This document shows positions 1-64,000 of a stretch of 64,000 nucleotides of DNA, one piece after another. The DNA comes from Verrucomicrobiales bacterium. GTDB taxonomy: Bacteria; Verrucomicrobiota; Verrucomicrobiia; Verrucomicrobiales; DEV007. The stretch is taken from assembly GCA_002698785.1 (NCBI GenBank), contig PAAG01000059.1, positions 620,001 through 684,000 on the forward strand, in the 5' to 3' direction. Position 1 is the first letter of the stretch, and each line of letters starts with the position of its first letter. The notes beneath the pieces are model-generated. The model was not told where the DNA came from. It saw only the letters and a program-made list of their open reading frames with translations, and did not search any database. Position numbers and translations under genes: made by a program.

Positions 1-1
1 G

Positions 2-712
2 GCCAACCACCGCCTTTATCCATTCTGGGGACACCTCACCACCGCCCTGCGCACCGGCGAACAGCAAAACGAAGCCAAAGCCGAAGAAGACATGTTCGCC
101 AAGCTCTACGCCGATCCCGCCAAGCTGAAAGAATTCCTCCACGCCATGTCCGGTGTCAGCCGCGGAGCCAACGCAGCCATTGCCCGCCGCTTCTCCTGGG
201 AAGGCTACCAGACCTACCTAGACGCAGGAACCGCCCAGGGTGACCTCGCTGCCCAGATCGCCCTCGTCAATCCTCACCTAAAGGGAATCGGATTCGACCT
301 CCCCGAGGTCGGCCCCATATTCGAAGACTACATGGAAGAATGCGGCATCGCCGATCGCGTCTCCTTTGTGGGTGGCAGTTTCTTCGACCAGCCCCTTCCA
401 AAAGCCGACGTCGTCCTCTACGGCCACATCCTTCACGACTGGGATCTCGAGGAGAAAAAGCACCTCCTCCGAGCCGCCTACGAAGCCCTCCCCGATGGCG
501 GGTCCGTCATCGTCTACGACGCCATCATCGACGATGATCGACGCCAAAACGCCTTCGGTCTACTTATGAGTTTGAACATGCTAGTCGAAACCCAGGGCGG
601 CTTCGACTACACCGGCGCCGACTGCCAGTCCTGGATGAAAGAAGCCGGCTTCCAAGAAACCAGAGTCGAGCACCTCATGGGGCCGGATTCGATGGTGATT
701 GGGGTGAAGTAA
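2..712 (+). CDS. O-methyltransferase, C-terminal part (5' end outside window)
   Basis: The reading frame is open from base 2, well before the first ATG at 92, and the upstream codons read as typical family sequence ([15 protein letters not shown]), so the gene starts outside the window. It resembles SAM-dependent small-molecule O-methyltransferases of the acetylserotonin/hydroxyneurosporene type. The glycine-rich SAM loop appears as LDAGTAQGD, an acidic residue ending beta-2 as GIGFDLPEV, and the catalytic-His region as GHILHDWD, followed by a family-like C-terminal [18 protein letters not shown]. The N-terminal dimerisation/winged-helix domain lies off the edge. The first loop glycine pattern (AGTAQG) differs slightly from the usual GGGxG. 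The substrate cannot be told from the sequence. Confidence 0.85.
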
Positions 713-877
713 ATTACCTATTAGACCCAGAAGTGATCGATGTATCACTGTCGCTTGTGAAGAACACATATTACCCGTCGATCTCTTAGAATTGCAACTC
801 CAAGTATCAATGGGGCATTACACAGTTCCTTCCAGCCGGAACGAAGAGACTAAAACGTTTGGGAAATAATCCTGAAG

Positions 878-1918
878 CTAAGTCCAATGTTGAAGATTGA
901 CTTTATTTGGGTAACCAATCGAAAACTCCGTACTAACGCTGTCACCTTGGAATCCCCACTCTTGATCGCCGAACTGCATCGAACATGCAGTATTCCATCG
1001 ATTAGCAATAGACCCATAAATCGAATTTCCCGCGATTTTCTCACCACCGTTTTCCGAAGCAATGCAAATGGTCACTTTCGAAAACGGATGATCCTCGTCG
1101 AAAGAGAAAAGCGGTAATGCTATTGCTGAGGCAGCCGCCCGTCTAAAATACTCATCAGGACCATCAACAGGACCAGAAATTAAGTTTTTCGTCAGCAAAA
1201 ATTTCTTTAGAGACCTAGAGCAGAGAAGAAGAAAAATAAGAATTTCCCATGCCAGGGATGATATGGAAAAAACTTTCCCCTGTGTATTGTGAAACACTAC
1301 ACTCGGACCAATGACCCCATTTTCTACACGCTCGATAAAATAACCATGTAGCTTCATCGGTATACCGCCGTGAATACATTCAATTCCGTAGAGCCGAATC
1401 CGAGATTGAGTGTGTTTAATCGCATTGGCCATCGCCGAAACAAAACGCTTGTGACGTTCGACTTCATTCAAAAGAAGCTTGTTGTCTTTGCACTTCTTCG
1501 CGTCGGAATTGGATTGATAAAAGGACCCAGCGATTAATTTGATGTCACTCACGTGCTCAGCCGCAGAATAAATTGCAAGTTCAATAGCATCGACTAGCAC
1601 TTCTCGGGAATGCTGCCCTCCCGACTTATCTTCGCTTTGGATGTACGCCACAAGAGCGAGGCAAAATCGCTCAACTTTTTGGCAAATTCTGTTAATCGAA
1701 GTGTTGTAAGTACCTAACGGAGGCCTCACATTCTGCGATCTGTAGTAGTTCTCGTCGTTGTTAACCAAGTACAAATAACGCAAACACTCAAGAGGCGACT
1801 GCGCTTTCTTCCTAAGATCTATAGAAAAAATTGGTTTCATTTCATTCATATTCAAATCAGAAAAGCTTCGAAGAATTTGAATTCCAATACGCTTCTGAAA
1901 TTCTAAACCAGCTTCCAA
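878..1918 (-). CDS. Hypothetical protein, no family recognised
   Basis: This is a 346-residue frame with a TTG start at 1918. Alternative ATG starts lie at 1849 (MNEMKP) and 1840, and none has a clear Shine-Dalgarno. The N-terminal half looks helical and charged (NRICQKVERFCLALVAYIQ, HKRFVSAMANAIKHTQSRI). One hydrophobic stretch (SLAWEILIFLLLCSR, around residues 220-235) could be a membrane or buried helix. The C-terminal part is richer in Gly/Ser and beta-like. The gene stands alone, convergent with the methyltransferase and separated by about 135 bases from the next gene. Its codon use looks more AT-rich than its neighbours, which may indicate acquisition. No catalytic motif was seen and no function is proposed. 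Confidence 0.6.
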   Translation of the reverse strand: MEAGLEFQKRIGIQILRSFSDLNMNEMKPIFSIDLRKKAQSPLECLRYLYLVNNDENYYRSQNVRPPLGTYNTSINRICQKVERFCLALVAYIQSEDKSGGQHSREVLVDAIELAIYSAAEHVSDIKLIAGSFYQSNSDAKKCKDNKLLLNEVERHKRFVSAMANAIKHTQSRIRLYGIECIHGGIPMKLHGYFIERVENGVIGPSVVFHNTQGKVFSISSLAWEILIFLLLCSRSLKKFLLTKNLISGPVDGPDEYFRRAAASAIALPLFSFDEDHPFSKVTICIASENGGEKIAGNSIYGSIANRWNTACSMQFGDQEWGFQGDSVSTEFSIGYPNKVNLQHWT

Positions 1919-2053
1919 ACTCGCTAATTTCGATCAATAAAAGCACACGTTCTCGTCCAGAATCGGCTATACAATTTCTTCAAATCGATATCTACCTAAT
2001 GATCTGAAGACTGCAAAATATCACAAGTTCAGTTTGTAATCCTCACCTTTCCC

Positions 2054-2575
2054 TCAAATTCCCTTACCCAACTCCATAATCCCTTCCTCGTACTTCGCAG
2101 AAATCACGTAAAACCCGTTCCGCAGAGCCAGGTTTCGCATTCGATGATTCTCCGGCAATATTCGAGCAACAAACTTCTCAACCCCTACCGTTTTCGCCAC
2201 ATCGCCCAAATCGCCCAGCAAAGCAGCACCCAGCCCTTTTCCCTGCCACTCGTCAGCCACGGCAATCGCCACCTCTACAGTCTTCGGGTCCTCATCCTCA
2301 CGGGAATAGCGAACCACCCCAATTTGCTTTGACTTCCCGTCCTCCTCAATCACCGCGATCAGAGCCATCTCATCCGGAAAATCAGGCGAGATAAATCGCT
2401 CCAGCATGTCCGGCTTCAATTCGGACACTACATTTTGAAACCGCAAAAACCGCGAGTCAGGAGAGAGACGTCGCACAAATTCAGCCTCGATCTCCCGATC
2501 TGATGGCCGAATCGTCCGTATCGTCACTTCTTCTCCGGCAATCTGTATGACTCGGCGATACTCGGGCGCTTCCAT
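2054..2575 (-). CDS. GNAT family N-acetyltransferase
   Basis: The 173-residue protein has the GNAT fold signature. The acetyl-CoA pyrophosphate-binding motif A is visible as DEWQGKGLGAALLGDL, following the beta-4 strand VEVAIAVAD, and the C-terminal motif B region is NLALRNGFYVISAKYEEG. The N-terminal segment VTIRTIRPSDREIEAEFVRRLSP is like the stand-alone or PatZ-type C-terminal acetyltransferase domains that act on proteins or small amines. An ATG start at 2575 fits the domain boundary. It is a single gene divergent from the esterase locus, and its acceptor is unknown. Confidence 0.85.
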   Translation of the reverse strand: MEAPEYRRVIQIAGEEVTIRTIRPSDREIEAEFVRRLSPDSRFLRFQNVVSELKPDMLERFISPDFPDEMALIAVIEEDGKSKQIGVVRYSREDEDPKTVEVAIAVADEWQGKGLGAALLGDLGDVAKTVGVEKFVARILPENHRMRNLALRNGFYVISAKYEEGIMELGKGI

Positions 2576-2661
2576 GGAACCCCACTATCGAATCACATTT
2601 CCACCCACTGTCGAGCGAATCCCTCGTCACCCATCATTGGGAGAGCACAACAAGAGCAATC

Positions 2662-2690
2662 TCGACATTGTATTGGCGTTTTGTTAGAAT
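2662..2690 (+). promoter_or_regulatory. Possible sigma70-type promoter for the hydrolase locus
   Basis: A TCGACA box (2662-2667) and a TAGAAT box (2685-2690) are separated by exactly 17 bases, in the gap between two divergent genes. They lie about 87 bases before the likely ATG at 2777. The match is by eye only, and such matches arise often by chance. Confidence 0.3.
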
Positions 2691-2776
2691 AGGGAACTTC
2701 TAAGTCAAAAACCAGAATCCTGATTACTGATCACCGCCCCTTGCCAGCTCTCACGCGTTTTGTCATGCTTCCATCG

Positions 2777-3606
2777 ATGAAAACCCTTTTCGTATCACTT
2801 TCCCTCCTCCTGTCCCTTTCTGTCTCGCTTGCAGACGAGAAACCGAAGAAACCCTCATCTACAAAGAAGTCGACGGACGAGAGCTCGAATATCACATTTT
2901 CAAACCCGAAGGCTGGAAAGCCTCCGACAAACGCCCCTGCTTCCACATCATCCATGGAGGCGGATGGCAAGGCATGGACCCCAGCCGCATGTTCCCCTTC
3001 GCAGCTGATTTCGCGAAGCGCTTCGGCATGGTTGCCGTATGCCCTCAGTATCGCCTCTACAAGCCCGACAAATCGGTCACCGTATTTGATTGCGTGAAAG
3101 ACGCCCGTTCCTCCGTCCGCTATACCCGCGCCCACGCCGCCGAACTCGGCATCGATCCTGATAAAATCGTAGTGAGCGGAGCTTCCGCCGGAGGCCATCT
3201 CGCCGTTTCCACGGCCCTTTTCGACGACGTCTACGAAGAGACCGACGATATGGCAGTCCCCTGTCTGCCGAACGCCCTCATCCTCTACTTCCCCGTTATC
3301 GACACCTCCCCCGAAGGCTACGGACAAAAGAAAATCGGCGAAGAGTGGAAAGAACTCTCCCCCGCCCACAACGTCCGCAAAGGAGTTCCACCAACCCTCA
3401 CTTTCCATGGAACAGGAGATAATACCTGCCCATTTGAGGGGGCGAAACTGTTCCACGAAGAAATGCTCAAAGCCGGAAATACCAGCCAGCTCGAAGTCAC
3501 CGAAGGCGGCGGACACGGATACCTCATTTTCGACAAAGACATCTATCTCGACAGCCTCGACAAAGCAGAAAACTTCCTGAAAGCCAACGGAATACTGGAG
3601 AAATAG
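2777..3606 (+). pseudogene. Secreted alpha/beta hydrolase (acetyl-esterase type), interrupted by a frameshift
   Basis: A signal peptide (MKTLFVSLSLLLSLSVSLADEKP, ATG at 2777) lies in one frame. The whole mature enzyme lies in another, without an ATG until 2974. In the second frame, codons from about 2839 read ETLIYKEVDGRELEYHIFKP, and just before 2974 comes the oxyanion motif HGGGWQG. Homologous sequence therefore clearly continues upstream of the ATG. Loss of one base in ccgaagaaacc (about 2843-2853) would join the two parts. Catalytic elements are intact: nucleophile GASAGG, acid region GTGDNTCPF and catalytic His in GGGHGY. This is either a recent inactivating deletion or a sequencing error. 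The family includes acetyl-xylan-type esterases. Gfo/Idh follows about 180 bases downstream. Confidence 0.75.
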
Positions 3607-3745
3607 GAGGACAAAACCCAAAAACGAAAACCCCATCATTTCCCCTCATTTTGCCCCCCCTTCTTTTTCTTTATCCTAATCTTTATCTTTTTCTCAGACG
3701 TCCAAACCCGGCGATCCAGCCCCCGTTACTTTCCAGAACCTCCCA

Positions 3746-3777
3746 CTTTGTGCCTTTGTGCCATATCCCTTTGTGCC
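3746..3777 (+). repeat. Three short direct repeats of CTTTGTGCC
   Basis: CTTTGTGCC occurs at 3746-3754, 3754-3762 (sharing one base) and 3769-3777, ending 11 bases before the Gfo/Idh ATG. It resembles the CTTTG(T/C)G-type short tandem motifs that recur between genes in several bacterial phyla. No second copy was noticed elsewhere in the window. Confidence 0.6.
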
Positions 3778-3788
3778 TCACCAAAAAA

Positions 3789-5000
3789 ATGACTTCCCCA
3801 AACATCACCCGTAGAAACCTCCTCAAAACCTCGATCGCAACAGGAATTGCAGGAAGCATTTCCCCCTTTGCCATCGGCCAAGAATCCTCGCCTTTCACCG
3901 TCGGCGTCATCGGCCACACCGGTCGGGGCAATTACGGGCACGGCATCGACAAAGTGTGGCTCGGCATTCCCGAGACAAAGATCATCGGCGTTTCCGATCC
4001 TGACGAAAAAGGCCGCACTAAAGCACTCGAAACCCTCAGCCTCTCAAAAGACCAGTCCTACGCCGACTACCATGAGATGCTCAAAGCCCTGAGTCCTGAC
4101 ATTGTCGCTATCGGGCCACGATATGTCGACGAGCATCGAGACATGGCAGTCGCCGCAGCGAACGCCGGTGCAAAAGGGATCTACATCGAAAAACCGTTCT
4201 GCCGAACTCCCGCTGAGGCAGATGATATCGTATCTGCCTGTAAAGAAAGCGGAACGAAACTCGCCATCGCCCACCGAAACCGCTACCACCCAGTTCTCCC
4301 GGTCGTGAAGCAACTCGTAGAAGAAGGTGAAATCGGGGAATGGCTCGAAGTCCGATGCCGCGGCAAAGAGGACGCCCGTGGTGGCGGCCTCGATCTTTGG
4401 GTGCTCGGCTCACATATCCTGAACCTTATTCACTACTACTGCGGCGCTCCAAAGGCCTGCTACGCGTCCCTCTACCAGGATGGTAAGCTGGTCACCAAAG
4501 ACGACGTTTACGATGGCGGCGAAGGCGTCGGCCCACTCGCAGCGAACGAGATCCATGCCCGCTACGAAATGGAGAACAGCATTCCTGTCTACTTCGACTC
4601 GAAGAAGGAAGCCGGAACTCGGGAAGCTGGCTTCGGGTTTCAACTCATCGGAACAGAGGGTATCATCGATTTCCGTATGGATGCCGAACCCCTTGCCCAC
4701 ATCTGCAAGGGCAGCCCATTCCGCCCGGCCTCTTCCCCCCGCGAGTGGGTTCCTATCACAACGGCGGGAATTGGGAAACCCGAACCCATCGAAGACATCC
4801 GCAAACAGGTCGGCGGTCATGTTGCACCCGCAACCGACATCCTTGACGCAATCCGGGAAGATCGCCCCACCCTTTGCAGTGCCGAAGACGGACGTGTCGT
4901 CGTCGAGATGACAATGGCCGTTTTCGAATCCCATCGACTCGGCGGAGCCCGCGTCGATTGGCCGCTGAAGAATCGCGATAACCCCCTGACCCGCTTGTAA
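3789..5000 (+). CDS. Gfo/Idh/MocA family oxidoreductase, Tat-exported
   Basis: A NAD(P)-dependent sugar or cyclitol oxidoreductase of about 403 residues. The start at 3789 gives a twin-arginine signal (TRRNLLKTSIATG); an upstream in-frame start at 3651 would add a low-complexity extension. The Rossmann segment is VGVIGHTGRGNYG, the conserved Lys motif is YIEKPFCRTP (about residue 125), and HRNRYHP and LDLWVLGSHILNL follow, as in secreted Gfo/Idh members with pre-bound cofactor. It lies downstream of the broken esterase, which may share the transcript. The substrate is not determinable. Confidence 0.87.
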   Translation: MTSPNITRRNLLKTSIATGIAGSISPFAIGQESSPFTVGVIGHTGRGNYGHGIDKVWLGIPETKIIGVSDPDEKGRTKALETLSLSKDQSYADYHEMLKALSPDIVAIGPRYVDEHRDMAVAAANAGAKGIYIEKPFCRTPAEADDIVSACKESGTKLAIAHRNRYHPVLPVVKQLVEEGEIGEWLEVRCRGKEDARGGGLDLWVLGSHILNLIHYYCGAPKACYASLYQDGKLVTKDDVYDGGEGVGPLAANEIHARYEMENSIPVYFDSKKEAGTREAGFGFQLIGTEGIIDFRMDAEPLAHICKGSPFRPASSPREWVPITTAGIGKPEPIEDIRKQVGGHVAPATDILDAIREDRPTLCSAEDGRVVVEMTMAVFESHRLGGARVDWPLKNRDNPLTRL

Positions 5001-5048
5001 TCACAACGCATATCTTGGCCTCTTTGCCGAAGGCGAGTGGCATACGGA

Positions 5049-5651
5049 ATGCTCCCAACTCCAGTTACCATGATCGACCCATCCCTCGAAAGCTTCCCCG
5101 TTAGAAAAACTGTAAACGGCGACGTCCCGGTATCGATTCGCCTCATGGAGAAGGCAGACGAGGCAGCCTTTCGCGATTTCCATTCCGTGATTCCTGAGAG
5201 AGAACAATTGTTCATTCGCAGCCGAATCAAGGATGGCTCTCTTTTCAAGGACTGGATGGCTGATCCGGAGTTTGTCCAGCATGTGCCATTGGCCGCATGC
5301 GTTGATGGCAAGCTCGCCGCTACCGGTTCCCTCCACCTACGTCCCGGCGGCTGGAAACGCCACATCGGCCAAACTTATTTCCTGACACACCCCAACTATC
5401 GTGGCCTCGGGCTCATCGACGCTCTGCTGGAATGCATTGTCGACATCTCCAGACACCGTGGACTCACCCGCCTAGAATCCGAAATGAATGGAGAACGGGA
5501 GAATGCCATTCAGTCACTTCAGGCCGTCGGCTTCCGCGAACTCGTCCGACTCCCTGATTACATTCAGGATATGAAGGCAGAGTATCACGACTATGTGCTG
5601 ATGGGTATGGAGCTGATCGCTGACTACGAGCACCTGGGCACCGGAGACTAA
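5049..5651 (+). CDS. GNAT family N-acetyltransferase
   Basis: About 200 residues. GNAT elements are IRLMEKADEAAFRDFHSVIPE (motif C/D region), the acceptor strand GQTYFLTHPNYRGLGLIDALL with the RGLGL pyrophosphate loop, and SEMNGERENAIQSLQAVGFRELVRL (motif B). Candidate starts are GTG 5037, ATG 5049 and ATG 5070; 5049 was chosen as the first ATG. The N-terminal segment resembles the GNAT domain found in bacteria that acetylate proteins or amines, and the substrate is unknown. It converges on the penicillin-binding protein gene with only three bases between them. Confidence 0.83.
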   Translation: MLPTPVTMIDPSLESFPVRKTVNGDVPVSIRLMEKADEAAFRDFHSVIPEREQLFIRSRIKDGSLFKDWMADPEFVQHVPLAACVDGKLAATGSLHLRPGGWKRHIGQTYFLTHPNYRGLGLIDALLECIVDISRHRGLTRLESEMNGERENAIQSLQAVGFRELVRLPDYIQDMKAEYHDYVLMGMELIADYEHLGTGD

Positions 5652-5654
5652 AAC

Positions 5655-7691
5655 CTATCGGTTCAAGGCAATTGCCGAAGCGTCAGTTTCGAGACTCGGT
5701 AGAGAATCGAACGGGTAAGTTTTCGAAAGTTCTTCAACCACCGTCTTCCACAAAGGAAAGGCAAGACTCCCTCCGGAGCCATTCCTGACAATAGTTCGAT
5801 TTCCGTCTGGAAATCCGATCCAGACTGCAACCGTTACATCACTCCCATATCCAACAAACCACGCATCACCTACTCCATCCGACGTTCCCGTTTTTCCTGC
5901 CACAGGTAATTTCTCAGCCAACGCTTTTCCACCATACGGAGAGGCGGTCCCCACTTTCAAAACTTCTCGAAGAGACGCAGTGACATTGTCACATGTCTCA
6001 GCAGACAATACCCGCTTCGAATCTACCTTCCGCCGGAAGACCGTCTTTCCATCTACCTCAATTCGTCGAATCAAATACGGCTCAGAATAATAGCCGCCCC
6101 TAGGAAACACAGAATAGGCCGCCGCAACATCTACCGGACGTGCATCGAAGGCCCCCAGCCAGGCGAAGGTAGATTTCTCAGGAACGTCATCCCCCAAACC
6201 GACCGACTGCACCAGGCTGTTCCAACTCGAAAATCCCGCCTCCGATCCGACCCGCAGACTCATCCGGTTGCTACTGTGCGCCAGTCCTTTCCATGCGGGA
6301 TAGAGACCCTCGCTCAATACGGCGGTCTCGTGCGGATCACCTTTCCCTGACAAACCCTCTATCTCTTTATCACTCAACTCAGCATTGGAGATCAAATCCT
6401 GAGCCGAGACTCCTTTCGTTTCAAAAAGTGACGCATAGACAAACGGCTTCGAAGCACTTGCAACAGTCCGCTTCGCCTGCATCGCACAATCATACGAAAG
6501 CTGATCAAAATCCCGTCCTCCCGCAAAACCAATCACAGCTCCAGTCCGATTATCGATAACCACAATCACTCCCTGCAACTCTCCCCGCTTCCCTTGATAT
6601 CCTCGACCAGACTCGATCACACGCAACCGCTCACGCAAATGACCTTGAAGCGAGTTTTGCACTTCTGGCTCGCAGCCAAGAAAGACTCGCAACCTTCCAC
6701 TATCCAAAACCTCGCGCGAAAGTTCCCCAGCCTCCACGAGTGAATTCAATTCCCGCTTCACCGCCGCAGATAAAAACCCATCACCATGGCGAGATTTCGA
6801 ATGCGGCTCAGACGATACGAAGAACTTCACCTGTTGAGCACGGCTTTCCTTAACCCACCCTGACTTTACCATATTAGCAATCACAGCATCCCGGGCACGC
6901 CGCGCATTTTCTGGATTGCGGTAGGCATTGTTCACCGAAGGCCCGCGAATCAGTCCCGCAAGGTAAGCCGATTCACCCAGTGTCAGTCGATTCACTGATT
7001 TTCCAAAATAACCATGTGCCGCCTCCCGGATTCCCACAGTCCGACTCCCATATTCCACCCGACTCAGATATGCCGCCAGCAACGCTTCTTTTCCTGCCTC
7101 CCTGCCGCCCTCTTTTCTCATCGCATAAAATTCAAGGCGGGGAGCCATCATCATTTCGAATATTTTCGCTCTCACTAACCCAAGCTTTGTCTTTTGCGGA
7201 AATCGATAGGTTCTTTCGACCAGTTGCATCGTCAAGGTCGAGCCTCCTTGCACGATCCTCCTATACTTAAGGTCGACCGATGCGGCCCTTCCCAATCCTT
7301 TCCAGTCGATACCCCAGTGATCAAAAAACCTCTTATCCTCGCGGGCGAGAACTGCATTCACCATGTCTTGCGGAAGATCATCAAATTCGACCTGTCGGCG
7401 ATCGCCATAGTCAGGCCAGGTCATCAGAATCTCATTTGACCGCCCAACGAGAAGAGCATCCGCTTCCGGCTCGAATACCTCTGCGGGGTTGGAAGTCACA
7501 AACTTCCAGACAGGGCTCGCGAAAAAGAAAAGAGCAACGCAGAACACACCAACCCGAAAAAACGCACCAAAGCGAATGTACGAGATCAATGTCTTCAGGC
7601 TGCTGGTGCCCGAAGCCAGTCCTAATCTCGTCTGTTCCTGCCGATCCTCTGTATTGTCGAGAGCAGGAAACTGTTTCTTGGGAAAATCCAT
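5655..7691 (-). CDS. Class A penicillin-binding protein (transglycosylase/transpeptidase)
   Basis: A bifunctional peptidoglycan synthase of 678 residues. A cytoplasmic tail and one membrane helix (VGVFCVALFFFASPVWKFV, about 47-65) precede a GT51 domain with the catalytic Glu in LAREDKRFFDHWGIDW and the motif GGSTLTMQLVERTYRF. The transpeptidase domain carries SxxK as SASKPFVY, SxN as HSSNRMS and KTG as GKTGTSDG, so all three active-site motifs are present. It would polymerise lipid II and cross-link the glycan in the periplasm. The ATG at 7691 is divergent from a small membrane protein. Its presence helps to separate this genome from most Planctomycetes, which usually lack such enzymes. Confidence 0.93.
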   Translation of the reverse strand: MDFPKKQFPALDNTEDRQEQTRLGLASGTSSLKTLISYIRFGAFFRVGVFCVALFFFASPVWKFVTSNPAEVFEPEADALLVGRSNEILMTWPDYGDRRQVEFDDLPQDMVNAVLAREDKRFFDHWGIDWKGLGRAASVDLKYRRIVQGGSTLTMQLVERTYRFPQKTKLGLVRAKIFEMMMAPRLEFYAMRKEGGREAGKEALLAAYLSRVEYGSRTVGIREAAHGYFGKSVNRLTLGESAYLAGLIRGPSVNNAYRNPENARRARDAVIANMVKSGWVKESRAQQVKFFVSSEPHSKSRHGDGFLSAAVKRELNSLVEAGELSREVLDSGRLRVFLGCEPEVQNSLQGHLRERLRVIESGRGYQGKRGELQGVIVVIDNRTGAVIGFAGGRDFDQLSYDCAMQAKRTVASASKPFVYASLFETKGVSAQDLISNAELSDKEIEGLSGKGDPHETAVLSEGLYPAWKGLAHSSNRMSLRVGSEAGFSSWNSLVQSVGLGDDVPEKSTFAWLGAFDARPVDVAAAYSVFPRGGYYSEPYLIRRIEVDGKTVFRRKVDSKRVLSAETCDNVTASLREVLKVGTASPYGGKALAEKLPVAGKTGTSDGVGDAWFVGYGSDVTVAVWIGFPDGNRTIVRNGSGGSLAFPLWKTVVEELSKTYPFDSLPSLETDASAIALNR

Positions 7692-7810
7692 GTAACCACG
7701 CCGACTTCACCCTCCCGAAACTTAGTCCTGATTTGCTAAGATTCGTTCAATCGAAAAACTGCGAAAACGGTTCACTTCGTATTTCTGCATCCCATTGACT
7801 TCGCTACAAA

Positions 7811-8218
7811 ATGCTCTCCGTTTTGGAAGCGGTCTCATACGTCCAACGGATAATGAAAGAAGTCGAACTCAAAGCAGGAGAAAAACGGATTGTTGTGAAA
7901 AGGCAATTCAGCAGCGTGCCCATGGAATATCATTTCCAAGCCAGGCCTGCCGACCCTTCGCTTCCATTGAAAGGCCAGGTCAGCATCGACCGGAATAAGA
8001 TTTTCTCTCATCCGCCAGTAGAAAACATTGCCCTACGGGAGCAGAACTCTATCTCCGCAGGTTTCTGGGATACATTCGTCACAGTGACGGTTCAGGCAGA
8101 GGAAGATCTCATCGTAAGCAGCAAGAGGATACCCGGAAAAAGCATTCTCCCAATTCTACTCATCGCTCTTTTGGTCACGGCGATTGCAGCCGCCATTTCC
8201 TTCCTGACATTATTCTGA
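7811..8218 (+). CDS. Small hypothetical protein with C-terminal membrane anchor
   Basis: 135 residues with an ATG at 7811 and a second possible start at 7853 (MKEVEL). The body is beta-like and hydrophilic (KAGEKRIVVKRQFS, ISAGFWDTFVTVTVQAEED). A C-terminal hydrophobic helix (SILPILLIALLVTAIAAAI) could anchor it in the inner membrane with the body on one side. It is divergent from the PBP gene with 119 bases between the starts, so the two may share a control region. Its 3' end overlaps the converging glycosidase gene by nine bases. No family was recognised. Confidence 0.6.
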   Translation: MLSVLEAVSYVQRIMKEVELKAGEKRIVVKRQFSSVPMEYHFQARPADPSLPLKGQVSIDRNKIFSHPPVENIALREQNSISAGFWDTFVTVTVQAEEDLIVSSKRIPGKSILPILLIALLVTAIAAAISFLTLF

Positions 8219-11200
8219 GACAGGCACTCGAAACGGCAGATATACATTGCCGTTCCCCTTTAATACCAGGAAGAGCTCACGAGCTTCCGTTCGATCAGGT
8301 GCTTCGATAGTGCCCCCTTCGACTGTCCAACGAGGAGGAGCGGCCAATTTCAATTTACCAGATAGCTCTTCACTCGTTTCGAACGGAATCTTGGTAGTTC
8401 CACTTCGAGAGATCGAAGACAGCTCACTCCCGATTGATACACTCGACTCCAGCAATCCCTCAGGAAGATGAGCCTCGCCCCGAAAGCGAAGCAACAAAGG
8501 CTCAGCTACGCCGAGGTGATACTGTCCAGACTCCGACTTAAGAGAAAAGGGACTCCCATCAATATCAATTCCTGAGAGATCAGTCACCCCATCCAACTGA
8601 AGCATCACATCCTTTCTCTCTTCCTCACTCCAAAGAACGATCAAACTCTCTTCTTCGCTATCACGGAAAAGGAATGCGCGCACTCCATTGGGATAATGTT
8701 TCTCCTCGACGAAGTCTTTCACGGAAATTGCATTCACTCCATGGTAGTAAGCCACCGCATCGAGGCGCGGATTGTAGCGATTGTAGCGGGAATCAAAGAC
8801 ATTGTGCGAATCCCCAAAAGTTCCCAGTGCCTTTCCTTCCGGATCGGGATAAAGGAGACCAAACCACGAAACATTCTCGCCACCTGCGGCAAAGAATGTC
8901 GCGAATTTCTTATGCAGCTCGCCTGCAACGCGCAAGCGAGTCATGCCTTGGCTATTCAATCCCAACTCCGTAGACCAGATGGGTTTCACCACATCATACT
9001 CCTTTTGCAACTCACGATACTCTCCAATTGTTCTCCGAACCCGCTCAGCCGATTCGTAAATGTGAAAATCGAATGCATCGCAATACTCCCCGTATCCAGC
9101 TTGGAAATATTCTTCGTTTGGTTCCACTGAAGTGGCCACGACCGGCAGGTCAGGATCGAACGATTTTATGGCTTTGTAGAGAGTCTTGTAGGCTTCTACG
9201 TTCTTGAGCACTCGCTCCCCTGTTCCATGCGGCTCATTCCCGAGGTTAACGATCATCGGTCGGTAATCGCCAAAATTCTCCAGCAAATTCAACACACCCT
9301 TTTCGAGAGCTTCGCTAGTGTAGTCTGTCGATCCTCTCTCAATCTGCGCGGCCGGGGTATTAGTTAACCACCCCATACCAAGCTCTTTTACCAACTCCAG
9401 TTGGGGGACCTGTGCTTCGTACGGTGGCTTAGACGACCAGCGTCCCCAGAGGCCGCAAACTCGAACTCCAAGTCGATGAGTCAATCGAACATACGCTTCC
9501 ACTCGATTGTCCCAATTCCGTGCCGTGAAGGGCACCTCCATGGGAGCATACTGATGGGTCTCCGCCTCCGGCAAAATAGCGAACCCAGAGTGATTCTCAG
9601 AGTTTTTTCCCTCCGCTCCCGAAAGAGAAGCGTGCAGTTCGTAATAGCGCCCCACCTCCAGGGGTAAATCTCCGCACGGCAAGCTCGCACGGTAAACGAA
9701 CGAGTTACCACTTTTCTCTGGAGACCCCAGATGAACCGACTGCACTGATCCCTGCTCAGCCCCCCAGTAGTCCCGGACAACCCAGCTAAGATCTCGCTCC
9801 GAATTGGTGAGAGGTTTACGACAGTGAACTTCGACAGTGAAATCACGAGCGTCATCAGGAAACAAAAGATTGCCCAACTGAGCGGATGAAAACAGAATTC
9901 GATCAACCTTGCTTTCGGTAATCGGAGCCGGCGCAAGAGGTGTCACGGAAAGGTCATCAATTCCAAGGCTGCCGTACGTTTTCTCGAAGTGTATCCGTAA
10001 GGCACCTCTCTTCACTCCTGTCGGGATATCGACTTTCCTTTGATAATTGGACCACTCGCTCTTTCCTGTGATATCGAGGGCCGGGATTGTCTGAACCACC
10101 TCCCCAGCCGAACTCAAGCCGACGAAATCCACAGCAGCTCGATAGGAGTTATCGGGCGAATGCAGATCAGGTTGAGCACGAAGAGTCAGCAGCCATTGTC
10201 CCGGCTCAACTTGAAACGCTGCCGTCTCTACCGAAATCGAAGTTTCGATATCATCCAACTCGCGAGTTAAATTGAGGCTCTGGCTATCCCCAGAGAATTC
10301 GACGTTTCCTTCCGTTTTCCAATCTGACGGAATCGCTTCGGTTTCAAACGTCTCAGTCAGGACTGGTTGTGCGGAGAAAACCGGCACTACCATGTCGGCC
10401 TGCACATTTCGAAACTGGAGAACTGGTTTCTTGTCAGGAGCGGAGACATTGGTCACCGAGAGAAACAGGCTCTGCGCAGGACCATGCCACTTACCATCTT
10501 TTGCACCGCCCCAATGTTCTCCTCCTGCTATCTCCTCTGGATAGATCACTAGCTCTTTCCACGTTTGGCTTTCTTCGATACGGAAACCTCGCCGCTGGTG
10601 AGCTTGCCCAGTGCTATCACTTAGGCGCAACGTAATCGAGCCGACGTTCTCTGAACGCACTTCCATTCGGATGGCCTTTATGTCTTCGACATTGAACTCT
10701 CGAAGGCTTCTTGTGGTACCGCAGTAGGCCCCTCCGTTCGTGAAATTTCCACTCAGCTGGAATATGGGAAATTCGCTCTCCTTTTCCAAGACGACGAGGT
10801 CGCCGGTAGCGCCCTTGAACTCTGGACCATTGGAGAACCCCCACTCATGCAACCCATCGTACACTTCAGAAAGCGAAATTGTTTGAATCACACTTGCTCC
10901 CTCTACTGCCTGAGGGAGCGGATCAAGATCGAGATCCTGCAGCCACATTGTGCGGACAGTGTCGCTCCCGCCATTCCCTAACAGAAAACAAATATAGGTA
11001 GCTTCTCCGTGCCATTTCCCGTCATCGGCACCACCCCATGATTGGTAGCGAAGAACGTTGGTCACCGCTTCGGCCGTCCCACGAGATTCGAAAAACCGCT
11101 GGATCGGAAATTCGATTTCCTGCCATCCATTATCAGGCTCAACTCCGATATCTATCTGATGGGTCTGTCCGCTGCCATCACCGATTCGCATTGTAAAGCG

Positions 11201-11506
11201 GGTGGCCTGCTCCGCTTTCACCTGAAACGAAAGCCCTTCGATCTCGACGGGATAGAAACGACGCATCGCCTGCACGTAGCCCCCGCCACCGGTGAAATCT
11301 CCAATCAGTTTCAAGCAATCTTCACCACGAACACCTGCTCCGGGATCAACCACTAGTTCGCCAGTCGCCCCCGGAAACTCCCGGCCATTATCGAAGCGCC
11401 ATCCGGCTGCGACATCGGAGGGATCGATCAGCGGAATAGGCGCTCCCATTGCGAGCGTCAAAGACGTTGCAGAGATAAAGAGGAAGAAGGAGAGGGTCCG
11501 GTTCAT
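8210..11506 (-). CDS. Secreted multidomain glycoside hydrolase, clan GH-A-like
   Basis: About 1098 residues; the ATG at 11506 gives a signal peptide (MNRTLSFFLFISATSLTLAMG), and an upstream start at 11536 is less likely. Two related beta-sandwich modules occur in tandem (about 30-215 and 220-395); compare GWRFDNGREFPGATGELVV with EWGFSNGPEFKGATGDLVV. A third CBM-like module follows (about 400-540). The catalytic (beta/alpha)8-like part begins near 660, with the acid/base motif VNLGNEPHG (Glu about 758) and a likely nucleophile in WSTELGL (Glu about 847). A C-terminal beta domain ends the protein. This pattern fits GH39/GH5-like enzymes of clan GH-A. It is divergent from the Tat protein at 11629. 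The exact family and substrate are uncertain. Confidence 0.72.
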   Translation of the reverse strand: MNRTLSFFLFISATSLTLAMGAPIPLIDPSDVAAGWRFDNGREFPGATGELVVDPGAGVRGEDCLKLIGDFTGGGGYVQAMRRFYPVEIEGLSFQVKAEQATRFTMRIGDGSGQTHQIDIGVEPDNGWQEIEFPIQRFFESRGTAEAVTNVLRYQSWGGADDGKWHGEATYICFLLGNGGSDTVRTMWLQDLDLDPLPQAVEGASVIQTISLSEVYDGLHEWGFSNGPEFKGATGDLVVLEKESEFPIFQLSGNFTNGGAYCGTTRSLREFNVEDIKAIRMEVRSENVGSITLRLSDSTGQAHQRRGFRIEESQTWKELVIYPEEIAGGEHWGGAKDGKWHGPAQSLFLSVTNVSAPDKKPVLQFRNVQADMVVPVFSAQPVLTETFETEAIPSDWKTEGNVEFSGDSQSLNLTRELDDIETSISVETAAFQVEPGQWLLTLRAQPDLHSPDNSYRAAVDFVGLSSAGEVVQTIPALDITGKSEWSNYQRKVDIPTGVKRGALRIHFEKTYGSLGIDDLSVTPLAPAPITESKVDRILFSSAQLGNLLFPDDARDFTVEVHCRKPLTNSERDLSWVVRDYWGAEQGSVQSVHLGSPEKSGNSFVYRASLPCGDLPLEVGRYYELHASLSGAEGKNSENHSGFAILPEAETHQYAPMEVPFTARNWDNRVEAYVRLTHRLGVRVCGLWGRWSSKPPYEAQVPQLELVKELGMGWLTNTPAAQIERGSTDYTSEALEKGVLNLLENFGDYRPMIVNLGNEPHGTGERVLKNVEAYKTLYKAIKSFDPDLPVVATSVEPNEEYFQAGYGEYCDAFDFHIYESAERVRRTIGEYRELQKEYDVVKPIWSTELGLNSQGMTRLRVAGELHKKFATFFAAGGENVSWFGLLYPDPEGKALGTFGDSHNVFDSRYNRYNPRLDAVAYYHGVNAISVKDFVEEKHYPNGVRAFLFRDSEEESLIVLWSEEERKDVMLQLDGVTDLSGIDIDGSPFSLKSESGQYHLGVAEPLLLRFRGEAHLPEGLLESSVSIGSELSSISRSGTTKIPFETSEELSGKLKLAAPPRWTVEGGTIEAPDRTEARELFLVLKGNGNVYLPFRVPVSE

Positions 11507-11628
11507 TCTCCAAGACCATATGCAAAATTCTTTCATGATTACCAGCGGGAACAGATCACGATTCAGGAACAGGCAATCCGTATATGCGCATTGCCCTGAT
11601 AGCCATTTCTGATACCGTCCACACCTCT

Positions 11629-12900
11629 ATGCACCGAAGAACCTTTCTCGCTAAATCCGCTGCCGTATCTTTTTTACCGGTCTCTACTTACTGCGCATCA
11701 ACGAGAACCGCGGAAGAGGCAGTCAGTATTGCACATGAAGAAATCTGGTCGCGTTTCATCGACGACTACGGGATCATGCTCGATTTCGCCGACTATGATG
11801 GATCGGTCGAACTTCCAACACCCGAGGAATGCCGCCTCGGCAAACCCAATGCCCTGGGATGGTGGACACCGATCGAGAATGGAGGTTTTTTCAACGGGCT
11901 GTATTTAGAAGCTATGCTTCAACGCTGGAAACTCACTGGCGAAGAGTCGGTTGCGGCCAAAGCCCGCCGTCTTGTCGACGGTCTGTTACTACTCAATTCG
12001 ATCAGCGAAGTAGAAGGCTTTGTAGGACGCGGAGTGTGCACTGATGGCGTTTCTCACTACGCGATGGGATCGAACGATCAAACATTTCCATGGATCTATG
12101 GCCTCTGGCGGTTTCTGGAATCTGGTATGGCGACAGAGGAAGAGGCCACCAAAGTGAAGAAACGCATCATTGATTTGGTCGAAACGATTGCCGCGATAGA
12201 TTGGATGATGCCCGCGGAGGAACCGTTCGGAGTTCGCGGCGGATTCCTCAAAAACACTTTCGAAAGCGCACCCCGCCTCCTCTTCACCCTCCGAATCATG
12301 AATCAGCTGACTGGCGACCCGAAGTGGCTGAAGAAATACCAGGAAGCACTCGGAGAAGGTGAAGGAAAAACGCGAGCGGACTTTTGTGAAGAAGGAATGA
12401 AATTTGAAAAGCATCGACATTCCTGGACGGCCGGAAACTCCGTTGCTGCTCTGCGAGCGCTTTGGGAGTTGGAAGACGACACCACATTGAAAGAGCGTTT
12501 CAAGAAAGGAATTCAAAGCAGTGTTGACGTCGCGATGGAAAGCTTCCCTCTAGCGGACAAGTATCCCAATAACAGAGATGCGGCCTTCAACTTCGATTGG
12601 AAAATGATGAATGCGATGTGGAAGCCTCACTCCACAGAAAAAGAAGCGGTTCAACTGGCAATGCTACAATTGAGAGAGTTTCGGAAGACATCTCCCAAAC
12701 GCGGGCTGGAAACTACCTTTGTTAGAGAACCCGTTTTTGCTGCATGGATTGCTACACTTGAGCCAGACCGAGACCGCCTTCAAACTCGCAAAAAGGAAAT
12801 CTCAGAACTTCTGGCCAAATACGATCCAAGCACGATGATCTTCTCTCAATTCTTCCCAATGGAAATAGCCTGGTGGAGAATGAAATCAGAGCTCAGCTGA
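11629..12900 (+). CDS. Tat-exported helical protein, possibly six-hairpin glycosidase-like
   Basis: The ATG at 11629 gives MHRRTFLAKSAAVSFLPVS, a short twin-arginine-like signal. An upstream ATG (11584) adds an unlikely leader. The mature protein (about 400 residues) is alpha-helical with repeated aromatic/acidic helices (WWTPIENGGFFNGLYLEAML, SNDQTFPWIYGLWRFLE, RDAAFNFDWKMMNAMW) reminiscent of alpha/alpha-barrel glycosidases or epimerases. No definite family was recognised. It is divergent from the GH-A-like enzyme and convergent with the cytochrome-containing fusion (seven-base gap), so a role in carbohydrate processing is inferred from location and fold impression only. Confidence 0.55.
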   Translation: MHRRTFLAKSAAVSFLPVSTYCASTRTAEEAVSIAHEEIWSRFIDDYGIMLDFADYDGSVELPTPEECRLGKPNALGWWTPIENGGFFNGLYLEAMLQRWKLTGEESVAAKARRLVDGLLLLNSISEVEGFVGRGVCTDGVSHYAMGSNDQTFPWIYGLWRFLESGMATEEEATKVKKRIIDLVETIAAIDWMMPAEEPFGVRGGFLKNTFESAPRLLFTLRIMNQLTGDPKWLKKYQEALGEGEGKTRADFCEEGMKFEKHRHSWTAGNSVAALRALWELEDDTTLKERFKKGIQSSVDVAMESFPLADKYPNNRDAAFNFDWKMMNAMWKPHSTEKEAVQLAMLQLREFRKTSPKRGLETTFVREPVFAAWIATLEPDRDRLQTRKKEISELLAKYDPSTMIFSQFFPMEIAWWRMKSELS

Positions 12901-12907
12901 TCGAGTT

Positions 12908-15900
12908 TCAATCTCCCGATAAGATCCAGTCGGCAATTTCCCGGAGCGTTTCCTCACCGAGGAAATCGAACTTCGGCATGGGAGGGAGCTCTGGATTCTT
13001 GTTTTCTGGATTCATCGCCCACTTCACAATACCGTCCGGATTTCCGGCATATCTTTGGCGAATTTCCGCAAAGGGAGGACCAACAACTCGCTTGGTTGGA
13101 TGGTGGCATGCGGTACAGGCCGCTACCAATGCTGCTACCCCTCGTTCAGGTGCTGCCGCTTGCGTGAGCGTCACCTTCTCAATCTTTTCGTATCCAGGAA
13201 ACTCGGTGAAAGGTTCTCCCAAATGGTGGACTGTCGCAAAAACCTCGATTCGGGAGTCCACATTGCAATGGAGATGCAATTGGTTGACTGGCTGCAACTG
13301 AGGCATCTCGATGAAGACTTTTTTTCCACCGTCCAATTTCTGTATAGAATGGATTCCTAGAACATCGTGCCCTGCCTGAGCAGGATGGCTCACCGAATAC
13401 TCGGGAGACCCATAAGCCGGAGCGTAGAGATAGTTCCACTGCTGAGCGAACCAGTTTTTCGTTTCAAAAACCTCATCTGCCTGAGGCGACTCAAAGGTCA
13501 GGAGAATTCCATTTTCTTTCGTCTCGTAATCGACGGGATAAGGATATTTTTCTGCCGTGTAGCGAACACGCTGCAAGCTGCCATCCTGCGTACCGTAATT
13601 TCCCCACCCCTGTGCGCCGGCAACGTAGAGCTGACCATCGTACGGAGAGAATCGGCCACGATGACCTCCTGACAAAAAGCTACCCGGCAACTGGATCGCT
13701 GCTGCCTGGGATTCGCCATCAATAACTTCGCGATACATCAGGAAGTATTTCGCATACCCGCCTGAGAGGTGGATCCACTTGCCCTCCACAGGTCCCCACT
13801 GATCACTGTTGATGTAAACCTGCTCCGCACTGGAGTTATCGACGCCGCGGGGGAAATAAATCATAGGAGGCACATAACCGCGCGGACCTTCCTTCGGCCC
13901 GCCAGCTCCAAAATGCCCACCAAGGCTGACGTCACATACCGCACTAGCCGGAGTCCATGTCCCTTCCTGAACACTGGAAAGGATGACTCCACCATCTGGC
14001 GAAATACCGAGACCATTAGGATTGCGAAGCCCCGTTCCAAGGACTTCTACATCGTCGCCATCGGACGAGATACGAATGACTCCCTGGTTGCCCGATGCGG
14101 TATACCATCGTCCCTGATCATCCTGCTGAAGACCGGTGATGAAATCATGGGCTCCCGGAGAAGTGTTCCATGCCGCAGTTACACACTCATAAAAGTCGGC
14201 CTCATCGTCGCCGTTACGATCATGAAGAGCCACGATCTGATCCCGGCAAAGAACGTTGATGGTGCCATCGACAACCTTCAGTCCGAGTGGTTGATGGAGC
14301 CCTGCTGCGTATCGTTTCCACGTGAGAGATGCAAGCTCATCACCTGACAAATCACACACCCATACGTCGCCGTGGATGTTGCAGATCGCGATTCGATCCT
14401 TCGATACAAAATCGACACCAGCAACAAAGAACAAAGCTTTCCACGGATTTTCGAATGGGAGTGTCAGGGTATCTATCGCATAAGGATGACCTTCACCCAT
14501 TTCCCCTTTTGTTTCGATTCTCTCGGGCCAAATGGCATCTCCAGTAGAAGGAGCTTCAACCAGTTTCTCAATAACTTTTCCGTTCGAGACTTCTGCCGTT
14601 TTGTATTTCACCTCCCCTTCTTCGCTGTATGAGAAGATTACCTTTTCCCCGATACGATGGAGTCCCAGGTAATTGGAATCTTTGGCGGGTTTAGGAAGCA
14701 TCTCTACAGCTACCTCCTCTTCTCCCCCTATCGGGATTCCCTTCATGAATCCTCGGCGAACATCGGACCACTCTACCAAATCCCCTTTCCAAGCCAGAAC
14801 GAACTGTAGTGAGTCTTCATCAAAAACGGCATTTACATCTTCGGAAAGCTTCACACTGACGGCCCTCGGCAGTGTCATTCCCTTTCCTCGGAAAACACCA
14901 CTGACCATCGATCCGTGATTCATGTCTCTTACCCTGCCATCTTTCCAAGTGTCCTGGTCGTTCTGGTTTCCCCAATGACCATACTTTCCTCCGTCCAGCC
15001 CTGCATAGGCAGGCAGCACATCTGGGATCTTTTCCATTTGCCCGTAGTGAATGGCCTGCTTTGCATAGAAATCGTAGACACGATCACGATTGATCTCCGC
15101 CTCCCAGTAGGGACTGTACTCTGGCTCCAGAGGTTCACGGGGAAATTCGGGAATTGTCGCGAATGAATCCGCAGCAGTGTCCTTTTCAAAGTTCCAAAAT
15201 CCTAACACATCATTTTCATCTCCTGAGAGAGGTTCATCAGATACGGAAGCCGCATCGTCGTGAATACCCTTCCTGATTCGCACTTCATCTATGGCGCCAT
15301 TCATTCGCAATCCGCCACTGATCAACCGGCCGATTCCAAGATTGCCCGTAATCACTCTTCCCTTATTTCGCTTAATCGGCTGATCGGCCACCTTTGTTCC
15401 GTCAACAAAAAGACTGATGCGATCTTCGTCGTATTGCATTGCGAGTGAGTGCCATTTTCCATCGGTAATCACGGACTTGCTCCGAATGTGATCCGGTTTC
15501 GCGTCGGGTAGATATGCGGTGAAAGTTCCATCACCTCTCATCGCAAAGATCTCCCAGTGGGCAGCCGACTTCTTCGGATCGCTAGCCACGAGAATGTGAT
15601 AATCACTACCAGAAAGTTTTGCTCGACACTCCACGGTGATCGGAGGCTCTCGCCAGTCGGTGTTTCCGCTGGCCATAATGGAACTCGAAAGAGCCGTTCC
15701 GAACTTCTCATTGAGCGAGGGAACCGTTTCCAGTTTTTCGGGAACGGCAGACTCTTTGGCCTGAAACGATACGTCTGGCAGCAATGGACGCTTTCCACCT
15801 GAACCGGTATCTACAGTCTCCTGTCGAAGCCACTCCAACCCATTCAAATTATTGGAAAGGGCCACTTTCGTATCCATCTCGTTACGATGGTCGATGATGC

Positions 15901-16642
15901 CCACTGGCCCGGAGTAGCCCGAGTCAATCACCGTGCGGAGCATTCCTAGTTCGTGCTCTCCCTGTGACAAAGTGAGGATCTTGGGGTCGGCTCCTGAGTT
16001 CATCCCATTCAGGTTGAGGCAAATCAAGTATGGCTTCAGCATATCGAGAGAGCTGGCCCAATCTTCGATATGCCCGTGGCCATGATGCCAGTTGTATACG
16101 ATTCCTACATGATCATATCCCCTTCGCCGAAGGCTCTCGCATACCGCGATCATATTCTCCGGCTCTCCTCCCCAGCCACCATGGTTGTACAATCCTAACT
16201 GACAACCCAATTCGGCTGTCTTTTTCGCCAGTTGCTCCATCGAGTCAGCTGCCGCCTCTACTTTTTCTTCCTGGCTTCCTTCGCTTGGGCTACCCAGCGT
16301 TCGCCAGATTTGGGGATGAAGGTCGTATTTCTTAAAGAGGCGATACGCTTCGTCGTGCCCCGCCCAGAAGGCGAACAGCTCGATCCCGTGTTTTTTGTAC
16401 GCCAGAATTTCTTCTTCGAACTGGGAGACGTGCTCTTGGCGAAAATCGTAGGCACTTCGACGGATGCCGAGTTCCTTCAACATCTTCGCCCGCTCATCCG
16501 GACCACGCTTTGCGGCATCGAAGGGAACGATGCACCAAGCGACAAGATTCTCGTCTTTCAGATTCTCGGGAATCTCGGTCGCATTTGAGGAGAATGCGAT
16601 ACCAAGACAGGTGGCGATAAGGAGGGTAGTTTTTCGAATCAT
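12908..16642 (-). CDS. Secreted TIM barrel / LamG / beta-propeller / cytochrome c fusion
   Basis: 1244 residues with a signal peptide (MIRKTTLLIATCLGIAFSSNA). Domains in order: a sugar-phosphate isomerase/epimerase-like TIM barrel (about 25-290; LGLYNHGGWGGEPENM, VGIVYNWHHGHGHIEDW); a LamG/concanavalin-like sandwich (about 320-500; LFVDGTKVADQPI); a long heme-binding or sorbosone-dehydrogenase-like beta-propeller (about 530-1110; GLRNPNGLGISPDGG, FSPYDGQLYVAGAQGWG); and a C-terminal class I cytochrome c with CTACHH (Cys about 1176) and probable axial Met in ELPPMPKF. Such assemblies are characteristic of Planctomycetota/Verrucomicrobiota. Probable role: periplasmic oxidation or binding of a sugar with electron transfer to heme. 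It is the next gene after the amidohydrolase, four bases away. Confidence 0.8.
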   Translation of the reverse strand: MIRKTTLLIATCLGIAFSSNATEIPENLKDENLVAWCIVPFDAAKRGPDERAKMLKELGIRRSAYDFRQEHVSQFEEEILAYKKHGIELFAFWAGHDEAYRLFKKYDLHPQIWRTLGSPSEGSQEEKVEAAADSMEQLAKKTAELGCQLGLYNHGGWGGEPENMIAVCESLRRRGYDHVGIVYNWHHGHGHIEDWASSLDMLKPYLICLNLNGMNSGADPKILTLSQGEHELGMLRTVIDSGYSGPVGIIDHRNEMDTKVALSNNLNGLEWLRQETVDTGSGGKRPLLPDVSFQAKESAVPEKLETVPSLNEKFGTALSSSIMASGNTDWREPPITVECRAKLSGSDYHILVASDPKKSAAHWEIFAMRGDGTFTAYLPDAKPDHIRSKSVITDGKWHSLAMQYDEDRISLFVDGTKVADQPIKRNKGRVITGNLGIGRLISGGLRMNGAIDEVRIRKGIHDDAASVSDEPLSGDENDVLGFWNFEKDTAADSFATIPEFPREPLEPEYSPYWEAEINRDRVYDFYAKQAIHYGQMEKIPDVLPAYAGLDGGKYGHWGNQNDQDTWKDGRVRDMNHGSMVSGVFRGKGMTLPRAVSVKLSEDVNAVFDEDSLQFVLAWKGDLVEWSDVRRGFMKGIPIGGEEEVAVEMLPKPAKDSNYLGLHRIGEKVIFSYSEEGEVKYKTAEVSNGKVIEKLVEAPSTGDAIWPERIETKGEMGEGHPYAIDTLTLPFENPWKALFFVAGVDFVSKDRIAICNIHGDVWVCDLSGDELASLTWKRYAAGLHQPLGLKVVDGTINVLCRDQIVALHDRNGDDEADFYECVTAAWNTSPGAHDFITGLQQDDQGRWYTASGNQGVIRISSDGDDVEVLGTGLRNPNGLGISPDGGVILSSVQEGTWTPASAVCDVSLGGHFGAGGPKEGPRGYVPPMIYFPRGVDNSSAEQVYINSDQWGPVEGKWIHLSGGYAKYFLMYREVIDGESQAAAIQLPGSFLSGGHRGRFSPYDGQLYVAGAQGWGNYGTQDGSLQRVRYTAEKYPYPVDYETKENGILLTFESPQADEVFETKNWFAQQWNYLYAPAYGSPEYSVSHPAQAGHDVLGIHSIQKLDGGKKVFIEMPQLQPVNQLHLHCNVDSRIEVFATVHHLGEPFTEFPGYEKIEKVTLTQAAAPERGVAALVAACTACHHPTKRVVGPPFAEIRQRYAGNPDGIVKWAMNPENKNPELPPMPKFDFLGEETLREIADWILSGD

Positions 16643-16646
16643 GTTC

Positions 16647-17942
16647 TTATCCGTCGACAGTCACTGAAGTCTCCTGGCGTGGAGCGAGGCGACCAGCTTT
16701 GAGGACACCGCCTTGTAGGACTGCCTGAATGTTGCCTCGATCTTCAAGGATCGAAATGTCCGCTATCACGTCGCCATCGACCACAAGAACATCGGCCAGC
16801 TTCCCTTTTTCAAGAGTGCCGATTTCGCCTGCCATGCCTGCGATCTCCGCGCCTGTTTTCGTCGCACACTTGATTGTTTCCAAAGGAGTGAAACCGACTT
16901 CTTCCGTGAAGTACGTCAATTCTTTCGCGTAGTCACCGTGCGGATTCCATCCAAAACCGTAGTCTCCACCCATGCCCAAGCGTCCACCTTCGCGGAGGAT
17001 TCGGAGTGCGCTTTCCGCTCCGCCATCAAGCGTTTCCTGATGACCGTCAATGACAGCTTGAGGCAGTCCGAATTCCGGTCCGTGGATCACACTGGCTTTT
17101 TCAAAATAGAGCGCCGGAATCACCGGCACGTCTCGCTCAAGAAGCATATCCATTGCTTCGTCATCCATGAAGGTCCCGTGCTCCAGTGTGTCGTAACCGG
17201 CTCGCAGAGCGTTCTTGATACCTTCGGTCGCTCGACAGTGCCCGGTTACTTTCATCCCGTGGTTGTGAGCGGTTTTTACGACTGCATCCATCTCTTCGAA
17301 CGTCATGCACAGAGTGTGGTGGTCGTTCACATCGGGGGCTGCCGCATCGCCAGTTGGATAGGTTTTCACCCATTCGACTCCATCTTTTACCAAGGCTCGC
17401 ACTGCTCGCCGCGCGTCTTCTTGCCCGTTGACGATAAAGACCAGGCCCTCCATTCCAATTTTCCGGAATTCTGGATTCCAATCCATAAGGCCGCCGGCAG
17501 AACAGATTTCACGACCTGATGGGGAAAGTCGTGGCCCGGGGATGAGATCGGCATCGATCGCTTTGCGAAGCCATACATCAACGTTGAAAAGGCATCCGCC
17601 CGAACGTGCGGCCGTGTATCCACATTCCAAAGCGAGTTTGCAATTCACCGAAGCAAGGAGTGAGACATACTCGACGGGGTATTTGATATCGAGATCTTCG
17701 AGAGTGCGGATGTTGAAATAAGTTGCGTGAAAATGCGCTTCGACGAGCCCCGGCATAATGGTTCCACCGCCGGCGTCGATCGTCTCAATGTCTTCCGGTG
17801 CCTCCGGTTTTTCGAGAACTGATCCAGCAAAGGCAATTCGTCCATCCTCGATGAGAAGACAGCCGTCGAGAATCGGATCGACGCCCGTCCCGTCGATGAG
17901 GACGCCATTTGTAATGAGAGTTTTTCCAGAATCGGTTTTCAT
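16647..17942 (-). CDS. Amidohydrolase family protein (prolidase/imidazolonepropionase-like)
   Basis: 431 residues from the ATG at 17942 (MKTDSGKT); an ORF start at 17975 adds 11 residues. Metal-binding elements of the amidohydrolase superfamily are visible: VEAHFHATYF (HxH), a candidate carbamylated Lys in VEWVKTYPTG, then KVTGHCRA, YDTLEHGTF and the acidic end of the barrel in GMGGDYGF. The last segment is the composite beta-sandwich (LEKGKLADVLVVDGDVI). No signal peptide is visible, so it is probably cytosolic. It is likely co-transcribed with the cytochrome fusion downstream. A 21-bp-spaced direct repeat lies upstream of it. Confidence 0.85.
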   Translation of the reverse strand: MKTDSGKTLITNGVLIDGTGVDPILDGCLLIEDGRIAFAGSVLEKPEAPEDIETIDAGGGTIMPGLVEAHFHATYFNIRTLEDLDIKYPVEYVSLLASVNCKLALECGYTAARSGGCLFNVDVWLRKAIDADLIPGPRLSPSGREICSAGGLMDWNPEFRKIGMEGLVFIVNGQEDARRAVRALVKDGVEWVKTYPTGDAAAPDVNDHHTLCMTFEEMDAVVKTAHNHGMKVTGHCRATEGIKNALRAGYDTLEHGTFMDDEAMDMLLERDVPVIPALYFEKASVIHGPEFGLPQAVIDGHQETLDGGAESALRILREGGRLGMGGDYGFGWNPHGDYAKELTYFTEEVGFTPLETIKCATKTGAEIAGMAGEIGTLEKGKLADVLVVDGDVIADISILEDRGNIQAVLQGGVLKAGRLAPRQETSVTVDG

Positions 17943-17993
17943 GGGGGTTTCCGATGAGTGCTTGAAGATTACCATCCAAGGCCGAAAACTGTC

Positions 17994-18023
17994 TTGAACA
18001 AACGGTTCTGAAATTTGAACAAA
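17994..18023. promoter_or_regulatory. Direct repeat TTGAACAAA x2, candidate AraC-family operator
   Basis: TTGAACAAA occurs at 17994-18002 and again at 18015-18023, giving a start-to-start distance of 21 bases (two helical turns). Both copies are followed by a G/C-rich cgg within a few bases. The site lies in the 96-base gap between the amidohydrolase start (17942) and the end of the AraC-type regulator gene (18039). AraC/XylS-family proteins commonly bind direct repeats with this spacing. That the neighbouring regulator binds here is inference. Confidence 0.4.
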
Positions 18024-18038
18024 AGCGGCGCAATCCCA

Positions 18039-18776
18039 CTACCCCGCACTGTGTCTCTCACGCCACTCCGTTGGAGTAACATCGAACAACTTCCTGAACT
18101 CTCTGGATAAGTGAGCCTGATCACTGAACCCACATTCGGCTGCAATTTCTGAGACAGACTCTCCTGTTTGTATGAGAGCGGCAGCGGCCCTGGCGAGACG
18201 GAGCCGTTTTAAGAACTTCATTGGGGAGGTTTGCAGGTGCTTCCTAAACTGCCTTTCGAAGGCACTTACTGAGAGACCAGACATTTTTGCCAACTTCCCG
18301 TTACTCCATGCAGAGGACGGATCTTTCTGTAACGCCTGGAGGGCAGGCGCTAACTCTGGAACAGGAAAACCTGGTGACTGCACCCCGGGAAGGGGTTGGG
18401 TGATGCCCGCTGTTGCTCCAATTCTACCTGCCTTATTGGTCACCGGTATCTTGGTCGTTCGGTTCCATCTCGCGGCATGATCGAATCCGCCGACAAGCTC
18501 AATACGATTCACTATCCGCTCCCCGGCAAACACGCGAAGGTCATCTTTGAGAAACCCCTCAGCCAACCACGGAGGAGAGAGATCGAGATCAGTCAGTCCC
18601 AGCACATCCTCTCGGCGGGCGAGAGAGTAGTTCAACTGGAATGCACGATTGATCTTCAGGTATCGGCATTCGGCGTCCTTGATCCAGAACTGCGTATTCT
18701 CCATGTGATCGAAGAGTGCCTCGACCTCACGGTGATTCAGTTGCGCCAGGGCAGAATCCGCACCTTCTTGATTCAT
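18039..18776 (-). CDS. AraC family regulator with PAS-like N-terminal domain
   Basis: About 245 residues. The ATG at 18776 overlaps the stop of the upstream deaminase (ATGA), so I prefer it to the ORF start at 18845, and translational coupling is likely. The N-terminal part (FWIKDAECRYLKINRAFQL, then LDLSPPWLAEGFLKDD) looks like a small-ligand PAS sensor. The C-terminal 100 residues form two AraC helix-turn-helix units (GKLAKMSGLSVSAFERQFRK; VSEIAAECGFSDQAHLSREF followed by FDVTPTEWRER). It probably controls adjacent genes. The direct repeat at 17994-18023 is a candidate target. Confidence 0.87.
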   Translation of the reverse strand: MNQEGADSALAQLNHREVEALFDHMENTQFWIKDAECRYLKINRAFQLNYSLARREDVLGLTDLDLSPPWLAEGFLKDDLRVFAGERIVNRIELVGGFDHAARWNRTTKIPVTNKAGRIGATAGITQPLPGVQSPGFPVPELAPALQALQKDPSSAWSNGKLAKMSGLSVSAFERQFRKHLQTSPMKFLKRLRLARAAAALIQTGESVSEIAAECGFSDQAHLSREFRKLFDVTPTEWRERHSAG

Positions 18777-19225
18777 TCCTCCCCGATGTCTTCGTTCCAG
18801 ATATCGGGTCGAGCCTCGATAAAGGTCTGCATCATCTCCATGCATCGATCATTTCGGAAATTCACGACCTTTACCCCAAAATCGCGTAGCCAGTCTTCCC
18901 CGCCTCGGAAAGTCTCGGATTCGCCGATCACCACGGTGCCGATTTGAAACTGGCGAATCAATCCGCTGCAATACCAACAGGGAGACAATGTCGTGACCAT
19001 GATCTTGTCCCGATACGTCGACTGGCGCCCGGCTTTCCGAAAAGCGTCAGTCTCTCCGTGAATGGACGGATCGCCTTCCTGCACTCTTCGGTTTCGGCCG
19101 CGACCAAGGAGCTTTCCATCGGGCCCGTATAGTGCAGCTCCCACAGGAACTCCTCCCTCGGACAATCCGGTTTCCGCTTCTTCTATTGCAACACTGAGAA
19201 GTGACTCGAAATCCAGTTCTGCCAT
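18773..19225 (-). CDS. Nucleoside/cytosine deaminase family protein
   Basis: 150 residues with the zinc-dependent deaminase signature: HGETDAFRKAG (His ligand and catalytic Glu) and SPCWYCSGLI (PCxxC with two Cys ligands). Length and the GVPVGAALYGPDGKLLGRG start match cytosolic cytosine/guanine/nucleoside deaminases of the yeast FCY1 type. It would convert cytosine to uracil, but the substrate could also be another aminated base. The ATG is at 19225. Its stop overlaps the AraC regulator start by four bases, so the two form an operon. Coupling a deaminase to an AraC/PAS regulator is unusual and its meaning is unclear. Confidence 0.85.
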   Translation of the reverse strand: MAELDFESLLSVAIEEAETGLSEGGVPVGAALYGPDGKLLGRGRNRRVQEGDPSIHGETDAFRKAGRQSTYRDKIMVTTLSPCWYCSGLIRQFQIGTVVIGESETFRGGEDWLRDFGVKVVNFRNDRCMEMMQTFIEARPDIWNEDIGEE

Positions 19226-19266
19226 ATCGGAGTCTATACCAGAATCTGGAGAAACTGAAAACCCTG

Positions 19267-22200
19267 CTACTCAAATTTTTGGGCTTCGTCAGGACCGGGG
19301 GTCGCATAGTCCGGATCCTTCGCTCGAATGTAGAGCTCACCATCTTTCAATCGGACATCCAAGGGGACCAGAGTTGTCCCGCGTTTATTGATGGTTTGCG
19401 CGGTGTCGCTGAGATCGCGACTCTGAATGCCGTCTGCGCTCACCGGTGGAATGTTCCCATTGTAAAAGGCAGTGCACCACCAGCGCCCGTCATTATCCTG
19501 AAACGGAGTTCCATGCCCAAGGAAGCGCCCTGCGAATTTTCGCTCGCTATAAGGACCGGTGATCTTGTCAGCAGTCGCGTAGTAGAGATTGTAGCTCCCA
19601 CGGCGCATGAGGCCGGTCGACCAGCCCGTTCCGAAGAGGACATATTTCCCTTCGATCTTCATGATTAGGCAACCTTCATGTCCCATTTTTGCTGCATCGC
19701 CCGAGGGTTTGATGTCGACGGCCTTTCCTGCGAAACCCGAAAAATCAGGCCTCAATGGAGCAATCGTCGTCGCTCCCCATACCATCCAGTAGGTGCCATC
19801 ATCATCTTTAAAAAGTGACGGATCGTGGCGACGTCCAATTTCGGCACCCATAGGGTTGATCCACGGCCCGGAGATTTCCGGACCTTCAGAAAGTGATAGA
19901 TTGGCCCCTTTCACAGGAGCAGGGCTCGTGTGCACCAGCGCCCAGCGATCCATTTCTGCCACCCAGTGCAATTCAGGCGCCCAGAGCCGCCAGTCTTTGA
20001 CTGGAGTCTTCTCAAATAAGTCACGATGCTCTGAGAACCAAATTCCGTCCTTTAGAGAAAATGGCGAGTCGAGCTTCTCCCATTCGATGAGGTCTTTGCT
20101 TTTCCAGATCTGTGCAATATGCCCAACCACTGACTCGTCGCCCAAACCAGTGTTGTAGGGATCTGATTTTTCGCGAGGGTCGACCGGATTCGGTGTCGTG
20201 CCAGTCAGGTAAAATGTGCCGCCTGGACCTTTCGTGATGTACGGATCGCGAATCCATCCTTCTTTTACAAACAGTGCTTTGTCGTGTGCCTTAAGTCCCG
20301 CTTCGATCTCAGATGAAGGCATCGCCTTTGCGACTTTCGGTGGTTTGCCTCCGGTATCGACGCGGGTTGAGATGATGGTTGAGTTAAACGGATTTGGAGC
20401 CTCGTAGTTACCTGCGGCTGAGAGGAGGTCTTTTCCAACAGAGAGACCATCTTTTGGTTGTTTGGGAATGAATCCCGGAGAGTCAATCAAATGAGGTTTT
20501 TCTCCGTTCACAGCGATGCTCATCTTTTTCTTTTTGAGTGCGGCTTCCACACGGATGACACCCTTCTCTACTTTGCTGCTTTGAATGCTGGTCACCTTTC
20601 CATTGATCCTGACATCAAACACGGCAAGGCCATTCCGGAAGTGAACCGCATAGCCATGCTCTCGCCCGCCCTGCGCCAGTACAACACCATCCGGCTTCTC
20701 CCGACGCGTGTTCACCTCGACCACAATCTCGATCGACCGCTTTGCAATCTGGGGACTGCCATCGACATCTGTTTCGGATGTCTTTTTCTCCTTTCCCCGA
20801 GATACAGCTTCCGGGTACGTCGAAAGAGTCGCGCGCAACTCGCTCAAGACCTCGGGATTATCTTCGGCGAGATTTCTTGTTTCGAGCGGGTCTTCTTCAT
20901 AGTCATACAATTCGACTTCGGCTGTCGAAGGATCAGCTCCCGGAGTCTTCCATTCCACCATTCGATATCTTTCGGTGCGGATCGCCCGCCCCATCTTTCC
21001 CTTCGGATAAGCGTGAAAGGCATGATCTCGAACGCGTGCGGACGGATCTTTCAAAACAGGCACTAGACTGACGCCGTCAATTGGCTGCGGCCCTTCTGGC
21101 TTTGGCAGGCCAGCGAGTTCTGCGATCGTCGGAAAGATATCGACACTTTCTGCAAGCTGACGGGTTGATGAACTCGGTTTGGTAACTCCCGGAGCACTGA
21201 TAAGAATTGGAATGCGGTTCGCCTGCTCGTAGTTTGTATGCTTGGTCCAGATACCCAGGTCACCTAAATGGAAACCATGGTCCCCCCAAAGGACAATGAT
21301 AGTGTTTTCGGTCAGCCCAAGCTCGTCGAGTGAACCGATCACTTTCCCAATTTGCTCGTCAACAAACGAAGTGCTCGCGTAATAGCCATGAATGAGTTGG
21401 CGCTTCACTTCATTTGAGATGGAAGCCGGGTCCCCTTTGTCGGGGACAGGGAAGTAATTTCGAATCTCCCCGCCGCGTTTGCCGGCAACTGCGGGAGCGC
21501 CTTCGGGTAGCTCTTCATACTCCGGCATAGGCAATTTGTCAGGATCATAGAGATCCCAATATTTCTTTGGCGCTGAAAACGGGAGGTGAGGCCTGGCGAA
21601 ACCGGCTGCAATGAAAAACGGAGTTCCTTCGCTTTCGCTCCGCTCTTTCGCGGCTTTCAGGCGTTTAATCGTTTCCCTGGCTACCCGTCCATCTGCATAC
21701 GCTTCATCTTCCACATCAGGGGATTCAAATGCAGCCCCACGCGGAAGCTGATTCACTCGGTGGAGTTCTTGATTTGTGAAAAATGCTTCTTCTCGAGTCA
21801 ACTCTCCGCCGGGCGTGCTGGCGGGGTCCACATACTCGATAACCTTTTCTTTAAAATGAGGAATCGAAAACGAATCAGGATCGCCGTTATTCCCATGTCC
21901 GATATGAAATACTTTGCCCAGCGACTCTGTGCGATACCCGCCATGCTTGGCGAAAAATTGCGGAATAGTCACGGCATCGGGAAGAATGTCTCGCAACTCA
22001 CTTCCCAATCCGTAGAGCCCGGTTGACGTGGAGTGAGAGCCTAACATAAGAGTGAACCGAGAAGGCGCACACACAGCCTGATTACAATAGGCAAGATCAA
22101 ATCGCATCCCCTTCTCCGCAAGCGCATCGATATTCGGAGTGATCGCTGTCTCGTTCCCATAGCAGCCGAGCGCAGGCTTGAGATCGTCGACAAGAATCAG

Positions 22201-22278
22201 AAGGACGTTGGGCTTGTCCGCATAGGACGAGGCGCATAGAGCCAGTAATAGCAGAAAAGCTGTAGTGAGTTTCTTCAT
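19267..22278 (-). CDS. Sulfatase fused to GH43-like five-bladed propeller
   Basis: 1003 residues with a signal peptide (MKKLTTAFLLLLALCASSYA). Domain 1 (about 22-490) is an iduronate-2-sulfatase-like sulfatase with formylglycine site CAPSR (Cys70), the metal site LVDDLKPALGCYG and the later WGDHGFHLG. Domain 2 (about 500-660) is beta-rich and LamG-like. Domain 3 (about 670-1000) resembles GH43: general base in WIRDPYITKG (Asp about 678), pKa modulator in RRHDPSLFKDD (Asp about 820) and acid in GHEGCLIM (Glu about 865) are all present. One secreted polypeptide would therefore remove sulfate and cleave an arabinose/xylose/galactose-type linkage. It ends the run that begins with the GH127-sulfatase, 11 bases upstream. 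Confidence 0.85.
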   Translation of the reverse strand: MKKLTTAFLLLLALCASSYADKPNVLLILVDDLKPALGCYGNETAITPNIDALAEKGMRFDLAYCNQAVCAPSRFTLMLGSHSTSTGLYGLGSELRDILPDAVTIPQFFAKHGGYRTESLGKVFHIGHGNNGDPDSFSIPHFKEKVIEYVDPASTPGGELTREEAFFTNQELHRVNQLPRGAAFESPDVEDEAYADGRVARETIKRLKAAKERSESEGTPFFIAAGFARPHLPFSAPKKYWDLYDPDKLPMPEYEELPEGAPAVAGKRGGEIRNYFPVPDKGDPASISNEVKRQLIHGYYASTSFVDEQIGKVIGSLDELGLTENTIIVLWGDHGFHLGDLGIWTKHTNYEQANRIPILISAPGVTKPSSSTRQLAESVDIFPTIAELAGLPKPEGPQPIDGVSLVPVLKDPSARVRDHAFHAYPKGKMGRAIRTERYRMVEWKTPGADPSTAEVELYDYEEDPLETRNLAEDNPEVLSELRATLSTYPEAVSRGKEKKTSETDVDGSPQIAKRSIEIVVEVNTRREKPDGVVLAQGGREHGYAVHFRNGLAVFDVRINGKVTSIQSSKVEKGVIRVEAALKKKKMSIAVNGEKPHLIDSPGFIPKQPKDGLSVGKDLLSAAGNYEAPNPFNSTIISTRVDTGGKPPKVAKAMPSSEIEAGLKAHDKALFVKEGWIRDPYITKGPGGTFYLTGTTPNPVDPREKSDPYNTGLGDESVVGHIAQIWKSKDLIEWEKLDSPFSLKDGIWFSEHRDLFEKTPVKDWRLWAPELHWVAEMDRWALVHTSPAPVKGANLSLSEGPEISGPWINPMGAEIGRRHDPSLFKDDDGTYWMVWGATTIAPLRPDFSGFAGKAVDIKPSGDAAKMGHEGCLIMKIEGKYVLFGTGWSTGLMRRGSYNLYYATADKITGPYSERKFAGRFLGHGTPFQDNDGRWWCTAFYNGNIPPVSADGIQSRDLSDTAQTINKRGTTLVPLDVRLKDGELYIRAKDPDYATPGPDEAQKFE

Positions 22279-22289
22279 GTAAACAGGGG

Positions 22290-25200
22290 TTAGTTTGAAC
22301 TCAATCGAATGGGACCGGGGGAATTGATTTGTGAGGCATTCTTCGCTTCACCGGGGTATTCCGTGGGAGGAGGGGTTTTCTCTACCCGCTCATGTAAAGG
22401 CTGGCGATTCGGCCTTGGCGTAGAAGGAACGGAGTCGCCTGTGGATTCGATCCAATCTCCGAGCAATGATCTCATTTCTTGCAGGACTGATCGGTTCTCT
22501 TCGTATCCTGCCAAATCCACTAACTGAAACGGATCATCTTTCGTATTGAAGATCATTTCCTCGGGTTGTGGCACTATCGTTAACAACTCCTGCGCTGGGG
22601 ACAACTTTCCCTTTTCTGCCATTTCCCAGAGCTCTTTCGCCGCAGGAAAAAGAGGAACTGAACTTTCCCCGCTAACATTGTGCTTTTCCGGCCAGCTATT
22701 TCGAATATAGAGCCAGTCACCCGTTCGGACCATTCGTTCGTGGGCCTGATAGACGTGCCAGTTACGTTCCGCAAACGCCACGTCACGGATCGTCGCGGTT
22801 GGCTCCTTGAGAATTGGAACCATGCTCACTCCCTGCACAGTCTCAGGTATTTTTTCTCCCGCTAACTCCAGGATAGTCGCAGAAAAATCAATCGAACTGA
22901 CCAGCGAATCAGATCTTCCCTTTTTCACATCTGGGCCAACAATCAGTAACGGAGTCTGAATACCGCTTTCGTAGAGGTAAGTTTTGCACCGAGGAAAGGG
23001 CCTGCCATTATCCGAGCAATAAACGAAATAGGTGTTCTCCGTGAGGTTTTGACGTTCCAACTCTTTCCAAATTTCTTCGGTGTAATGATCTGTTCGGCTC
23101 ACTTCGTGGTAATAATCTGCAAGCTCCTGCCGTGTGAGCGGTCCATCGTAAAGCATGGGAGGAACTTTGATTTTCTCTGGGTCATACTCCGGAGCATTTT
23201 CGTCGTACTGAAAAGGGTGGTGGGCATCATGGGAAGCGAACCATGCGAAAAACGGTCGATCCTTTGGACGTTCCTTGAGATGCTTGATCCAGTTTTCGCT
23301 TCCGGCCGGTTTGCTATTAGATTCCACATCAAACCCAAGTTCAGCGGCATTGCCCATATGGTTCTTTCCCGACAAAATCGTGTGATACCCTGCTTTGGCT
23401 AACACTTCCACAAATGTCGTCTGATTTTCTGGTAGCGGTGCATGCAGTTCTGGCGCGCCTGTATTGTGGGGATATCTCCCAGTGATGATCGAACAACGAC
23501 TTGGAGAGCAGGAAGAAATCGTCAGATAAGCTTTATCAAAGACCAACCCGTCTTTAGCGAGTCGGTCTAGATTGGGCGTTTCGACTATCTCATTTCCATT
23601 AAAACCAAGGTCTCGGTAGCCAATATCGTCCGTGATGAAGAATACGAAATTGGGTCGCGTATCATCGCTTCTCGGTTGTGGCTTTTCCTGTGCAACCGCA
23701 TCCTTTTTCAATTCCCCCTTCCACTTCACCCAAGGAAAGGCAGCCACGCGAAGGGTCGTAGAGCCGTAGGGAATCAAGGTGATTTCTTCCAGTGTGGCTC
23801 CGTCAGGAAGCTCAGCGGGACTCAGGGGAGGTGGACTCGCGGAGTTCCGGTCGATCTTCCAATCATCGAGGCGCAGACCCCATGTTTTGATTTTCATGGG
23901 AGCCGAATCAGAGGTCCACGGATTATCAGGAATCTCGTCCATGATTTCCAAGGTCGAATTCTTCCCGGGCTGGTTGCGGACTGGCAGCGGAATCGCATAG
24001 TTCCATGGCTTCGTCGGTTTCACTTCCAGATAACCACGATCTGGTCCAGAGTCGGGAACTCCCTCAGGACGAGGTGCGGGGATATGGCTGGACTCTCCTC
24101 TTACATCGAGAGCATACACAAGAGGACCTCGCTCAAAGGATACTGACCTGGCATGCCAATGCGAGGTGGTGATAGGCATTGGAAACCGAAGATTCACCTT
24201 ATCCCCATTTTTCCAAGAGCGATCGATAACGTGCATTGTTCCTGCTTCCACGCTTTCCTCCCTCCTTCCGTTCACAAAGACTTCGGTTCCATTCGCCCAA
24301 GATGGAATTCGGAGATGCAGAGGAAAATCAGTTGGCTCCGAGGTGCTGACTGTGATCGTGGTGCGCTCCTTGAATGGGTATCCTGTTTCGGTCCTGAGGG
24401 TTACTTCTCTTCCTCCCTTAATTTTAGAAATAACCGAAGAAGGGACATACGAGACTGCCGCGATCCCTCCGTCTTTTGATGCCATCCAGAGGTGCTGCGC
24501 AAACTTAGGCCACCCTTGGTGGAGATTGCAGGTACAGCATGGGTATCCCTGAAGCAGGCCGTAGACGACTCGGTCTCCGTTGTCTTCGAAGAAGTCGCGA
24601 TCACCGTGGGTGATCTGAACCTGATTTGTTTGCTGGAAATACTGCCGCCCCCGATGATCGTCAGTGCACTGGGTAGGAAGGGCATTGAAGGTGATCCTTT
24701 CTAACCGATCACCAAAAACAGGATTCCCCGTGATCTCGAACATCTTCTCAAGTGAGAACATCATTTCAACCGCAGTGCAGAGCTCTGACCCACGATCGGG
24801 AGCAGTGCCGTGCATCCCTTCATCACCACCAAACAATCCGTGTGGCTGACCGTGAAAGGTGCGTAGATCTTCGAAGGCAGTTTCCACTGCGGTGAGACGT
24901 TCCGGTTTCTGATCCTGCTGCCAGCGGATTACCGGCGTCTTCATCATCTGCGCCACATTCACACAATGAAGAGCGACGAGATTGGCCATGGGCTGAGGTC
25001 CGACACCTCGATCTGCTTGATACAAAAGCATGTTGTCAGGCCCACGAGAGAACCAGTCCGTAACGGGGACGGTTTGCTGATGAATCAGGTCGGCGAGATC
25101 GAGAAGAAACTTATCGCCCGTGATATTATAGAGCCAAAGCACCGACATCAGATTGTCGCCACCACGCTGAGCCGCCCACCAGGATCCGCTCGCTTTGTTC

Positions 25201-25799
25201 TCTGGATCGTAGAGCGGACGGTCAGGTAATTGTTCCAGCTGAAAACGAAAGTAATTCGTCAGACACTCGATGACTCGTTCATCACCGGTTGCCATGTAAT
25301 ATTGCTGCAGAATTTTCAGCATGACCATTCTCGGCCACCAGTCATCTGGTTTGATTGTCTGAACGCCCGGAGGAGGAGGTTGAGTGCGATCCTCGTCTTT
25401 GATTTCACGTGGTCCGATCTGGCCGTTATCCCTTTGATTCGCCAAAGTCCATTCGATCCATTTTACAGCTTTTGCCTCGAGCTCTTTGTCTCCCAAGAGC
25501 TTCGAAAGAGGATAGAGTCCATCGATCCAGTAAGGTCCCCTTTCCCAAGTATCGGCATCACCTCCCAGCCACGCGTTTCGAGGTCCACAAACCTCCGGAT
25601 ACCACTCGTCGAGATGACCGGTCATTCCGGCCGCCATTCTCTCTAATTCGTTCCGCAACCACCCTTCGGGCTGGACTGCACCCAGAGGCAATTCCGCATA
25701 GGGCTTCTCGGCTAGAGGTGCTCGGTTGAAAACAGGCTCGGTCGCCACAGCGAACTGAGCCGAAAGAATACAAAAAAATGAAAATGCGAGGAGTCTCAT
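22290..25799 (-). CDS. GH127/GH146-like beta-L-arabinofuranosidase fused to sulfatase
   Basis: 1169 residues with a signal peptide (MRLLAFSFFCILSAQFAVA). The N-terminal 600 or so residues match the DUF1680/GH127 family: YWIDGLYPLSKLLGD, SELCTAVEMMF and PCCTCNLHQGWPKF. Glu339, Cys341, Cys421 and Cys422 sit as the zinc/catalytic Glu338-Cys340-Cys417-Cys418 set does in Bifidobacterium HypBA1. From about residue 690 a type I sulfatase follows (FFITDDIGYRDLGFNGNE) with CSPSR (Cys764) and CSDNGRPF later. It probably releases arabinofuranose and sulfate from one polymer. A compound hairpin lies directly before the start codon. Confidence 0.85.
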   Translation of the reverse strand: MRLLAFSFFCILSAQFAVATEPVFNRAPLAEKPYAELPLGAVQPEGWLRNELERMAAGMTGHLDEWYPEVCGPRNAWLGGDADTWERGPYWIDGLYPLSKLLGDKELEAKAVKWIEWTLANQRDNGQIGPREIKDEDRTQPPPPGVQTIKPDDWWPRMVMLKILQQYYMATGDERVIECLTNYFRFQLEQLPDRPLYDPENKASGSWWAAQRGGDNLMSVLWLYNITGDKFLLDLADLIHQQTVPVTDWFSRGPDNMLLYQADRGVGPQPMANLVALHCVNVAQMMKTPVIRWQQDQKPERLTAVETAFEDLRTFHGQPHGLFGGDEGMHGTAPDRGSELCTAVEMMFSLEKMFEITGNPVFGDRLERITFNALPTQCTDDHRGRQYFQQTNQVQITHGDRDFFEDNGDRVVYGLLQGYPCCTCNLHQGWPKFAQHLWMASKDGGIAAVSYVPSSVISKIKGGREVTLRTETGYPFKERTTITVSTSEPTDFPLHLRIPSWANGTEVFVNGRREESVEAGTMHVIDRSWKNGDKVNLRFPMPITTSHWHARSVSFERGPLVYALDVRGESSHIPAPRPEGVPDSGPDRGYLEVKPTKPWNYAIPLPVRNQPGKNSTLEIMDEIPDNPWTSDSAPMKIKTWGLRLDDWKIDRNSASPPPLSPAELPDGATLEEITLIPYGSTTLRVAAFPWVKWKGELKKDAVAQEKPQPRSDDTRPNFVFFITDDIGYRDLGFNGNEIVETPNLDRLAKDGLVFDKAYLTISSCSPSRCSIITGRYPHNTGAPELHAPLPENQTTFVEVLAKAGYHTILSGKNHMGNAAELGFDVESNSKPAGSENWIKHLKERPKDRPFFAWFASHDAHHPFQYDENAPEYDPEKIKVPPMLYDGPLTRQELADYYHEVSRTDHYTEEIWKELERQNLTENTYFVYCSDNGRPFPRCKTYLYESGIQTPLLIVGPDVKKGRSDSLVSSIDFSATILELAGEKIPETVQGVSMVPILKEPTATIRDVAFAERNWHVYQAHERMVRTGDWLYIRNSWPEKHNVSGESSVPLFPAAKELWEMAEKGKLSPAQELLTIVPQPEEMIFNTKDDPFQLVDLAGYEENRSVLQEMRSLLGDWIESTGDSVPSTPRPNRQPLHERVEKTPPPTEYPGEAKNASQINSPGPIRLSSN

Positions 25800-25800
25800 T

Positions 25801-25835
25801 GGGGATTTCGTAGATTCTGGACAGAATCCATCCCC
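25801..25835 (-). promoter_or_regulatory. Compound inverted repeat touching the GH127-sulfatase start codon
   Basis: Inner arms GATTCTG (25813-25819) and CAGAATC (25822-25828) are separated by two bases. They are nested inside outer arms GGGGAT (25801-25806) and ATCCCC (25830-25835). On the minus-strand transcript the structure ends one base before the AUG. It is not followed by a T-run, so a terminator is unlikely. It could act as an operator or as a 5'-leader hairpin controlling translation. No regulator is assigned. Confidence 0.5.
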
Positions 25836-25894
25836 GTTTCAACAATACCCTTTTGAAAGTTTGAGCAGACTTTTGTGAAAATCGGACGCCCCCG

Positions 25895-26959
25895 TCAACT
25901 CTCACCCATATGGCGTTGAAGAATGTTTTTCCACTCCGCCGTTTGCATGAATTTGAGGAGCTGGATGTTTAAATCCTCGCGTTTGCCAAAATCATTACTT
26001 AGCCCGAGAGCATAAAAGCCAGGTTCAAAAGTATCTTCCAGAACATAGAGTTGATCCGGAAAATCACGGCTCACATAGTAAGACAGCACTGGAGCGTCAT
26101 TCACAAAACCGTCCACTTTTCCCTCTGCCACGGCCTGCAATCCCGAAGCAGTATTTTCAAACGTTTGGAATCGAATTCCCCTGTTCTTCAGCAACTCAGC
26201 GGATGATGACCCTTCAAGCGCGCCCACTCGAGAGCGATACAGATCATCAAAAGATTCTATGCTGGGGGAGAGACTCGAAACAGTAAGAGCTGAAGCAATT
26301 GCCCCAGTGAATCCCGAAATCAAGATGATGGAGGCGAACATCCAAATCAACCCGACGATGCGCCCCGCAAAAGAGACTGGAGCCTTATCCCCGTATCCGA
26401 CGGTGGTCATCGTCACAGCACTCCACCAAAACCCACTACCAAGTCCTCGCGCGGTGCTCCCACCAAACTGCTCTGGATTCTTCTTTCTTTCCGCAACCCA
26501 CACGATCGCCCCTACGATGAATAAGAGGATGCCGAGTGCCGCAAGCGCCCACAAAGCATCAATGGAAATGAGCGCCTTCAGGAACTGCAACACCGTGGAC
26601 TTCTTTTCTACCGAAGTCGCAACACTGAGCCCGGAGGAATAGAAGCTATGTGAAAAATTCATTTTCTCTTCGCGTTCCGGCGTGGTCACTAACGCCGCAG
26701 CTACCACATAGACCTCTCCACTCTCTAAACCATCGATTGCTTCACCCAGTGACAAGGGTTTCAACTCATAATCGAAGCCCAACTCCGGCGCCAACTCCTT
26801 CCACAACTCTACAGAAACTCCTGTCCACTCTCCACCTTCGTCGTAGGAGAACGGCGGAGAAGGCGTGACCCCCACCACCAGTTTCTCATTCGACTCCTGC
26901 GAAGACGCCGATGTGAACAGGAGAAGTGAGAATGCGATACAAGATAAGATTTTATTCAT
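25895..26959 (-). CDS. GluR0-like ligand-gated potassium channel
   Basis: 354 residues; the ATG at 26959 gives the signal peptide MNKILSCIAFSLLLFTSASS, and the longer ORF upstream is not coding-like. A periplasmic binding-protein lobe (about 25-125; VVGVTPSPPFSYDEGGEWTG) is followed by two membrane helices (ALWALAALGILLFIVGAIVW and IVGLIWMFASIILISGFTGA) flanking a pore with the potassium selectivity filter TTVGYGD. The second binding lobe follows (about 225-354; SFDDLYRSRVGALEGSS). This split-lobe order is that of prokaryotic ionotropic glutamate receptors such as GluR0, so an amino-acid-like ligand is inferred. It is the last gene of a run from the VWA gene. Confidence 0.87.
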   Translation of the reverse strand: MNKILSCIAFSLLLFTSASSQESNEKLVVGVTPSPPFSYDEGGEWTGVSVELWKELAPELGFDYELKPLSLGEAIDGLESGEVYVVAAALVTTPEREEKMNFSHSFYSSGLSVATSVEKKSTVLQFLKALISIDALWALAALGILLFIVGAIVWVAERKKNPEQFGGSTARGLGSGFWWSAVTMTTVGYGDKAPVSFAGRIVGLIWMFASIILISGFTGAIASALTVSSLSPSIESFDDLYRSRVGALEGSSSAELLKNRGIRFQTFENTASGLQAVAEGKVDGFVNDAPVLSYYVSRDFPDQLYVLEDTFEPGFYALGLSNDFGKREDLNIQLLKFMQTAEWKNILQRHMGES

Positions 26960-26984
26960 CCGGAAATGGTTACGTTTGAAACCA

Positions 26985-27557
26985 TCAACCGCGCTTGTAG
27001 TCAAGGCGAACGAGTTCGATCCACTCGCTTCCGCTTTGCATAAATACCGAATACCGGAAGCCTCCGTTGGGATTAAACAGAATCTCTGCACGCCCTTCCA
27101 CTCTCTTCCCGGATCTAAGATCTGTTTGTTCAATTTGGAACACAATCCCCTCACCCCCGCTTGCAAGTTTTCCTGACAAAGATGCAATCCCAGTGTTTGC
27201 ACTATCGCACCAGATCCCGACATACTCATTTTGGAGCTTGTCATAACCGAGGATCCCCAGACCATGCAGAACGAGGTCTACTTTGCTACAATTGAAATCC
27301 TGCTGAAGAAATCGCTTACCCAAAATCCAGTTCAGTTTTGCTGTTCCACTAACCATTTCAGGATTCGCATCTTTCGTTATCCTGACAAAGCCCCTCACTT
27401 TCCAGCGCCCTTCCAATTGATCAAGGATACGATGCCCGTCGCCAGGGCTGCCAGCACTTCTCAATTCATCTATCTGATTTTTCCTTTCGTTTTGTGCTGA
27501 ACAAAAGAATGCAGCAAATAACGACAACGTGAGCATCAACAGAATTTTTCTTTTCAT
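26985..27557 (-). CDS. Secreted DUF1579-like protein
   Basis: 190 residues; the ATG at 27557 gives the signal peptide MKRKILLMLTLSLFAAFFCSA, while the ORF start at 27737 runs through the neighbouring gene. The mature part reads like the DUF1579 beta-barrel family: LDQLEGRWKVRGFVR, LNWILGKRFLQQDF, LGILGYDKLQNEYVGIWCDS and a C-terminal SEWIELVRLDY. Function of the family is not established. It lies 25 bases upstream of the channel gene and 35 bases downstream of the prenyl synthase gene, so it is probably in the same operon. Confidence 0.7.
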   Translation of the reverse strand: MKRKILLMLTLSLFAAFFCSAQNERKNQIDELRSAGSPGDGHRILDQLEGRWKVRGFVRITKDANPEMVSGTAKLNWILGKRFLQQDFNCSKVDLVLHGLGILGYDKLQNEYVGIWCDSANTGIASLSGKLASGGEGIVFQIEQTDLRSGKRVEGRAEILFNPNGGFRYSVFMQSGSEWIELVRLDYKRG

Positions 27558-27592
27558 ACTTAGATTATTTTGAAGCCTGGGTGAATCCGGTT

Positions 27593-28579
27593 TTATTCGG
27601 GCAATTTCACATGCTCGATCAGTTGTAAGATGCGATTCGAGTTCGAATTGAATCCTGCTAACTTGGAAACTGCAGACTCGCGAAGTCGACGAACCGCTTC
27701 TCTCGCTTCCGCTTCTGACAGGACGTTGCCCACACACTGCTTCTCTCCGTCCATACCCGTTGGCTTTCCCAATGCATCCGGATCACCAAAGCGATCCGCC
27801 AAATCGTCAGCGATTTGATAAGCGATCCCTAACCTGATTCCGGCTTTGTAAAAGGCGTTGATTTGAAGTTCATTCGCTCCACATGCAATGGCCGCTCCCT
27901 CTGCGGCGAAACCAAACAACTCTCCGGTTTTGCAGCGCGCCACTTCGAGCGCTTGTTTTTTAGAGACAGTCCCCCCGGTCAACTGAGTCAGATCATGTTC
28001 CTGCCCCAACAGCATCCGATTCGCGACTCTCGCACTCGCTAAGGCGGACGAGATACAGTTCTCCGGCTTTGCCAGCCGATTTTTCAATAGCACTTCATAA
28101 GCGAGGTTGATCATGAAAACCGCCGCCATGTCAACAGATGCTCGAGAATAAACCAAATGAGCACATGGCCGACCTCGCCGCGTTGCTGCGTCATCCATCG
28201 ACGGTAAATCATCCAATAAAAGCGATGCTGCGTGAGCCAATTCCACCGCACACGCAACAGGAACAGCGGCACCCGTATTTCCAAAAATCTCTGCAGTCGC
28301 AAGAGCAACCAGCCCACGCCAACGCTTCCCTCCAGACATACAAGAGTATGTGGCAACCTCGCGAGTCTCAGATTCCGGGAGTGACGAGAATGTAGATAAC
28401 AACGAATTATCGATCACTCCACGCGAAGCTTCCATCCAGGAAAGAAACTCTGATTCTTCCCTGATTGAGGTGTCAGAGGCGGCGGCATTTCCAGAGACAG
28501 ACACGACATAGCAATCGTTTCTTACAAACTTGTCATGCGCAAGAAACTTTAAAGCCAATTCAATCGCAACTTCACCCAT
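27593..28579 (-). CDS. Polyprenyl diphosphate synthase (farnesyl/geranylgeranyl type)
   Basis: 328 residues. The first Asp-rich motif is LLLDDLPSMDDAATRRGRP (DDxxSMDD form typical of short-chain FPP/GGPP synthases), and the second is YQIADDLADRFGD. The GGKRWRGLVALATAE segment binds isopentenyl diphosphate. It condenses IPP with allylic diphosphates to make C15/C20 prenyl diphosphates in the cytosol. The N-terminal 40 residues or so are extra relative to the usual length and could reflect an upstream start. The ATG at 28579 shares one base with the stop of the VWA gene (TAATG), indicating coupling. Confidence 0.88.
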   Translation of the reverse strand: MGEVAIELALKFLAHDKFVRNDCYVVSVSGNAAASDTSIREESEFLSWMEASRGVIDNSLLSTFSSLPESETREVATYSCMSGGKRWRGLVALATAEIFGNTGAAVPVACAVELAHAASLLLDDLPSMDDAATRRGRPCAHLVYSRASVDMAAVFMINLAYEVLLKNRLAKPENCISSALASARVANRMLLGQEHDLTQLTGGTVSKKQALEVARCKTGELFGFAAEGAAIACGANELQINAFYKAGIRLGIAYQIADDLADRFGDPDALGKPTGMDGEKQCVGNVLSEAEAREAVRRLRESAVSKLAGFNSNSNRILQLIEHVKLPE

Positions 28580-30369
28580 TAGCTCGAAGTGACATTCTGC
28601 AAAGCGGCTAATCCGCGCAGAAGCTTCAACTTTCCATGGTTCCGAGAGGTCAATCGACGGAAGTGCCTTTCCTGCTGATCGATCGTTTCTCCTTCGCCCA
28701 GAAAAATAACCATGTTCAAAGAAGGATCGTCGAAGCCCTCTTCTTTGTATTCCAGTTTCACAAGATCCTTGATGTGATCCTCTATATCATCCGGAGTTAC
28801 GGGAGGCAAATTGGGCATTCCTGAGGCAGGAGTTCCTCCAGTTCGCCTCGGTGGAGAAACTCCCGTCCGCTGTTGAACAAGACGGTTAAAATTCACAACC
28901 ACTTTGGGCTTCATCCCCTTGTTCCTACGTGCATCGTTTTCCTTCCGCAACCATTCCCTGGTTTTCGCCACAGCATTGTTCCACGCCTTTTGTGCTGCCG
29001 GATTGACTGTTCCGGGAGTTCCTGGCTTTGGAGGATTCTTTTTCATTTCCTCCAGCATCTTTGGAGTGGGAGTTCTCTGAATTCGCTCGTAGCCACTGGC
29101 AATACAAAATATTGAACTCGCATTCCACTCCATCGCCTTCTGAATCGCTTTCGTATAATGAGCCACATCGACAGCCTGGATAGCAAGCTCTTCACGATCT
29201 GTGACAGAGAGTGATGTTCCGTATCGATCTCGCAGGCCCAACTCATCATACGTTCGGTTCAAGGGGTCGAGCCACTCGATCGCTAGACGAAGATTCGAAG
29301 GCAGACCGGGAACCAGCTCTTCTCGAAATGAAACGAGTCTTTTTCCCTGATACAGTAAGATATTAAATTGAGTACCTCGATTGAGATTGGCGAGCATGAT
29401 GCCGACTTCATCCTTCACTTTGTCGTACGCATCCATGCCGCCCTTTTCATCCACCAACATCTGAGGAGTCGCATCGATGATGAAAACAATCGTTTTCCCT
29501 TTCCCGGAAATTCCAAAGAAATTGATACTGGATTCTTCCGTGAACTTCGTTGAAAAACTGTCCCCATTTCCCAAAGGCTGAATTCCGGCCATCAGCGAAG
29601 GATCAAACATGTTGGTCTGTCGATCGACTTCCGGAATATCGAAACTCGAAGAGGACAGCGAACTGATGATATCGACTGCCTGCGTGGATGCTGCCGCCGG
29701 GGTGATTTCAATATCGGGCTTTGTTATCCGAGGAGTAATTAATTCTGCCTCGCGTTCATGAGTGACCGAGACGACCAACTGCGGCGGCTCTTGTCTGGGA
29801 AGATGAATTGCAACAAGAGAGACGAGAAATAGAACAATTACATGTGCCAGTAGAGCCAAAGCCACTGCGGAGAGTCGATCAGTAGACGAAGAGCATCTTT
29901 GCGCAGGAGGGATCCATTCGGAATCGACAAGCACAAGCTCTCCATCGTAGTCATCCCATTTACTCTTCATCGAACCTCGTTCCACCGAAGGTGCTGGCGA
30001 ATTGATTTTCTCCCATTCGGTCTCTGCGAGAGCAGCACCGCCTCCTCGTTCCCGAGTCAGCCTTTCAGGCTCAGGAGGCACGACCTCAATCACTCTGCCC
30101 TGGCGAGAATCAACAGAAGTCGAATTGTTTTTGTCCCTCTCATTGAGGTCATCAATGGATGCACCCTCGGATACACCTTGAGTGAGAAGGCGATGAAGAC
30201 GCACCTTAATGTCAGGAGGCGTCGGATCGTCGGAAGGATCTTCCCGCACGAGTTGTTTCGCCTTTGATAGATCGCCAGCGCGAACCGCCTCTTCAATCGC
30301 AAGAATTCGAATGTCCCAATCCTCCGGGGACTTCTTCAGTTTCTCCGCAATCGACTCGGCTGGGTTCAT
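28579..30369 (-). CDS. Membrane-anchored VWA-domain protein with degenerate MIDAS
   Basis: 596 residues. The cytosolic N-terminal 100 residues are helical (EEAVRAGDLSKAKQLVRED, TPR-like). One membrane helix follows (LSAVALALLAHVIVLFLVSLVAIHL, about 170-195). The extracytoplasmic part carries a von Willebrand A-like domain: TIVFIIDATPQMLVDEKGG, FNILLYQGKRLVSF and a repeated proline-rich segment. The MIDAS DxSxS is replaced by DATPQ, so metal binding is probably altered. Homologues with this architecture are found in Verrucomicrobiota/Planctomycetota with unknown roles. It is the first gene of the operon with prenyl synthase, and an inverted repeat lies just upstream of its ATG. Confidence 0.72.
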   Translation of the reverse strand: MNPAESIAEKLKKSPEDWDIRILAIEEAVRAGDLSKAKQLVREDPSDDPTPPDIKVRLHRLLTQGVSEGASIDDLNERDKNNSTSVDSRQGRVIEVVPPEPERLTRERGGGAALAETEWEKINSPAPSVERGSMKSKWDDYDGELVLVDSEWIPPAQRCSSSTDRLSAVALALLAHVIVLFLVSLVAIHLPRQEPPQLVVSVTHEREAELITPRITKPDIEITPAAASTQAVDIISSLSSSSFDIPEVDRQTNMFDPSLMAGIQPLGNGDSFSTKFTEESSINFFGISGKGKTIVFIIDATPQMLVDEKGGMDAYDKVKDEVGIMLANLNRGTQFNILLYQGKRLVSFREELVPGLPSNLRLAIEWLDPLNRTYDELGLRDRYGTSLSVTDREELAIQAVDVAHYTKAIQKAMEWNASSIFCIASGYERIQRTPTPKMLEEMKKNPPKPGTPGTVNPAAQKAWNNAVAKTREWLRKENDARRNKGMKPKVVVNFNRLVQQRTGVSPPRRTGGTPASGMPNLPPVTPDDIEDHIKDLVKLEYKEEGFDDPSLNMVIFLGEGETIDQQERHFRRLTSRNHGKLKLLRGLAALQNVTSS

Positions 30370-30378
30370 TTCATTCCC

Positions 30379-30406
30379 AAATTAGTGCAGAAATAGTGCA
30401 CAATTT
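30379..30406 (-). promoter_or_regulatory. Imperfect inverted repeat upstream of the VWA gene
   Basis: Arms AAATTaGTGCA (30379-30389) and TGCACAATTT (30397-30406) pair except for one bulged base, with a seven-base loop, ten bases from the VWA ATG (30369). It could be an operator or leader hairpin. Confidence 0.35.
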
Positions 30407-30498
30407 CTCCGTCTCTGTCTATTGCGATAGAGAGCCAGAAAAGTGACTTCGAGGACGGCTATTTTCGAAATTCGGCGGAGGATTCTCAGGAAGCCTTT

Positions 30499-32112
30499 TT
30501 ACTTCTTCTTGCGCGCCGCTTCGAACTCGTCCGGGGTAAGGACATTAACCTTGTCAGCCCACGTCTCCCATTTGGACTTCAGCTCTTCTGCTCGTGTCGC
30601 CTCAGACTCGATGAGATCTTTTAACTCAGTCCTATCCTCAGAAATGTGATAGAGCTCCCACGGTTTCCGTGCCTGAGCGACGAGCTTCCAATCACCTTCA
30701 CGGATCGCGCGATTTCCTTCATGCTCCCAGTAGAGAGTCCTGGATGAAGTCGTGTTCTCGTGAAAGGTCGGAACAAGGCTGATTCCTTCCATCGGCTGAA
30801 TTGAATTTCCTTTATACTCTTCCGGATATTCCGCCCCTGACAGTTCAACAAAAGTCGGCATCAAATCGATGAGGTGAGCAACCTGGGTCCGCAACCCGCC
30901 CTTTTCTTCAATACCTTTCGGCCAGTGTGCGATGAACGGCGAACTAGTAGCGCCCTCGTGGCTCTCCCGTTTGTACTGCCGGAATGGAACATTGCTGAGA
31001 TTTGCCCATCCTTGCCCATAGCTGCTCGTCCAGCCTCCCACGCGAGACCAGTCATCGTAATTTTCAACCGTATTCCTCTCGCCCTTGATTCCAAACATTC
31101 CTGTCTCTTTTGTTCCTCCGTTGTCAGAAAGAAAAAGAATCAGCGTATTCTCCAGCTCACCCATTTCTTCTAAATGGTCGACGACCCGCCCAATGTTCTG
31201 GTCGAGCCGGTCCACGATTGCTGCGTAAAGGGCCATCTTGAAATCCATATCGTCCCTTTGCTCATCACTCAGAGAGTCCCACGGAGTGGAGTCGGCAGGA
31301 GATAGAACCGCTTTTTCGTCCACAATTCCCAGTTCGAGAAGTTTCTGGTATCGATTCTTCCGGAATTGCTGCCAGCCATTCTTATATTTCCCCCGATACT
31401 TGGCGAGGTCCTCTGGCTTAGCGTGCAGAGGAAAATGGGGTGCGTTGTAGGCAAGATAAAGAAAGAAGGGTTCGTCATCCTGCTTTCTTACTTTGTCGAT
31501 GAAGTGTAGCGCGTAATCGGTGAAGACATCGGTGGTGTACCATTCTTCTTCCGGCTTCAAATGATTGACGGGAGTCTCGGTCACCGGAAGAACCAATTCT
31601 TCACCAAGGTAGATTTCTGTCTTCGGGACGATTGTGTAATAGCTGTCGATGTAACCTCTTGTTCCGTAGAACTCCTGGAACCCGCGAGCCGTAGGACAAC
31701 CCTCGTCCTTCCAACCAAGGTGCCATTTGCCTGTCATGATAGTGTGGTAACCAGCCGAACCGAGAACTTCAGCAAGAGTAACGGCATTGAAACTGATCCG
31801 ATCACGATAACCCGGCACCTTCAAGTCTCCCGCCATATGACCGATATCGGCCTGATGTGGATAGAGCCCTGTCAGGATCGATGCACGAGAAGGACAACAT
31901 CGGCCAGTGTTGTGGAATTGAGTGAATCGAAGACCATTTGAAGCAAGGCGGTCCAGATTTGGTGTTTCAATTTCTGAACCGAAACACCCTATATCCGAGT
32001 AGCCCATGTCGTCGGCGAAAAGAACAATGATGTTTGGTCGGGGTGCATCTTCAGCACAAATCCAGAAAGGCCCTACAACAGCGGCCAGAACAATGAGAAA
32101 ACCTCGTTTCAT
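30499..32112 (-). CDS. Secreted arylsulfatase
   Basis: 537 residues; the ATG at 32112 gives the signal peptide MKRGFLIVLAAVVGPFWICA, whereas the ORF start at 32217 is a shadow extension. Type I sulfatase motifs: metal site LFADDMGYSDIGCFGSEI, formylglycine site CCPSR (Cys72 is the residue to be oxidised), MTGKWHLGW and FLSDNGGTKETG. The closest group is S1_4-like arylsulfatases acting on sulfated polysaccharides or aryl esters. It needs formylglycine maturation by an enzyme not present in the window. It follows the secretin-like gene by 85 bases and may be in the transcript of the lipase maturation factor. Confidence 0.9.
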   Translation of the reverse strand: MKRGFLIVLAAVVGPFWICAEDAPRPNIIVLFADDMGYSDIGCFGSEIETPNLDRLASNGLRFTQFHNTGRCCPSRASILTGLYPHQADIGHMAGDLKVPGYRDRISFNAVTLAEVLGSAGYHTIMTGKWHLGWKDEGCPTARGFQEFYGTRGYIDSYYTIVPKTEIYLGEELVLPVTETPVNHLKPEEEWYTTDVFTDYALHFIDKVRKQDDEPFFLYLAYNAPHFPLHAKPEDLAKYRGKYKNGWQQFRKNRYQKLLELGIVDEKAVLSPADSTPWDSLSDEQRDDMDFKMALYAAIVDRLDQNIGRVVDHLEEMGELENTLILFLSDNGGTKETGMFGIKGERNTVENYDDWSRVGGWTSSYGQGWANLSNVPFRQYKRESHEGATSSPFIAHWPKGIEEKGGLRTQVAHLIDLMPTFVELSGAEYPEEYKGNSIQPMEGISLVPTFHENTTSSRTLYWEHEGNRAIREGDWKLVAQARKPWELYHISEDRTELKDLIESEATRAEELKSKWETWADKVNVLTPDEFEAARKKK

Positions 32113-32197
32113 TGAGTACGATAGTGACGACTCAAGGCAAATACGACAAGGCCTGCCTTTGGAGAATGCCGCGCGAAGTTTGGAGAAAGTGGACAAA

Positions 32198-32896
32198 CTA
32201 TTCGGCGCCGACAGCACCCATCAGGTCAGCGGTGAGAAAAGCGAGCCTCTTCCGGGCGGCTCCTTTTTCCCCGCCTGTTTCGCCTGTACCTTCTCCGTTC
32301 ACCTCCATAGCAGCAACGAGAGAGGTTGCCCCCGGTTTCAGGTTGAGCTTTTGAGTTATTTTCTTCATCTGAAAACGGACGATACTGACCTCACGTGACT
32401 CTCCGCTGTCACCCAGAGGCACAGTAATATTCTCCGTAACAGGGCTCCCCGTGTGATGCTCAAGGGCAAAGTTGATAAGTAGTGTTTCCCCATCTTCCGA
32501 AACCATCGGATCGACTTCGAAAATCGTTCCCACTTCTCGATTTCGAAACGTGGGAACAAGTCGTTTTACGTCCGGATTCCATTCGAAATCTTCGATCGCA
32601 GGAATCACCTCCACATCCTGAAACTTCGCCCTGGCGCCAATCGTTGCAGTCAGAGGTATACCAAGCACAAATTCCACCTCGCCCGAATCGACAAACTTCT
32701 TCATCTCTTTCACCGCCTGCGACTGGTCAGGGTTGATGGAAACCTGCTGTTGAATCTCTAGCGCCTTGATCGCGGGGAGCTCATATATTTCGACCAGGAT
32801 GCTAATTTGCTGATCTGAATCAGCTCCCGAAACTGACATTCCGGTAAAGAAGGCAAGAAGCGAAACAAGGGTAACAAAAGGAAACAGCCTGATCAT
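32198..32896 (-). CDS. Secreted protein resembling a secretin-type domain
   Basis: 232 residues from the ATG at 32896 (signal MIRLFPFVTLVSLLAFFTGMSVSG). The pattern SILVEIYELP (N-terminal), EVGTIFEVDPMVSEDGETL and the end KLNLKPGATSLVAAM resemble the beta-rich secretin/GspD-like fold found in short Verrucomicrobial/Planctomycetal proteins. The pore-forming region is missing, so it is unlikely to form a secretion channel. It lies between the arylsulfatase and the lipase-maturation-factor homologue (49 bases). Function unknown; the similarity is judged by eye. Confidence 0.55.
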   Translation of the reverse strand: MIRLFPFVTLVSLLAFFTGMSVSGADSDQQISILVEIYELPAIKALEIQQQVSINPDQSQAVKEMKKFVDSGEVEFVLGIPLTATIGARAKFQDVEVIPAIEDFEWNPDVKRLVPTFRNREVGTIFEVDPMVSEDGETLLINFALEHHTGSPVTENITVPLGDSGESREVSIVRFQMKKITQKLNLKPGATSLVAAMEVNGEGTGETGGEKGAARKRLAFLTADLMGAVGAE

Positions 32897-32945
32897 GGGG
32901 TCGACCGTAGCAAACGTCGCCACTCTTGTGAAGGGTATCTGTGGG

Positions 32946-34397
32946 CTATCTGGAGAGACTTTCTAAATCCACTGGTTCAAGATAGTCTCCAATCCACTTT
33001 CTATCCCAGGTCTTTCCCGATCCCATGGAAGCAAAAGTGTATCGGAAAAAGCGTGCCCGAATGTACTTCGGCGGCCTGTCAGGAAAAGGGTTCTCCTTGA
33101 TGAGCCGAAGCGTTGCCTCATCTCCTTGCAGCAACTTCTTCACAAACTCTATGAACCAATCTTCATACCCACGAACCGCGATGCCAGTCGCCGTCAATGG
33201 CACCCTCAGCGGTAGAAACCACATCAGCCAATCGAGACGCAGGTGGTAGGGTGCCACGATAGGAGGAATGCGAATCGGATTCCCTGGTTTTCCTTTAAAC
33301 TCGTAGGGAAGCCAATTTTCCTCGGTAGCCCTACGATTTTCCGCAGTGCCTTCAATGATAATCTCATATCGCTCTTTCGTTACACTACCAAAAGCACCGT
33401 AGGTGTTTACGATTCTCCACCGATTGAAACTCGAATTCATGAGTTGGCGTCGCGAACATAAATTCTTCACAACAGGGACACTCAGATACGCAGTCAGAAG
33501 AAAAACGGATATCACGATCACCTCCCAAGCTAGAGGCCGATCTCCCATCCCGGCAGGAATCATCGGCGCAATCCAACTGAACCACACATCAGGTAACGTA
33601 GAGAAAGCGAGAACAACCGTTAGCCAGTTCAGCCAGGAGTAATTCCCAAAAATGATGAGCAACATTTGATGGAATATGATCAGGCCTCCAGCAATTCCTG
33701 CTACCGGCTGGGGAAGAAACAGTCCGAACGGAACGATGATCTGAACAAAATGGCTGAATACTACCCCGCCTCGAAGCGCGACCTTTGGAATCAACAAATG
33801 AGCGAAACGGCTCAGAGGATTCGGCATTGGCTGGGTCTCGTGGTGATAATAAAGAGCTGTCCGGTCTTTCCACGTACCACCGGCTCGAATCTTGATTAAA
33901 CCTGCCCCCAACTCCACTCGGAACAACATCCAGCGTAACATCAAGATGGGAAGTATCGAAGGTTGAATCCACTCTGGGTCGAGAAATGCAGCGAAGAACC
34001 CAGCCTCTACAAGCATGGTTTCCCAACCGAAGCTGTAAAATCGCTGCCCCACATTGACGATGGATAGATACAAGAAAGCGAGAAACAACCAAACTGCTAC
34101 CGGAACACCTACAGGTGCTTTCGCCATGGCTCCGCAAAGAATCGCAATCGACACCAGGATTCCAATCCATGCGACGAGGGCAAAGAATCGCTCCGAATAT
34201 CGCCAGTGAAAGATTGAAGGGTGACTAGCAAAATTCGTCTTTCGAAGAAACTCAGGCACCGGCAATAGACCTCTCTCTCCCAACAGAGCCGGGAACTGAT
34301 TTCTCGCCACCACGAAGGCAAGGAGGTAGAGCGATGCCAACCCGCGCTCAAACAAGACGCGACCAAACCAAACATCGGACGCTGTCAGAAATTCCAT
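32946..34397 (-). CDS. Lipase maturation factor family membrane protein
   Basis: 483 residues from the ATG at 34397; upstream codons to 34532 are not coding-like. Multiple membrane helices (RGLASLYLLAFVVARNQFP, FFALVAWIGILVSIAILCG, FGLFLPQPVAGIAGGLII) precede a C-terminal soluble segment rich in Arg/Trp. Conserved family blocks ALLGERGLLPVPEFL, FYSFGWETMLVEAGFFAAFL and WMLFRVELGAGLIKIRAGG are visible. In animals LMF1 is needed for ER maturation of lipases; bacterial homologues are widespread in Verrucomicrobiota and their role is not established. It is divergent from the RraA gene. Confidence 0.85.
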   Translation of the reverse strand: MEFLTASDVWFGRVLFERGLASLYLLAFVVARNQFPALLGERGLLPVPEFLRKTNFASHPSIFHWRYSERFFALVAWIGILVSIAILCGAMAKAPVGVPVAVWLFLAFLYLSIVNVGQRFYSFGWETMLVEAGFFAAFLDPEWIQPSILPILMLRWMLFRVELGAGLIKIRAGGTWKDRTALYYHHETQPMPNPLSRFAHLLIPKVALRGGVVFSHFVQIIVPFGLFLPQPVAGIAGGLIIFHQMLLIIFGNYSWLNWLTVVLAFSTLPDVWFSWIAPMIPAGMGDRPLAWEVIVISVFLLTAYLSVPVVKNLCSRRQLMNSSFNRWRIVNTYGAFGSVTKERYEIIIEGTAENRRATEENWLPYEFKGKPGNPIRIPPIVAPYHLRLDWLMWFLPLRVPLTATGIAVRGYEDWFIEFVKKLLQGDEATLRLIKENPFPDRPPKYIRARFFRYTFASMGSGKTWDRKWIGDYLEPVDLESLSR

Positions 34398-34515
34398 CGT
34401 TCCCCTTCCAGTTGATCTACGACTTATTCTACCTCGCCAATGCAGTCCTGAAAACGCCACAAAACAGACTTTCTGAAACGATAGTTTTTCTTTTACACTC
34501 CCCAATAGCAGGAAA

Positions 34516-35166
34516 ATGGAAGAAGAAACCATCGAAGTTCTCCAAGGGCTCTACACAGCAGTCGTAGCCGATGTGCTGGACAGCCTCGGCTATCGCAATC
34601 AATGCCTGGGCCCATCCATTATGGCTCTGACTCCGAATCGAACAGTCTGCGGACAGGCATTCACCGCGCTTGCTGAACCCGTCTCCGAAATTCCAGAACA
34701 TCCTTACAAACTGGAAATGGCAGCCATCGACCACATGCAACCGGGGGACGTGTTTGTCGTCGATGCAGGATATGACCGAAACTCAGCCTTCTGGGGAGAG
34801 CTACTTTCCACAGCCTGCCTCGCAAAAGGGGTACGCGGCATCGTGATGAGCGGTTGCACACGAGACCTCTGGGCTCTTGAGAAAATGAATTTTCCCGTAT
34901 TCGGAATTGGAAAAACTCCAGCCGACAGCAAGGGAAGAATAGACGTCACCCGTTTGTGCGAACCTGTCATGATCGACGGAGTGATGATCGCTACTGGGGA
35001 CTACATCCTCGGTGATGCAGATGGAGTCGTTGCTATTCCAAAAGCGGCAGCAGAAGATGTGCTCAGACTCGCCGCCGAGAAAATGAGTGGCGAAAACACT
35101 GTCAGAGATGAATTGGCTGCGGGAGCCTCGGTCCAGGAAGTCTTTGCGAAGCACGGAATCCTCTGA
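34516..35166 (+). CDS. RraA family protein (aldolase/decarboxylase-like)
   Basis: 216 residues. The family core VVADVLDSLGYRNQCLG, DVFVVDAGYDRNSAFWGELL, VRGIVMSGCTRDLWAL and GDYILGDADGVVAIPK match the RraA/HMG aldolase fold, in which a divalent metal is bound by Asp/Glu near the GCTRD motif. Family members are either regulators of RNase E or 4-hydroxy-4-methyl-2-oxoglutarate/oxaloacetate lyases; catalytic residues Arg and Asp of the enzymes are present. AGGA lies just before the ATG. The stop overlaps the start of the MlrC-type gene (TGATG), so they are translationally linked. Confidence 0.87.
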   Translation: MEEETIEVLQGLYTAVVADVLDSLGYRNQCLGPSIMALTPNRTVCGQAFTALAEPVSEIPEHPYKLEMAAIDHMQPGDVFVVDAGYDRNSAFWGELLSTACLAKGVRGIVMSGCTRDLWALEKMNFPVFGIGKTPADSKGRIDVTRLCEPVMIDGVMIATGDYILGDADGVVAIPKAAAEDVLRLAAEKMSGENTVRDELAAGASVQEVFAKHGIL

Positions 35167-36623
35167 TGAACTCCACTGCCGGGAAGAAAATATTTCTCGC
35201 CGGTCTGTTTCACGAGACACACAGTTTCGTAGATGAAACGACGCCATTGTCTTCTTTCGAAATCCTAAGGGGTAACGAGATCTTTCAATGCCTGGGAGAC
35301 GCGTCTCCAATGGGTGGGTTCCTCGAATTCGCGAAAGAGTGTGGATGGGAGATCTCCCTTGGCGTGGACTATCGAGCCATTCCAAGCGGCACCGTAGAGG
35401 ACGAAGTCGTAGAAGCATTCTGGCAGGATATCAGGGAAAACTGGACTTCAGATGCAGACGCGATTTTTCTCGTACTTCATGGGGCGATGGCTTCTGTATC
35501 GACTCCCGATGTCGAAGGAGAGATCCTGAAGCGAATCCGTCAACTTCCTGGAGCGGGCTCGATACCGACCTTCGGCGTTTACGATCTGCACGGGAATTTT
35601 TCACCGGCGATGGCCGAGTTCAGCACCTGCCTGATCGCCTATCGTGAAAATCCTCACATTGATGCAAGAGAAGCAGCCATTCGATCTGCCAAACTACTGG
35701 AACGAAGCCTTAGTGACAATCAGGTTCCCAAGGTGTCTCTCCGAAATACTGAATTGATCTGGACACCCGAGAGGACGGGAACAACGACAGATCCGATGCA
35801 AACGCTGGAACGTCTGGCTCGGAACCTCGAAGCGCAGGACTCTTCTGTATGGGCAGCGAATATCACAGCAGGTTTCGCCTACTCGGACACGCCTGTTTCT
35901 GGAGTCAGTTTTCAGATTGTCGGAACGGGAGATTACGAAAATGTTCTGGATGAGTGGGAGTCTGTATCGGAAAAACTCGACCTGACTGCCCCGGGAATCG
36001 AATTGCTATCCCCTACCGAAGCAATGGAACAACTCGGCAAATCGGACGGGCTAACAGTTCTCACCGAACCAAGCGACAACATAGGAGGAGGTGCACCGGG
36101 TGATGGAACGGGGCTCTTACGCTCTCTGGTGGAGCATGAGGTAGAACAAGCAGCTATCTGCATCAATGACCCAGCAGCCGTTGAAATCCTCCAAGACGTT
36201 GAAATCGGGAATACCTTGACCGTCGCTCTGGGTGGAAAGGGATCACGCCTCGATGCCGGCCCTCTCACATTGGAGATCGAATTAGTTTCGCGCAGCAGCG
36301 GTTCATTCGAACTGGAGGACAAGCAAAGCCACCTCGCTTCCGTTGCCGGTTCCTACTTCTTTATGGGTCCGACCGCGGTCGCGAGGCACAAGGGCATCAC
36401 TATCCTACTTACTTCTAACAAAACTCCACCTTTTGATCTGGGACAATGGCGTAGCCAGGGAATCGAGCCCACCGATTTCAAGGTCATTGTTGCGAAAGCG
36501 GCAGTGGCTCATCTGAGAGTTTACGAGCCCATAGCATCTAACGTGATATGGGTCAATACTCCGGGTCCATGCACTCCCGCAATCGATACCCTACCCTACC
36601 GGTTTCGGCAGGGGTCGAGATGA
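35166..36623 (+). CDS. M81 family metallopeptidase (MlrC-like)
   Basis: 485 residues. The N-terminal domain carries ATP-independent MlrC motifs: FLAGLFHETHSFVDE (metal His), LVLHGAMASVSTPDVEGEIL and VYDLHGNFSPAM, with the second metal shell in AYRENPHIDARE. The C-terminal DUF1485-type domain contains DNIGGGAPGDGTGLLRSL and GPTAVARHKGITILLTS. The family includes microcystinase C but many members sit with RraA, as here, and probably hydrolyse a small amide or lactam. It has no signal peptide and is likely cytosolic. It converges on the symporter gene (seven-base gap). Confidence 0.87.
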   Translation: MNSTAGKKIFLAGLFHETHSFVDETTPLSSFEILRGNEIFQCLGDASPMGGFLEFAKECGWEISLGVDYRAIPSGTVEDEVVEAFWQDIRENWTSDADAIFLVLHGAMASVSTPDVEGEILKRIRQLPGAGSIPTFGVYDLHGNFSPAMAEFSTCLIAYRENPHIDAREAAIRSAKLLERSLSDNQVPKVSLRNTELIWTPERTGTTTDPMQTLERLARNLEAQDSSVWAANITAGFAYSDTPVSGVSFQIVGTGDYENVLDEWESVSEKLDLTAPGIELLSPTEAMEQLGKSDGLTVLTEPSDNIGGGAPGDGTGLLRSLVEHEVEQAAICINDPAAVEILQDVEIGNTLTVALGGKGSRLDAGPLTLEIELVSRSSGSFELEDKQSHLASVAGSYFFMGPTAVARHKGITILLTSNKTPPFDLGQWRSQGIEPTDFKVIVAKAAVAHLRVYEPIASNVIWVNTPGPCTPAIDTLPYRFRQGSR

Positions 36624-36630
36624 CTCCCTA

Positions 36631-38259
36631 TCACTTGGCTAGCGCCAGGTAGATGATGAGCACAGAGACAATCAAGATCGCGCCCACAATAGGAGCCGGT
36701 TTCCATGGTGTGAGGTCCACCGCCTGTGCATCCGCCTGCACGTATCTCGTCTTTCGCTTGAACACGAGCCCCAGCAGGAGCTGTAGCACGACAAGAAATC
36801 CGAACACAGCTCCCATAAAGTGATAGCCCGAACCAAACGTGTTTGAAATCCAGTCACCACCGAAGAACGTTCCGCATATCATGATCACCAATCCAACGAT
36901 GATGGAAATGAACGCAGATCTTCCATCCGCAGTCTTGTTGAACATTCCTACCAGAATAGCGCCTAACAGGGGTATAAAGTAAACACCGTTCAGTTTCTGA
37001 AAATATCCGAAAATCCCTTCGATGCCCATGAAGATGAGTGGCGCACTTACCGCCGCGAATACCGCAACAATCGCGCTGCACCAACGACCCGACTTCACCA
37101 CCTGAGCATGGGTAGCATCTTTATTGATCGTCTTCTTATATACCCCGAGCGAAAAGAGCGTCGCACTTGAGTTCAACACGGAATTGAACGTGGAGAGGAT
37201 AGAACCCACAACGACAGCCGCAAAGAACCCTGTCAAAGCGTCAGGCAAGACCAAGCGCACCAATGATCCGTAGACTTTCTGATCCTCAATGTCTCCGTTT
37301 GGTTTGACGATCCCCGCTTTGAAATCCGGGTTCTCCATCGCGATGTGCAGGGCCACAATCCCGGGGAGGATGAGAATAATAGGAGCCAAAATCTTAAAGA
37401 ATGCAGCTAACAGAACACCTTTCTGTCCCTCTGCGAGATTCTTTGCCCCAAAGGTTCGCTGAATGATTTGCTGGTTCGTGCACCAGTAGAAGAAATTCAA
37501 AAGTAACACGCCCGTGAATAGCGTTGGCCAGTGCACGTCCTCACCTTCTTTACCAAGAGATACAAATGCATCCGGATTCTCCGCCTTGATCTCTTTGAAA
37601 ACACCAAAAATCGACTCTCCCTCTCCAGCTGCGTATTCCAGCGAAAAATAGGTCATCAGAAGACCACCAACGAGCAAGCCTGCTCCATTAAATGTATCAG
37701 ATACCGCGACCGCTCGGAGACCGCCGAAAACGGCGTATGCCGAACCGACAATTGCGATAAATCCAACAACAAGCCAAATAACGGCCGTTTCTCCCAATCC
37801 GAGCATCCCGGGCAGGTCGAGCATGTAGCTGAGCGCACTCGCTCCACTGAAGAGAACGAAGGGCAAAAGGATCAGCATATACGCCACTACGAAAATCCCG
37901 GTGGTAAGCGCTCGAACTTTCGCGTCGTAACGCTCTTCCAGGAACTGCGGGATCGTAGCGATTCCAGATTTCAAATATCTCGGCAGGAAGAAAAGCGCGA
38001 GTACGACAAGGGACATCCCAGCGATCACCTCCCATGCCATCACGGATAGACCATCAATGAATGCGCCACCGTTCAACCCGACCAATTGTTCGGTTGAGAG
38101 GTTTGTCAGGAGCAATGACCCGGCGATCACTATGCCAGTAAGGCTTCGGCCTGCGAGGAAGAAACCATCTTCGGTATCGGTGCCTTTTCCGCGCGTGATC
38201 CACCAAGTCAACACAGCCACAAGAGCTGTGAAGAGAACAAAAGTTACAAGAGTGAGCAT
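36631..38259 (-). CDS. SSS family sodium:solute symporter (SGLT-like)
   Basis: 542 residues with about 14 membrane helices. SSS signature elements include LSTEQLVGLNGGAFIDGLSV (helix 1 Na+ site region), FFLPRYLKSGIATIPQFLEE, GGLRAVAVSDTFNGAGLL and helix 8 STFNSVLNSSATLFSLGVYK. Similarity to vSGLT and the neighbouring mutarotase and galactokinase make galactose (or glucose) the likely substrate, driven by the sodium gradient. It is the last gene of the galactose operon on the minus strand, 26 bases after galM. Confidence 0.9.
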   Translation of the reverse strand: MLTLVTFVLFTALVAVLTWWITRGKGTDTEDGFFLAGRSLTGIVIAGSLLLTNLSTEQLVGLNGGAFIDGLSVMAWEVIAGMSLVVLALFFLPRYLKSGIATIPQFLEERYDAKVRALTTGIFVVAYMLILLPFVLFSGASALSYMLDLPGMLGLGETAVIWLVVGFIAIVGSAYAVFGGLRAVAVSDTFNGAGLLVGGLLMTYFSLEYAAGEGESIFGVFKEIKAENPDAFVSLGKEGEDVHWPTLFTGVLLLNFFYWCTNQQIIQRTFGAKNLAEGQKGVLLAAFFKILAPIILILPGIVALHIAMENPDFKAGIVKPNGDIEDQKVYGSLVRLVLPDALTGFFAAVVVGSILSTFNSVLNSSATLFSLGVYKKTINKDATHAQVVKSGRWCSAIVAVFAAVSAPLIFMGIEGIFGYFQKLNGVYFIPLLGAILVGMFNKTADGRSAFISIIVGLVIMICGTFFGGDWISNTFGSGYHFMGAVFGFLVVLQLLLGLVFKRKTRYVQADAQAVDLTPWKPAPIVGAILIVSVLIIYLALAK

Positions 38260-38285
38260 GACAGGGTCTTTATCAGGAAAACCGA

Positions 38286-39422
38286 TTACTCGGCAGAAAA
38301 GGTATGCACCATCTTGTGATAATAGGTTTCGCCAGGGCGGAGAACGGCCGATGGAAACTCAGGATGGTTTGGAGCATCTGGGAAATTTTCCGTTTCGAGA
38401 CAAAGAGCGGTTCGGTGCTGATAGGCTACCCCACCTTTTCCAGTGGCCGTCCCATCGAGGAAGTTCCCCCCATAGAATTGCACGGCAGGTTGGTTCGTCG
38501 AAATTTCCAATACACGCCCCGTTTCAGGGTCCTTCACCTTCGCGGCGTTCCAAAGATCGCCGTCAGCAGTTTCGTTGAGAACCCATGCGTGATCGTATCC
38601 CCCGCCCAGTTTAAGGGCCTCAAAGTCATCTTCCACGCGATCGCCAATAGCGGTTGGCTTCGTGAAATCCATCGGTGTATCTGCTACTGCGGCTTTGTCA
38701 CCAGTTGGGATAAGCCCCGCATTGGTGGGAAGGTATTCATCAGCGAAAAGTGTGAGCATGTGATCGTTGATCGAAGTGGTTGGATCTCCACTGAGATTCC
38801 AGTAGGAATGATGAACGATATTCAGGACAGTCGGAGCTTTTGTGGTCGCTTTCGCTTCCCAGACTAGCTCATTGTTATCGGTCAGCGTGTAAGTGACCTC
38901 CACGGTCAGCTCGCCCGGATATCCTTCTTCACCGTCTGCACTGACGTAGGTCAGCTTTACACCACGCTCCCCTTCCTTCTCAAAACCCTCGCCTGACCAG
39001 AGCACCTTATCGAATCCTACCGTTCCTCCATGAAGGGCACAGGGAATGCCGCCCGGATCGTTGTTCGTCACAAGAGTGTATTCTTTTCCGTCGAGGGTAA
39101 ATTTGCCATCCGCAATACGGTTACCGAACCGACCGACCGTCGCACCAAAATAGGAAGTGTTTGTCAGCCAGCCTTCCAGCGTGTCATATCCATGAGTGAC
39201 ATCGGCAAAGTTTCCGTCTTTGTCAGGGGCAGTAACGGAAACGAGAATCGCTCCATACTCCGTCACTTTCGCCTCCATCCCATTTTTATTGGTGAGAGTG
39301 AAGATCTTCACTTCTTTTCCATCCGGCATTTTCCCGTAGGTGGATTCTTTCATTTCTCCATAGCTGGTGGCGATCGAAGCGCTCATAAGGGCAAAGGCTA
39401 ACAGTAAATTCAGGGGTTTCAT
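38286..39422 (-). CDS. galM: Aldose 1-epimerase (galactose mutarotase), exported
   Basis: 378 residues with an N-terminal signal (MKPLNLLLAFALMSASIATSYG), so it probably acts in the periplasm before uptake. Motifs: GRFGNRIADGKF, ALHGGTVGFDKVLW, the catalytic-His segment NIVHHSYWNLSG, GGYDHAWVLN and the acidic segment TALCLETENFPDAPNHP, whose Glu is the general base. It interconverts alpha and beta anomers of galactose/glucose. It lies between the galactokinase (12 bases upstream) and symporter genes. Confidence 0.92.
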   Translation of the reverse strand: MKPLNLLLAFALMSASIATSYGEMKESTYGKMPDGKEVKIFTLTNKNGMEAKVTEYGAILVSVTAPDKDGNFADVTHGYDTLEGWLTNTSYFGATVGRFGNRIADGKFTLDGKEYTLVTNNDPGGIPCALHGGTVGFDKVLWSGEGFEKEGERGVKLTYVSADGEEGYPGELTVEVTYTLTDNNELVWEAKATTKAPTVLNIVHHSYWNLSGDPTTSINDHMLTLFADEYLPTNAGLIPTGDKAAVADTPMDFTKPTAIGDRVEDDFEALKLGGGYDHAWVLNETADGDLWNAAKVKDPETGRVLEISTNQPAVQFYGGNFLDGTATGKGGVAYQHRTALCLETENFPDAPNHPEFPSAVLRPGETYYHKMVHTFSAE

Positions 39423-39434
39423 GGATTCGTGGGG

Positions 39435-40592
39435 TTAGTCTACGGGAACGGCGTGGGCTCCGTCGACGGCTGATGTTATAAAGCAATTCAGTGCGCGGCC
39501 AAACTTTTCCCGATATCTTTTTTCGAGAAAGGTTTTCAAATTTGAAGCGGAATCGGTCTTAACCAGACTGACAGTGGATCCGCCAAAGCCTCCACCAGTC
39601 ATCCGAGATCCCACAAGTCCGCGATCCGGCCCGAATTCATAGGCGGCTTCGACGAGAGCATCCAGCTCCGGGCAACTCACCTCGTAGTTGTCCCTCAACG
39701 ACTCATGCCCCGCTTTCATCAAGGCGCCGAGTTGCTCTTCGTCTCCAGCAGAGAGCGCCTCGGCGAAGTCCGCGACCCGCTTCATTTCCCCGATCGCATG
39801 GAGACTCCTTCGATAGAGCCGGTCACCAAGAGCATCGCGGTTTCTTTCGATCACGCCTAAATCCATTCCGCGAAATGAGTCTTCACCCAGAATTCGCAGC
39901 GCTTCTTCACAATCTTCCCGTCGTGCTTTGTATTCTCCGTCTCCCAGAGCGTGTTTTACCCCTGTGTCGGCGGCCAGTATCGAAACCCCATCTGGAACTG
40001 GGTAGTAGCTGAAAGATAAATTTCGGCAGTCCAGACGCAGAACCTGCCCTTCTCTTCCGGCTCCAACGGCCAGCTGATCCATTATCCCGCAAGGGACACC
40101 GGCATATTCATGCTCGGCCCGCTGGCAGATGAGGGCCCGATCAACGACGTCCTGCTCTACTTCGCTGAACGACTCGACAAGAAGCGCAATTCCCGTCTCC
40201 AGCGCCGCGCTGCTGCTCAGCCCTGCTCCGATCGGTAAGGTCGAACTGATCACCGCTCGAAACCCAGGCAATTGCACGCCGGCAGACTGATACTCATGGA
40301 GGACCCCTACAATGTAATTCAGCCAACTCTCTTCAGGTGCTGTTCGCCGAGAAAGGTCATCCGTCGAAAATCGAACGGGGCTACCAACACCCAATCCATC
40401 TGGAAAAATTTCGCATTCTCCTGCTGGAGCCGGCGACGCTGCGATTTCGATGCTTCGATCAATAGCAACAGGCATGACTTCTCCATCGAGATAGTCGATA
40501 TGCTCACCGATCAGATTGATTCGCCCCGGGGCCACAATCTTCACTGTCGCACCTGTATCAAATGTCTCCTCAAATGTTCTCAAGACGGACAT
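39435..40592 (-). CDS. galK: Galactokinase
   Basis: 385 residues from the ATG at 40592 (MSVLRTFEET); the ORF start at 40763 overlaps the divergent regulator and is a shadow. GHMP kinase motifs are complete: galactokinase signature GRINLIGEHIDYLDG, the ATP loop LPIGAGLSSSAALE and MTGGGFGGSTVSLV; the catalytic Asp follows in PCGIMDQLAVGAG. It phosphorylates galactose to galactose-1-phosphate in the cytosol. First gene of a galK-galM-symporter operon, divergent from the XylR-like regulator by 94 bases. No galT or galE is in the window. Confidence 0.95.
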   Translation of the reverse strand: MSVLRTFEETFDTGATVKIVAPGRINLIGEHIDYLDGEVMPVAIDRSIEIAASPAPAGECEIFPDGLGVGSPVRFSTDDLSRRTAPEESWLNYIVGVLHEYQSAGVQLPGFRAVISSTLPIGAGLSSSAALETGIALLVESFSEVEQDVVDRALICQRAEHEYAGVPCGIMDQLAVGAGREGQVLRLDCRNLSFSYYPVPDGVSILAADTGVKHALGDGEYKARREDCEEALRILGEDSFRGMDLGVIERNRDALGDRLYRRSLHAIGEMKRVADFAEALSAGDEEQLGALMKAGHESLRDNYEVSCPELDALVEAAYEFGPDRGLVGSRMTGGGFGGSTVSLVKTDSASNLKTFLEKRYREKFGRALNCFITSAVDGAHAVPVD

Positions 40593-40686
40593 GAGCGGGC
40601 AGAATGACAGGAACCCACGATCACGGCAATGAAATGCGATTGAGAAAAAGGACGGAGTTTTGTAGGAATCGAACAACCATTTCTTT

Positions 40687-41835
40687 ATGCCGAACTCTCG
40701 AAAGCGAATCGCCTTACTCGTCGAAACATCCCTGGGATCTGGACGAGAAATTCTTCGCGGCATCGCTCGCTATGCTCGGCAATGTGGAGACTGGCAGCTG
40801 TTTCATGCTGCTGGTGGACTACACGATCCACCTCCCGATTGGATAAACTACTGGGACGGAGATGGTGTGATTGCCCGAATCCAGAACAAAGCCATGTTGG
40901 AGGAATTGGTCTCACTTCGGGTTCCGGTTGTGGACGTACTCGGAGTTTGTGAAAACCGGTTTCCTCTCGTTCACGTGAACGACGAAGCTATCGCAGAGAT
41001 CGCAGCGGCACATTTTAAAGAACGCAATTTCCGCCATTTCGCCTTCTACGGCATAAAGGGTGAAAACTGGTCCGAACGTCGAGCCCTCGGATTTAAGAAT
41101 GCCTGTCGCGATTCCGGAACATTTCACATACTAGAAACAGCTCGAAAGCCTGCGGACCACGCTGACGAACGATTCTCTCAAGTTCAGCAATGGATCGCCA
41201 GTTTGCCCAAGCCGGTTGCTATCATGGTCTGCAGTGATCAAAGAGGACTCGAGTTGCTGGAGGCGTGCCTATCAGAAAACATTCCAGTCCCCGAGCAAGT
41301 AGCGGTGGTAGGAGTCGATAATGACACAGCCCTTTGTGAAATCAGTGATCCCCCTCTTACCAGCGTGCGCGGAGGCCACTCTAATGTCGGTTTTGAATCC
41401 GCAGCGCTCCTGGATCGACTGATTGCAGGAGATGTATCGCCACCAGATCCACTCCTCGTGCCTCCGAACGGAATTGTCATTCGAGAATCGTCCGATATTC
41501 AGGCCATCTCCGACCCAGTTATCGCAAAAGGCATACACTACATTAGAGAACGGCTTTCAGAGCCGATTACCAATGACACGATAGCCCGCGCAGCAGGAGT
41601 GTCGCGAACGTTATTCCAGAAGCGCTTTCGCGAAGAAACCGGACAGTCCATCCGGACCTACATCCTGGAGAGAAGAGTTGAGCGCGCTATTTCGCTGATA
41701 GAATCGACAGACATCCCGCTAATCGAAGTCGCGGAAAGAACGGGGTTTCGCCACCAGGAATATCTTGGCCAAGTGGTAAAACGGGCGACCGGGCTAACCC
41801 CCGGCATCCTCCGTAAAAAGTCTGAAAGGGCCTGA
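40687..41835 (+). CDS. XylR-type regulator: LacI-like sensor with AraC DNA-binding domain
   Basis: 382 residues. The N-terminal 270 residues form a periplasmic-binding/LacI-type sugar sensor (RIALLVETSLGSGREILRGI, HFAFYGIKGENWSERRALGF, VGVDNDTALCEISDPPLTSV), and the C-terminal 100 residues are two AraC helix-turn-helix units (NDTIARAAGVSRTLFQKRF; LIEVAERTGFRHQEYLGQVV, with LTPGILRKK). This is the XylR-type architecture common in Verrucomicrobiota/Planctomycetota. The divergent galactokinase operon is its likely target and galactose or a related sugar its likely effector. The ATG at 40687 sits just after a purine-rich stretch. Confidence 0.88.
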   Translation: MPNSRKRIALLVETSLGSGREILRGIARYARQCGDWQLFHAAGGLHDPPPDWINYWDGDGVIARIQNKAMLEELVSLRVPVVDVLGVCENRFPLVHVNDEAIAEIAAAHFKERNFRHFAFYGIKGENWSERRALGFKNACRDSGTFHILETARKPADHADERFSQVQQWIASLPKPVAIMVCSDQRGLELLEACLSENIPVPEQVAVVGVDNDTALCEISDPPLTSVRGGHSNVGFESAALLDRLIAGDVSPPDPLLVPPNGIVIRESSDIQAISDPVIAKGIHYIRERLSEPITNDTIARAAGVSRTLFQKRFREETGQSIRTYILERRVERAISLIESTDIPLIEVAERTGFRHQEYLGQVVKRATGLTPGILRKKSERA

Positions 41836-41843
41836 CGCGATTT

Positions 41844-42401
41844 CTACGAATACGGATCAGATCCCTCGGCCACTAACTTGAGAAATCCATCACCGGCACC
41901 TTCGATTGTCGCGTATTCGGGCGTCGCATCGATCGAGGTCACGGGAGAATACGCTCGAAAAATCCCGGACACAGCAATCGCAACGATCCCAACAAAACAA
42001 GACGCAAGACTCAGCGTCAGGATCCCAGCAAGGAGAACCAGCGCCCCTACGGCCAGTGTAGACCATGTCAAAGCGACTGCGACCACATGATTCTCGTGAT
42101 GCTTCTTGGAAAGCCCAACATTAACAACGGGCTGCTTCCCAAACCAAGTCTTCGGATTTTTCGGATTTCGCAGCGAAATCGCAACCTGCTTGCTGGCCCT
42201 TCTACCGCTCTTGATGCAGTGGTCGGTGGGAACTGCGCCACCATTCTCAAGGATAATCTTTCTCCCCGATCGATAGCACGAGGGAGTCGATTCGAGTTTT
42301 TCCTCTGATTGAGGAGCAATTTCAACCGGCTCGGGAGGAACAGGCTGAAGATGTTGTCCGGAAATGGAGCCGGAAACGGGTGTGGTTTGCTCGGTTGTCA
42401 T
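41844..42401 (-). CDS. Hypothetical membrane protein, DUF4190-like
   Basis: About 185 residues from the ATG at 42401 (an ATG at 42413 is equally possible; the ORF reaches 42449). A Pro/Thr-rich cytosolic N-terminus (TTEQTTPVSGSISGQHLQPV) is followed by two close membrane helices (VVAVALTWSTLAVGALVLLA and TLSLASCFVGIVAIAVSGIF), then SLDATPEYATIEGAGDGFLK-like tail. The helix pair resembles DUF4190. Divergent from the sigma factor gene, convergent with the XylR-type gene by eight bases. Function unknown. Confidence 0.55.
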   Translation of the reverse strand: MTTEQTTPVSGSISGQHLQPVPPEPVEIAPQSEEKLESTPSCYRSGRKIILENGGAVPTDHCIKSGRRASKQVAISLRNPKNPKTWFGKQPVVNVGLSKKHHENHVVAVALTWSTLAVGALVLLAGILTLSLASCFVGIVAIAVSGIFRAYSPVTSIDATPEYATIEGAGDGFLKLVAEGSDPYS

Positions 42402-42536
42402 GGTTATTGGCATGTTGTGCAAAAAAATAGGGAGCAACACCTGTGCCAAAAAGACCGGGACTGTGACGAGTTCGGTATAAAGAAAATCGAAAAAAGTTGT
42501 CCAAAATTTCGACGAGCGGACCTTACCTACCCAGAG

Positions 42537-43073
42537 ATGCCCCCGAAAGACACAGATTCGTCAACTGAGAACTACCTCAACTTGTTGAACGAGAATGAGA
42601 AAGGAATCTCAGCCTACGTGCACTCACTGGTTCTCGATCGAGCGGACGCCGAAGATATCCTCCAGGCCTGCAAGCTGACTATGTGGAAGCAATTCGACAA
42701 ATTTGAACTAGGCACAAATTTCCTCGCCTGGGGGCGAAAGATCGCTTTGAACCAGATATTGAATTATCGGAGATCTGCGAAAAGAAAACCTGTCTTCTCA
42801 GCTGACCCCGAATTCATCGAGGCGATTGCTCAGGAAATTGATCGTCAAAACGAATCTCTTTCTGCCCGCTCTGAAGCTTTGCGATTCTGTCTTAAAAAGC
42901 TTCCTGAAAGCCAGCGCAAGACAGTTCTACTTCGCTATTACGAGGATCAGGACATCTCAGAAATCGCAGAAGTAACGGATCGGACGGAAGGAGCTGTTTA
43001 CCGGCTACTGAGCCGTATCAGGGCGAGTCTGAACACCTGTATTACGAAACGACTTTCCTCCTCTCCTGCATGA
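42537..43073 (+). CDS. ECF RNA polymerase sigma factor (Rhodopirellula/Verrucomicrobium type)
   Basis: 178 residues from the ATG at 42537 (MPPKDTDSST); upstream frame to 42309 overlaps the divergent gene and is rejected. Region 2 is DRADAEDILQACKLTMWKQF with FLAWGRKIALNQILNYRR; region 4 is KLPESQRKTVLLRYYEDQDI then EIAEVTDRTEGAVYRLLSRI. Planctomycetota/Verrucomicrobiota use this subfamily with FecR-like partners. Its stop overlaps the FecR start (ATGA), so it heads an operon. Confidence 0.92.
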   Translation: MPPKDTDSSTENYLNLLNENEKGISAYVHSLVLDRADAEDILQACKLTMWKQFDKFELGTNFLAWGRKIALNQILNYRRSAKRKPVFSADPEFIEAIAQEIDRQNESLSARSEALRFCLKKLPESQRKTVLLRYYEDQDISEIAEVTDRTEGAVYRLLSRIRASLNTCITKRLSSSPA

Positions 43074-44452
43074 ATTACGACGAACTCATCGACCGCTCTC
43101 TGGACGGTCAACTTACCGAAGCCGAATGGAATGAGCTTCAAGCAGCAATCATTGCTGACAACGCGCTACGCTCGAAGTATGTAGAGCAACGGTGGCTGCA
43201 CGCCCAACTCTCCGCAGAGGCGGACTCGCTACCTCATATCTTCAAGGAAGAGTCGGTTTCCAACGATAGCAAAAGGAGGCCTATCATTTCCTACTGGATC
43301 AATGCGGCAGCCGCGATTGTCGTGCTAGCCTTGGGTGCCGCACTTTTGTTCAAGAAACCGGAGACTCCAACAGTCGCAACGCTGATCGAAGCGAAAGACT
43401 GCCGATGGGCTGGCTCTGAACTCCCGACATACGAAGGAGCGGAGTTACCCGCGGGAACGCTTTCCCTTGTTGAAGGGATGGCAACCATTCAATTTCACAG
43501 CGGTGCAACCGTAACACTCGAAGCACCGGCTGTTCTGGACGTGAAATCTGAAATGCAGTGTCATCTCGTAGAAGGCTCAGTAGTAGCGGACGTGCCGGAA
43601 TCTGCGCATGGATTTACGATCAAAACCGAGAAGATGGAAGTCATCGACCTGGGCACGAAGTTTGGAGTCACGTCATCCCCGATCGGCGGCTCGCATGTCT
43701 TCGTTTTCGAAGGTGAAGTCAAAGTAAACCAGGACGAAGTAGATAAACCAACTCACATTTTGACCGGCAAGTCACTTCATCTTGGAAGCACCCCGACAGC
43801 TCCTGACCAGGAAATTTCGCGAACGGAACAACCGACTCCCAAAGAAGGAAACTGGACTGCTATTACCACCGCCGTCGGGCGCGGTAAAGATGCCTACATT
43901 CGCTTTGGTGACGCCCACGGCCCCACTGGTAATCAGCCCGTCTTGATGGTGAAAAAGACAGACCTTGCAGCACCTAATAATCGACGTGCTTTGTTAACTT
44001 TTGATCTGGGTTCTCTTCGAACGAAACGCGTGGAGGCCGGACACCTCACCTTGAAGATGGAAGCGAGCGGTCTGGGATTCGCCTCGATGGTCCCTGATTC
44101 CCAGTTTGCGGTGTATGGCGTCCTCGATCCTGCCATCGACACATGGAGGGAAAGCAAGTTACTGTGGGAAAATGCTCCCGAACCCGTTGTCGCCGATACG
44201 TTTGATTCCAAGACATTTGTTCGACTTGCGGAATTCGAAATTCGAAAGGGGTCACCACATAAGCTGATCGACATTTCTTCCGATGAACTGGGCAAATTTA
44301 TCTCCGATCACAAGGGTACCCTTGCTACCTTGATGATTGTTCGAGAGACAGGAGAATTTGATCAACAAGGACTGGTTCATGCATTTGCTTCTAAAGAACA
44401 TCCGTCCGGACCTGCTCCAACACTTTGGATAAAAACCGCTTCCCTGAAATGA
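43070..44452 (+). CDS. FecR-domain anti-sigma-like membrane protein with DNRLRE domain
   Basis: 460 residues. The N-terminal 70 residues resemble an anti-sigma zinc-less domain (YDELIDRSLDGQLTEAEWNE). One membrane helix (SYWINAAAAIVVLALGAALLF, about 76-96) leads to a periplasmic FecR domain (VEGMATIQFHSGATVTLEAPA; HGFTIKTEKMEVIDLGTKFG). The C-terminal 190 residues look like a DNRLRE/CBM96-type beta-sandwich (KDAYIRFGDAHGP, RALLTFDLGSL). It probably senses an external glycan or cell-surface signal and holds the sigma factor. Overlaps by ATGA with both the sigma gene and the PSD1 gene. Confidence 0.87.
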   Translation: MNYDELIDRSLDGQLTEAEWNELQAAIIADNALRSKYVEQRWLHAQLSAEADSLPHIFKEESVSNDSKRRPIISYWINAAAAIVVLALGAALLFKKPETPTVATLIEAKDCRWAGSELPTYEGAELPAGTLSLVEGMATIQFHSGATVTLEAPAVLDVKSEMQCHLVEGSVVADVPESAHGFTIKTEKMEVIDLGTKFGVTSSPIGGSHVFVFEGEVKVNQDEVDKPTHILTGKSLHLGSTPTAPDQEISRTEQPTPKEGNWTAITTAVGRGKDAYIRFGDAHGPTGNQPVLMVKKTDLAAPNNRRALLTFDLGSLRTKRVEAGHLTLKMEASGLGFASMVPDSQFAVYGVLDPAIDTWRESKLLWENAPEPVVADTFDSKTFVRLAEFEIRKGSPHKLIDISSDELGKFISDHKGTLATLMIVRETGEFDQQGLVHAFASKEHPSGPAPTLWIKTASLK

Positions 44453-47400
44453 GACTGAAAACCTCCCTAACTATCCTGACATTAGCGCTCTCACCGGCTC
44501 TTCTGAGATCCGCCGACGTAGAAGCGTTGAAGTTTTTCGAAAATCACGTAAGACCCTTGCTTTCGGCAGAGTGTTATGATTGCCATGGCCCTGAAAAAGA
44601 GAAAGGTGGATTACGTCTCGATCATAAGGATCACATTCTGAAAGGTGGAGGCACAGGCCCGGCAATTGTCGTTGGAAAGCCTGATGATTCACTTCTGGTC
44701 GAGGCCATTCGGAGAGATGATCCGGATTTTGCAATGCCTCCTAAAAAGGAGCTTACAGAAGAGCAGGTGTCCACACTGGAACAATGGATCGCAATGGGAG
44801 CTCCCTGGCCGGCGGAAGCAGCCGATAAGAGCGATCTCGATGAGAATGGATTTTCCTCCGAAGACCACGCTTGGTGGGCGGTCCAACCACTTGCAGAGGT
44901 TACCGTCCCCGACAACGGAACCGAGTGGGCTAAGAACGAGATTGACCATTTCATTGCCCGGAAGCTCGAAGAGAAGCAATTACAGCCCGCAGAAACTGCT
45001 GACTCTATCGAACTCGTTCGTCGAATTTACTTTGACCTGCACGGACTGCCGCCGACTGCAGACGAAGCAAATGCGTTTCAATCTGCTTACAAGGAAAATC
45101 CTGACAAGGCTATCTCAGACTTGGTCGACAAACTTCTCGATAGCCCCCGTTACGGCGAACGCTGGGGACAGCATTGGCTGGACGTAGTTCGCTATGCAGA
45201 GAGCGACGGCTATCGCGCCGATGGATACCGCCCCGACACCTACCGCTATCGCGACTATGTGATTCAGTCATTCAACGAAGACAAACCCTACACACAATTC
45301 GTAAAAGAGCAGCTCGCAGCCGATGAGTTCGCGGCTGACGATCCTGACAAGTTCATCGCAACGGCCTTTCTCCGCCTTGGAATCTACGAATACAACCAGA
45401 GAAATGCCGAAATGCACTGGGATATCATCATGACGGAGATGACTAACGTCACTGGCGAAGCATTTCTCGGATTGGGAATTGGATGTGCCCAATGCCACGA
45501 TCACAAATTCGACCCGATTCTTCAGAAAGACCATTTCGCTCTGCGAGCGTTCTTAAGTTCAACATGGTGGCCCGAACACGAAGTTCTCGCTACGCCGGAG
45601 GAGAAGGCCGAATACGATAAGCAGATGGCCGCCTGGGAGGCCAAAGCCGGTGAGATACAGGCGCAGATTGACGAGATGCAAAAAGCTCGTCTTGAGAGCG
45701 CTCAGAAAGGGTCCGTGAAACAGTTCCCTGAAAACGTCCAGGAAATCTACTGGAAGCCTGCCGAAGAACGAAATGCGTATGAAGAACAAATCGCTCAACT
45801 CGTCCAGCGTCAGGTCGAATGGAGTCAGGGCCGAGTAGATTGGAAAAAGACTTTTGCATCCGACAAAGAGAAGCTGGCCAAGTATGAAGACCTGACGAAG
45901 AAGCTGAAAGAGTTCGAAGACCTGAAGCCGAAACCACTTCCTACTGCATTCATATCAACGGACACCGGCCCAGAAGCTGCCGCCACATACATTGAGAAGC
46001 GTGGCAAGAAAGAGGAGGTAGAGCCTGCTTATCTGACCTTACTCGACCTCCCAGCTCCAAAGATTAAGCCGACGGAAGAGACAACTGGCCGCCGTCTGGC
46101 TCTGGCTAACTGGATTGCCAGCGAGGACAATCCTCTTTCCACTCGCGTGATCACAAACCGAATCTGGCAACATCATTTTGGAACTGGCCTGGTTCCGACG
46201 CCAAACGATTTCGGACAGCTCGGGGAAGAGCCGAGCCATCCTGAGCTTCTTGATTGGCTCACAGAGGAATTCATCGAAGGCGGTTGGAAAATGAAGCCTA
46301 TGCACAAACTCATCATGATGAGTGCTGCTTACCGCCAAACGGCAAAGCGTGAGCCTACAAGCGACGAGTCCATGACTGATCCCGAAAACCGCCTTTTGTG
46401 GCGTTTTCCACCTCGCCGCCTCAGTGCGGAGGAAATCCGTGATGCAATGCTGGTTGCATCGGGAGAGCTTCAGCAAAAGGAAGGCGGCCCCGCAGTCAGT
46501 GGCAGTTCGACGAATCGAAGCGTCTACGTGAAAAAGATCCGAAATACGAAAGATCCGATGATGGGCGCGTTCGACATGCCTTCCGGATTCAGTTCATCGC
46601 CTAACCGCACGGAGACAACTACCCCGACCCAGTCCCTCCTTCTCGTGAATGGAGACTTCGCAATGAAGCGCGCGAATGCCTTCGCGAAGAGTATCCTTGG
46701 TGGTAAGACATCTATTGATGAGGCAACTGTTCGTGAGGCGTACCGCGCCGCATATGGACGTGAGCCAGAACGGATCGAAGTAGATGGAGCTCTAGCATTC
46801 ATCAACAACCAGATGAATGCAGTAGAAGGGCCGAAAGCGCCGGCTCCGAAATACCCAGACGAAAATGGTCTGCGCCCTATAACTCAGCATTTTAAGGCAG
46901 GGCAATCACTCGACCTAGGAGAGAAGTCACTGTGGCTCCAGCCTGGTAGTCGTTTCGAACGCTTGCAAGCTACTGAGCTTGAACTCACTGGAGACGAGTT
47001 CACTATCGAAGCTGTCGCAAATCTGGATAGCATCCACAAAGACGCCTCGGTGAACACGCTATTCAGCCGATGGAACGGTAACCATAAAGACTCAGGGTTC
47101 ACTTTTGGTGTGACCAGTGAGAAATCTCGCTATGAGCCGCGTAATTTTATTATGCAGCTGATAGGTGACGACTTTCAGGGAAATCGCATCTATGACGTAG
47201 TCGCCTCCGATCTGCGTTTCCCTTTGAGTAAACCGGTTTACATCGCTGCTTCCGTCAAAGCGCAACCAGCGAAGGACGATGTCACGAAAGGGAGCGTGAC
47301 CTTTTACATGAAAGATCTTTCCGATCCGAAGGCACCTCTCCAGTCAAAAACGGTGCCCCATGATATCGTCGGCGGGCTACACGCCGATAAGGCAATCCGT

Positions 47401-47697
47401 TCTTTCATTAGCGGACGAGACCAGAGCGGACACCTCTGGGATGGACAACTCGCTCGTCTCGTCGTGAGCAAAGGTGCACTGCCAAAAGAAAAGCTCATCA
47501 TCGAGAAGCCCGATGGTCGTGACCGCATCATCGACTGGAAATTCAATGGCCCGGAAGGTGCCCACCCAGAACCAAATACTGCATGGGTAAAAGAGCCTGC
47601 CAAACCATCTTCCCAGTCGAACAGTCCACTGTTCGGAGCAGTCACCGATTTCTGTCACGTACTTTTGAACTCTAACGAATTTCTTTACCTCCACTAA
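44449..47697 (+). CDS. PSD1 / planctomycete cytochrome c domain protein with LamG
   Basis: 1082 residues from the ATG at 44449 with a signal peptide (MRLKTSLTILTLALSPALLR). Heme site CYDCHG (Cys42-Cys45) in a planctomycete cytochrome c domain; DUF1549 (EIDHFIARKLEEKQLQPAE) with a second CxxCH (GCAQCHDHKFDP, Cys about 346); a coiled-coil (EAKAGEIQAQIDEMQKARL); then DUF1553/PSD1 (LANWIASEDNPLSTRVITNR, RRLSAEEIRDAMLVASGEL). The last 230 residues form a LamG-like sandwich (TIEAVANLDSIHKDASVN). Exact activity is unknown; the family is thought to use heme to process organic substrates in the periplasm. Translation coupled to FecR (ATGA). Confidence 0.92.
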   Translation: MRLKTSLTILTLALSPALLRSADVEALKFFENHVRPLLSAECYDCHGPEKEKGGLRLDHKDHILKGGGTGPAIVVGKPDDSLLVEAIRRDDPDFAMPPKKELTEEQVSTLEQWIAMGAPWPAEAADKSDLDENGFSSEDHAWWAVQPLAEVTVPDNGTEWAKNEIDHFIARKLEEKQLQPAETADSIELVRRIYFDLHGLPPTADEANAFQSAYKENPDKAISDLVDKLLDSPRYGERWGQHWLDVVRYAESDGYRADGYRPDTYRYRDYVIQSFNEDKPYTQFVKEQLAADEFAADDPDKFIATAFLRLGIYEYNQRNAEMHWDIIMTEMTNVTGEAFLGLGIGCAQCHDHKFDPILQKDHFALRAFLSSTWWPEHEVLATPEEKAEYDKQMAAWEAKAGEIQAQIDEMQKARLESAQKGSVKQFPENVQEIYWKPAEERNAYEEQIAQLVQRQVEWSQGRVDWKKTFASDKEKLAKYEDLTKKLKEFEDLKPKPLPTAFISTDTGPEAAATYIEKRGKKEEVEPAYLTLLDLPAPKIKPTEETTGRRLALANWIASEDNPLSTRVITNRIWQHHFGTGLVPTPNDFGQLGEEPSHPELLDWLTEEFIEGGWKMKPMHKLIMMSAAYRQTAKREPTSDESMTDPENRLLWRFPPRRLSAEEIRDAMLVASGELQQKEGGPAVSGSSTNRSVYVKKIRNTKDPMMGAFDMPSGFSSSPNRTETTTPTQSLLLVNGDFAMKRANAFAKSILGGKTSIDEATVREAYRAAYGREPERIEVDGALAFINNQMNAVEGPKAPAPKYPDENGLRPITQHFKAGQSLDLGEKSLWLQPGSRFERLQATELELTGDEFTIEAVANLDSIHKDASVNTLFSRWNGNHKDSGFTFGVTSEKSRYEPRNFIMQLIGDDFQGNRIYDVVASDLRFPLSKPVYIAASVKAQPAKDDVTKGSVTFYMKDLSDPKAPLQSKTVPHDIVGGLHADKAIRSFISGRDQSGHLWDGQLARLVVSKGALPKEKLIIEKPDGRDRIIDWKFNGPEGAHPEPNTAWVKEPAKPSSQSNSPLFGAVTDFCHVLLNSNEFLYLH

Positions 47698-47700
47698 GCT

Positions 47701-49131
47701 ATGCCCCCTTGCAATAGAATCGATCGCCCTGTCAATCGGCGGGAATTCCTCAACAAAGCCGGAGCCGGTTTTGGTGCCGTAGCACTGTCTGCGCTCACGG
47801 GAGAAAAGCTTCTCGCTTCTGCGGGAGGTCCTAATCCTGTTGCCGCAAAAATCCCCCATCAACTGGGTCGCGCAAAGAATGTGATCTGGCTCTTTATGGA
47901 GGGAGGCCCCAGCCATATTGATCTTTTTGATCCAAAACCCCTCTTGAACAAACTCGCAGGCCAGTCACTTCCAGATAGCTTTGAGCGGCCGGTGACCGCG
48001 ATGGGCGAGGTGAATTCCCCGCTGCTTGAGTGCAAACGCGAGTGGGCACAGCACGGTGAAAGCGGCCTCTGGATCTCTGACTGGCTACCTAATCATTCTA
48101 AGATAGCCGACGAATTGTGCGTGATTCGCTCCTGCGTTTCAGATGGAATCAACCATGCCGGCGGAGTCTGCCAGATGAACACAGGTTCCGTTTTTGGTGG
48201 CCGCCCTTCTCTCGGTTCCTGGGTATCTTACGGAATCGGAACTGAGAACCAGAGTCTTCCTGGTTTTGTTGTGATCAAGGACTCAAACTCGATGGTCGTA
48301 AATGGAACGCGAGCGTGGGGATCTGGTTTCATTCCAGCTGTTCACCAGGGAGTTCTTTTCGAGAACGGAGAAGAAGCCATCAGCAACTTAAATAACCCTG
48401 CCAATGTCACTGATAAGCGTCAGTATCAAAAGCTTCAATTCCTCGAGCAAGTTAATCAACGCCACTACGATGGCCGGGAATCAAACACTGACCTCGAAGC
48501 ACGTATTCGAAGCTACGAACTCGCGTTCCGCATGCAGGCGGAAGCTCCGGAGGCAATTGATCTGGACAGCGAACCAGAGCACATCAAGGAGATGTATGGC
48601 TTGAACGACAAGGAGACTCAAACCTATGGTCGTCAATGCCTCATGGCTCGTCGCCTCGTTGAACGAGGAGTCCGCTTCATCCAACTGTACCATGGTGCCG
48701 GTAGCAAGTGGGACAGCCACTCCAAAATGGAAGCCAACCACGGCCGCCTTTGCAACAACGTGGACGTTCCTATCGTTGGGCTCATCCAAGACTTGAAGCA
48801 ACGTGGCCTTCTCGATGAAACCTTGATCATTTGGGGCGGCGAGTTTGGCCGAACACCTATGAGTGAAAAAGGTGATGGCCGCGATCACAACCCAACTGGT
48901 TTCACCATGTGGATGGCAGGTGGCGGCGTCAAAGGTGGGCAGACTATTGGATCAACCGATGAACTCGGCCTTTACGCTACCGAAGACAAGATGCACGTCC
49001 ACGATATACACTCGACAATCATGGCCCTGTTAGGGCTTGATCATACAGAAGTCGTTTACATGCACAAAGGGCGCCCCGAGCGGGTCGATCTGAACGAAGG
49101 CCACGTGAACAATAAGATATTCACGACCTAG
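47701..49131 (+). CDS. DUF1501 domain protein, Tat-exported
   Basis: 476 residues with a twin-arginine-type signal (PVNRREFLNKAGAGFGAVAL, about 11-30). DUF1501 motifs: VIWLFMEGGPSHIDLFDPKP, DGINHAGGVCQMNTG, FIQLYHGAGSKWDSH and WGGEFGRTPMSEKGDGRDHN, i.e. alkaline-phosphatase-superfamily metal-binding blocks. Its gene follows PSD1 by three bases, the near-universal PSD1-DUF1501 pairing in this phylum. Function is unknown, but the two proteins are presumed to work together. Its stop overlaps the convergent 86-residue gene by four bases. Confidence 0.92.
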   Translation: MPPCNRIDRPVNRREFLNKAGAGFGAVALSALTGEKLLASAGGPNPVAAKIPHQLGRAKNVIWLFMEGGPSHIDLFDPKPLLNKLAGQSLPDSFERPVTAMGEVNSPLLECKREWAQHGESGLWISDWLPNHSKIADELCVIRSCVSDGINHAGGVCQMNTGSVFGGRPSLGSWVSYGIGTENQSLPGFVVIKDSNSMVVNGTRAWGSGFIPAVHQGVLFENGEEAISNLNNPANVTDKRQYQKLQFLEQVNQRHYDGRESNTDLEARIRSYELAFRMQAEAPEAIDLDSEPEHIKEMYGLNDKETQTYGRQCLMARRLVERGVRFIQLYHGAGSKWDSHSKMEANHGRLCNNVDVPIVGLIQDLKQRGLLDETLIIWGGEFGRTPMSEKGDGRDHNPTGFTMWMAGGGVKGGQTIGSTDELGLYATEDKMHVHDIHSTIMALLGLDHTEVVYMHKGRPERVDLNEGHVNNKIFTT

Positions 49132-49388
49132 GATTCCCGATTTTCTTTTGCCCAATGAAGCGCTTTCTCGAAACTACAGTTTTCGAGAAAGTGGTTGAGG
49201 CGAATGGGGATCGTTTCACGATTTGCACGATGGAAGTCCATCAGTGATTCGGAAACGTCCTGCAGCTGCTTGAGTTGCTCGTCAGGGTCGTTTTCCCTGA
49301 GATCAGCATCGCTAATGACAGCTAACCGTCGTTCCAATAAAGCGATTAGCTGATCCGTCTTTTCAATTGATAATCCTGCTCCCGACAT
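49128..49388 (-). CDS. Small helical hypothetical protein near type I secretion genes
   Basis: 86 residues, all predicted helical (LSIEKTDQLIALLERRLAVI, EQLKQLQDVSESLMDFHR, FLENCSFEKALHWAKEN). The ATG at 49388 sits 42 bases after the HlyD gene on the same strand, so it is likely the third gene of the transporter operon. Its 3' end overlaps the convergent DUF1501 gene by four bases. It could be a small accessory or chaperone-like protein; no family was recognised. Confidence 0.55.
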   Translation of the reverse strand: MSGAGLSIEKTDQLIALLERRLAVISDADLRENDPDEQLKQLQDVSESLMDFHRANRETIPIRLNHFLENCSFEKALHWAKENRES

Positions 49389-49430
49389 CTTTTTGCGACC
49401 AGCATAGCTGATTCGGCACAGGAACTCAAA

Positions 49431-50660
49431 TCACCGTTCTCGAAGCGAATTGAAACGCATTCTGTGAAAGGGTTTCGTCAGATACTGCAGGACCGTTCGG
49501 CGCCCGGTCAGAATATCGACCTCCACCGTCATACCTGGAAAAACCGGTAGCACCTTTCCATTTTTCTCCAGCGCGCCGCCCTCATTTCGTACTTTGGCGA
49601 TGTAGTAATGTTCTTTATCGATTTCGTCTTGAATCGTATCGGCGCTAATTGTTTCAACAGTTCCCTCCAATCCTCCGAAAAGAGAAAAATCGTAGGCTGA
49701 GAATTTGAGTGTCGCTTTCTGTCCAGGGTGCAGGAATGCAATGTCAGAAGGGCGAATCTTGGTTTCGACGAGAAGAGTGTCGTCGATAGGAACGACGTCA
49801 ACAATTGGCTCGCCAGGCTGCAGCACTCCTCCGATCGTATTTACATAGAGCTTATTCACGGTCCCCGTCACCGGCGACTTTACCAAGGTCCTCTCCACCC
49901 TGTCCTGCCTCCCCTGCAACGTCTCTTGCAACTGATCCAGTTCTGCCCTCGTCTCGTTGTAGTCCTCCATTGCTTCGCGCTGCAAACTGGACTCGATGTC
50001 AAAAATCTCTCCCTGCAACTCGTTTACTTCACGTTCCAAACGGAGGCGGTCCACTTTCGAGATGACTCCTTTTTGGACAAGAGGAATCGTCATACTCAGT
50101 TCTTCAGAAGCCAGCTTGAGACTGCGCCTCAGGATCGAAAGTCGCTCTTGCATCTGCTGCTGACGTTTCTCAAAAAGCACCCTCTCCCGCTCTACGAGGT
50201 CTGGTCGCGTCTCCTTCATAGAAGATTCAAAGTCGATGGTATCTTGACCATCCGCTTCCGCAGCCAAGCGGACCAAACGAGCCGCCAGTGCCTGACTCTG
50301 AGCCAGATTCTCTCGATAGCTCGAAACACTCTGTGTGTCCTGAATACGGACGAGAACATCCCCTTCCTTCACACGGCTTCCCTCTTTGATGAAGATTTCT
50401 GCTACAATTCCTCCCTCAAGATTCTGAACGCGCTGTATCGAAGACGAGGGAATCACTTTGCCCTGACCTTTTGTCACCTCATCAATTTCTGCATTCGCAG
50501 CCCAGTATACTGCCGAGGCAAAGAGTACGACGACAGCTACCAAGAGGATTGTCCCCCCGGCTTGGCGGTCTCCTTTCAGAACGGCTCTGGCATCACGGAC
50601 ATAATCAAGGTCCACACGTTTAACCTGGACTGATTCTTTTTCTGGAGGGCTCGCGTTCAT
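49431..50660 (-). CDS. HlyD-type periplasmic adaptor of a type I secretion system
   Basis: 409 residues (ATG at 50660; a TTG at 50666 is possible). One N-terminal membrane helix (GGTILLVAVVVLFASAVYWA, about 37-56) is followed by the lipoyl/biotinyl half (VTKGQGKVIPSSSIQRVQ, GGIVAEIFIKEGSRVKEGDV), a long periplasmic coiled-coil (REVNELQGEIFDIESSLQR and others) and the beta-barrel end (AFLHPGQKATLKFSAYD). This is the HlyD/LapC family that links the inner-membrane ABC exporter to a TolC-like duct. A TolC homologue is not in the window. It follows the ABC gene with seven bases between. Confidence 0.92.
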   Translation of the reverse strand: MNASPPEKESVQVKRVDLDYVRDARAVLKGDRQAGGTILLVAVVVLFASAVYWAANAEIDEVTKGQGKVIPSSSIQRVQNLEGGIVAEIFIKEGSRVKEGDVLVRIQDTQSVSSYRENLAQSQALAARLVRLAAEADGQDTIDFESSMKETRPDLVERERVLFEKRQQQMQERLSILRRSLKLASEELSMTIPLVQKGVISKVDRLRLEREVNELQGEIFDIESSLQREAMEDYNETRAELDQLQETLQGRQDRVERTLVKSPVTGTVNKLYVNTIGGVLQPGEPIVDVVPIDDTLLVETKIRPSDIAFLHPGQKATLKFSAYDFSLFGGLEGTVETISADTIQDEIDKEHYYIAKVRNEGGALEKNGKVLPVFPGMTVEVDILTGRRTVLQYLTKPFHRMRFNSLRER

Positions 50661-50667
50661 AATCAAA

Positions 50668-52872
50668 TCAGTTAGGAAGGGCTACGTCTGGTGAATCTCC
50701 TGAAGGAACGGAGCCTGACATACTTCCCCTTGCCCTAGGCACTTCGGGAGGTTTAGCCGAGGTAGGCACCCGCATTACTTTCTCTTTTGGTCCATCGGCA
50801 ACGACCTTTCCGTTTTCCATTACAATGACTCGATCGACCAGTGTGAGAATTGATCGCTTGTGCGTCGCGACTAACAAAGTGCGCATTGAATCTCCATCAA
50901 GGTAACCTCTGAGCTTTTCAATCAGCCGCTTCTCACTCCCGCTATCCATTGCGCTCGTGGGTTCGTCAAAAAGCAATAATTCAGGCTCTTCTATCAAAGC
51001 TCGTGCAAGGGACACAGCTTGCTTTTGCCCCCCTGAAAGTGAGTTCCCGTTTTCAGAAACAGGCTGGTCAATACCGCGCGGCAGGGATCGAATAAACCCG
51101 GAGAGACCAGCGATATCGATCGCTTCGAGCAATTTCTGATCCTCCACCCACGGACAGCCAGCAAGGAGATTTGAACGAAGAGAGCCGTATAAAAGTCCCG
51201 GATCCTGAGGAACGTATCCAATGTTCGCTCTCAACTCAGCGGGATCCAATTGACTCAACTCCACTCCAGAAATTGATATCGAACCATCTGTGGGACGATT
51301 GAATCCCATAAGCAGCCGTAAGAGCGAACTCTTTCCCGATCCTGTTTTGCCCAAGAGCGCTACCCGTTCTCCGGGCTGGATACGGATATTCAGTTCGTCG
51401 AGGATTAGAGCTCCCTCTTCTTCGTAGCGAAACTTCAACTGGTGTGTTTCCACAGAAGGGGAAAATTCCGGCATCGAGATATACTGCGCTCCTCGATCAT
51501 GACGCTCTGGAGGTATCTCCATAATTTGGTTCAACCCAGATAGGGAGCGCAGAGAAAGCTGCATGCGTGTTAGGAGCGACGCAACAAGAGCCATCGGCCC
51601 CATTGCTCTTCCCGAGAGAATAACGCAGGCAATCATCGCCCCCATCGTCATTTCCCGGTCTCTCACAGCAAAAAAGGCAGCAATGATGATTACAGTTGAG
51701 ACCACGTGATGCAGCAGAGCTGTCATGTTCATCGCAAGATGGGAATACCCTCGTGATTCAATCTCAGATTTCGCAGAAACATGCATGACCTCTTCCATGC
51801 GCGCCTGCATTTCAGATTCACTACGAGTCGCCTTGATTCGCTCCAACCCCTGGATCCCTTCAACCAGAAGAGCCTGCCTTTGATTGGAAGATTGGTAACT
51901 CTTCGAAACAGCTTTTCGAATAGGTAGCTGCATGATCAGCCCGATAATCAGAGCCAGGGTTAACCCAGCTACGACTGGCAGTGCGACAGTGGGGCCACCC
52001 AAAAGGTAAATCACCCCGACAAATACAAAGGTAAACGGAAGGTCGGCAATCGCAGCAATCGAAGCACTGGTGAAAAACTCTCGAAGAGCATCATAACCCC
52101 TCGCCTGGCTAGCCAGAGATCCCGCCGAATCGGGTCGATCACCAAATCGCATTCCCAACATCCGTCCGAAGATTTCACTCCCGAGAATGAGGTCAATTCT
52201 GTGTCCTGCCCGATCTACAAAATGTGTACGAAGCGATTTAAGAATGAACTCGAATACGTATGCAATCCCCACCCCCATTGCGAGGACGAAAAGTGTATCG
52301 ACTGCTTCGTTTGGAACAACCCGATCATAGACGTTCATCATGAAGATCGAAGACGCCAGAGCGAGGAAGTTGATCACTACTGTAGAGATTCCAACGCGAA
52401 AATAAAACGACCGAAATCTCCACAGAGTTCCCCAAAACCAATTCTTGCCGAGTCTCCGTGCTCGAAACTCTGAGCGTGATTCAAACTCATAAGAGGGTTT
52501 CACGAAGATTGCTATCCCGGTGTAGACCTCGTTGAGTTCATCAGTTGTTAAGATCTCTTCTCCGCCTCCTGAACTAGGAAGGACAACTTTAAATTTATTG
52601 CGGCCTTCCTTCTCGACGAGGATTGCCACCTCGTTGTCTTCCAGTAGAAGAATCGCCGGATAAGTGGCCGGGCTGATCCTCGAAACAGATCGGCGCACCA
52701 ATTTCGACTCAAATCCAGCACGCTCTGCAGCCCGCGGGAACATTTGCGGCGAGAGTTTGCCCCCCCAGAGCGGGAGACACTGCATCACCCCCGAGCGATT
52801 GATTGGTCTGGAATGCAATTTCCCAAAAAAGAGAAGGGCTTCCAATAGTGGATCGTCGTATCTGTCCGGCAT
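50668..52872 (-). CDS. Type I secretion ABC transporter, LapB-like with degenerate C39 domain
   Basis: 734 residues from the ATG at 52872 (MPDRYDDPLLE); an upstream TTG-type start is rejected as it lies in AT-rich sequence. N-terminal 125 residues are a C39 peptidase-like domain without the catalytic Cys motif (INRSGVMQCLPLWGG), as in LapB/HlyB exporters of adhesins. Six membrane helices follow (VVINFLALASSIFMMNVYDRV etc.). The ATPase has Walker A LGKTGSGKSS, Q-loop PQDPGLLYG, signature LSGGQKQ and Walker B LLLFDEPT. It exports large unprocessed substrates, and the giant adhesin at 57.8 kb is the obvious candidate. Confidence 0.93.
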   Translation of the reverse strand: MPDRYDDPLLEALLFFGKLHSRPINRSGVMQCLPLWGGKLSPQMFPRAAERAGFESKLVRRSVSRISPATYPAILLLEDNEVAILVEKEGRNKFKVVLPSSGGGEEILTTDELNEVYTGIAIFVKPSYEFESRSEFRARRLGKNWFWGTLWRFRSFYFRVGISTVVINFLALASSIFMMNVYDRVVPNEAVDTLFVLAMGVGIAYVFEFILKSLRTHFVDRAGHRIDLILGSEIFGRMLGMRFGDRPDSAGSLASQARGYDALREFFTSASIAAIADLPFTFVFVGVIYLLGGPTVALPVVAGLTLALIIGLIMQLPIRKAVSKSYQSSNQRQALLVEGIQGLERIKATRSESEMQARMEEVMHVSAKSEIESRGYSHLAMNMTALLHHVVSTVIIIAAFFAVRDREMTMGAMIACVILSGRAMGPMALVASLLTRMQLSLRSLSGLNQIMEIPPERHDRGAQYISMPEFSPSVETHQLKFRYEEEGALILDELNIRIQPGERVALLGKTGSGKSSLLRLLMGFNRPTDGSISISGVELSQLDPAELRANIGYVPQDPGLLYGSLRSNLLAGCPWVEDQKLLEAIDIAGLSGFIRSLPRGIDQPVSENGNSLSGGQKQAVSLARALIEEPELLLFDEPTSAMDSGSEKRLIEKLRGYLDGDSMRTLLVATHKRSILTLVDRVIVMENGKVVADGPKEKVMRVPTSAKPPEVPRARGSMSGSVPSGDSPDVALPN

Positions 52873-53043
52873 TATTACTAAATTTATGAAAAATATATTA
52901 ATTATCAACTAAGAATTCTAGAATAGTGAACAATAGATTATTTATATTCTTCTCATTGGATCCAAAATAATCCAAATCCCCTATCATTTATGATAATTCG
53001 CAAAATTGATTGCAAAATTTTAGATTTCAGGTAAGAATTTTAT
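52873..53043. other. AT-rich divergent intergenic control region
   Basis: This 171-base gap separates the divergent transporter and protease genes and is clearly more AT-rich than the genes. It contains repeated GCAAAATT (around 53000-53018) and ATCCAAA words. A TTGCAA/TAAGAA pair spaced 16 bases near 53010-53037 could be a promoter for the protease gene but would put transcription at the GTG. No confident regulatory assignment is made. Confidence 0.5.
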
Positions 53044-53730
53044 GTGAAAGTGATCTTTCAAGGCCTGCTTTTTGCCACTCTCAGTGCCGCGCTCACGAAT
53101 ATCCAATGCGAGGACTCCACTCGCAAAGATTGGAATTCGATGGAGCAAATGCTTGTCATCGCCTCGAAAAATCTCCCTAGAAGCTGTGTCCGTATACAAA
53201 GCAAAACGTCGGAAAGTTTGAGCAGTGGAATACTGATTGATCGAGACGGAACAATCCTGACAGTCTCTCACGCCATCGAGGCGGACCTAAGTGAAGTCAC
53301 CGTGCTATTCATAGACGGAGAAAAAGGGGTAGCGTCGATAGTTTTACACGACGCCGAGAGAGATACAGCCATCCTCAAATTAAAAGGCAGCCTACCAGAG
53401 CAGGCTGTTCCTGCTGAAGTCGCGGCTCCCCAGCCCAAATCTAAGCAAAAGATGCAACCTGTGGTTGCAGTTGGCTTTGGAGGTAGTGAGCAGGCGGCAG
53501 TGCGTTTCGGGTTTGGTTATCTTGACCCAAAATCTGGGAATTGGGTCACCACCTGCCGACTTACAGCAGGCGATTCAGGTGGCGGTTTGTTCACTCTTGA
53601 TGGAGAACTCCTTGCCATTCATTCTGCCACAGATGCAATACAGGCAATGCGCTCTCACCACATCGACCTGTCGCAGTTTAGCGCAGGGGAGTCGACAAAC
53701 TTAGTGGACGCATCTCACTCAGTGCGATGA
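53044..53730 (+). CDS. Secreted trypsin-like (S1C) serine protease
   Basis: 228 residues; the start is GTG at 53044 (the ATG at 53042 is followed at once by a stop). A signal-like N-terminus (MKVIFQGLLFATLSAALTNI) precedes a chymotrypsin-fold protease with an intact triad: His76 in LTVSHAIEA, Asp107 in ERDTAILKL and Ser178 in TAGDSGGGLF. It lacks PDZ domains, so it is shorter than HtrA/DegP. It is probably periplasmic or exported. The next gene overlaps by ATGA and encodes a catalytically impaired paralogue. The locus suggests a role in processing or quality control of the secreted adhesin, which is inference. Confidence 0.87.
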   Translation: MKVIFQGLLFATLSAALTNIQCEDSTRKDWNSMEQMLVIASKNLPRSCVRIQSKTSESLSSGILIDRDGTILTVSHAIEADLSEVTVLFIDGEKGVASIVLHDAERDTAILKLKGSLPEQAVPAEVAAPQPKSKQKMQPVVAVGFGGSEQAAVRFGFGYLDPKSGNWVTTCRLTAGDSGGGLFTLDGELLAIHSATDAIQAMRSHHIDLSQFSAGESTNLVDASHSVR

Positions 53731-54596
53731 GTGGGATAAAAATAGATCTGGTACGCTGTATCCTTCTGGGCTGTGCTTTGTTCTCATCTTCTGCTGCACA
53801 GGATGCCCCCCTTCAGAAACAAGGTGCATCTCTCCATGAATTGGTAGCCACAGGAAGAGCCAGATTCGAAGCATCCAGTGAAATCGAACTTCGCAGAATG
53901 AAAGCAGCGTTCGAGGAGCGCGAAAAGAAGCGAAGGTTCGAGCAGAGTATCGACGAGTATCAAACCAACCTTATATTGGAATTTGGCAGAGCCATTGACG
54001 CATCGATTCGCAAACACACTGTCTCAATAACTTCAGATACTGGCGATCTCTGTTCCGGTCTCCTTACAGAGGCAGGTCTCATCGTTCCGCTACATAAGAT
54101 ACTGCTTGCCGATTCGCCCAAATCCCTGAAAGCAGGTGACAGGAAATTCCAAGAGGACAAATCGAAACAGCTTTTTCCGTCGGCCAATTTCATCCTCTTT
54201 CCCAGTCTTCCCTCCGACCTATCGATCCAGGAACTCGGTTCGGTCACCGTCCCTAATCCGGGAGCATTCGTCTGCACTTGGCTACCTGATGGCAGGATCG
54301 TCACCGGAACAGTTTCAGCAAAGCAGGTCGTTTCTCCCGAACAGGAGCCTACTTCTGTCAGATCCGGTCGTGTAGCCTATTGGAAGAAAGTTGGATTCAC
54401 TCCTTCTCCATTGGTTACAGAGTTAACCAATGGATTCGAATGCGATATCTCAGTGGATGAAAAAGACCTGGGTAGCCCGGTCTTTGGCCTAGATGGAAAT
54501 CTAGTGGGTATCACGTCGGCTCGTCTCGATACTCATCGGACTGTTGTGATTCCTATTCGCGAATTGCAACGGGCCTCTGAACTTGCAGAAAAATAG
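53727..54596 (+). CDS. Secreted trypsin-like pseudoprotease
   Basis: 289 residues, signal peptide (MSGIKIDLVRCILLGCALFSS region), then a charged helical segment (ELRRMKAAFEEREKKRRF, about 52-72, possibly coiled-coil) and a chymotrypsin-like domain. Aligning to the preceding gene, His is kept (His123 in IVPLHKIL), but the catalytic Asp is lost (PSANFILF) and the nucleophile Ser is Leu248 (EKDLGSPVF instead of GDSGGG). It is therefore probably inactive as a protease and may act as a partner or substrate binder. Coupled to the active gene by an ATGA overlap and convergent with the TPR glycosyltransferase (about 11 bases). Confidence 0.78.
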   Translation: MSGIKIDLVRCILLGCALFSSSAAQDAPLQKQGASLHELVATGRARFEASSEIELRRMKAAFEEREKKRRFEQSIDEYQTNLILEFGRAIDASIRKHTVSITSDTGDLCSGLLTEAGLIVPLHKILLADSPKSLKAGDRKFQEDKSKQLFPSANFILFPSLPSDLSIQELGSVTVPNPGAFVCTWLPDGRIVTGTVSAKQVVSPEQEPTSVRSGRVAYWKKVGFTPSPLVTELTNGFECDISVDEKDLGSPVFGLDGNLVGITSARLDTHRTVVIPIRELQRASELAEK

Positions 54597-54607
54597 AGTT
54601 GCTGAGG

Positions 54608-55858
54608 TCAGACCGATTTCGCCATTCGGTTGGTCTTCGCAGACAACTCTTGATTGACTCGGTTGATCACAGAGGACCAGTCTCCTTCTTTCTTCTGACG
54701 AAACAGTCTCAAATCAGGATACCATGGCGTGTTCGCCGACTCCCTTCCCCATCTCCAGTCCGCATAACGAGGAAGAAACACCCACCCTTCTTTCCCGAGG
54801 CTCCCGACCAGATGGGGAACAGATGTATCTGTCGTGATGACGAGATCAAGTGAGTCAACCGCCGTCGCTGTAGCATCAAAATCTACCAGCAAAGGAGCCA
54901 AGTTCCGAGGTCGAATTGATTCGTCCAGTGAAGAAAGCTCTCCACTTGGCTGCCCCACTTGAAGACTAACCATGGCAATATCCTCCCGTGACAGAAGCGG
55001 TTCCCACTTCTCCAGCTTACATGATCGAATGCCATTCAGAGAATTGGAGGGATTTCCTGACCAAACAATACCTACCTGAAGCTTCCCGGGATTTCTCTCC
55101 CGATTCGATTCAATCCAGTCTTTAACTTGAAGATCAACCAGATAGTCCGGCCTCACTGGGGGAGGAACAGATTCTTCCGTGACCTGAAAGATTCCCGGAA
55201 GGCTAAAAATCTCACACCATTTGTAGAAAGGAGGCACTGCCTCTCCCCGTTCGATAACATCAATATTGGAAGGCAGATTTCGGGTCAGGCCTTTCAACGG
55301 ACGCTGAATCTCAAGAACAACATGAGCAACACGCTCTGCCACTTTTGAAAGAAATCGGAAACACTGGATCTCATCCCCCAGCCCCTGATTGCCATAAACA
55401 TACAACGTTTTCCCCTTTCCAAGGCGCTCTCCCTTCCATTTCCTCTCCGGCAATTCCAGCAGCTGTTGCCTAAAGTCGACAACCTCCAAACGAGCCTCAT
55501 AACCAGGCCAAGCTTTTTCGTACTCCCCCAGAGACAACAAGGCAAGTGAGCGATTCAGAACAGAAGAAACACGACCAGGGTGAAGGCTCAACGCCTTATC
55601 GTAGCATTGGATGGACGCATCATATCCACCAAGACTCCGCAGGCAATTCCCGAGATTGTTGTATATCGCCGGGTCATTTTTTCTCTCCTTCAAAGCTTTC
55701 ACATAGCACGAAGCAGCGGCCCGATATTTTCCAGCCTGTTGCAAAGCATAACCTCTCGTGAAAAGCACATCGGTGGAATCTTCCGGTCTGGTCGCTGGGT
55801 GAACAATTTTCCCTCTGCTAGTCGTAGCGGATATCGAGAGATGGTTTTTCGCTGGCAT
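54608..55858 (-). CDS. TPR-containing glycosyltransferase
   Basis: 416 residues. Three TPR repeats (about 30-130; YALQQAGKYRAAASCYVKAL, NLGNCLRSLGGYDASIQCYD, ALLSLGEYEKAWPGYEARL) are followed by a GT-B/GT9-like catalytic domain (about 190-400): VGIVWSGNPSNSLNGIRSC and LVITTDTSVPHLVGSLGKEG with WVFLPRYADWRWG. TPR-glycosyltransferases of this type in Planctomycetota and cyanobacteria modify proteins or polysaccharides; the sugar and acceptor are unknown. No signal peptide, so cytosolic. It lies 11 bases after the TPR/sulfotransferase fusion, forming an operon behind the adhesin. Confidence 0.87.
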   Translation of the reverse strand: MPAKNHLSISATTSRGKIVHPATRPEDSTDVLFTRGYALQQAGKYRAAASCYVKALKERKNDPAIYNNLGNCLRSLGGYDASIQCYDKALSLHPGRVSSVLNRSLALLSLGEYEKAWPGYEARLEVVDFRQQLLELPERKWKGERLGKGKTLYVYGNQGLGDEIQCFRFLSKVAERVAHVVLEIQRPLKGLTRNLPSNIDVIERGEAVPPFYKWCEIFSLPGIFQVTEESVPPPVRPDYLVDLQVKDWIESNRERNPGKLQVGIVWSGNPSNSLNGIRSCKLEKWEPLLSREDIAMVSLQVGQPSGELSSLDESIRPRNLAPLLVDFDATATAVDSLDLVITTDTSVPHLVGSLGKEGWVFLPRYADWRWGRESANTPWYPDLRLFRQKKEGDWSSVINRVNQELSAKTNRMAKSV

Positions 55859-55869
55859 AGAGAGTTTTG

Positions 55870-57657
55870 CTAGTTAGAAATGGAATACTTGAGCTTCCTC
55901 ATGTTCACCATTGTCGCCTCTTCGATGACTTTCTTCATTTCAGAAGGAAGGGGCTTCCCGGTATCTACCGGCTCCAAGTGTACGCGAGTGGAATCCTGGG
56001 GCTTCAAAGCCAGGAATTGAATAATACGATTCAGCGCCTTTGCAGCCTTCGCCGGAGTGAGGTCCTCATACCGAATAATATCGACCGACCCCGGTTGGTC
56101 CCTGTGAATGCTGGATAGCCTGTCCACATGCTCATTCCAGTTCAGTGCCACTTCTTTGCATTCTTCAGACTTCGACAATCTTCGATCACTCGCCGTGTCT
56201 CGCGGGTCTCTGATGACGCCAAGAATTTTCACTCCTCTACGTTCTGCAAGCCGCTCCAACGAATCCATCGACTCTCTGAAATCAGCAATCGCCACACAAT
56301 GAATCGACTGAGATTCCGCCTCCTGCGCAAGCACATGCAGAGAGGACTCCATCAACGCAGTTGAAGCTTCTTCCCCTGATCGCTCAGCTCGGCCAAGGTA
56401 GGCCTGCAAAACATTGGCGAGTTCTTCTGCACTATCGCGTATCGCTTCCGTATTCTGATCACTGACAAAAACCAGCCCTGTGGCTTTGGCCAAAGCATTT
56501 CCCACCAATTCAACAGCTCGAACGTCGATTCCCGATAGAACAACTATTTTCGCTCCTGGAATACCATCATCATCCGGAATCAACGTTGGCACATCGGGCC
56601 TCACGGCCGCTTCGTTTTGTCCAACGTGACTTCGTGGGGGCAATCCACCCAAGCTGGGAAAAGGCACACTCCCCAGTGCCCCGGTGAAAACACTGTCATG
56701 AACAAGCACGCTTTGCTTTACCGTTGGCCAGAAGCACTCTCTCAGGAACAACTGATCATATGTCCGTGTCGGAGCCGTGTCAGGATGAAAAGATTGCCGT
56801 ATTACATCGAGATCAGGAAACACACCGGTGGTCCCTCCCCACATCCCGGCAAGGAGAAGTTCTGAGTGTGAGTAGAAATCACGCATTGCGTGAAACCATT
56901 TTCCAGAAGCCAGCCATTCATCAGTAGCCACTCTCTCTTTTACGTTCACCACCGAATCACAATCGCGAATCAGAAAACGAGCAACTCCCGGGTCAGAAAT
57001 TACTTCAAACCGCCACAACAAACCATCGAAGAACGTGGCAGGACGATCTCGTCGTTTAATCTGCGAGCCCAGACGCTTGAGCTGATCTACAACTTTGAGA
57101 GGAACCGAGTCATCAACATAAAAACGGCAGGTCCATGCTGGATAAATATCGATTGCTGCGGCTGCATTCCTCAAAGCCCCTTTTAGATATCGCGGATTCT
57201 CTCCCCACAGGGAAAAGGAAATGACATTTCTAGAGCAGTCTTCCGTGGAAAACGCCGGAGGCAACTCGTCTGGTAATTCCCAGATTTCTCCCTTGGAACA
57301 GGCCACTTCATCTTTTCTTTCCAGCGATTTACGGCCATAGAAAATAGCCCGATCCGCATTCCCCAGAATTGCATAACTATGAGCGAGAGCATCGCAGACA
57401 TTCGCTCTAGAAGGGTCAAGACTATAAACTCTCTCAAGACACTCCACCGCTTCTGGTAGTTTACCAATTAACCGGAGCATGACCCCACGGTTCTCTTCGA
57501 TCTCTATGTCATCGGGAAACTGCCCCGAAGCTTGGTCCAAAGTCGCCAGAGAGGATTTGTAATCTCCCGATGAATATTCATAGAGAGCCAAACGCTTAAA
57601 CGAATCTAGAACACCATTCTGCTGTTCAACGGCCCGCTTTAGCGCCTGTTTCTGCAA
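55870..57657 (-). CDS. TPR protein with GT-A-like and sulfotransferase-like domains
   Basis: At least 595 residues. TPR repeats (about 1-130; LDSFKRLALYEYSSGDYKSS, AHSYAILGNADRAIFYGRKS) are followed by a GT-A-like domain (about 165-340) with a DxD motif in ARFLIRDCDSVVNV and GTTGVFPDLDVI. The C-terminal 240 residues resemble sulfotransferases: ILGVIRDPRDTASDRRL (3'-phosphosulfate loop) and SVDIIRYEDLTPAKAAKAL; the 5' loop is degenerate (LSGIDVRAV). TPR coding continues upstream of the TTG at 57657 for up to about 28 codons (NHFRLADEAFRRGDFTRAIK) to an in-frame TAA at 57742-57744, with no ATG/GTG/TTG between, so the true start is unclear (CTG 57705 or ATC 57741). Modification of the neighbouring adhesin is inferred. 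Confidence 0.72.
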   Translation of the reverse strand: MQKQALKRAVEQQNGVLDSFKRLALYEYSSGDYKSSLATLDQASGQFPDDIEIEENRGVMLRLIGKLPEAVECLERVYSLDPSRANVCDALAHSYAILGNADRAIFYGRKSLERKDEVACSKGEIWELPDELPPAFSTEDCSRNVISFSLWGENPRYLKGALRNAAAAIDIYPAWTCRFYVDDSVPLKVVDQLKRLGSQIKRRDRPATFFDGLLWRFEVISDPGVARFLIRDCDSVVNVKERVATDEWLASGKWFHAMRDFYSHSELLLAGMWGGTTGVFPDLDVIRQSFHPDTAPTRTYDQLFLRECFWPTVKQSVLVHDSVFTGALGSVPFPSLGGLPPRSHVGQNEAAVRPDVPTLIPDDDGIPGAKIVVLSGIDVRAVELVGNALAKATGLVFVSDQNTEAIRDSAEELANVLQAYLGRAERSGEEASTALMESSLHVLAQEAESQSIHCVAIADFRESMDSLERLAERRGVKILGVIRDPRDTASDRRLSKSEECKEVALNWNEHVDRLSSIHRDQPGSVDIIRYEDLTPAKAAKALNRIIQFLALKPQDSTRVHLEPVDTGKPLPSEMKKVIEEATMVNMRKLKYSISN

Positions 57658-57741
57658 TTTTATGGCACGCGTGAAGTCTCCGCGCCGAAACGCTTCGTCT
57701 GCCAGACGGAAGTGGTTGGTCGATGTAGCGCGGGCAGTGAT

Positions 57742-57807
57742 TTAATAATTTATCGAAATTATTCTAAAAATCATTAAATATTAGAACATTTTTACAAGTT
57801 TTCTTCT
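57742..57807. other. AT-rich gap before the TPR operon with an inverted repeat
   Basis: A 66-base AT-rich stretch between the adhesin stop (57808) and the TPR fusion. TTCTAA (57762-57767) and TTAGAA (57781-57786) form an inverted repeat around 13 bases. A short ATG-initiated frame (from 57774, MIFRIISINY) runs into the in-frame TAA just before the TPR coding. It may hold a promoter or a weak terminator; nothing stronger is seen. Confidence 0.45.
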
Positions 57808-60800
57808 TTATGACATCGCAGCACCCGCCGACGCAGCATCGTCCTCAGCCGAAGTTTCCGGCATTGCTCCTGCGTCTCCATGGATCTGCTCATGAGAAAC
57901 ATCAGCAGGCGCAGCAGGTGCCAAGAGGTCCTCAGTCGGTGCGTCATCACCTGATTGAGACTCGTCGAGCGAGATCACATTTCCGCTTTCGTCGATGACT
58001 TCGAGCGGCTGCTCTGTCTCTTCGATCTCGATGTAATCAAATTCGGCATCAGCGAGAATACCGGTGGTGCCGTCAGAATACATCACCTGGGCCTCTCCGT
58101 GCACGTTCACGTCACCATCAGCAGCACTGTAGGGGCTGTTATCCGAAATCAGCGCCAATCCGTCGATCCCCAAGTCGGCGAGCGTATGAAGTTCACCTTC
58201 TCCAACCGCACCGTCTCCATCCTGATCCTGCCATACAAGAAAACTGTCGTATTCCTCGTCATTAGCATCGAGCATATTGTCCCCGTTGGAATCAAATGTT
58301 CGCAATCCGTCGAGGTCAGTTGCATTCGGGTCGTCGCTGTAGCGAGACAGTGCAATCTCATCGATCCCGTCGACAACTCCGTTGTCATTCGAGTCGAAAA
58401 CCAGAACCCCATCGTCTTCATCTGCCCAGGCAACCTGTTCAGCTTCGCCGTCGTTGTCGACATCAAAGGCGATACCTTCTTCTATGCCATCGAACTCAGC
58501 TCCGTCGCCGTCCATATCGATAACGATCGGTGTGACTGAATTGTTGAGTTCGATATTCAAAGTCGTAGAGGCGGAATCACCGTCCTGGTCCGTTACCGTA
58601 ACAGGAAAGCTCAAATCGACTGGCATATCATTCTCAATGCCATCTACGAAAATCGAACTGATACGCAGAGGTTTCGTATTTGCGTTCAACGGTTCGATTT
58701 CCACTTTCCCCAATTGCTGCCCCATCCACTCAACCGTGAAAGTTCCACTCGAACTTGGAGCCGCAAAAGTCCCTGATCCGAGAACGGTTACGTCATCAGC
58801 AGCATATGCCACCCAAGTCACAGAGGTGTTGCTACCACCTCCATTGAAGTTGTAGCCGATCACCACAGCATTCCCGGATTTCTCGACATCGATTGCCAGC
58901 GCCCCTTCTCCGTGGTTGATCAGGTTGTTCCCAATCCCCATATACGAAGCGTTGGAGTTCACTTTTGCGCCAGCCTGTGTTCCATATGCAGTGAAAATCA
59001 CCGTTTCTCCAGCAGGAACTGGGTCCCCGGGAGCGAGTAGGCTAGGTGCATCCGTAAATCGATAATTCGGCTGCGGACCTGAGGCACTCAGTAAACTGAA
59101 GTCAATGACGGCACTCTCAAAATTATCAATTGGTTGAGACATCGAAATCTCATAAGTGTTCGCTACCGGGTCAACGTCCAGAGAAAAGACCAAGGTCTGC
59201 GCCGTGTTAGAAGGATCATATCCGGTAGGACTTCCACTGGTGTCCGTGTATGCAATCAAGACGGACGTATCAGTCGGATCCACGTAGTAATAGACTGTCT
59301 CCCCTCCTGATGTCTCTGCCGTAGGGGCGAATGTCGTGTTTGTCCCATCCCATCCTGCGATCGAATCTGTCAAAGAAGCTGAATCACTATCGGCACCCGT
59401 TACCCCCAGGGTCCCCCTGTAAACAGCCGGAGCAGAATTGGAGACCGAACCAGGAGAAGGCGTCCCTAACACCACATTATCATCAACGATATTGAAAGTC
59501 AGATTGACAGGTGCCGACGAATCGAGCCCATCAAACACTGTGATCGAAAACTCTTCTTTCTCGCTATCGACATAAGTAGAATCGTCAGAATCGTGAACAG
59601 CGTCGTTGAGCAACTGGTAGGTCCAGCTGCCGTCACCATAAAAAGTGATCTGGCCATTGCCGTCCTCACCCATTACCGAGCCGAGAACTGTACCAGAATT
59701 CCCGTCAATCACACCGATGTCGACGCCATCGACACGAACTGTGAGGGCGTCTCCATCGGTATCATTTAGAGCAAGAGCTCCAGAGACACTGGTTGTAGTA
59801 GGGCCTGTCCCGGTTCCGCTGGCAAGCCCAGCCTCGTAAACAGTGCCAGAAGTAGGCGTGCTAGTGACAGTAGGGGCCGCATTAGGATCGTCCGCCCCAG
59901 TAACAGTGACAGTCACCAATTCATTCTCCACCTCGCCACGTGAGTTCGTCACCGTGTAGATGAAGGTAACAATTTCAGTCTCGCCATCATTGAGGGAATC
60001 AAAATCACTTCCGGGATCGAAAGTAACCAGCGCGCCATCAGTTGAAACACTACCCTTAGGAGGCTGTGTGAGAGCTGAAATGGAAAGTGGTCCATCGCCT
60101 GCATCTGGATCGGAGTCATTCGCCAGAACATCGATAATTACAGGATTCCACTCACTTGTCGAAGCGGAATCGGGAGCAGCTGTGATCGGATCGTCAACAC
60201 CATGGACGGTAACCGTGACCACCTCGGTATCACCAGTATTCGTGGTGTACGAGAACGTAGTTGTCGCAGTTTCTCCGGTTGAGAGGTACTGAAAATCGTC
60301 CCCCGGTTGAAACGTTACCGTTCCATCTCCGTTATTTGTTACAGTTCCTTGCCCAATCGGAGGCTGTGAAACTCCAGTAATCGATGCCGGATCATCACTG
60401 TCGTTGTTCAAGAGGTTCAGAGTAGCCCCACCCGTCGAAGGATCGTTGTCATCCTCCATCACAACGAGACTGTCGGAATATGCTGCATCGCCCGTCTGGC
60501 CCGGCAATGAACCAACCGTGGAACCTGCTGCCGTGCCGATAAAGATCAACGAAGTAGCAGTGTTGCTGACCACATCGTCCACATCCGTAAGCGAGACCGA
60601 TATCTCACGCGGGTCGGTGATTCCAGCCCCCGAGCCATCGTTTTCGAATGAAATCGCTTTGATTGCATCTTCGTAATCTGTCTGACTGGCATTTCCTGTC
60701 AGCGAAATGACGAGATAGCCACCTACCATCTGTACCGTACTGGAAATTCCAGCGGGCAAAGTCCCAATGATAAACTGGTCACCTGCGACTGGATTTTTCA

Positions 60801-63800
60801 AAATGATCTCAGCAGATGCGATCGTGTTCCCATCCAAGTCTGCGATTCTAGTATCACTATCAGAGATGGATACCGCTGACCCACTTGGATCGTAGACACG
60901 CACCGCATCGTTCGTTGTCGTGGCACCTGTCGAGCCATCAGCATCAAGGAAAATGAATGGTTGTGCAGACGGAAGAGCAGTGAGCAATGATCCCGTGGCA
61001 TCATTGGAGTTCGTAGCTGGAGCATCCCCTACACGAATCAGTTCCCCAGTAGAGGTATCCAAACGGTAGAGCCCGTAGCCACTGTTTGACGTCACCTGGA
61101 TATTCCCCTCGCCATCCGAGAACATCGACCCCCATGTGCCCCCTGCAGGACTTCCATTGATCTGCAGCCCTCCGTGAGAATAGGTAGTCAGGGTTCCACT
61201 GGTAGGATCGAGAGAGTAGGCTTCCGTTCCGTTGATCGACCAGATAAGGCCGGTATTCGGGTCGACACCAAAGTCTGCCCCTGGCAAAATTCCTATCGGA
61301 GTTACACTAAGAGTATCGAGATCAATCGCGTACGCCGTATTTCCGTTCGAATCTGAAGGCCCATTCACGTAATACACATTCAGGTCAGAGTTAATCCCCC
61401 CCGCATAACTGGGAATCGTCTCGCCCTCATCGTTTGTGAACTGGCCGAGATTCCCAACGATTTGTCCTGTAAACGGATTAATCTGGATGATATCGCCCGC
61501 ATTCACACCCAAGCCTGCATCTCCAGCCTGAGCATTCGCATAGATCAATCCATCATTTGCATTGTAAGCGATCGAATTGAACCGGAACGGAAGAGGATCC
61601 CCAATCGGAACATAGCTGATCGATTCGTCAACCGGATCGAGTTGGATTTCATACAGCTGATCGTAAAGGACTTGATAGGCGCCAGCGACCACAACGTCGT
61701 TGTCGACGCCGTCGATCACTACCGTAACATCCTCAGTAGAAGACCCGCCATCTTCATCCGTTACAGTGTAAGAGAAACTGATCGTTGCGGTCTCCCCGTA
61801 TTCCAGATTCGCATAAACCCCGTTCGGATTGAAATAAACCCGGCCATCTTCCATCAGCGTCACCAAAGCGCCACTGCTTAGAGCAAGGGGGACATTCGCT
61901 TGGAGAGCTACGCCATTAATCTCCGTAACCGTCAACTGGGAGCCCTCAATATCCTGATCGTTCTGCACGACATTGATGGCCCGTCCGGTCCCCTCTATCG
62001 TGTGGAGCGTGTCAGCGTGGGTATCGGGCGCATCGTTCACACCGTTGACCGTGACTGTCACGACCTCGACATCCGTATCACCATCTTGGTTTGTCACCGT
62101 ATAGGAAAAAGTGACCGTCTCGCTCTCGCCGACTTTGAGATATTCAAAATCACTGCCGGGATCAAAGCTAACAGTTGTACCATCAGTAACTACAGAACCC
62201 TTGGCCGTGCTCGTAGTCGATGTCACGGAAAGAGGCCTATCGGAGTCATCCAACTCCTGATCGTTGGCCAAAACATTGATTACAATCGGAGTGTCCTCGT
62301 CTGTTGAGGCATTATCGGGCGAGGCCATCAGAGTATCGTTTACACCATTTACCGTGACCGTCACCGTCTCCGTATTCCCGGTATTGGTCGTGTAAGTGAA
62401 CGTGACGGTCGCACTCTCACCGGCATCAAGATAATCGAAGTCAGTCTCAGGATCGAACGTCACATTCGTCCCGTCGTGGGATACACTTCCCGATGCAGGT
62501 TGAGTCAGAGATGCAATCGAAAGAGTGTCATCCACATCCGAATCATTCCCGAGCACAGCAATCGCAACCGTAGCATTTTCTGTCGTCGTAGCATTGTCAG
62601 GCGCAGTGACCGAAGCATCGTCCACCCCATTTATCGTTACCGTAACGTTCTCAGTGCTACCCGTATTGGTAGTGTAAGTGAACGTAACGGTCGCGCTCTC
62701 GCCCGAATCGAGATAATCAAAATCAGTTCCAGGATCAAATGTCACATTCGTTCCGTCGTGACTTACGCTTCCAGAAGCGGGCTGTGTCACCGAAGCAATG
62801 GAAAGGACATCATCCACATCGCTATCATTTCCGAGGACAGGGATATCCACAGGAGTGTTCTCACCAGTAGTACCACTGTCTGGATTTGTGTTGGTCGGAT
62901 CGCTGACGCCAGTCACCGTCACCGTCACATTCTCGGTCTCTCCGGTATTGGTAGTGTAGGTGAAATTAACGATCTCGGTTTCACCAGTCGCAAGGTAATT
63001 GAAATCCGTCCCCGGATCGAAACGCAGATCGTCCCCAACTTGCGATACACTTCCCTGTCCTGCTGGAGGCTGTGTAAACGAAGCGACGGACAACGCCGTA
63101 TCAGGATCGGAATCATTCACCAACACCGATATATCGACCGTAGCATCCGCATCCGTTGCTGCAGCATCGGGATTCGCGACAGTTGCATCGTCGACACCTA
63201 CCACAGTGACCGTAACGTTCTCTGTGACGCCGGTGTTGGTTGTGTAAGTGAAAGACACCGTCGCACTCTCCCCAACAGCCAGATAGTCGAAATTATTTTC
63301 CGGATCGAAAGTAACTTTGGATCCATCGTGAGTGACACTTCCCGAGCCCGGTTGTGTGACCGAAGCAATCGAAAGCGTATCGTCGACATCGACGTCGTTC
63401 CCAAGGACCATGAGATCGACAGTCGCGTCTTCCGAGGTAGACGCAGAGTCAGGATTCGTCACGCTCGCATCGTCCACTCCATTGATCGTCACGGTGACAT
63501 TCTCCGTCTTTCCCGTATTCGTCGTGTAGGTGAAGGAAACCGTCGCACTTTCGCCTGCATTCAGAGAATCAAAATCAGTTCCGGGATCGAAAGTAACATT
63601 CGTCCCATCGTGAGTCACACTTCCCGAACCCGGCTGCGTCACGGACGCAATAGTAAGAGTATCATCGACATCGCTATCATTTCCGAGCACGGAGATATCT
63701 ACGGCAGCGTTCTCCGTTGTAGTAGCAGAGTCCGGAGCCGTTACAGTCGCGTCGTCCACACCATTGATCGTAACGGTGACATTTTCCGTCTCGCCCGTAT

Positions 63801-64000
63801 TCGTGGTGTAAGTAAAAGTCACTGTCGCGCTTTCACCTGCATTCAAGGAATCGAAATCAGTTCCGGGGTTGAACGTCACGTTTGTCCCATTGTTCGACAC
63901 AGAGCCAAGAGATGGCTGAGTGACTGACGCAATCGACAGGGAGCTGTCAACATCGGAATCATTTCCCAGAACGTCGATATCGACCGAATTTTCCTCATCC
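57808..64000 (-). CDS. Giant repeat adhesin with Ca-binding C-terminus (N-terminus outside window)
   Basis: The frame stays open to base 64000, so at least 2064 residues are present and the start is outside. In order: tandem cadherin-like repeats of about 94 residues (motifs VTINGVDDA, VLGNDSDVDD, SFTYTTNTG) over 61.7-64 kb; a DUF6923-like propeller (about 60.96-61.69 kb; NGLIYANAQ, GADFGVDPNTGLIW); another cadherin-like set (59.9-60.9 kb); a VCBS-like domain (SWTYQLLNDAVHDSDD); and a C-terminal Asp-rich region (57.9-58.5 kb) with EF-hand/dockerin-like loops (DMDGDGAEFDG, DSNDNGVVDG, DQDGDGAVGEGEL). This is the pattern of large type I-secreted adhesins. The transporter and adaptor lie 5-8 kb away on the same strand. 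No recognisable RTX nonapeptides were seen. Confidence 0.88.
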   Translation of the reverse strand, partial: DEENSVDIDVLGNDSDVDSSLSIASVTQPSLGSVSNNGTNVTFNPGTDFDSLNAGESATVTFTYTTNTGETENVTVTINGVDDATVTAPDSATTTENAAVDISVLGNDSDVDDTLTIASVTQPGSGSVTHDGTNVTFDPGTDFDSLNAGESATVSFTYTTNTGKTENVTVTINGVDDASVTNPDSASTSEDATVDLMVLGNDVDVDDTLSIASVTQPGSGSVTHDGSKVTFDPENNFDYLAVGESATVSFTYTTNTGVTENVTVTVVGVDDATVANPDAAATDADATVDISVLVNDSDPDTALSVASFTQPPAGQGSVSQVGDDLRFDPGTDFNYLATGETEIVNFTYTTNTGETENVTVTVTGVSDPTNTNPDSGTTGENTPVDIPVLGNDSDVDDVLSIASVTQPASGSVSHDGTNVTFDPGTDFDYLDSGESATVTFTYTTNTGSTENVTVTINGVDDASVTAPDNATTTENATVAIAVLGNDSDVDDTLSIASLTQPASGSVSHDGTNVTFDPETDFDYLDAGESATVTFTYTTNTGNTETVTVTVNGVNDTLMASPDNASTDEDTPIVINVLANDQELDDSDRPLSVTSTTSTAKGSVVTDGTTVSFDPGSDFEYLKVGESETVTFSYTVTNQDGDTDVEVVTVTVNGVNDAPDTHADTLHTIEGTGRAINVVQNDQDIEGSQLTVTEINGVALQANVPLALSSGALVTLMEDGRVYFNPNGVYANLEYGETATISFSYTVTDEDGGSSTEDVTVVIDGVDNDVVVAGAYQVLYDQLYEIQLDPVDESISYVPIGDPLPFRFNSIAYNANDGLIYANAQAGDAGLGVNAGDIIQINPFTGQIVGNLGQFTNDEGETIPSYAGGINSDLNVYYVNGPSDSNGNTAYAIDLDTLSVTPIGILPGADFGVDPNTGLIWSINGTEAYSLDPTSGTLTTYSHGGLQINGSPAGGTWGSMFSDGEGNIQVTSNSGYGLYRLDTSTGELIRVGDAPATNSNDATGSLLTALPSAQPFIFLDADGSTGATTTNDAVRVYDPSGSAVSISDSDTRIADLDGNTIASAEIILKNPVAGDQFIIGTLPAGISSTVQMVGGYLVISLTGNASQTDYEDAIKAISFENDGSGAGITDPREISVSLTDVDDVVSNTATSLIFIGTAAGSTVGSLPGQTGDAAYSDSLVVMEDDNDPSTGGATLNLLNNDSDDPASITGVSQPPIGQGTVTNNGDGTVTFQPGDDFQYLSTGETATTTFSYTTNTGDTEVVTVTVHGVDDPITAAPDSASTSEWNPVIIDVLANDSDPDAGDGPLSISALTQPPKGSVSTDGALVTFDPGSDFDSLNDGETEIVTFIYTVTNSRGEVENELVTVTVTGADDPNAAPTVTSTPTSGTVYEAGLASGTGTGPTTTSVSGALALNDTDGDALTVRVDGVDIGVIDGNSGTVLGSVMGEDGNGQITFYGDGSWTYQLLNDAVHDSDDSTYVDSEKEEFSITVFDGLDSSAPVNLTFNIVDDNVVLGTPSPGSVSNSAPAVYRGTLGVTGADSDSASLTDSIAGWDGTNTTFAPTAETSGGETVYYYVDPTDTSVLIAYTDTSGSPTGYDPSNTAQTLVFSLDVDPVANTYEISMSQPIDNFESAVIDFSLLSASGPQPNYRFTDAPSLLAPGDPVPAGETVIFTAYGTQAGAKVNSNASYMGIGNNLINHGEGALAIDVEKSGNAVVIGYNFNGGGSNTSVTWVAYAADDVTVLGSGTFAAPSSSGTFTVEWMGQQLGKVEIEPLNANTKPLRISSIFVDGIENDMPVDLSFPVTVTDQDGDSASTTLNIELNNSVTPIVIDMDGDGAEFDGIEEGIAFDVDNDGEAEQVAWADEDDGVLVFDSNDNGVVDGIDEIALSRYSDDPNATDLDGLRTFDSNGDNMLDANDEEYDSFLVWQDQDGDGAVGEGELHTLADLGIDGLALISDNSPYSAADGDVNVHGEAQVMYSDGTTGILADAEFDYIEIEETEQPLEVIDESGNVISLDESQSGDDAPTEDLLAPAAPADVSHEQIHGDAGAMPETSAEDDAASAGAAMS
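61700..64000 (-). repeat. Tandem array of about 282-bp adhesin repeats
   Basis: The motif around cgtccacaccattgatcgt recurs at 62337, 62619, 62901, 63189, 63471 and 63753, i.e. with spacings of 282, 282, 288, 282 and 282 bases; earlier units (61701, 62034) are longer (303, 333). Units are highly similar at the base level, so the array is a candidate for length change by recombination and for misassembly. It continues past the window edge. Confidence 0.85.

Follow-up and report, generated by a model that had tools for sequence, protein, structure and literature searches.

Adjacent genes of a Verrucomicrobiales bacterium join sulfatase and glycosidase domains in opposite orders: a probable secreted desulfate-and-cleave pair

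Introduction

What do two neighboring genes do when each encodes a sulfatase and a glycosidase in a single chain, but in opposite order, and how did such chains come about? The question is raised by a 64,000-nucleotide stretch of a Verrucomicrobiales genome (hereafter the window). For many bacterial sulfatases the substrate is not known, and fusions reveal which sulfatase and which glycosidase are partners before the substrate itself is identified. The reading that we consider probable is that these genes encode a secreted, bifunctional "desulfate and cleave" pair, born of the fusion of neighboring genes and probably acting on one xylose-containing sulfated heteropolymer.

The gene pair and its surroundings

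Both fusion frames lie on the minus strand, as do all features for which coordinates are given here. Gene 1 (22290..25799; 1169 aa), which is read first, encodes a GH127-sulfatase fusion, and gene 2 (19267..22278; 1003 aa) encodes a sulfatase-connector-GH43 fusion. The spacer between them (22279..22289) is 11 bp long, as counted in an earlier reading of the DNA letters (the sequence-only reading), and co-transcription of the two genes may be expected. Both reading frames are intact, with no internal stops in their translations. A Pfam profile search, which that reading had proposed as a check, placed all domain calls in the two genes above the Pfam cut-offs, both domains of each chain included; its description of two fused enzymes side by side in opposite domain order was thus borne out within single frames. 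Signal-like N-termini were recognized by eye in both proteins—about 19 residues ending in AVA in gene 1 (25743..25799) and about 20 residues ending in SYA in gene 2 (22219..22278)—in keeping with the signal peptides claimed earlier, and both proteins are probably secreted.

Neighbors of the pair in the window include, by Pfam, an AraC-type regulator (18039..18845) located 3′ of the pair, an amidohydrolase, an ion channel, and a polyprenyl synthetase. The AraC-type protein is a candidate regulator whose link to the pair is only possible, and Pfam assignment of the neighbors revealed no complete degradation locus around the pair within the 64-kb window. The host genome, a draft assembly of 60 contigs, is rich in sulfatases; in a profile search of it, the FGE maturase domain, which occurs in other proteins besides FGE, was matched 26 times.

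The GH127-sulfatase chain

In gene 1, two GH127 profiles (PF07944 and PF20736) score above the cut-off, with the catalytic domain (7.8e-22) spanning aa 90-434 (24498..25532) and the middle domain (1.9e-21) spanning aa 447-541 (24177..24461). A sulfatase domain follows (PF00884; 1.8e-48; aa 716-981, 22857..23654), carrying the C-x-P-S-R maturation motif as C764-SPSR (Cys764 at 23508-23510). Comparison with the unfused pairs at loci L145 and L098 places the fusion junction at 23661..23705, a linker of about 15 aa between the C-terminal end of GH127 and the N-terminal end of the mature sulfatase. E339, C341, C421, and C422, which we take to be the zinc site and nucleophile, and E327, which was missing from the residue list of the sequence-only reading and is the likely GH127 acid/base, are invariant in all 34 aligned rows (26 distinct proteins, with 8 rows duplicating the same DNA). 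In alignments with solved GH127 chains (4qjy, 3wre/3wkw-type), the first four coincide with the Glu/Cys/Cys/Cys positions. The best solved matches of the sulfatase are an S1_8A chain (9bb9) at 28% identity, then a sulfamidase and other S1_8 chains, and by nearest solved structure the domain is S1_8-like. In the structure model, the GH127 active-site region has a pLDDT below 50, and a search with the whole model gave one GH127 chain (5mqo) among the 50 matches listed.

The sulfatase-GH43 chain

In gene 2, the sulfatase domain (PF00884, above the cut-off; 5e-42; aa 23-390, 21109..22212) comes first, with the maturation motif C70-APSR (Cys70 at 22069-22071), and is followed by Glyco_hydro_43 (PF04616; 1.8e-21; aa 689-936, 19471..20214), which scores 77.2 bits against a cut-off of 32.2. 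Between them lies a connector of predicted beta-strands (aa ~515-645, 20344..20736) that is LamG-like, resembling a stretch of L152 called Laminin_G_3 by Pfam. In the structure model, the GH43 strands start near aa 669, ahead of the Pfam stretch. D678, D819, and E868, the Asp/Asp/Glu catalytic triad of GH43, do not vary among all 19 sulfatase-GH43 fusions that were aligned; D819 and E868 also align with solved GH43 chains, the closest of which scores only 57.5 bits. The nearest solved structure to the sulfatase is 6hhm, an ulvan sulfatase of S1_7, with 35% identity and an rmsd of 3.2 over 440 residues (Z 36.9), and by this match the domain is S1_7-like. The model has a pTM of 0.54 and a pLDDT below 50 in the Cys70 loop (68-73), and the 50 matches listed for the whole model are all sulfatases or sulfatase relatives. 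With both maturation motifs present and the GH127 and GH43 residues identical throughout the alignments, the active sites of both chains look intact at the sequence level, as had been supposed.

Recurrence and origin of the fusions

A search for the same fusions in related genomes, also proposed earlier, was productive. The sulfatase-GH43 chain is present at full length in 15 of the 94 other related genomes, with two more copies cut at contig ends, and the GH127-sulfatase order recurs in one relative, G054. G310 (L145) and G012 (L098) encode this GH127 and its sulfatase in two genes that lie side by side, arranged as in the fusion, and both genes have a signal-like start as judged by eye. In G024 and G028, by contrast, fusion of the two families has the reverse order (sulfatase-GH127). 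Within the GH127 clade of the window, 11 of 12 members are tied to a sulfatase, 4 being fused to it and 7 adjacent to it. G105, at one point a candidate for a third GH127-sulfatase fusion, was rejected, having separate genes and a different sulfatase; helicase and rotamase neighbors were likewise dropped as evidence, their recurrence being shared synteny of housekeeping genes.

The GH43 family displays nine fusion architectures, in which the partners are a sulfatase, GH2, or a GH5-like domain. The fusion set as a whole comprises sulfatase-GH43, sulfatase-GH2, GH2-GH43, sulfatase-GH2-GH43, GH5-GH43, GH127-sulfatase, and sulfatase-GH127. Of 53 unfused GH43 loci, 15 have an S1_7-like gene at another place in the locus, and none of the 16 fused loci has a second S1_7-like copy, which favors fusion of neighbors; the 38 unfused loci that show no S1_7-like gene weigh against it. 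These counts cover GH43 loci alone.

A single clade of fused chains was rejected by AU tests, both with the GH127 tree (p 1e-35) and with a quick sulfatase tree (p 0.0116), for groups that were named after the trees had been seen. A scenario with one fusion event and a later domain swap was likewise rejected by the GH127 tree and, less firmly, by the quick sulfatase tree. The GH127-sulfatase chains of the window and G054 are sisters in the GH127 tree (95/91) and form no clade in the sulfatase tree, and their linkers differ, with about 15 aa in the former vs about 165 aa in the latter. By these sequence comparisons, the GH127 and sulfatase families were fused independently in both orders. Of the repeated domain capture invoked by the sequence-only reading, the repetition is supported; as neighboring genes with this order are also found unfused, the process is better described as fusion of operon neighbors than as capture.

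Candidate substrate

A xylose-bearing sulfated heteropolymer is favored as the substrate. The host genome contains a xylose isomerase gene (xylA), a gene that is common in the set (over the cut-off in 70 of 95 genomes) and lies 3′ of the unfused GH127-sulfatase pair of G012, at that one locus only. In L018 and L023, a GH43 with a beta-xylosidase C2 domain is encoded 3′ of the fusion. Neither L-arabinose isomerase (araA) nor rhaA was found in the host genome.

The sequence-only reading had instead proposed arabinofuranose side chains. A sulfated polymer with arabinose in its side chains or backbone, on which GH43 would act as an alpha-L-arabinofuranosidase and GH127 as a beta-L-arabinofuranosidase, fits the naming of GH127 in Pfam as a beta-L-arabinofuranosidase, which is also what most of the solved chains nearest to it are. 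In Catenovulum and Lutibacter, relatives of the GH43 domain at ~41-46% identity have arabinose genes within ~10 kb, araBAD shares a stretch with distant GH43 relatives in L161 and L093, and sulfated arabinans are reported from green algae. However, the host has xylose isomerase and no L-arabinose isomerase, and among the 95 genomes searched the latter is found in two (G040 and G052), neither with a fusion, and in none of the fusion carriers, some of which are incomplete drafts. As far as the isomerase route alone is concerned, these results speak against arabinose, which we regard as an unlikely substrate.

GH127 also includes non-arabinose activities, such as those of 3,6-anhydrogalactosidases, according to the available part of PMC5698469. 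A carrageenan-like or other sulfated galactan would have GH127 acting as an alpha-1,3-(3,6-anhydro)-D-galactosidase, the S1_7- and S1_8-like sulfatases exposing the chain ends, and a GH2 beta-galactosidase completing the chain. In the same account, three such GH127 anhydrogalactosidases are clustered with an AraC regulator and a sulfatase of S1_7 in the carrageenan cluster of Zobellia, and in a lambda-carrageenan pathway the role of galactose-2-sulfatase is given to three S1_8 enzymes (PMC12549532). GH2 relatives match in 17 of 80 GH43 loci, and a sulfatase-GH2 fusion is located 37 kb away in the same genome. However, the portions available of carrageenan accounts, PMC12549532 and PMC5698469 included, mention no GH43. 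In addition, S1_8 also includes sulfamidases and S1_7 iduronate sulfatases (PMC6388578, in part), so that the sulfatase subfamily alone does not fix the sugar. A galactan is, on this evidence, likewise unlikely, and the xylose-bearing heteropolymer is retained.

Relation to known systems

Ulvan breakdown is the role of FA22250 from Formosa agariphila. Like the present proteins, it is a single chain with both glycosidase and sulfatase modules (PDB 6hr5), but it pairs a GH78 rhamnosidase with S1_25, whereas here GH127 or GH43 is paired with S1_8- or S1_7-like sulfatases and the GH78 partner is absent. Sulfatase-glycosidase fusions have already been described in these bacteria. In Kiritimatiellales F1 and F21, of the same superphylum, S1_7 occurs with GH10 or GH32 and S1_15 with GH29, as probable gene fusions; they resemble the present chains in joining an S1_7-type sulfatase to a glycosidase but have GH10, GH32, and GH29 as partners, and the available text mentions neither a reversed order nor an unfused counterpart (PMC6388578). 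For Planctomycetes from Porphyra, the number of multi-domain sulfatase genes is estimated at 34 and 21, often with glycoside hydrolase domains, and fusion is proposed; GH43 domain matches inside sulfatases are also reported, with architectures left unnamed in the part available and overlap with the sulfatase-GH43 chain possible (PMC4807772). The Zobellia cluster likewise has GH127 acting after sulfatases, an S1_7 member, and an AraC regulator, but in separate genes, with S1_19, S1_7, and S1_17 sulfatases and no GH43 mentioned in the text available (PMC5698469). Literature titles and abstract openings name no GH127-sulfatase or S1_7-GH43 fusion, and both architectures and the convergence on two orders appear new as far as these partial sources go, although PMC4807772 does report GH43 matches within sulfatases.

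Proposed function

Each chain would consist of a formylglycine-type sulfatase and an exo-type glycosidase: a GH127-type cysteine/zinc glycosidase joined to an S1_8-like sulfatase in protein 1, and an S1_7-like sulfatase joined through the beta-sandwich connector to a GH43 enzyme in protein 2. The sulfatase would strip a sulfate standing in the way of the glycosidase, which would next free the sugar from the non-reducing end, the two steps being coupled within the chain. Both proteins probably act on one sulfated heteropolymer with xylose and possibly galactose as well. Loss of catalysis in one half of each chain, with a binding or folding role instead, is very unlikely: such conversions of catalytic domains are known in general, but no catalytic residue varies among the aligned homologues, and both halves are predicted to be active. 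An assembly error that merged separate genes is barely credible even in a 60-contig draft, because the sulfatase-GH43 chain is found in 15 of 94 relatives and the GH127-sulfatase order again in one, and neither frame has an internal stop.

Together with their unfused counterparts, the fusions make up a consistent network and thus offer enzyme pairs that are ready for testing. More tentatively, sequential sulfatases and glycosidases acting on a single sulfated polymer may have become fused on many occasions, in both arrangements, across Verrucomicrobiota, Planctomycetes, and Bacteroidetes, in which case the fusion set would spell out one pathway and on-chain coupling of desulfation to cleavage would be under selection. 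The two families that occur joined in opposite orders also provide a natural experiment on whether selection acts on proximity and not on domain order.

Domain architecture and active sites of the paired fusions

Gene 1 (22290-25799, minus strand, 1169 aa), the first transcribed, encodes GH127 catalytic and middle domains followed by a sulfatase, and gene 2 (19267-22278, minus strand, 1003 aa), the second transcribed, encodes a sulfatase, a LamG-like connector, and a GH43 domain. Both domains of each chain were present in a Pfam profile search, bearing out the sequence-only reading of two neighboring sulfatase/glycosidase chains in opposite domain order. The genes are separated by 11 bp, and co-transcription of the pair is therefore likely; both N-termini, read by eye, are signal-peptide-like. 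Nearby, a 456-aa protein (25895-27265) with a solute-binding domain split by an ion-channel domain resembles a bacterial glutamate-receptor-type channel, and a 1244-aa chain (12908-16642) contains a xylose-isomerase-like barrel (weak, below the cut-off), LamG, DUF6797, and a weak cytochrome match. The gene at 32946-34532 encodes a lipase maturation factor 1 relative, and the products of 8210-11536 (1108 aa) and 28579-30369 (596 aa) have no Pfam match at E 0.001.

Of the putative active-site residues named earlier, Cys70 and Cys764 fall within C-A-P-S-R and C-S-P-S-R motifs, and Cys70, the GH43 Asp/Asp/Glu, and GH127 Glu339/Cys341/Cys421/Cys422 proved invariant in aligned homologues. Sulfatase residues D31, D32, C70, R74, K122, H125, H231, D333, H334, and K346 and, in the same alignment, GH43 residues D678, D819, and E868 are invariant among 19 sulfatase-GH43 fusions, and GH127 residues E327, E339, C341, C421, and C422 in 34 of 34 rows (26 distinct proteins), with the last four lining up with the Glu and Cys of solved GH127 chains. 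The FGE maturase domain has 26 matches in the present genome. The model of protein 2 (mean pLDDT 83.0, pTM 0.54) is mostly above 80 in the connector and GH43 and below 50 in the Cys70 loop; that of protein 1 (mean pLDDT 70.6) is mostly well predicted in the sulfatase and below 50 in the GH127 active-site region. Among solved sulfatases, protein 2 comes closest to 6hhm, an S1_7 ulvan enzyme of Formosa (Z 36.9), and protein 1 to S1_8A (28% identity).

Recurrence and range of the fusions

Sulfatase-glycosidase fusions as such are already known in this group: S1_7 joined to GH10 or GH32 and S1_15 joined to GH29 have been described (PMC6388578), and Planctomycetes have multi-domain sulfatases, some of which give GH43 hits (PMC4807772); a further case is the Formosa enzyme that combines a rhamnosidase with S1_25. 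The accessible portions of the literature on such fusions contained no description of a GH127-sulfatase fusion or of convergence on two orders, nor the S1_7-connector-GH43 architecture by name.

The same fusions were sought in related genomes (95, including the present one). The sulfatase-connector-GH43 chain is full length here and in 15 of the 94 others, with two more ending at contig ends, and the GH127-sulfatase chain recurs in one of the 94 (G054); most remaining matches to protein 2 comprise the sulfatase part alone. No extra fusion was found in 384 genomes of the class, with two candidates scored per genome at E 1e-110. Where the GH43 half of a named locus shows 72-78% identity, the source is mostly a Verrucomicrobiales assembly, and the host is therefore probably one of the Verrucomicrobiota.

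In a domain scan of 80 named GH43 loci plus fetched stretches, based on stop-to-stop frames with start codons not individually confirmed, the GH43 relative occurs in nine architectures (S, sulfatase): S-connector-GH43; this chain plus another sulfatase (locus L020); S-connector-GH43-GH5; S-GH43; GH5-GH43; GH5-GH43-S; GH2-connector-GH43; S-connector-GH2-GH43; and GH43-GH5-GH43. The "GH5" label relies on Pfam hits of modest score (L037 and L033), and "connector" on similarity to a stretch of L152 called Laminin_G_3. A connector-GH5-GH43 frame (L031) ends at a contig end, and the partner domains are also seen as S-connector-GH2, S-GH2, GH2-S, GH127-S, and S-GH127. Two sulfatase stretches and one GH43 share single frames at L020:6410-11026, L035:3720-7964, and L113:3-4421, the latter two carrying another kind of GH43.

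Among the 69 of 80 GH43 loci that are at least 9 kb with a full match, an S1_7-like sulfatase is in chain with GH43 in 16. As raw counts from these loci alone, 15 of the 53 unfused loci have an S1_7-like gene elsewhere and 43 some other sulfatase gene; a second S1_7-like gene is found in none of the 16 fused loci, and another sulfatase gene in 12.

Fusions also occur together elsewhere. In G028 (L099), an S-GH127 frame is directly followed by a different S-GH43 frame (L099:12378-15398, sulfatase-GH43-3-keto-disaccharide hydrolase); in G024 (L100), an S-GH127 frame faces an S-GH43 frame 1.9 kb away, with one frame between; and in G016 (L113), an S-GH43 frame precedes an S-GH2 frame. The present genome, a 7.0-Mb draft with 141 sulfatase-profile matches (150 of 187 candidates scored), holds a third fusion, sulfatase-LamG-GH2 (1309 aa, contig C2:598321-602247, L152:3321-7247), 37 kb from the pair. 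At least seven of its sulfatase frames exceed 800 aa, and the extra content of its long frames comprises GH43, GH127, GH2, 3-keto-disaccharide hydrolase, peptidase-like, and BNR domains and one unrecognised stretch; the sulfatase joined to a BNR (sialidase-like) domain lies at L156:4801-7266.

Origin of the fusions

The GH127 of the window sits in a 12-member clade (support 100/99), in which four members are fused to a sulfatase, seven adjoin a sulfatase gene, and one (L120) does neither. A sulfatase neighbor was seen in 1 of 16 other GH127 rows (L047), but flanking sequence is limited to about 1.5 kb at many of these loci, and incomplete gene tables are the source for two. In G310 and G012, separate GH127 and sulfatase genes adjoin in the fused order, the sulfatase starting with a signal-like stretch; at the window junction, the GH127 C-terminal end is followed by about 15 residues and then the mature sulfatase. 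In the reverse fusions (G024 and G028), a tail resembling the end of the window's sulfatase precedes GH127. Repeated fusion rather than one event, as suggested earlier, is upheld by clade tests with groups picked after the trees were seen: placing all four GH127 fusions in one clade was rejected for the GH127 half (log-likelihood 98.8 lower, p 1e-35), and a single fused clade for the sulfatase half gave p 0.0116. On a quick GH43 tree (86 rows), fused and single states require nine parsimony changes, six forced by starred branches; rows scored as "fused" also comprise a split match and a pair of connector-GH43 frames. A separate clade (97*) unites the four S-GH43 rows, which derive from Bacteroidales or Bacteroidia assemblies, one of them with goat rumen in its title. 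Two tandem S-GH43 fusions in a goat-rumen Bacteroidales assembly (L081:48-4860) are apparently an independent fusion.

Candidate substrates

A xylose-bearing sulfated heteropolymer is tentatively favored as the candidate substrate. Xylose isomerase is present in this genome and over the cut-off in 70 of 95; in G012 (L098:9956-15067), unfused GH127 and sulfatase genes are followed 3′ by xylose isomerase, all on one strand, an arrangement found at none of the other loci examined. The sulfated polymer with arabinofuranose (or similar) side chains suggested in the sequence-only reading is weakened as a candidate: AraA was not found in the present genome, and the only 2 of 95 genomes that have it both lack the fusion. 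In favor of arabinose, a Catenovulum plasmid carries araBAD within ~10 kb of a GH43 relative with 41% identity, and Lutibacter does so at a similar distance from one with 46%. RhaA-type rhamnose isomerase was not found in this genome, which speaks against plain ulvan use by the host unless another route serves.

Known GH127 enzymes include 3,6-anhydrogalactosidases (PMC5698469). Galactose-2-sulfatase is the activity assigned to three S1_8 enzymes (PMC12549532), while sulfamidases also belong to S1_8, and S1_7 includes both iduronate sulfatases and carrageenan sulfatases (PMC6388578). Xylose is released by a GH43_10 in ulvan breakdown (PMC9549685). A separate GH43 with a C2 domain, which may be of the GH43_10 kind, adjoins the fusion at L018 and L023; the fused GH43 is without a C2 domain.
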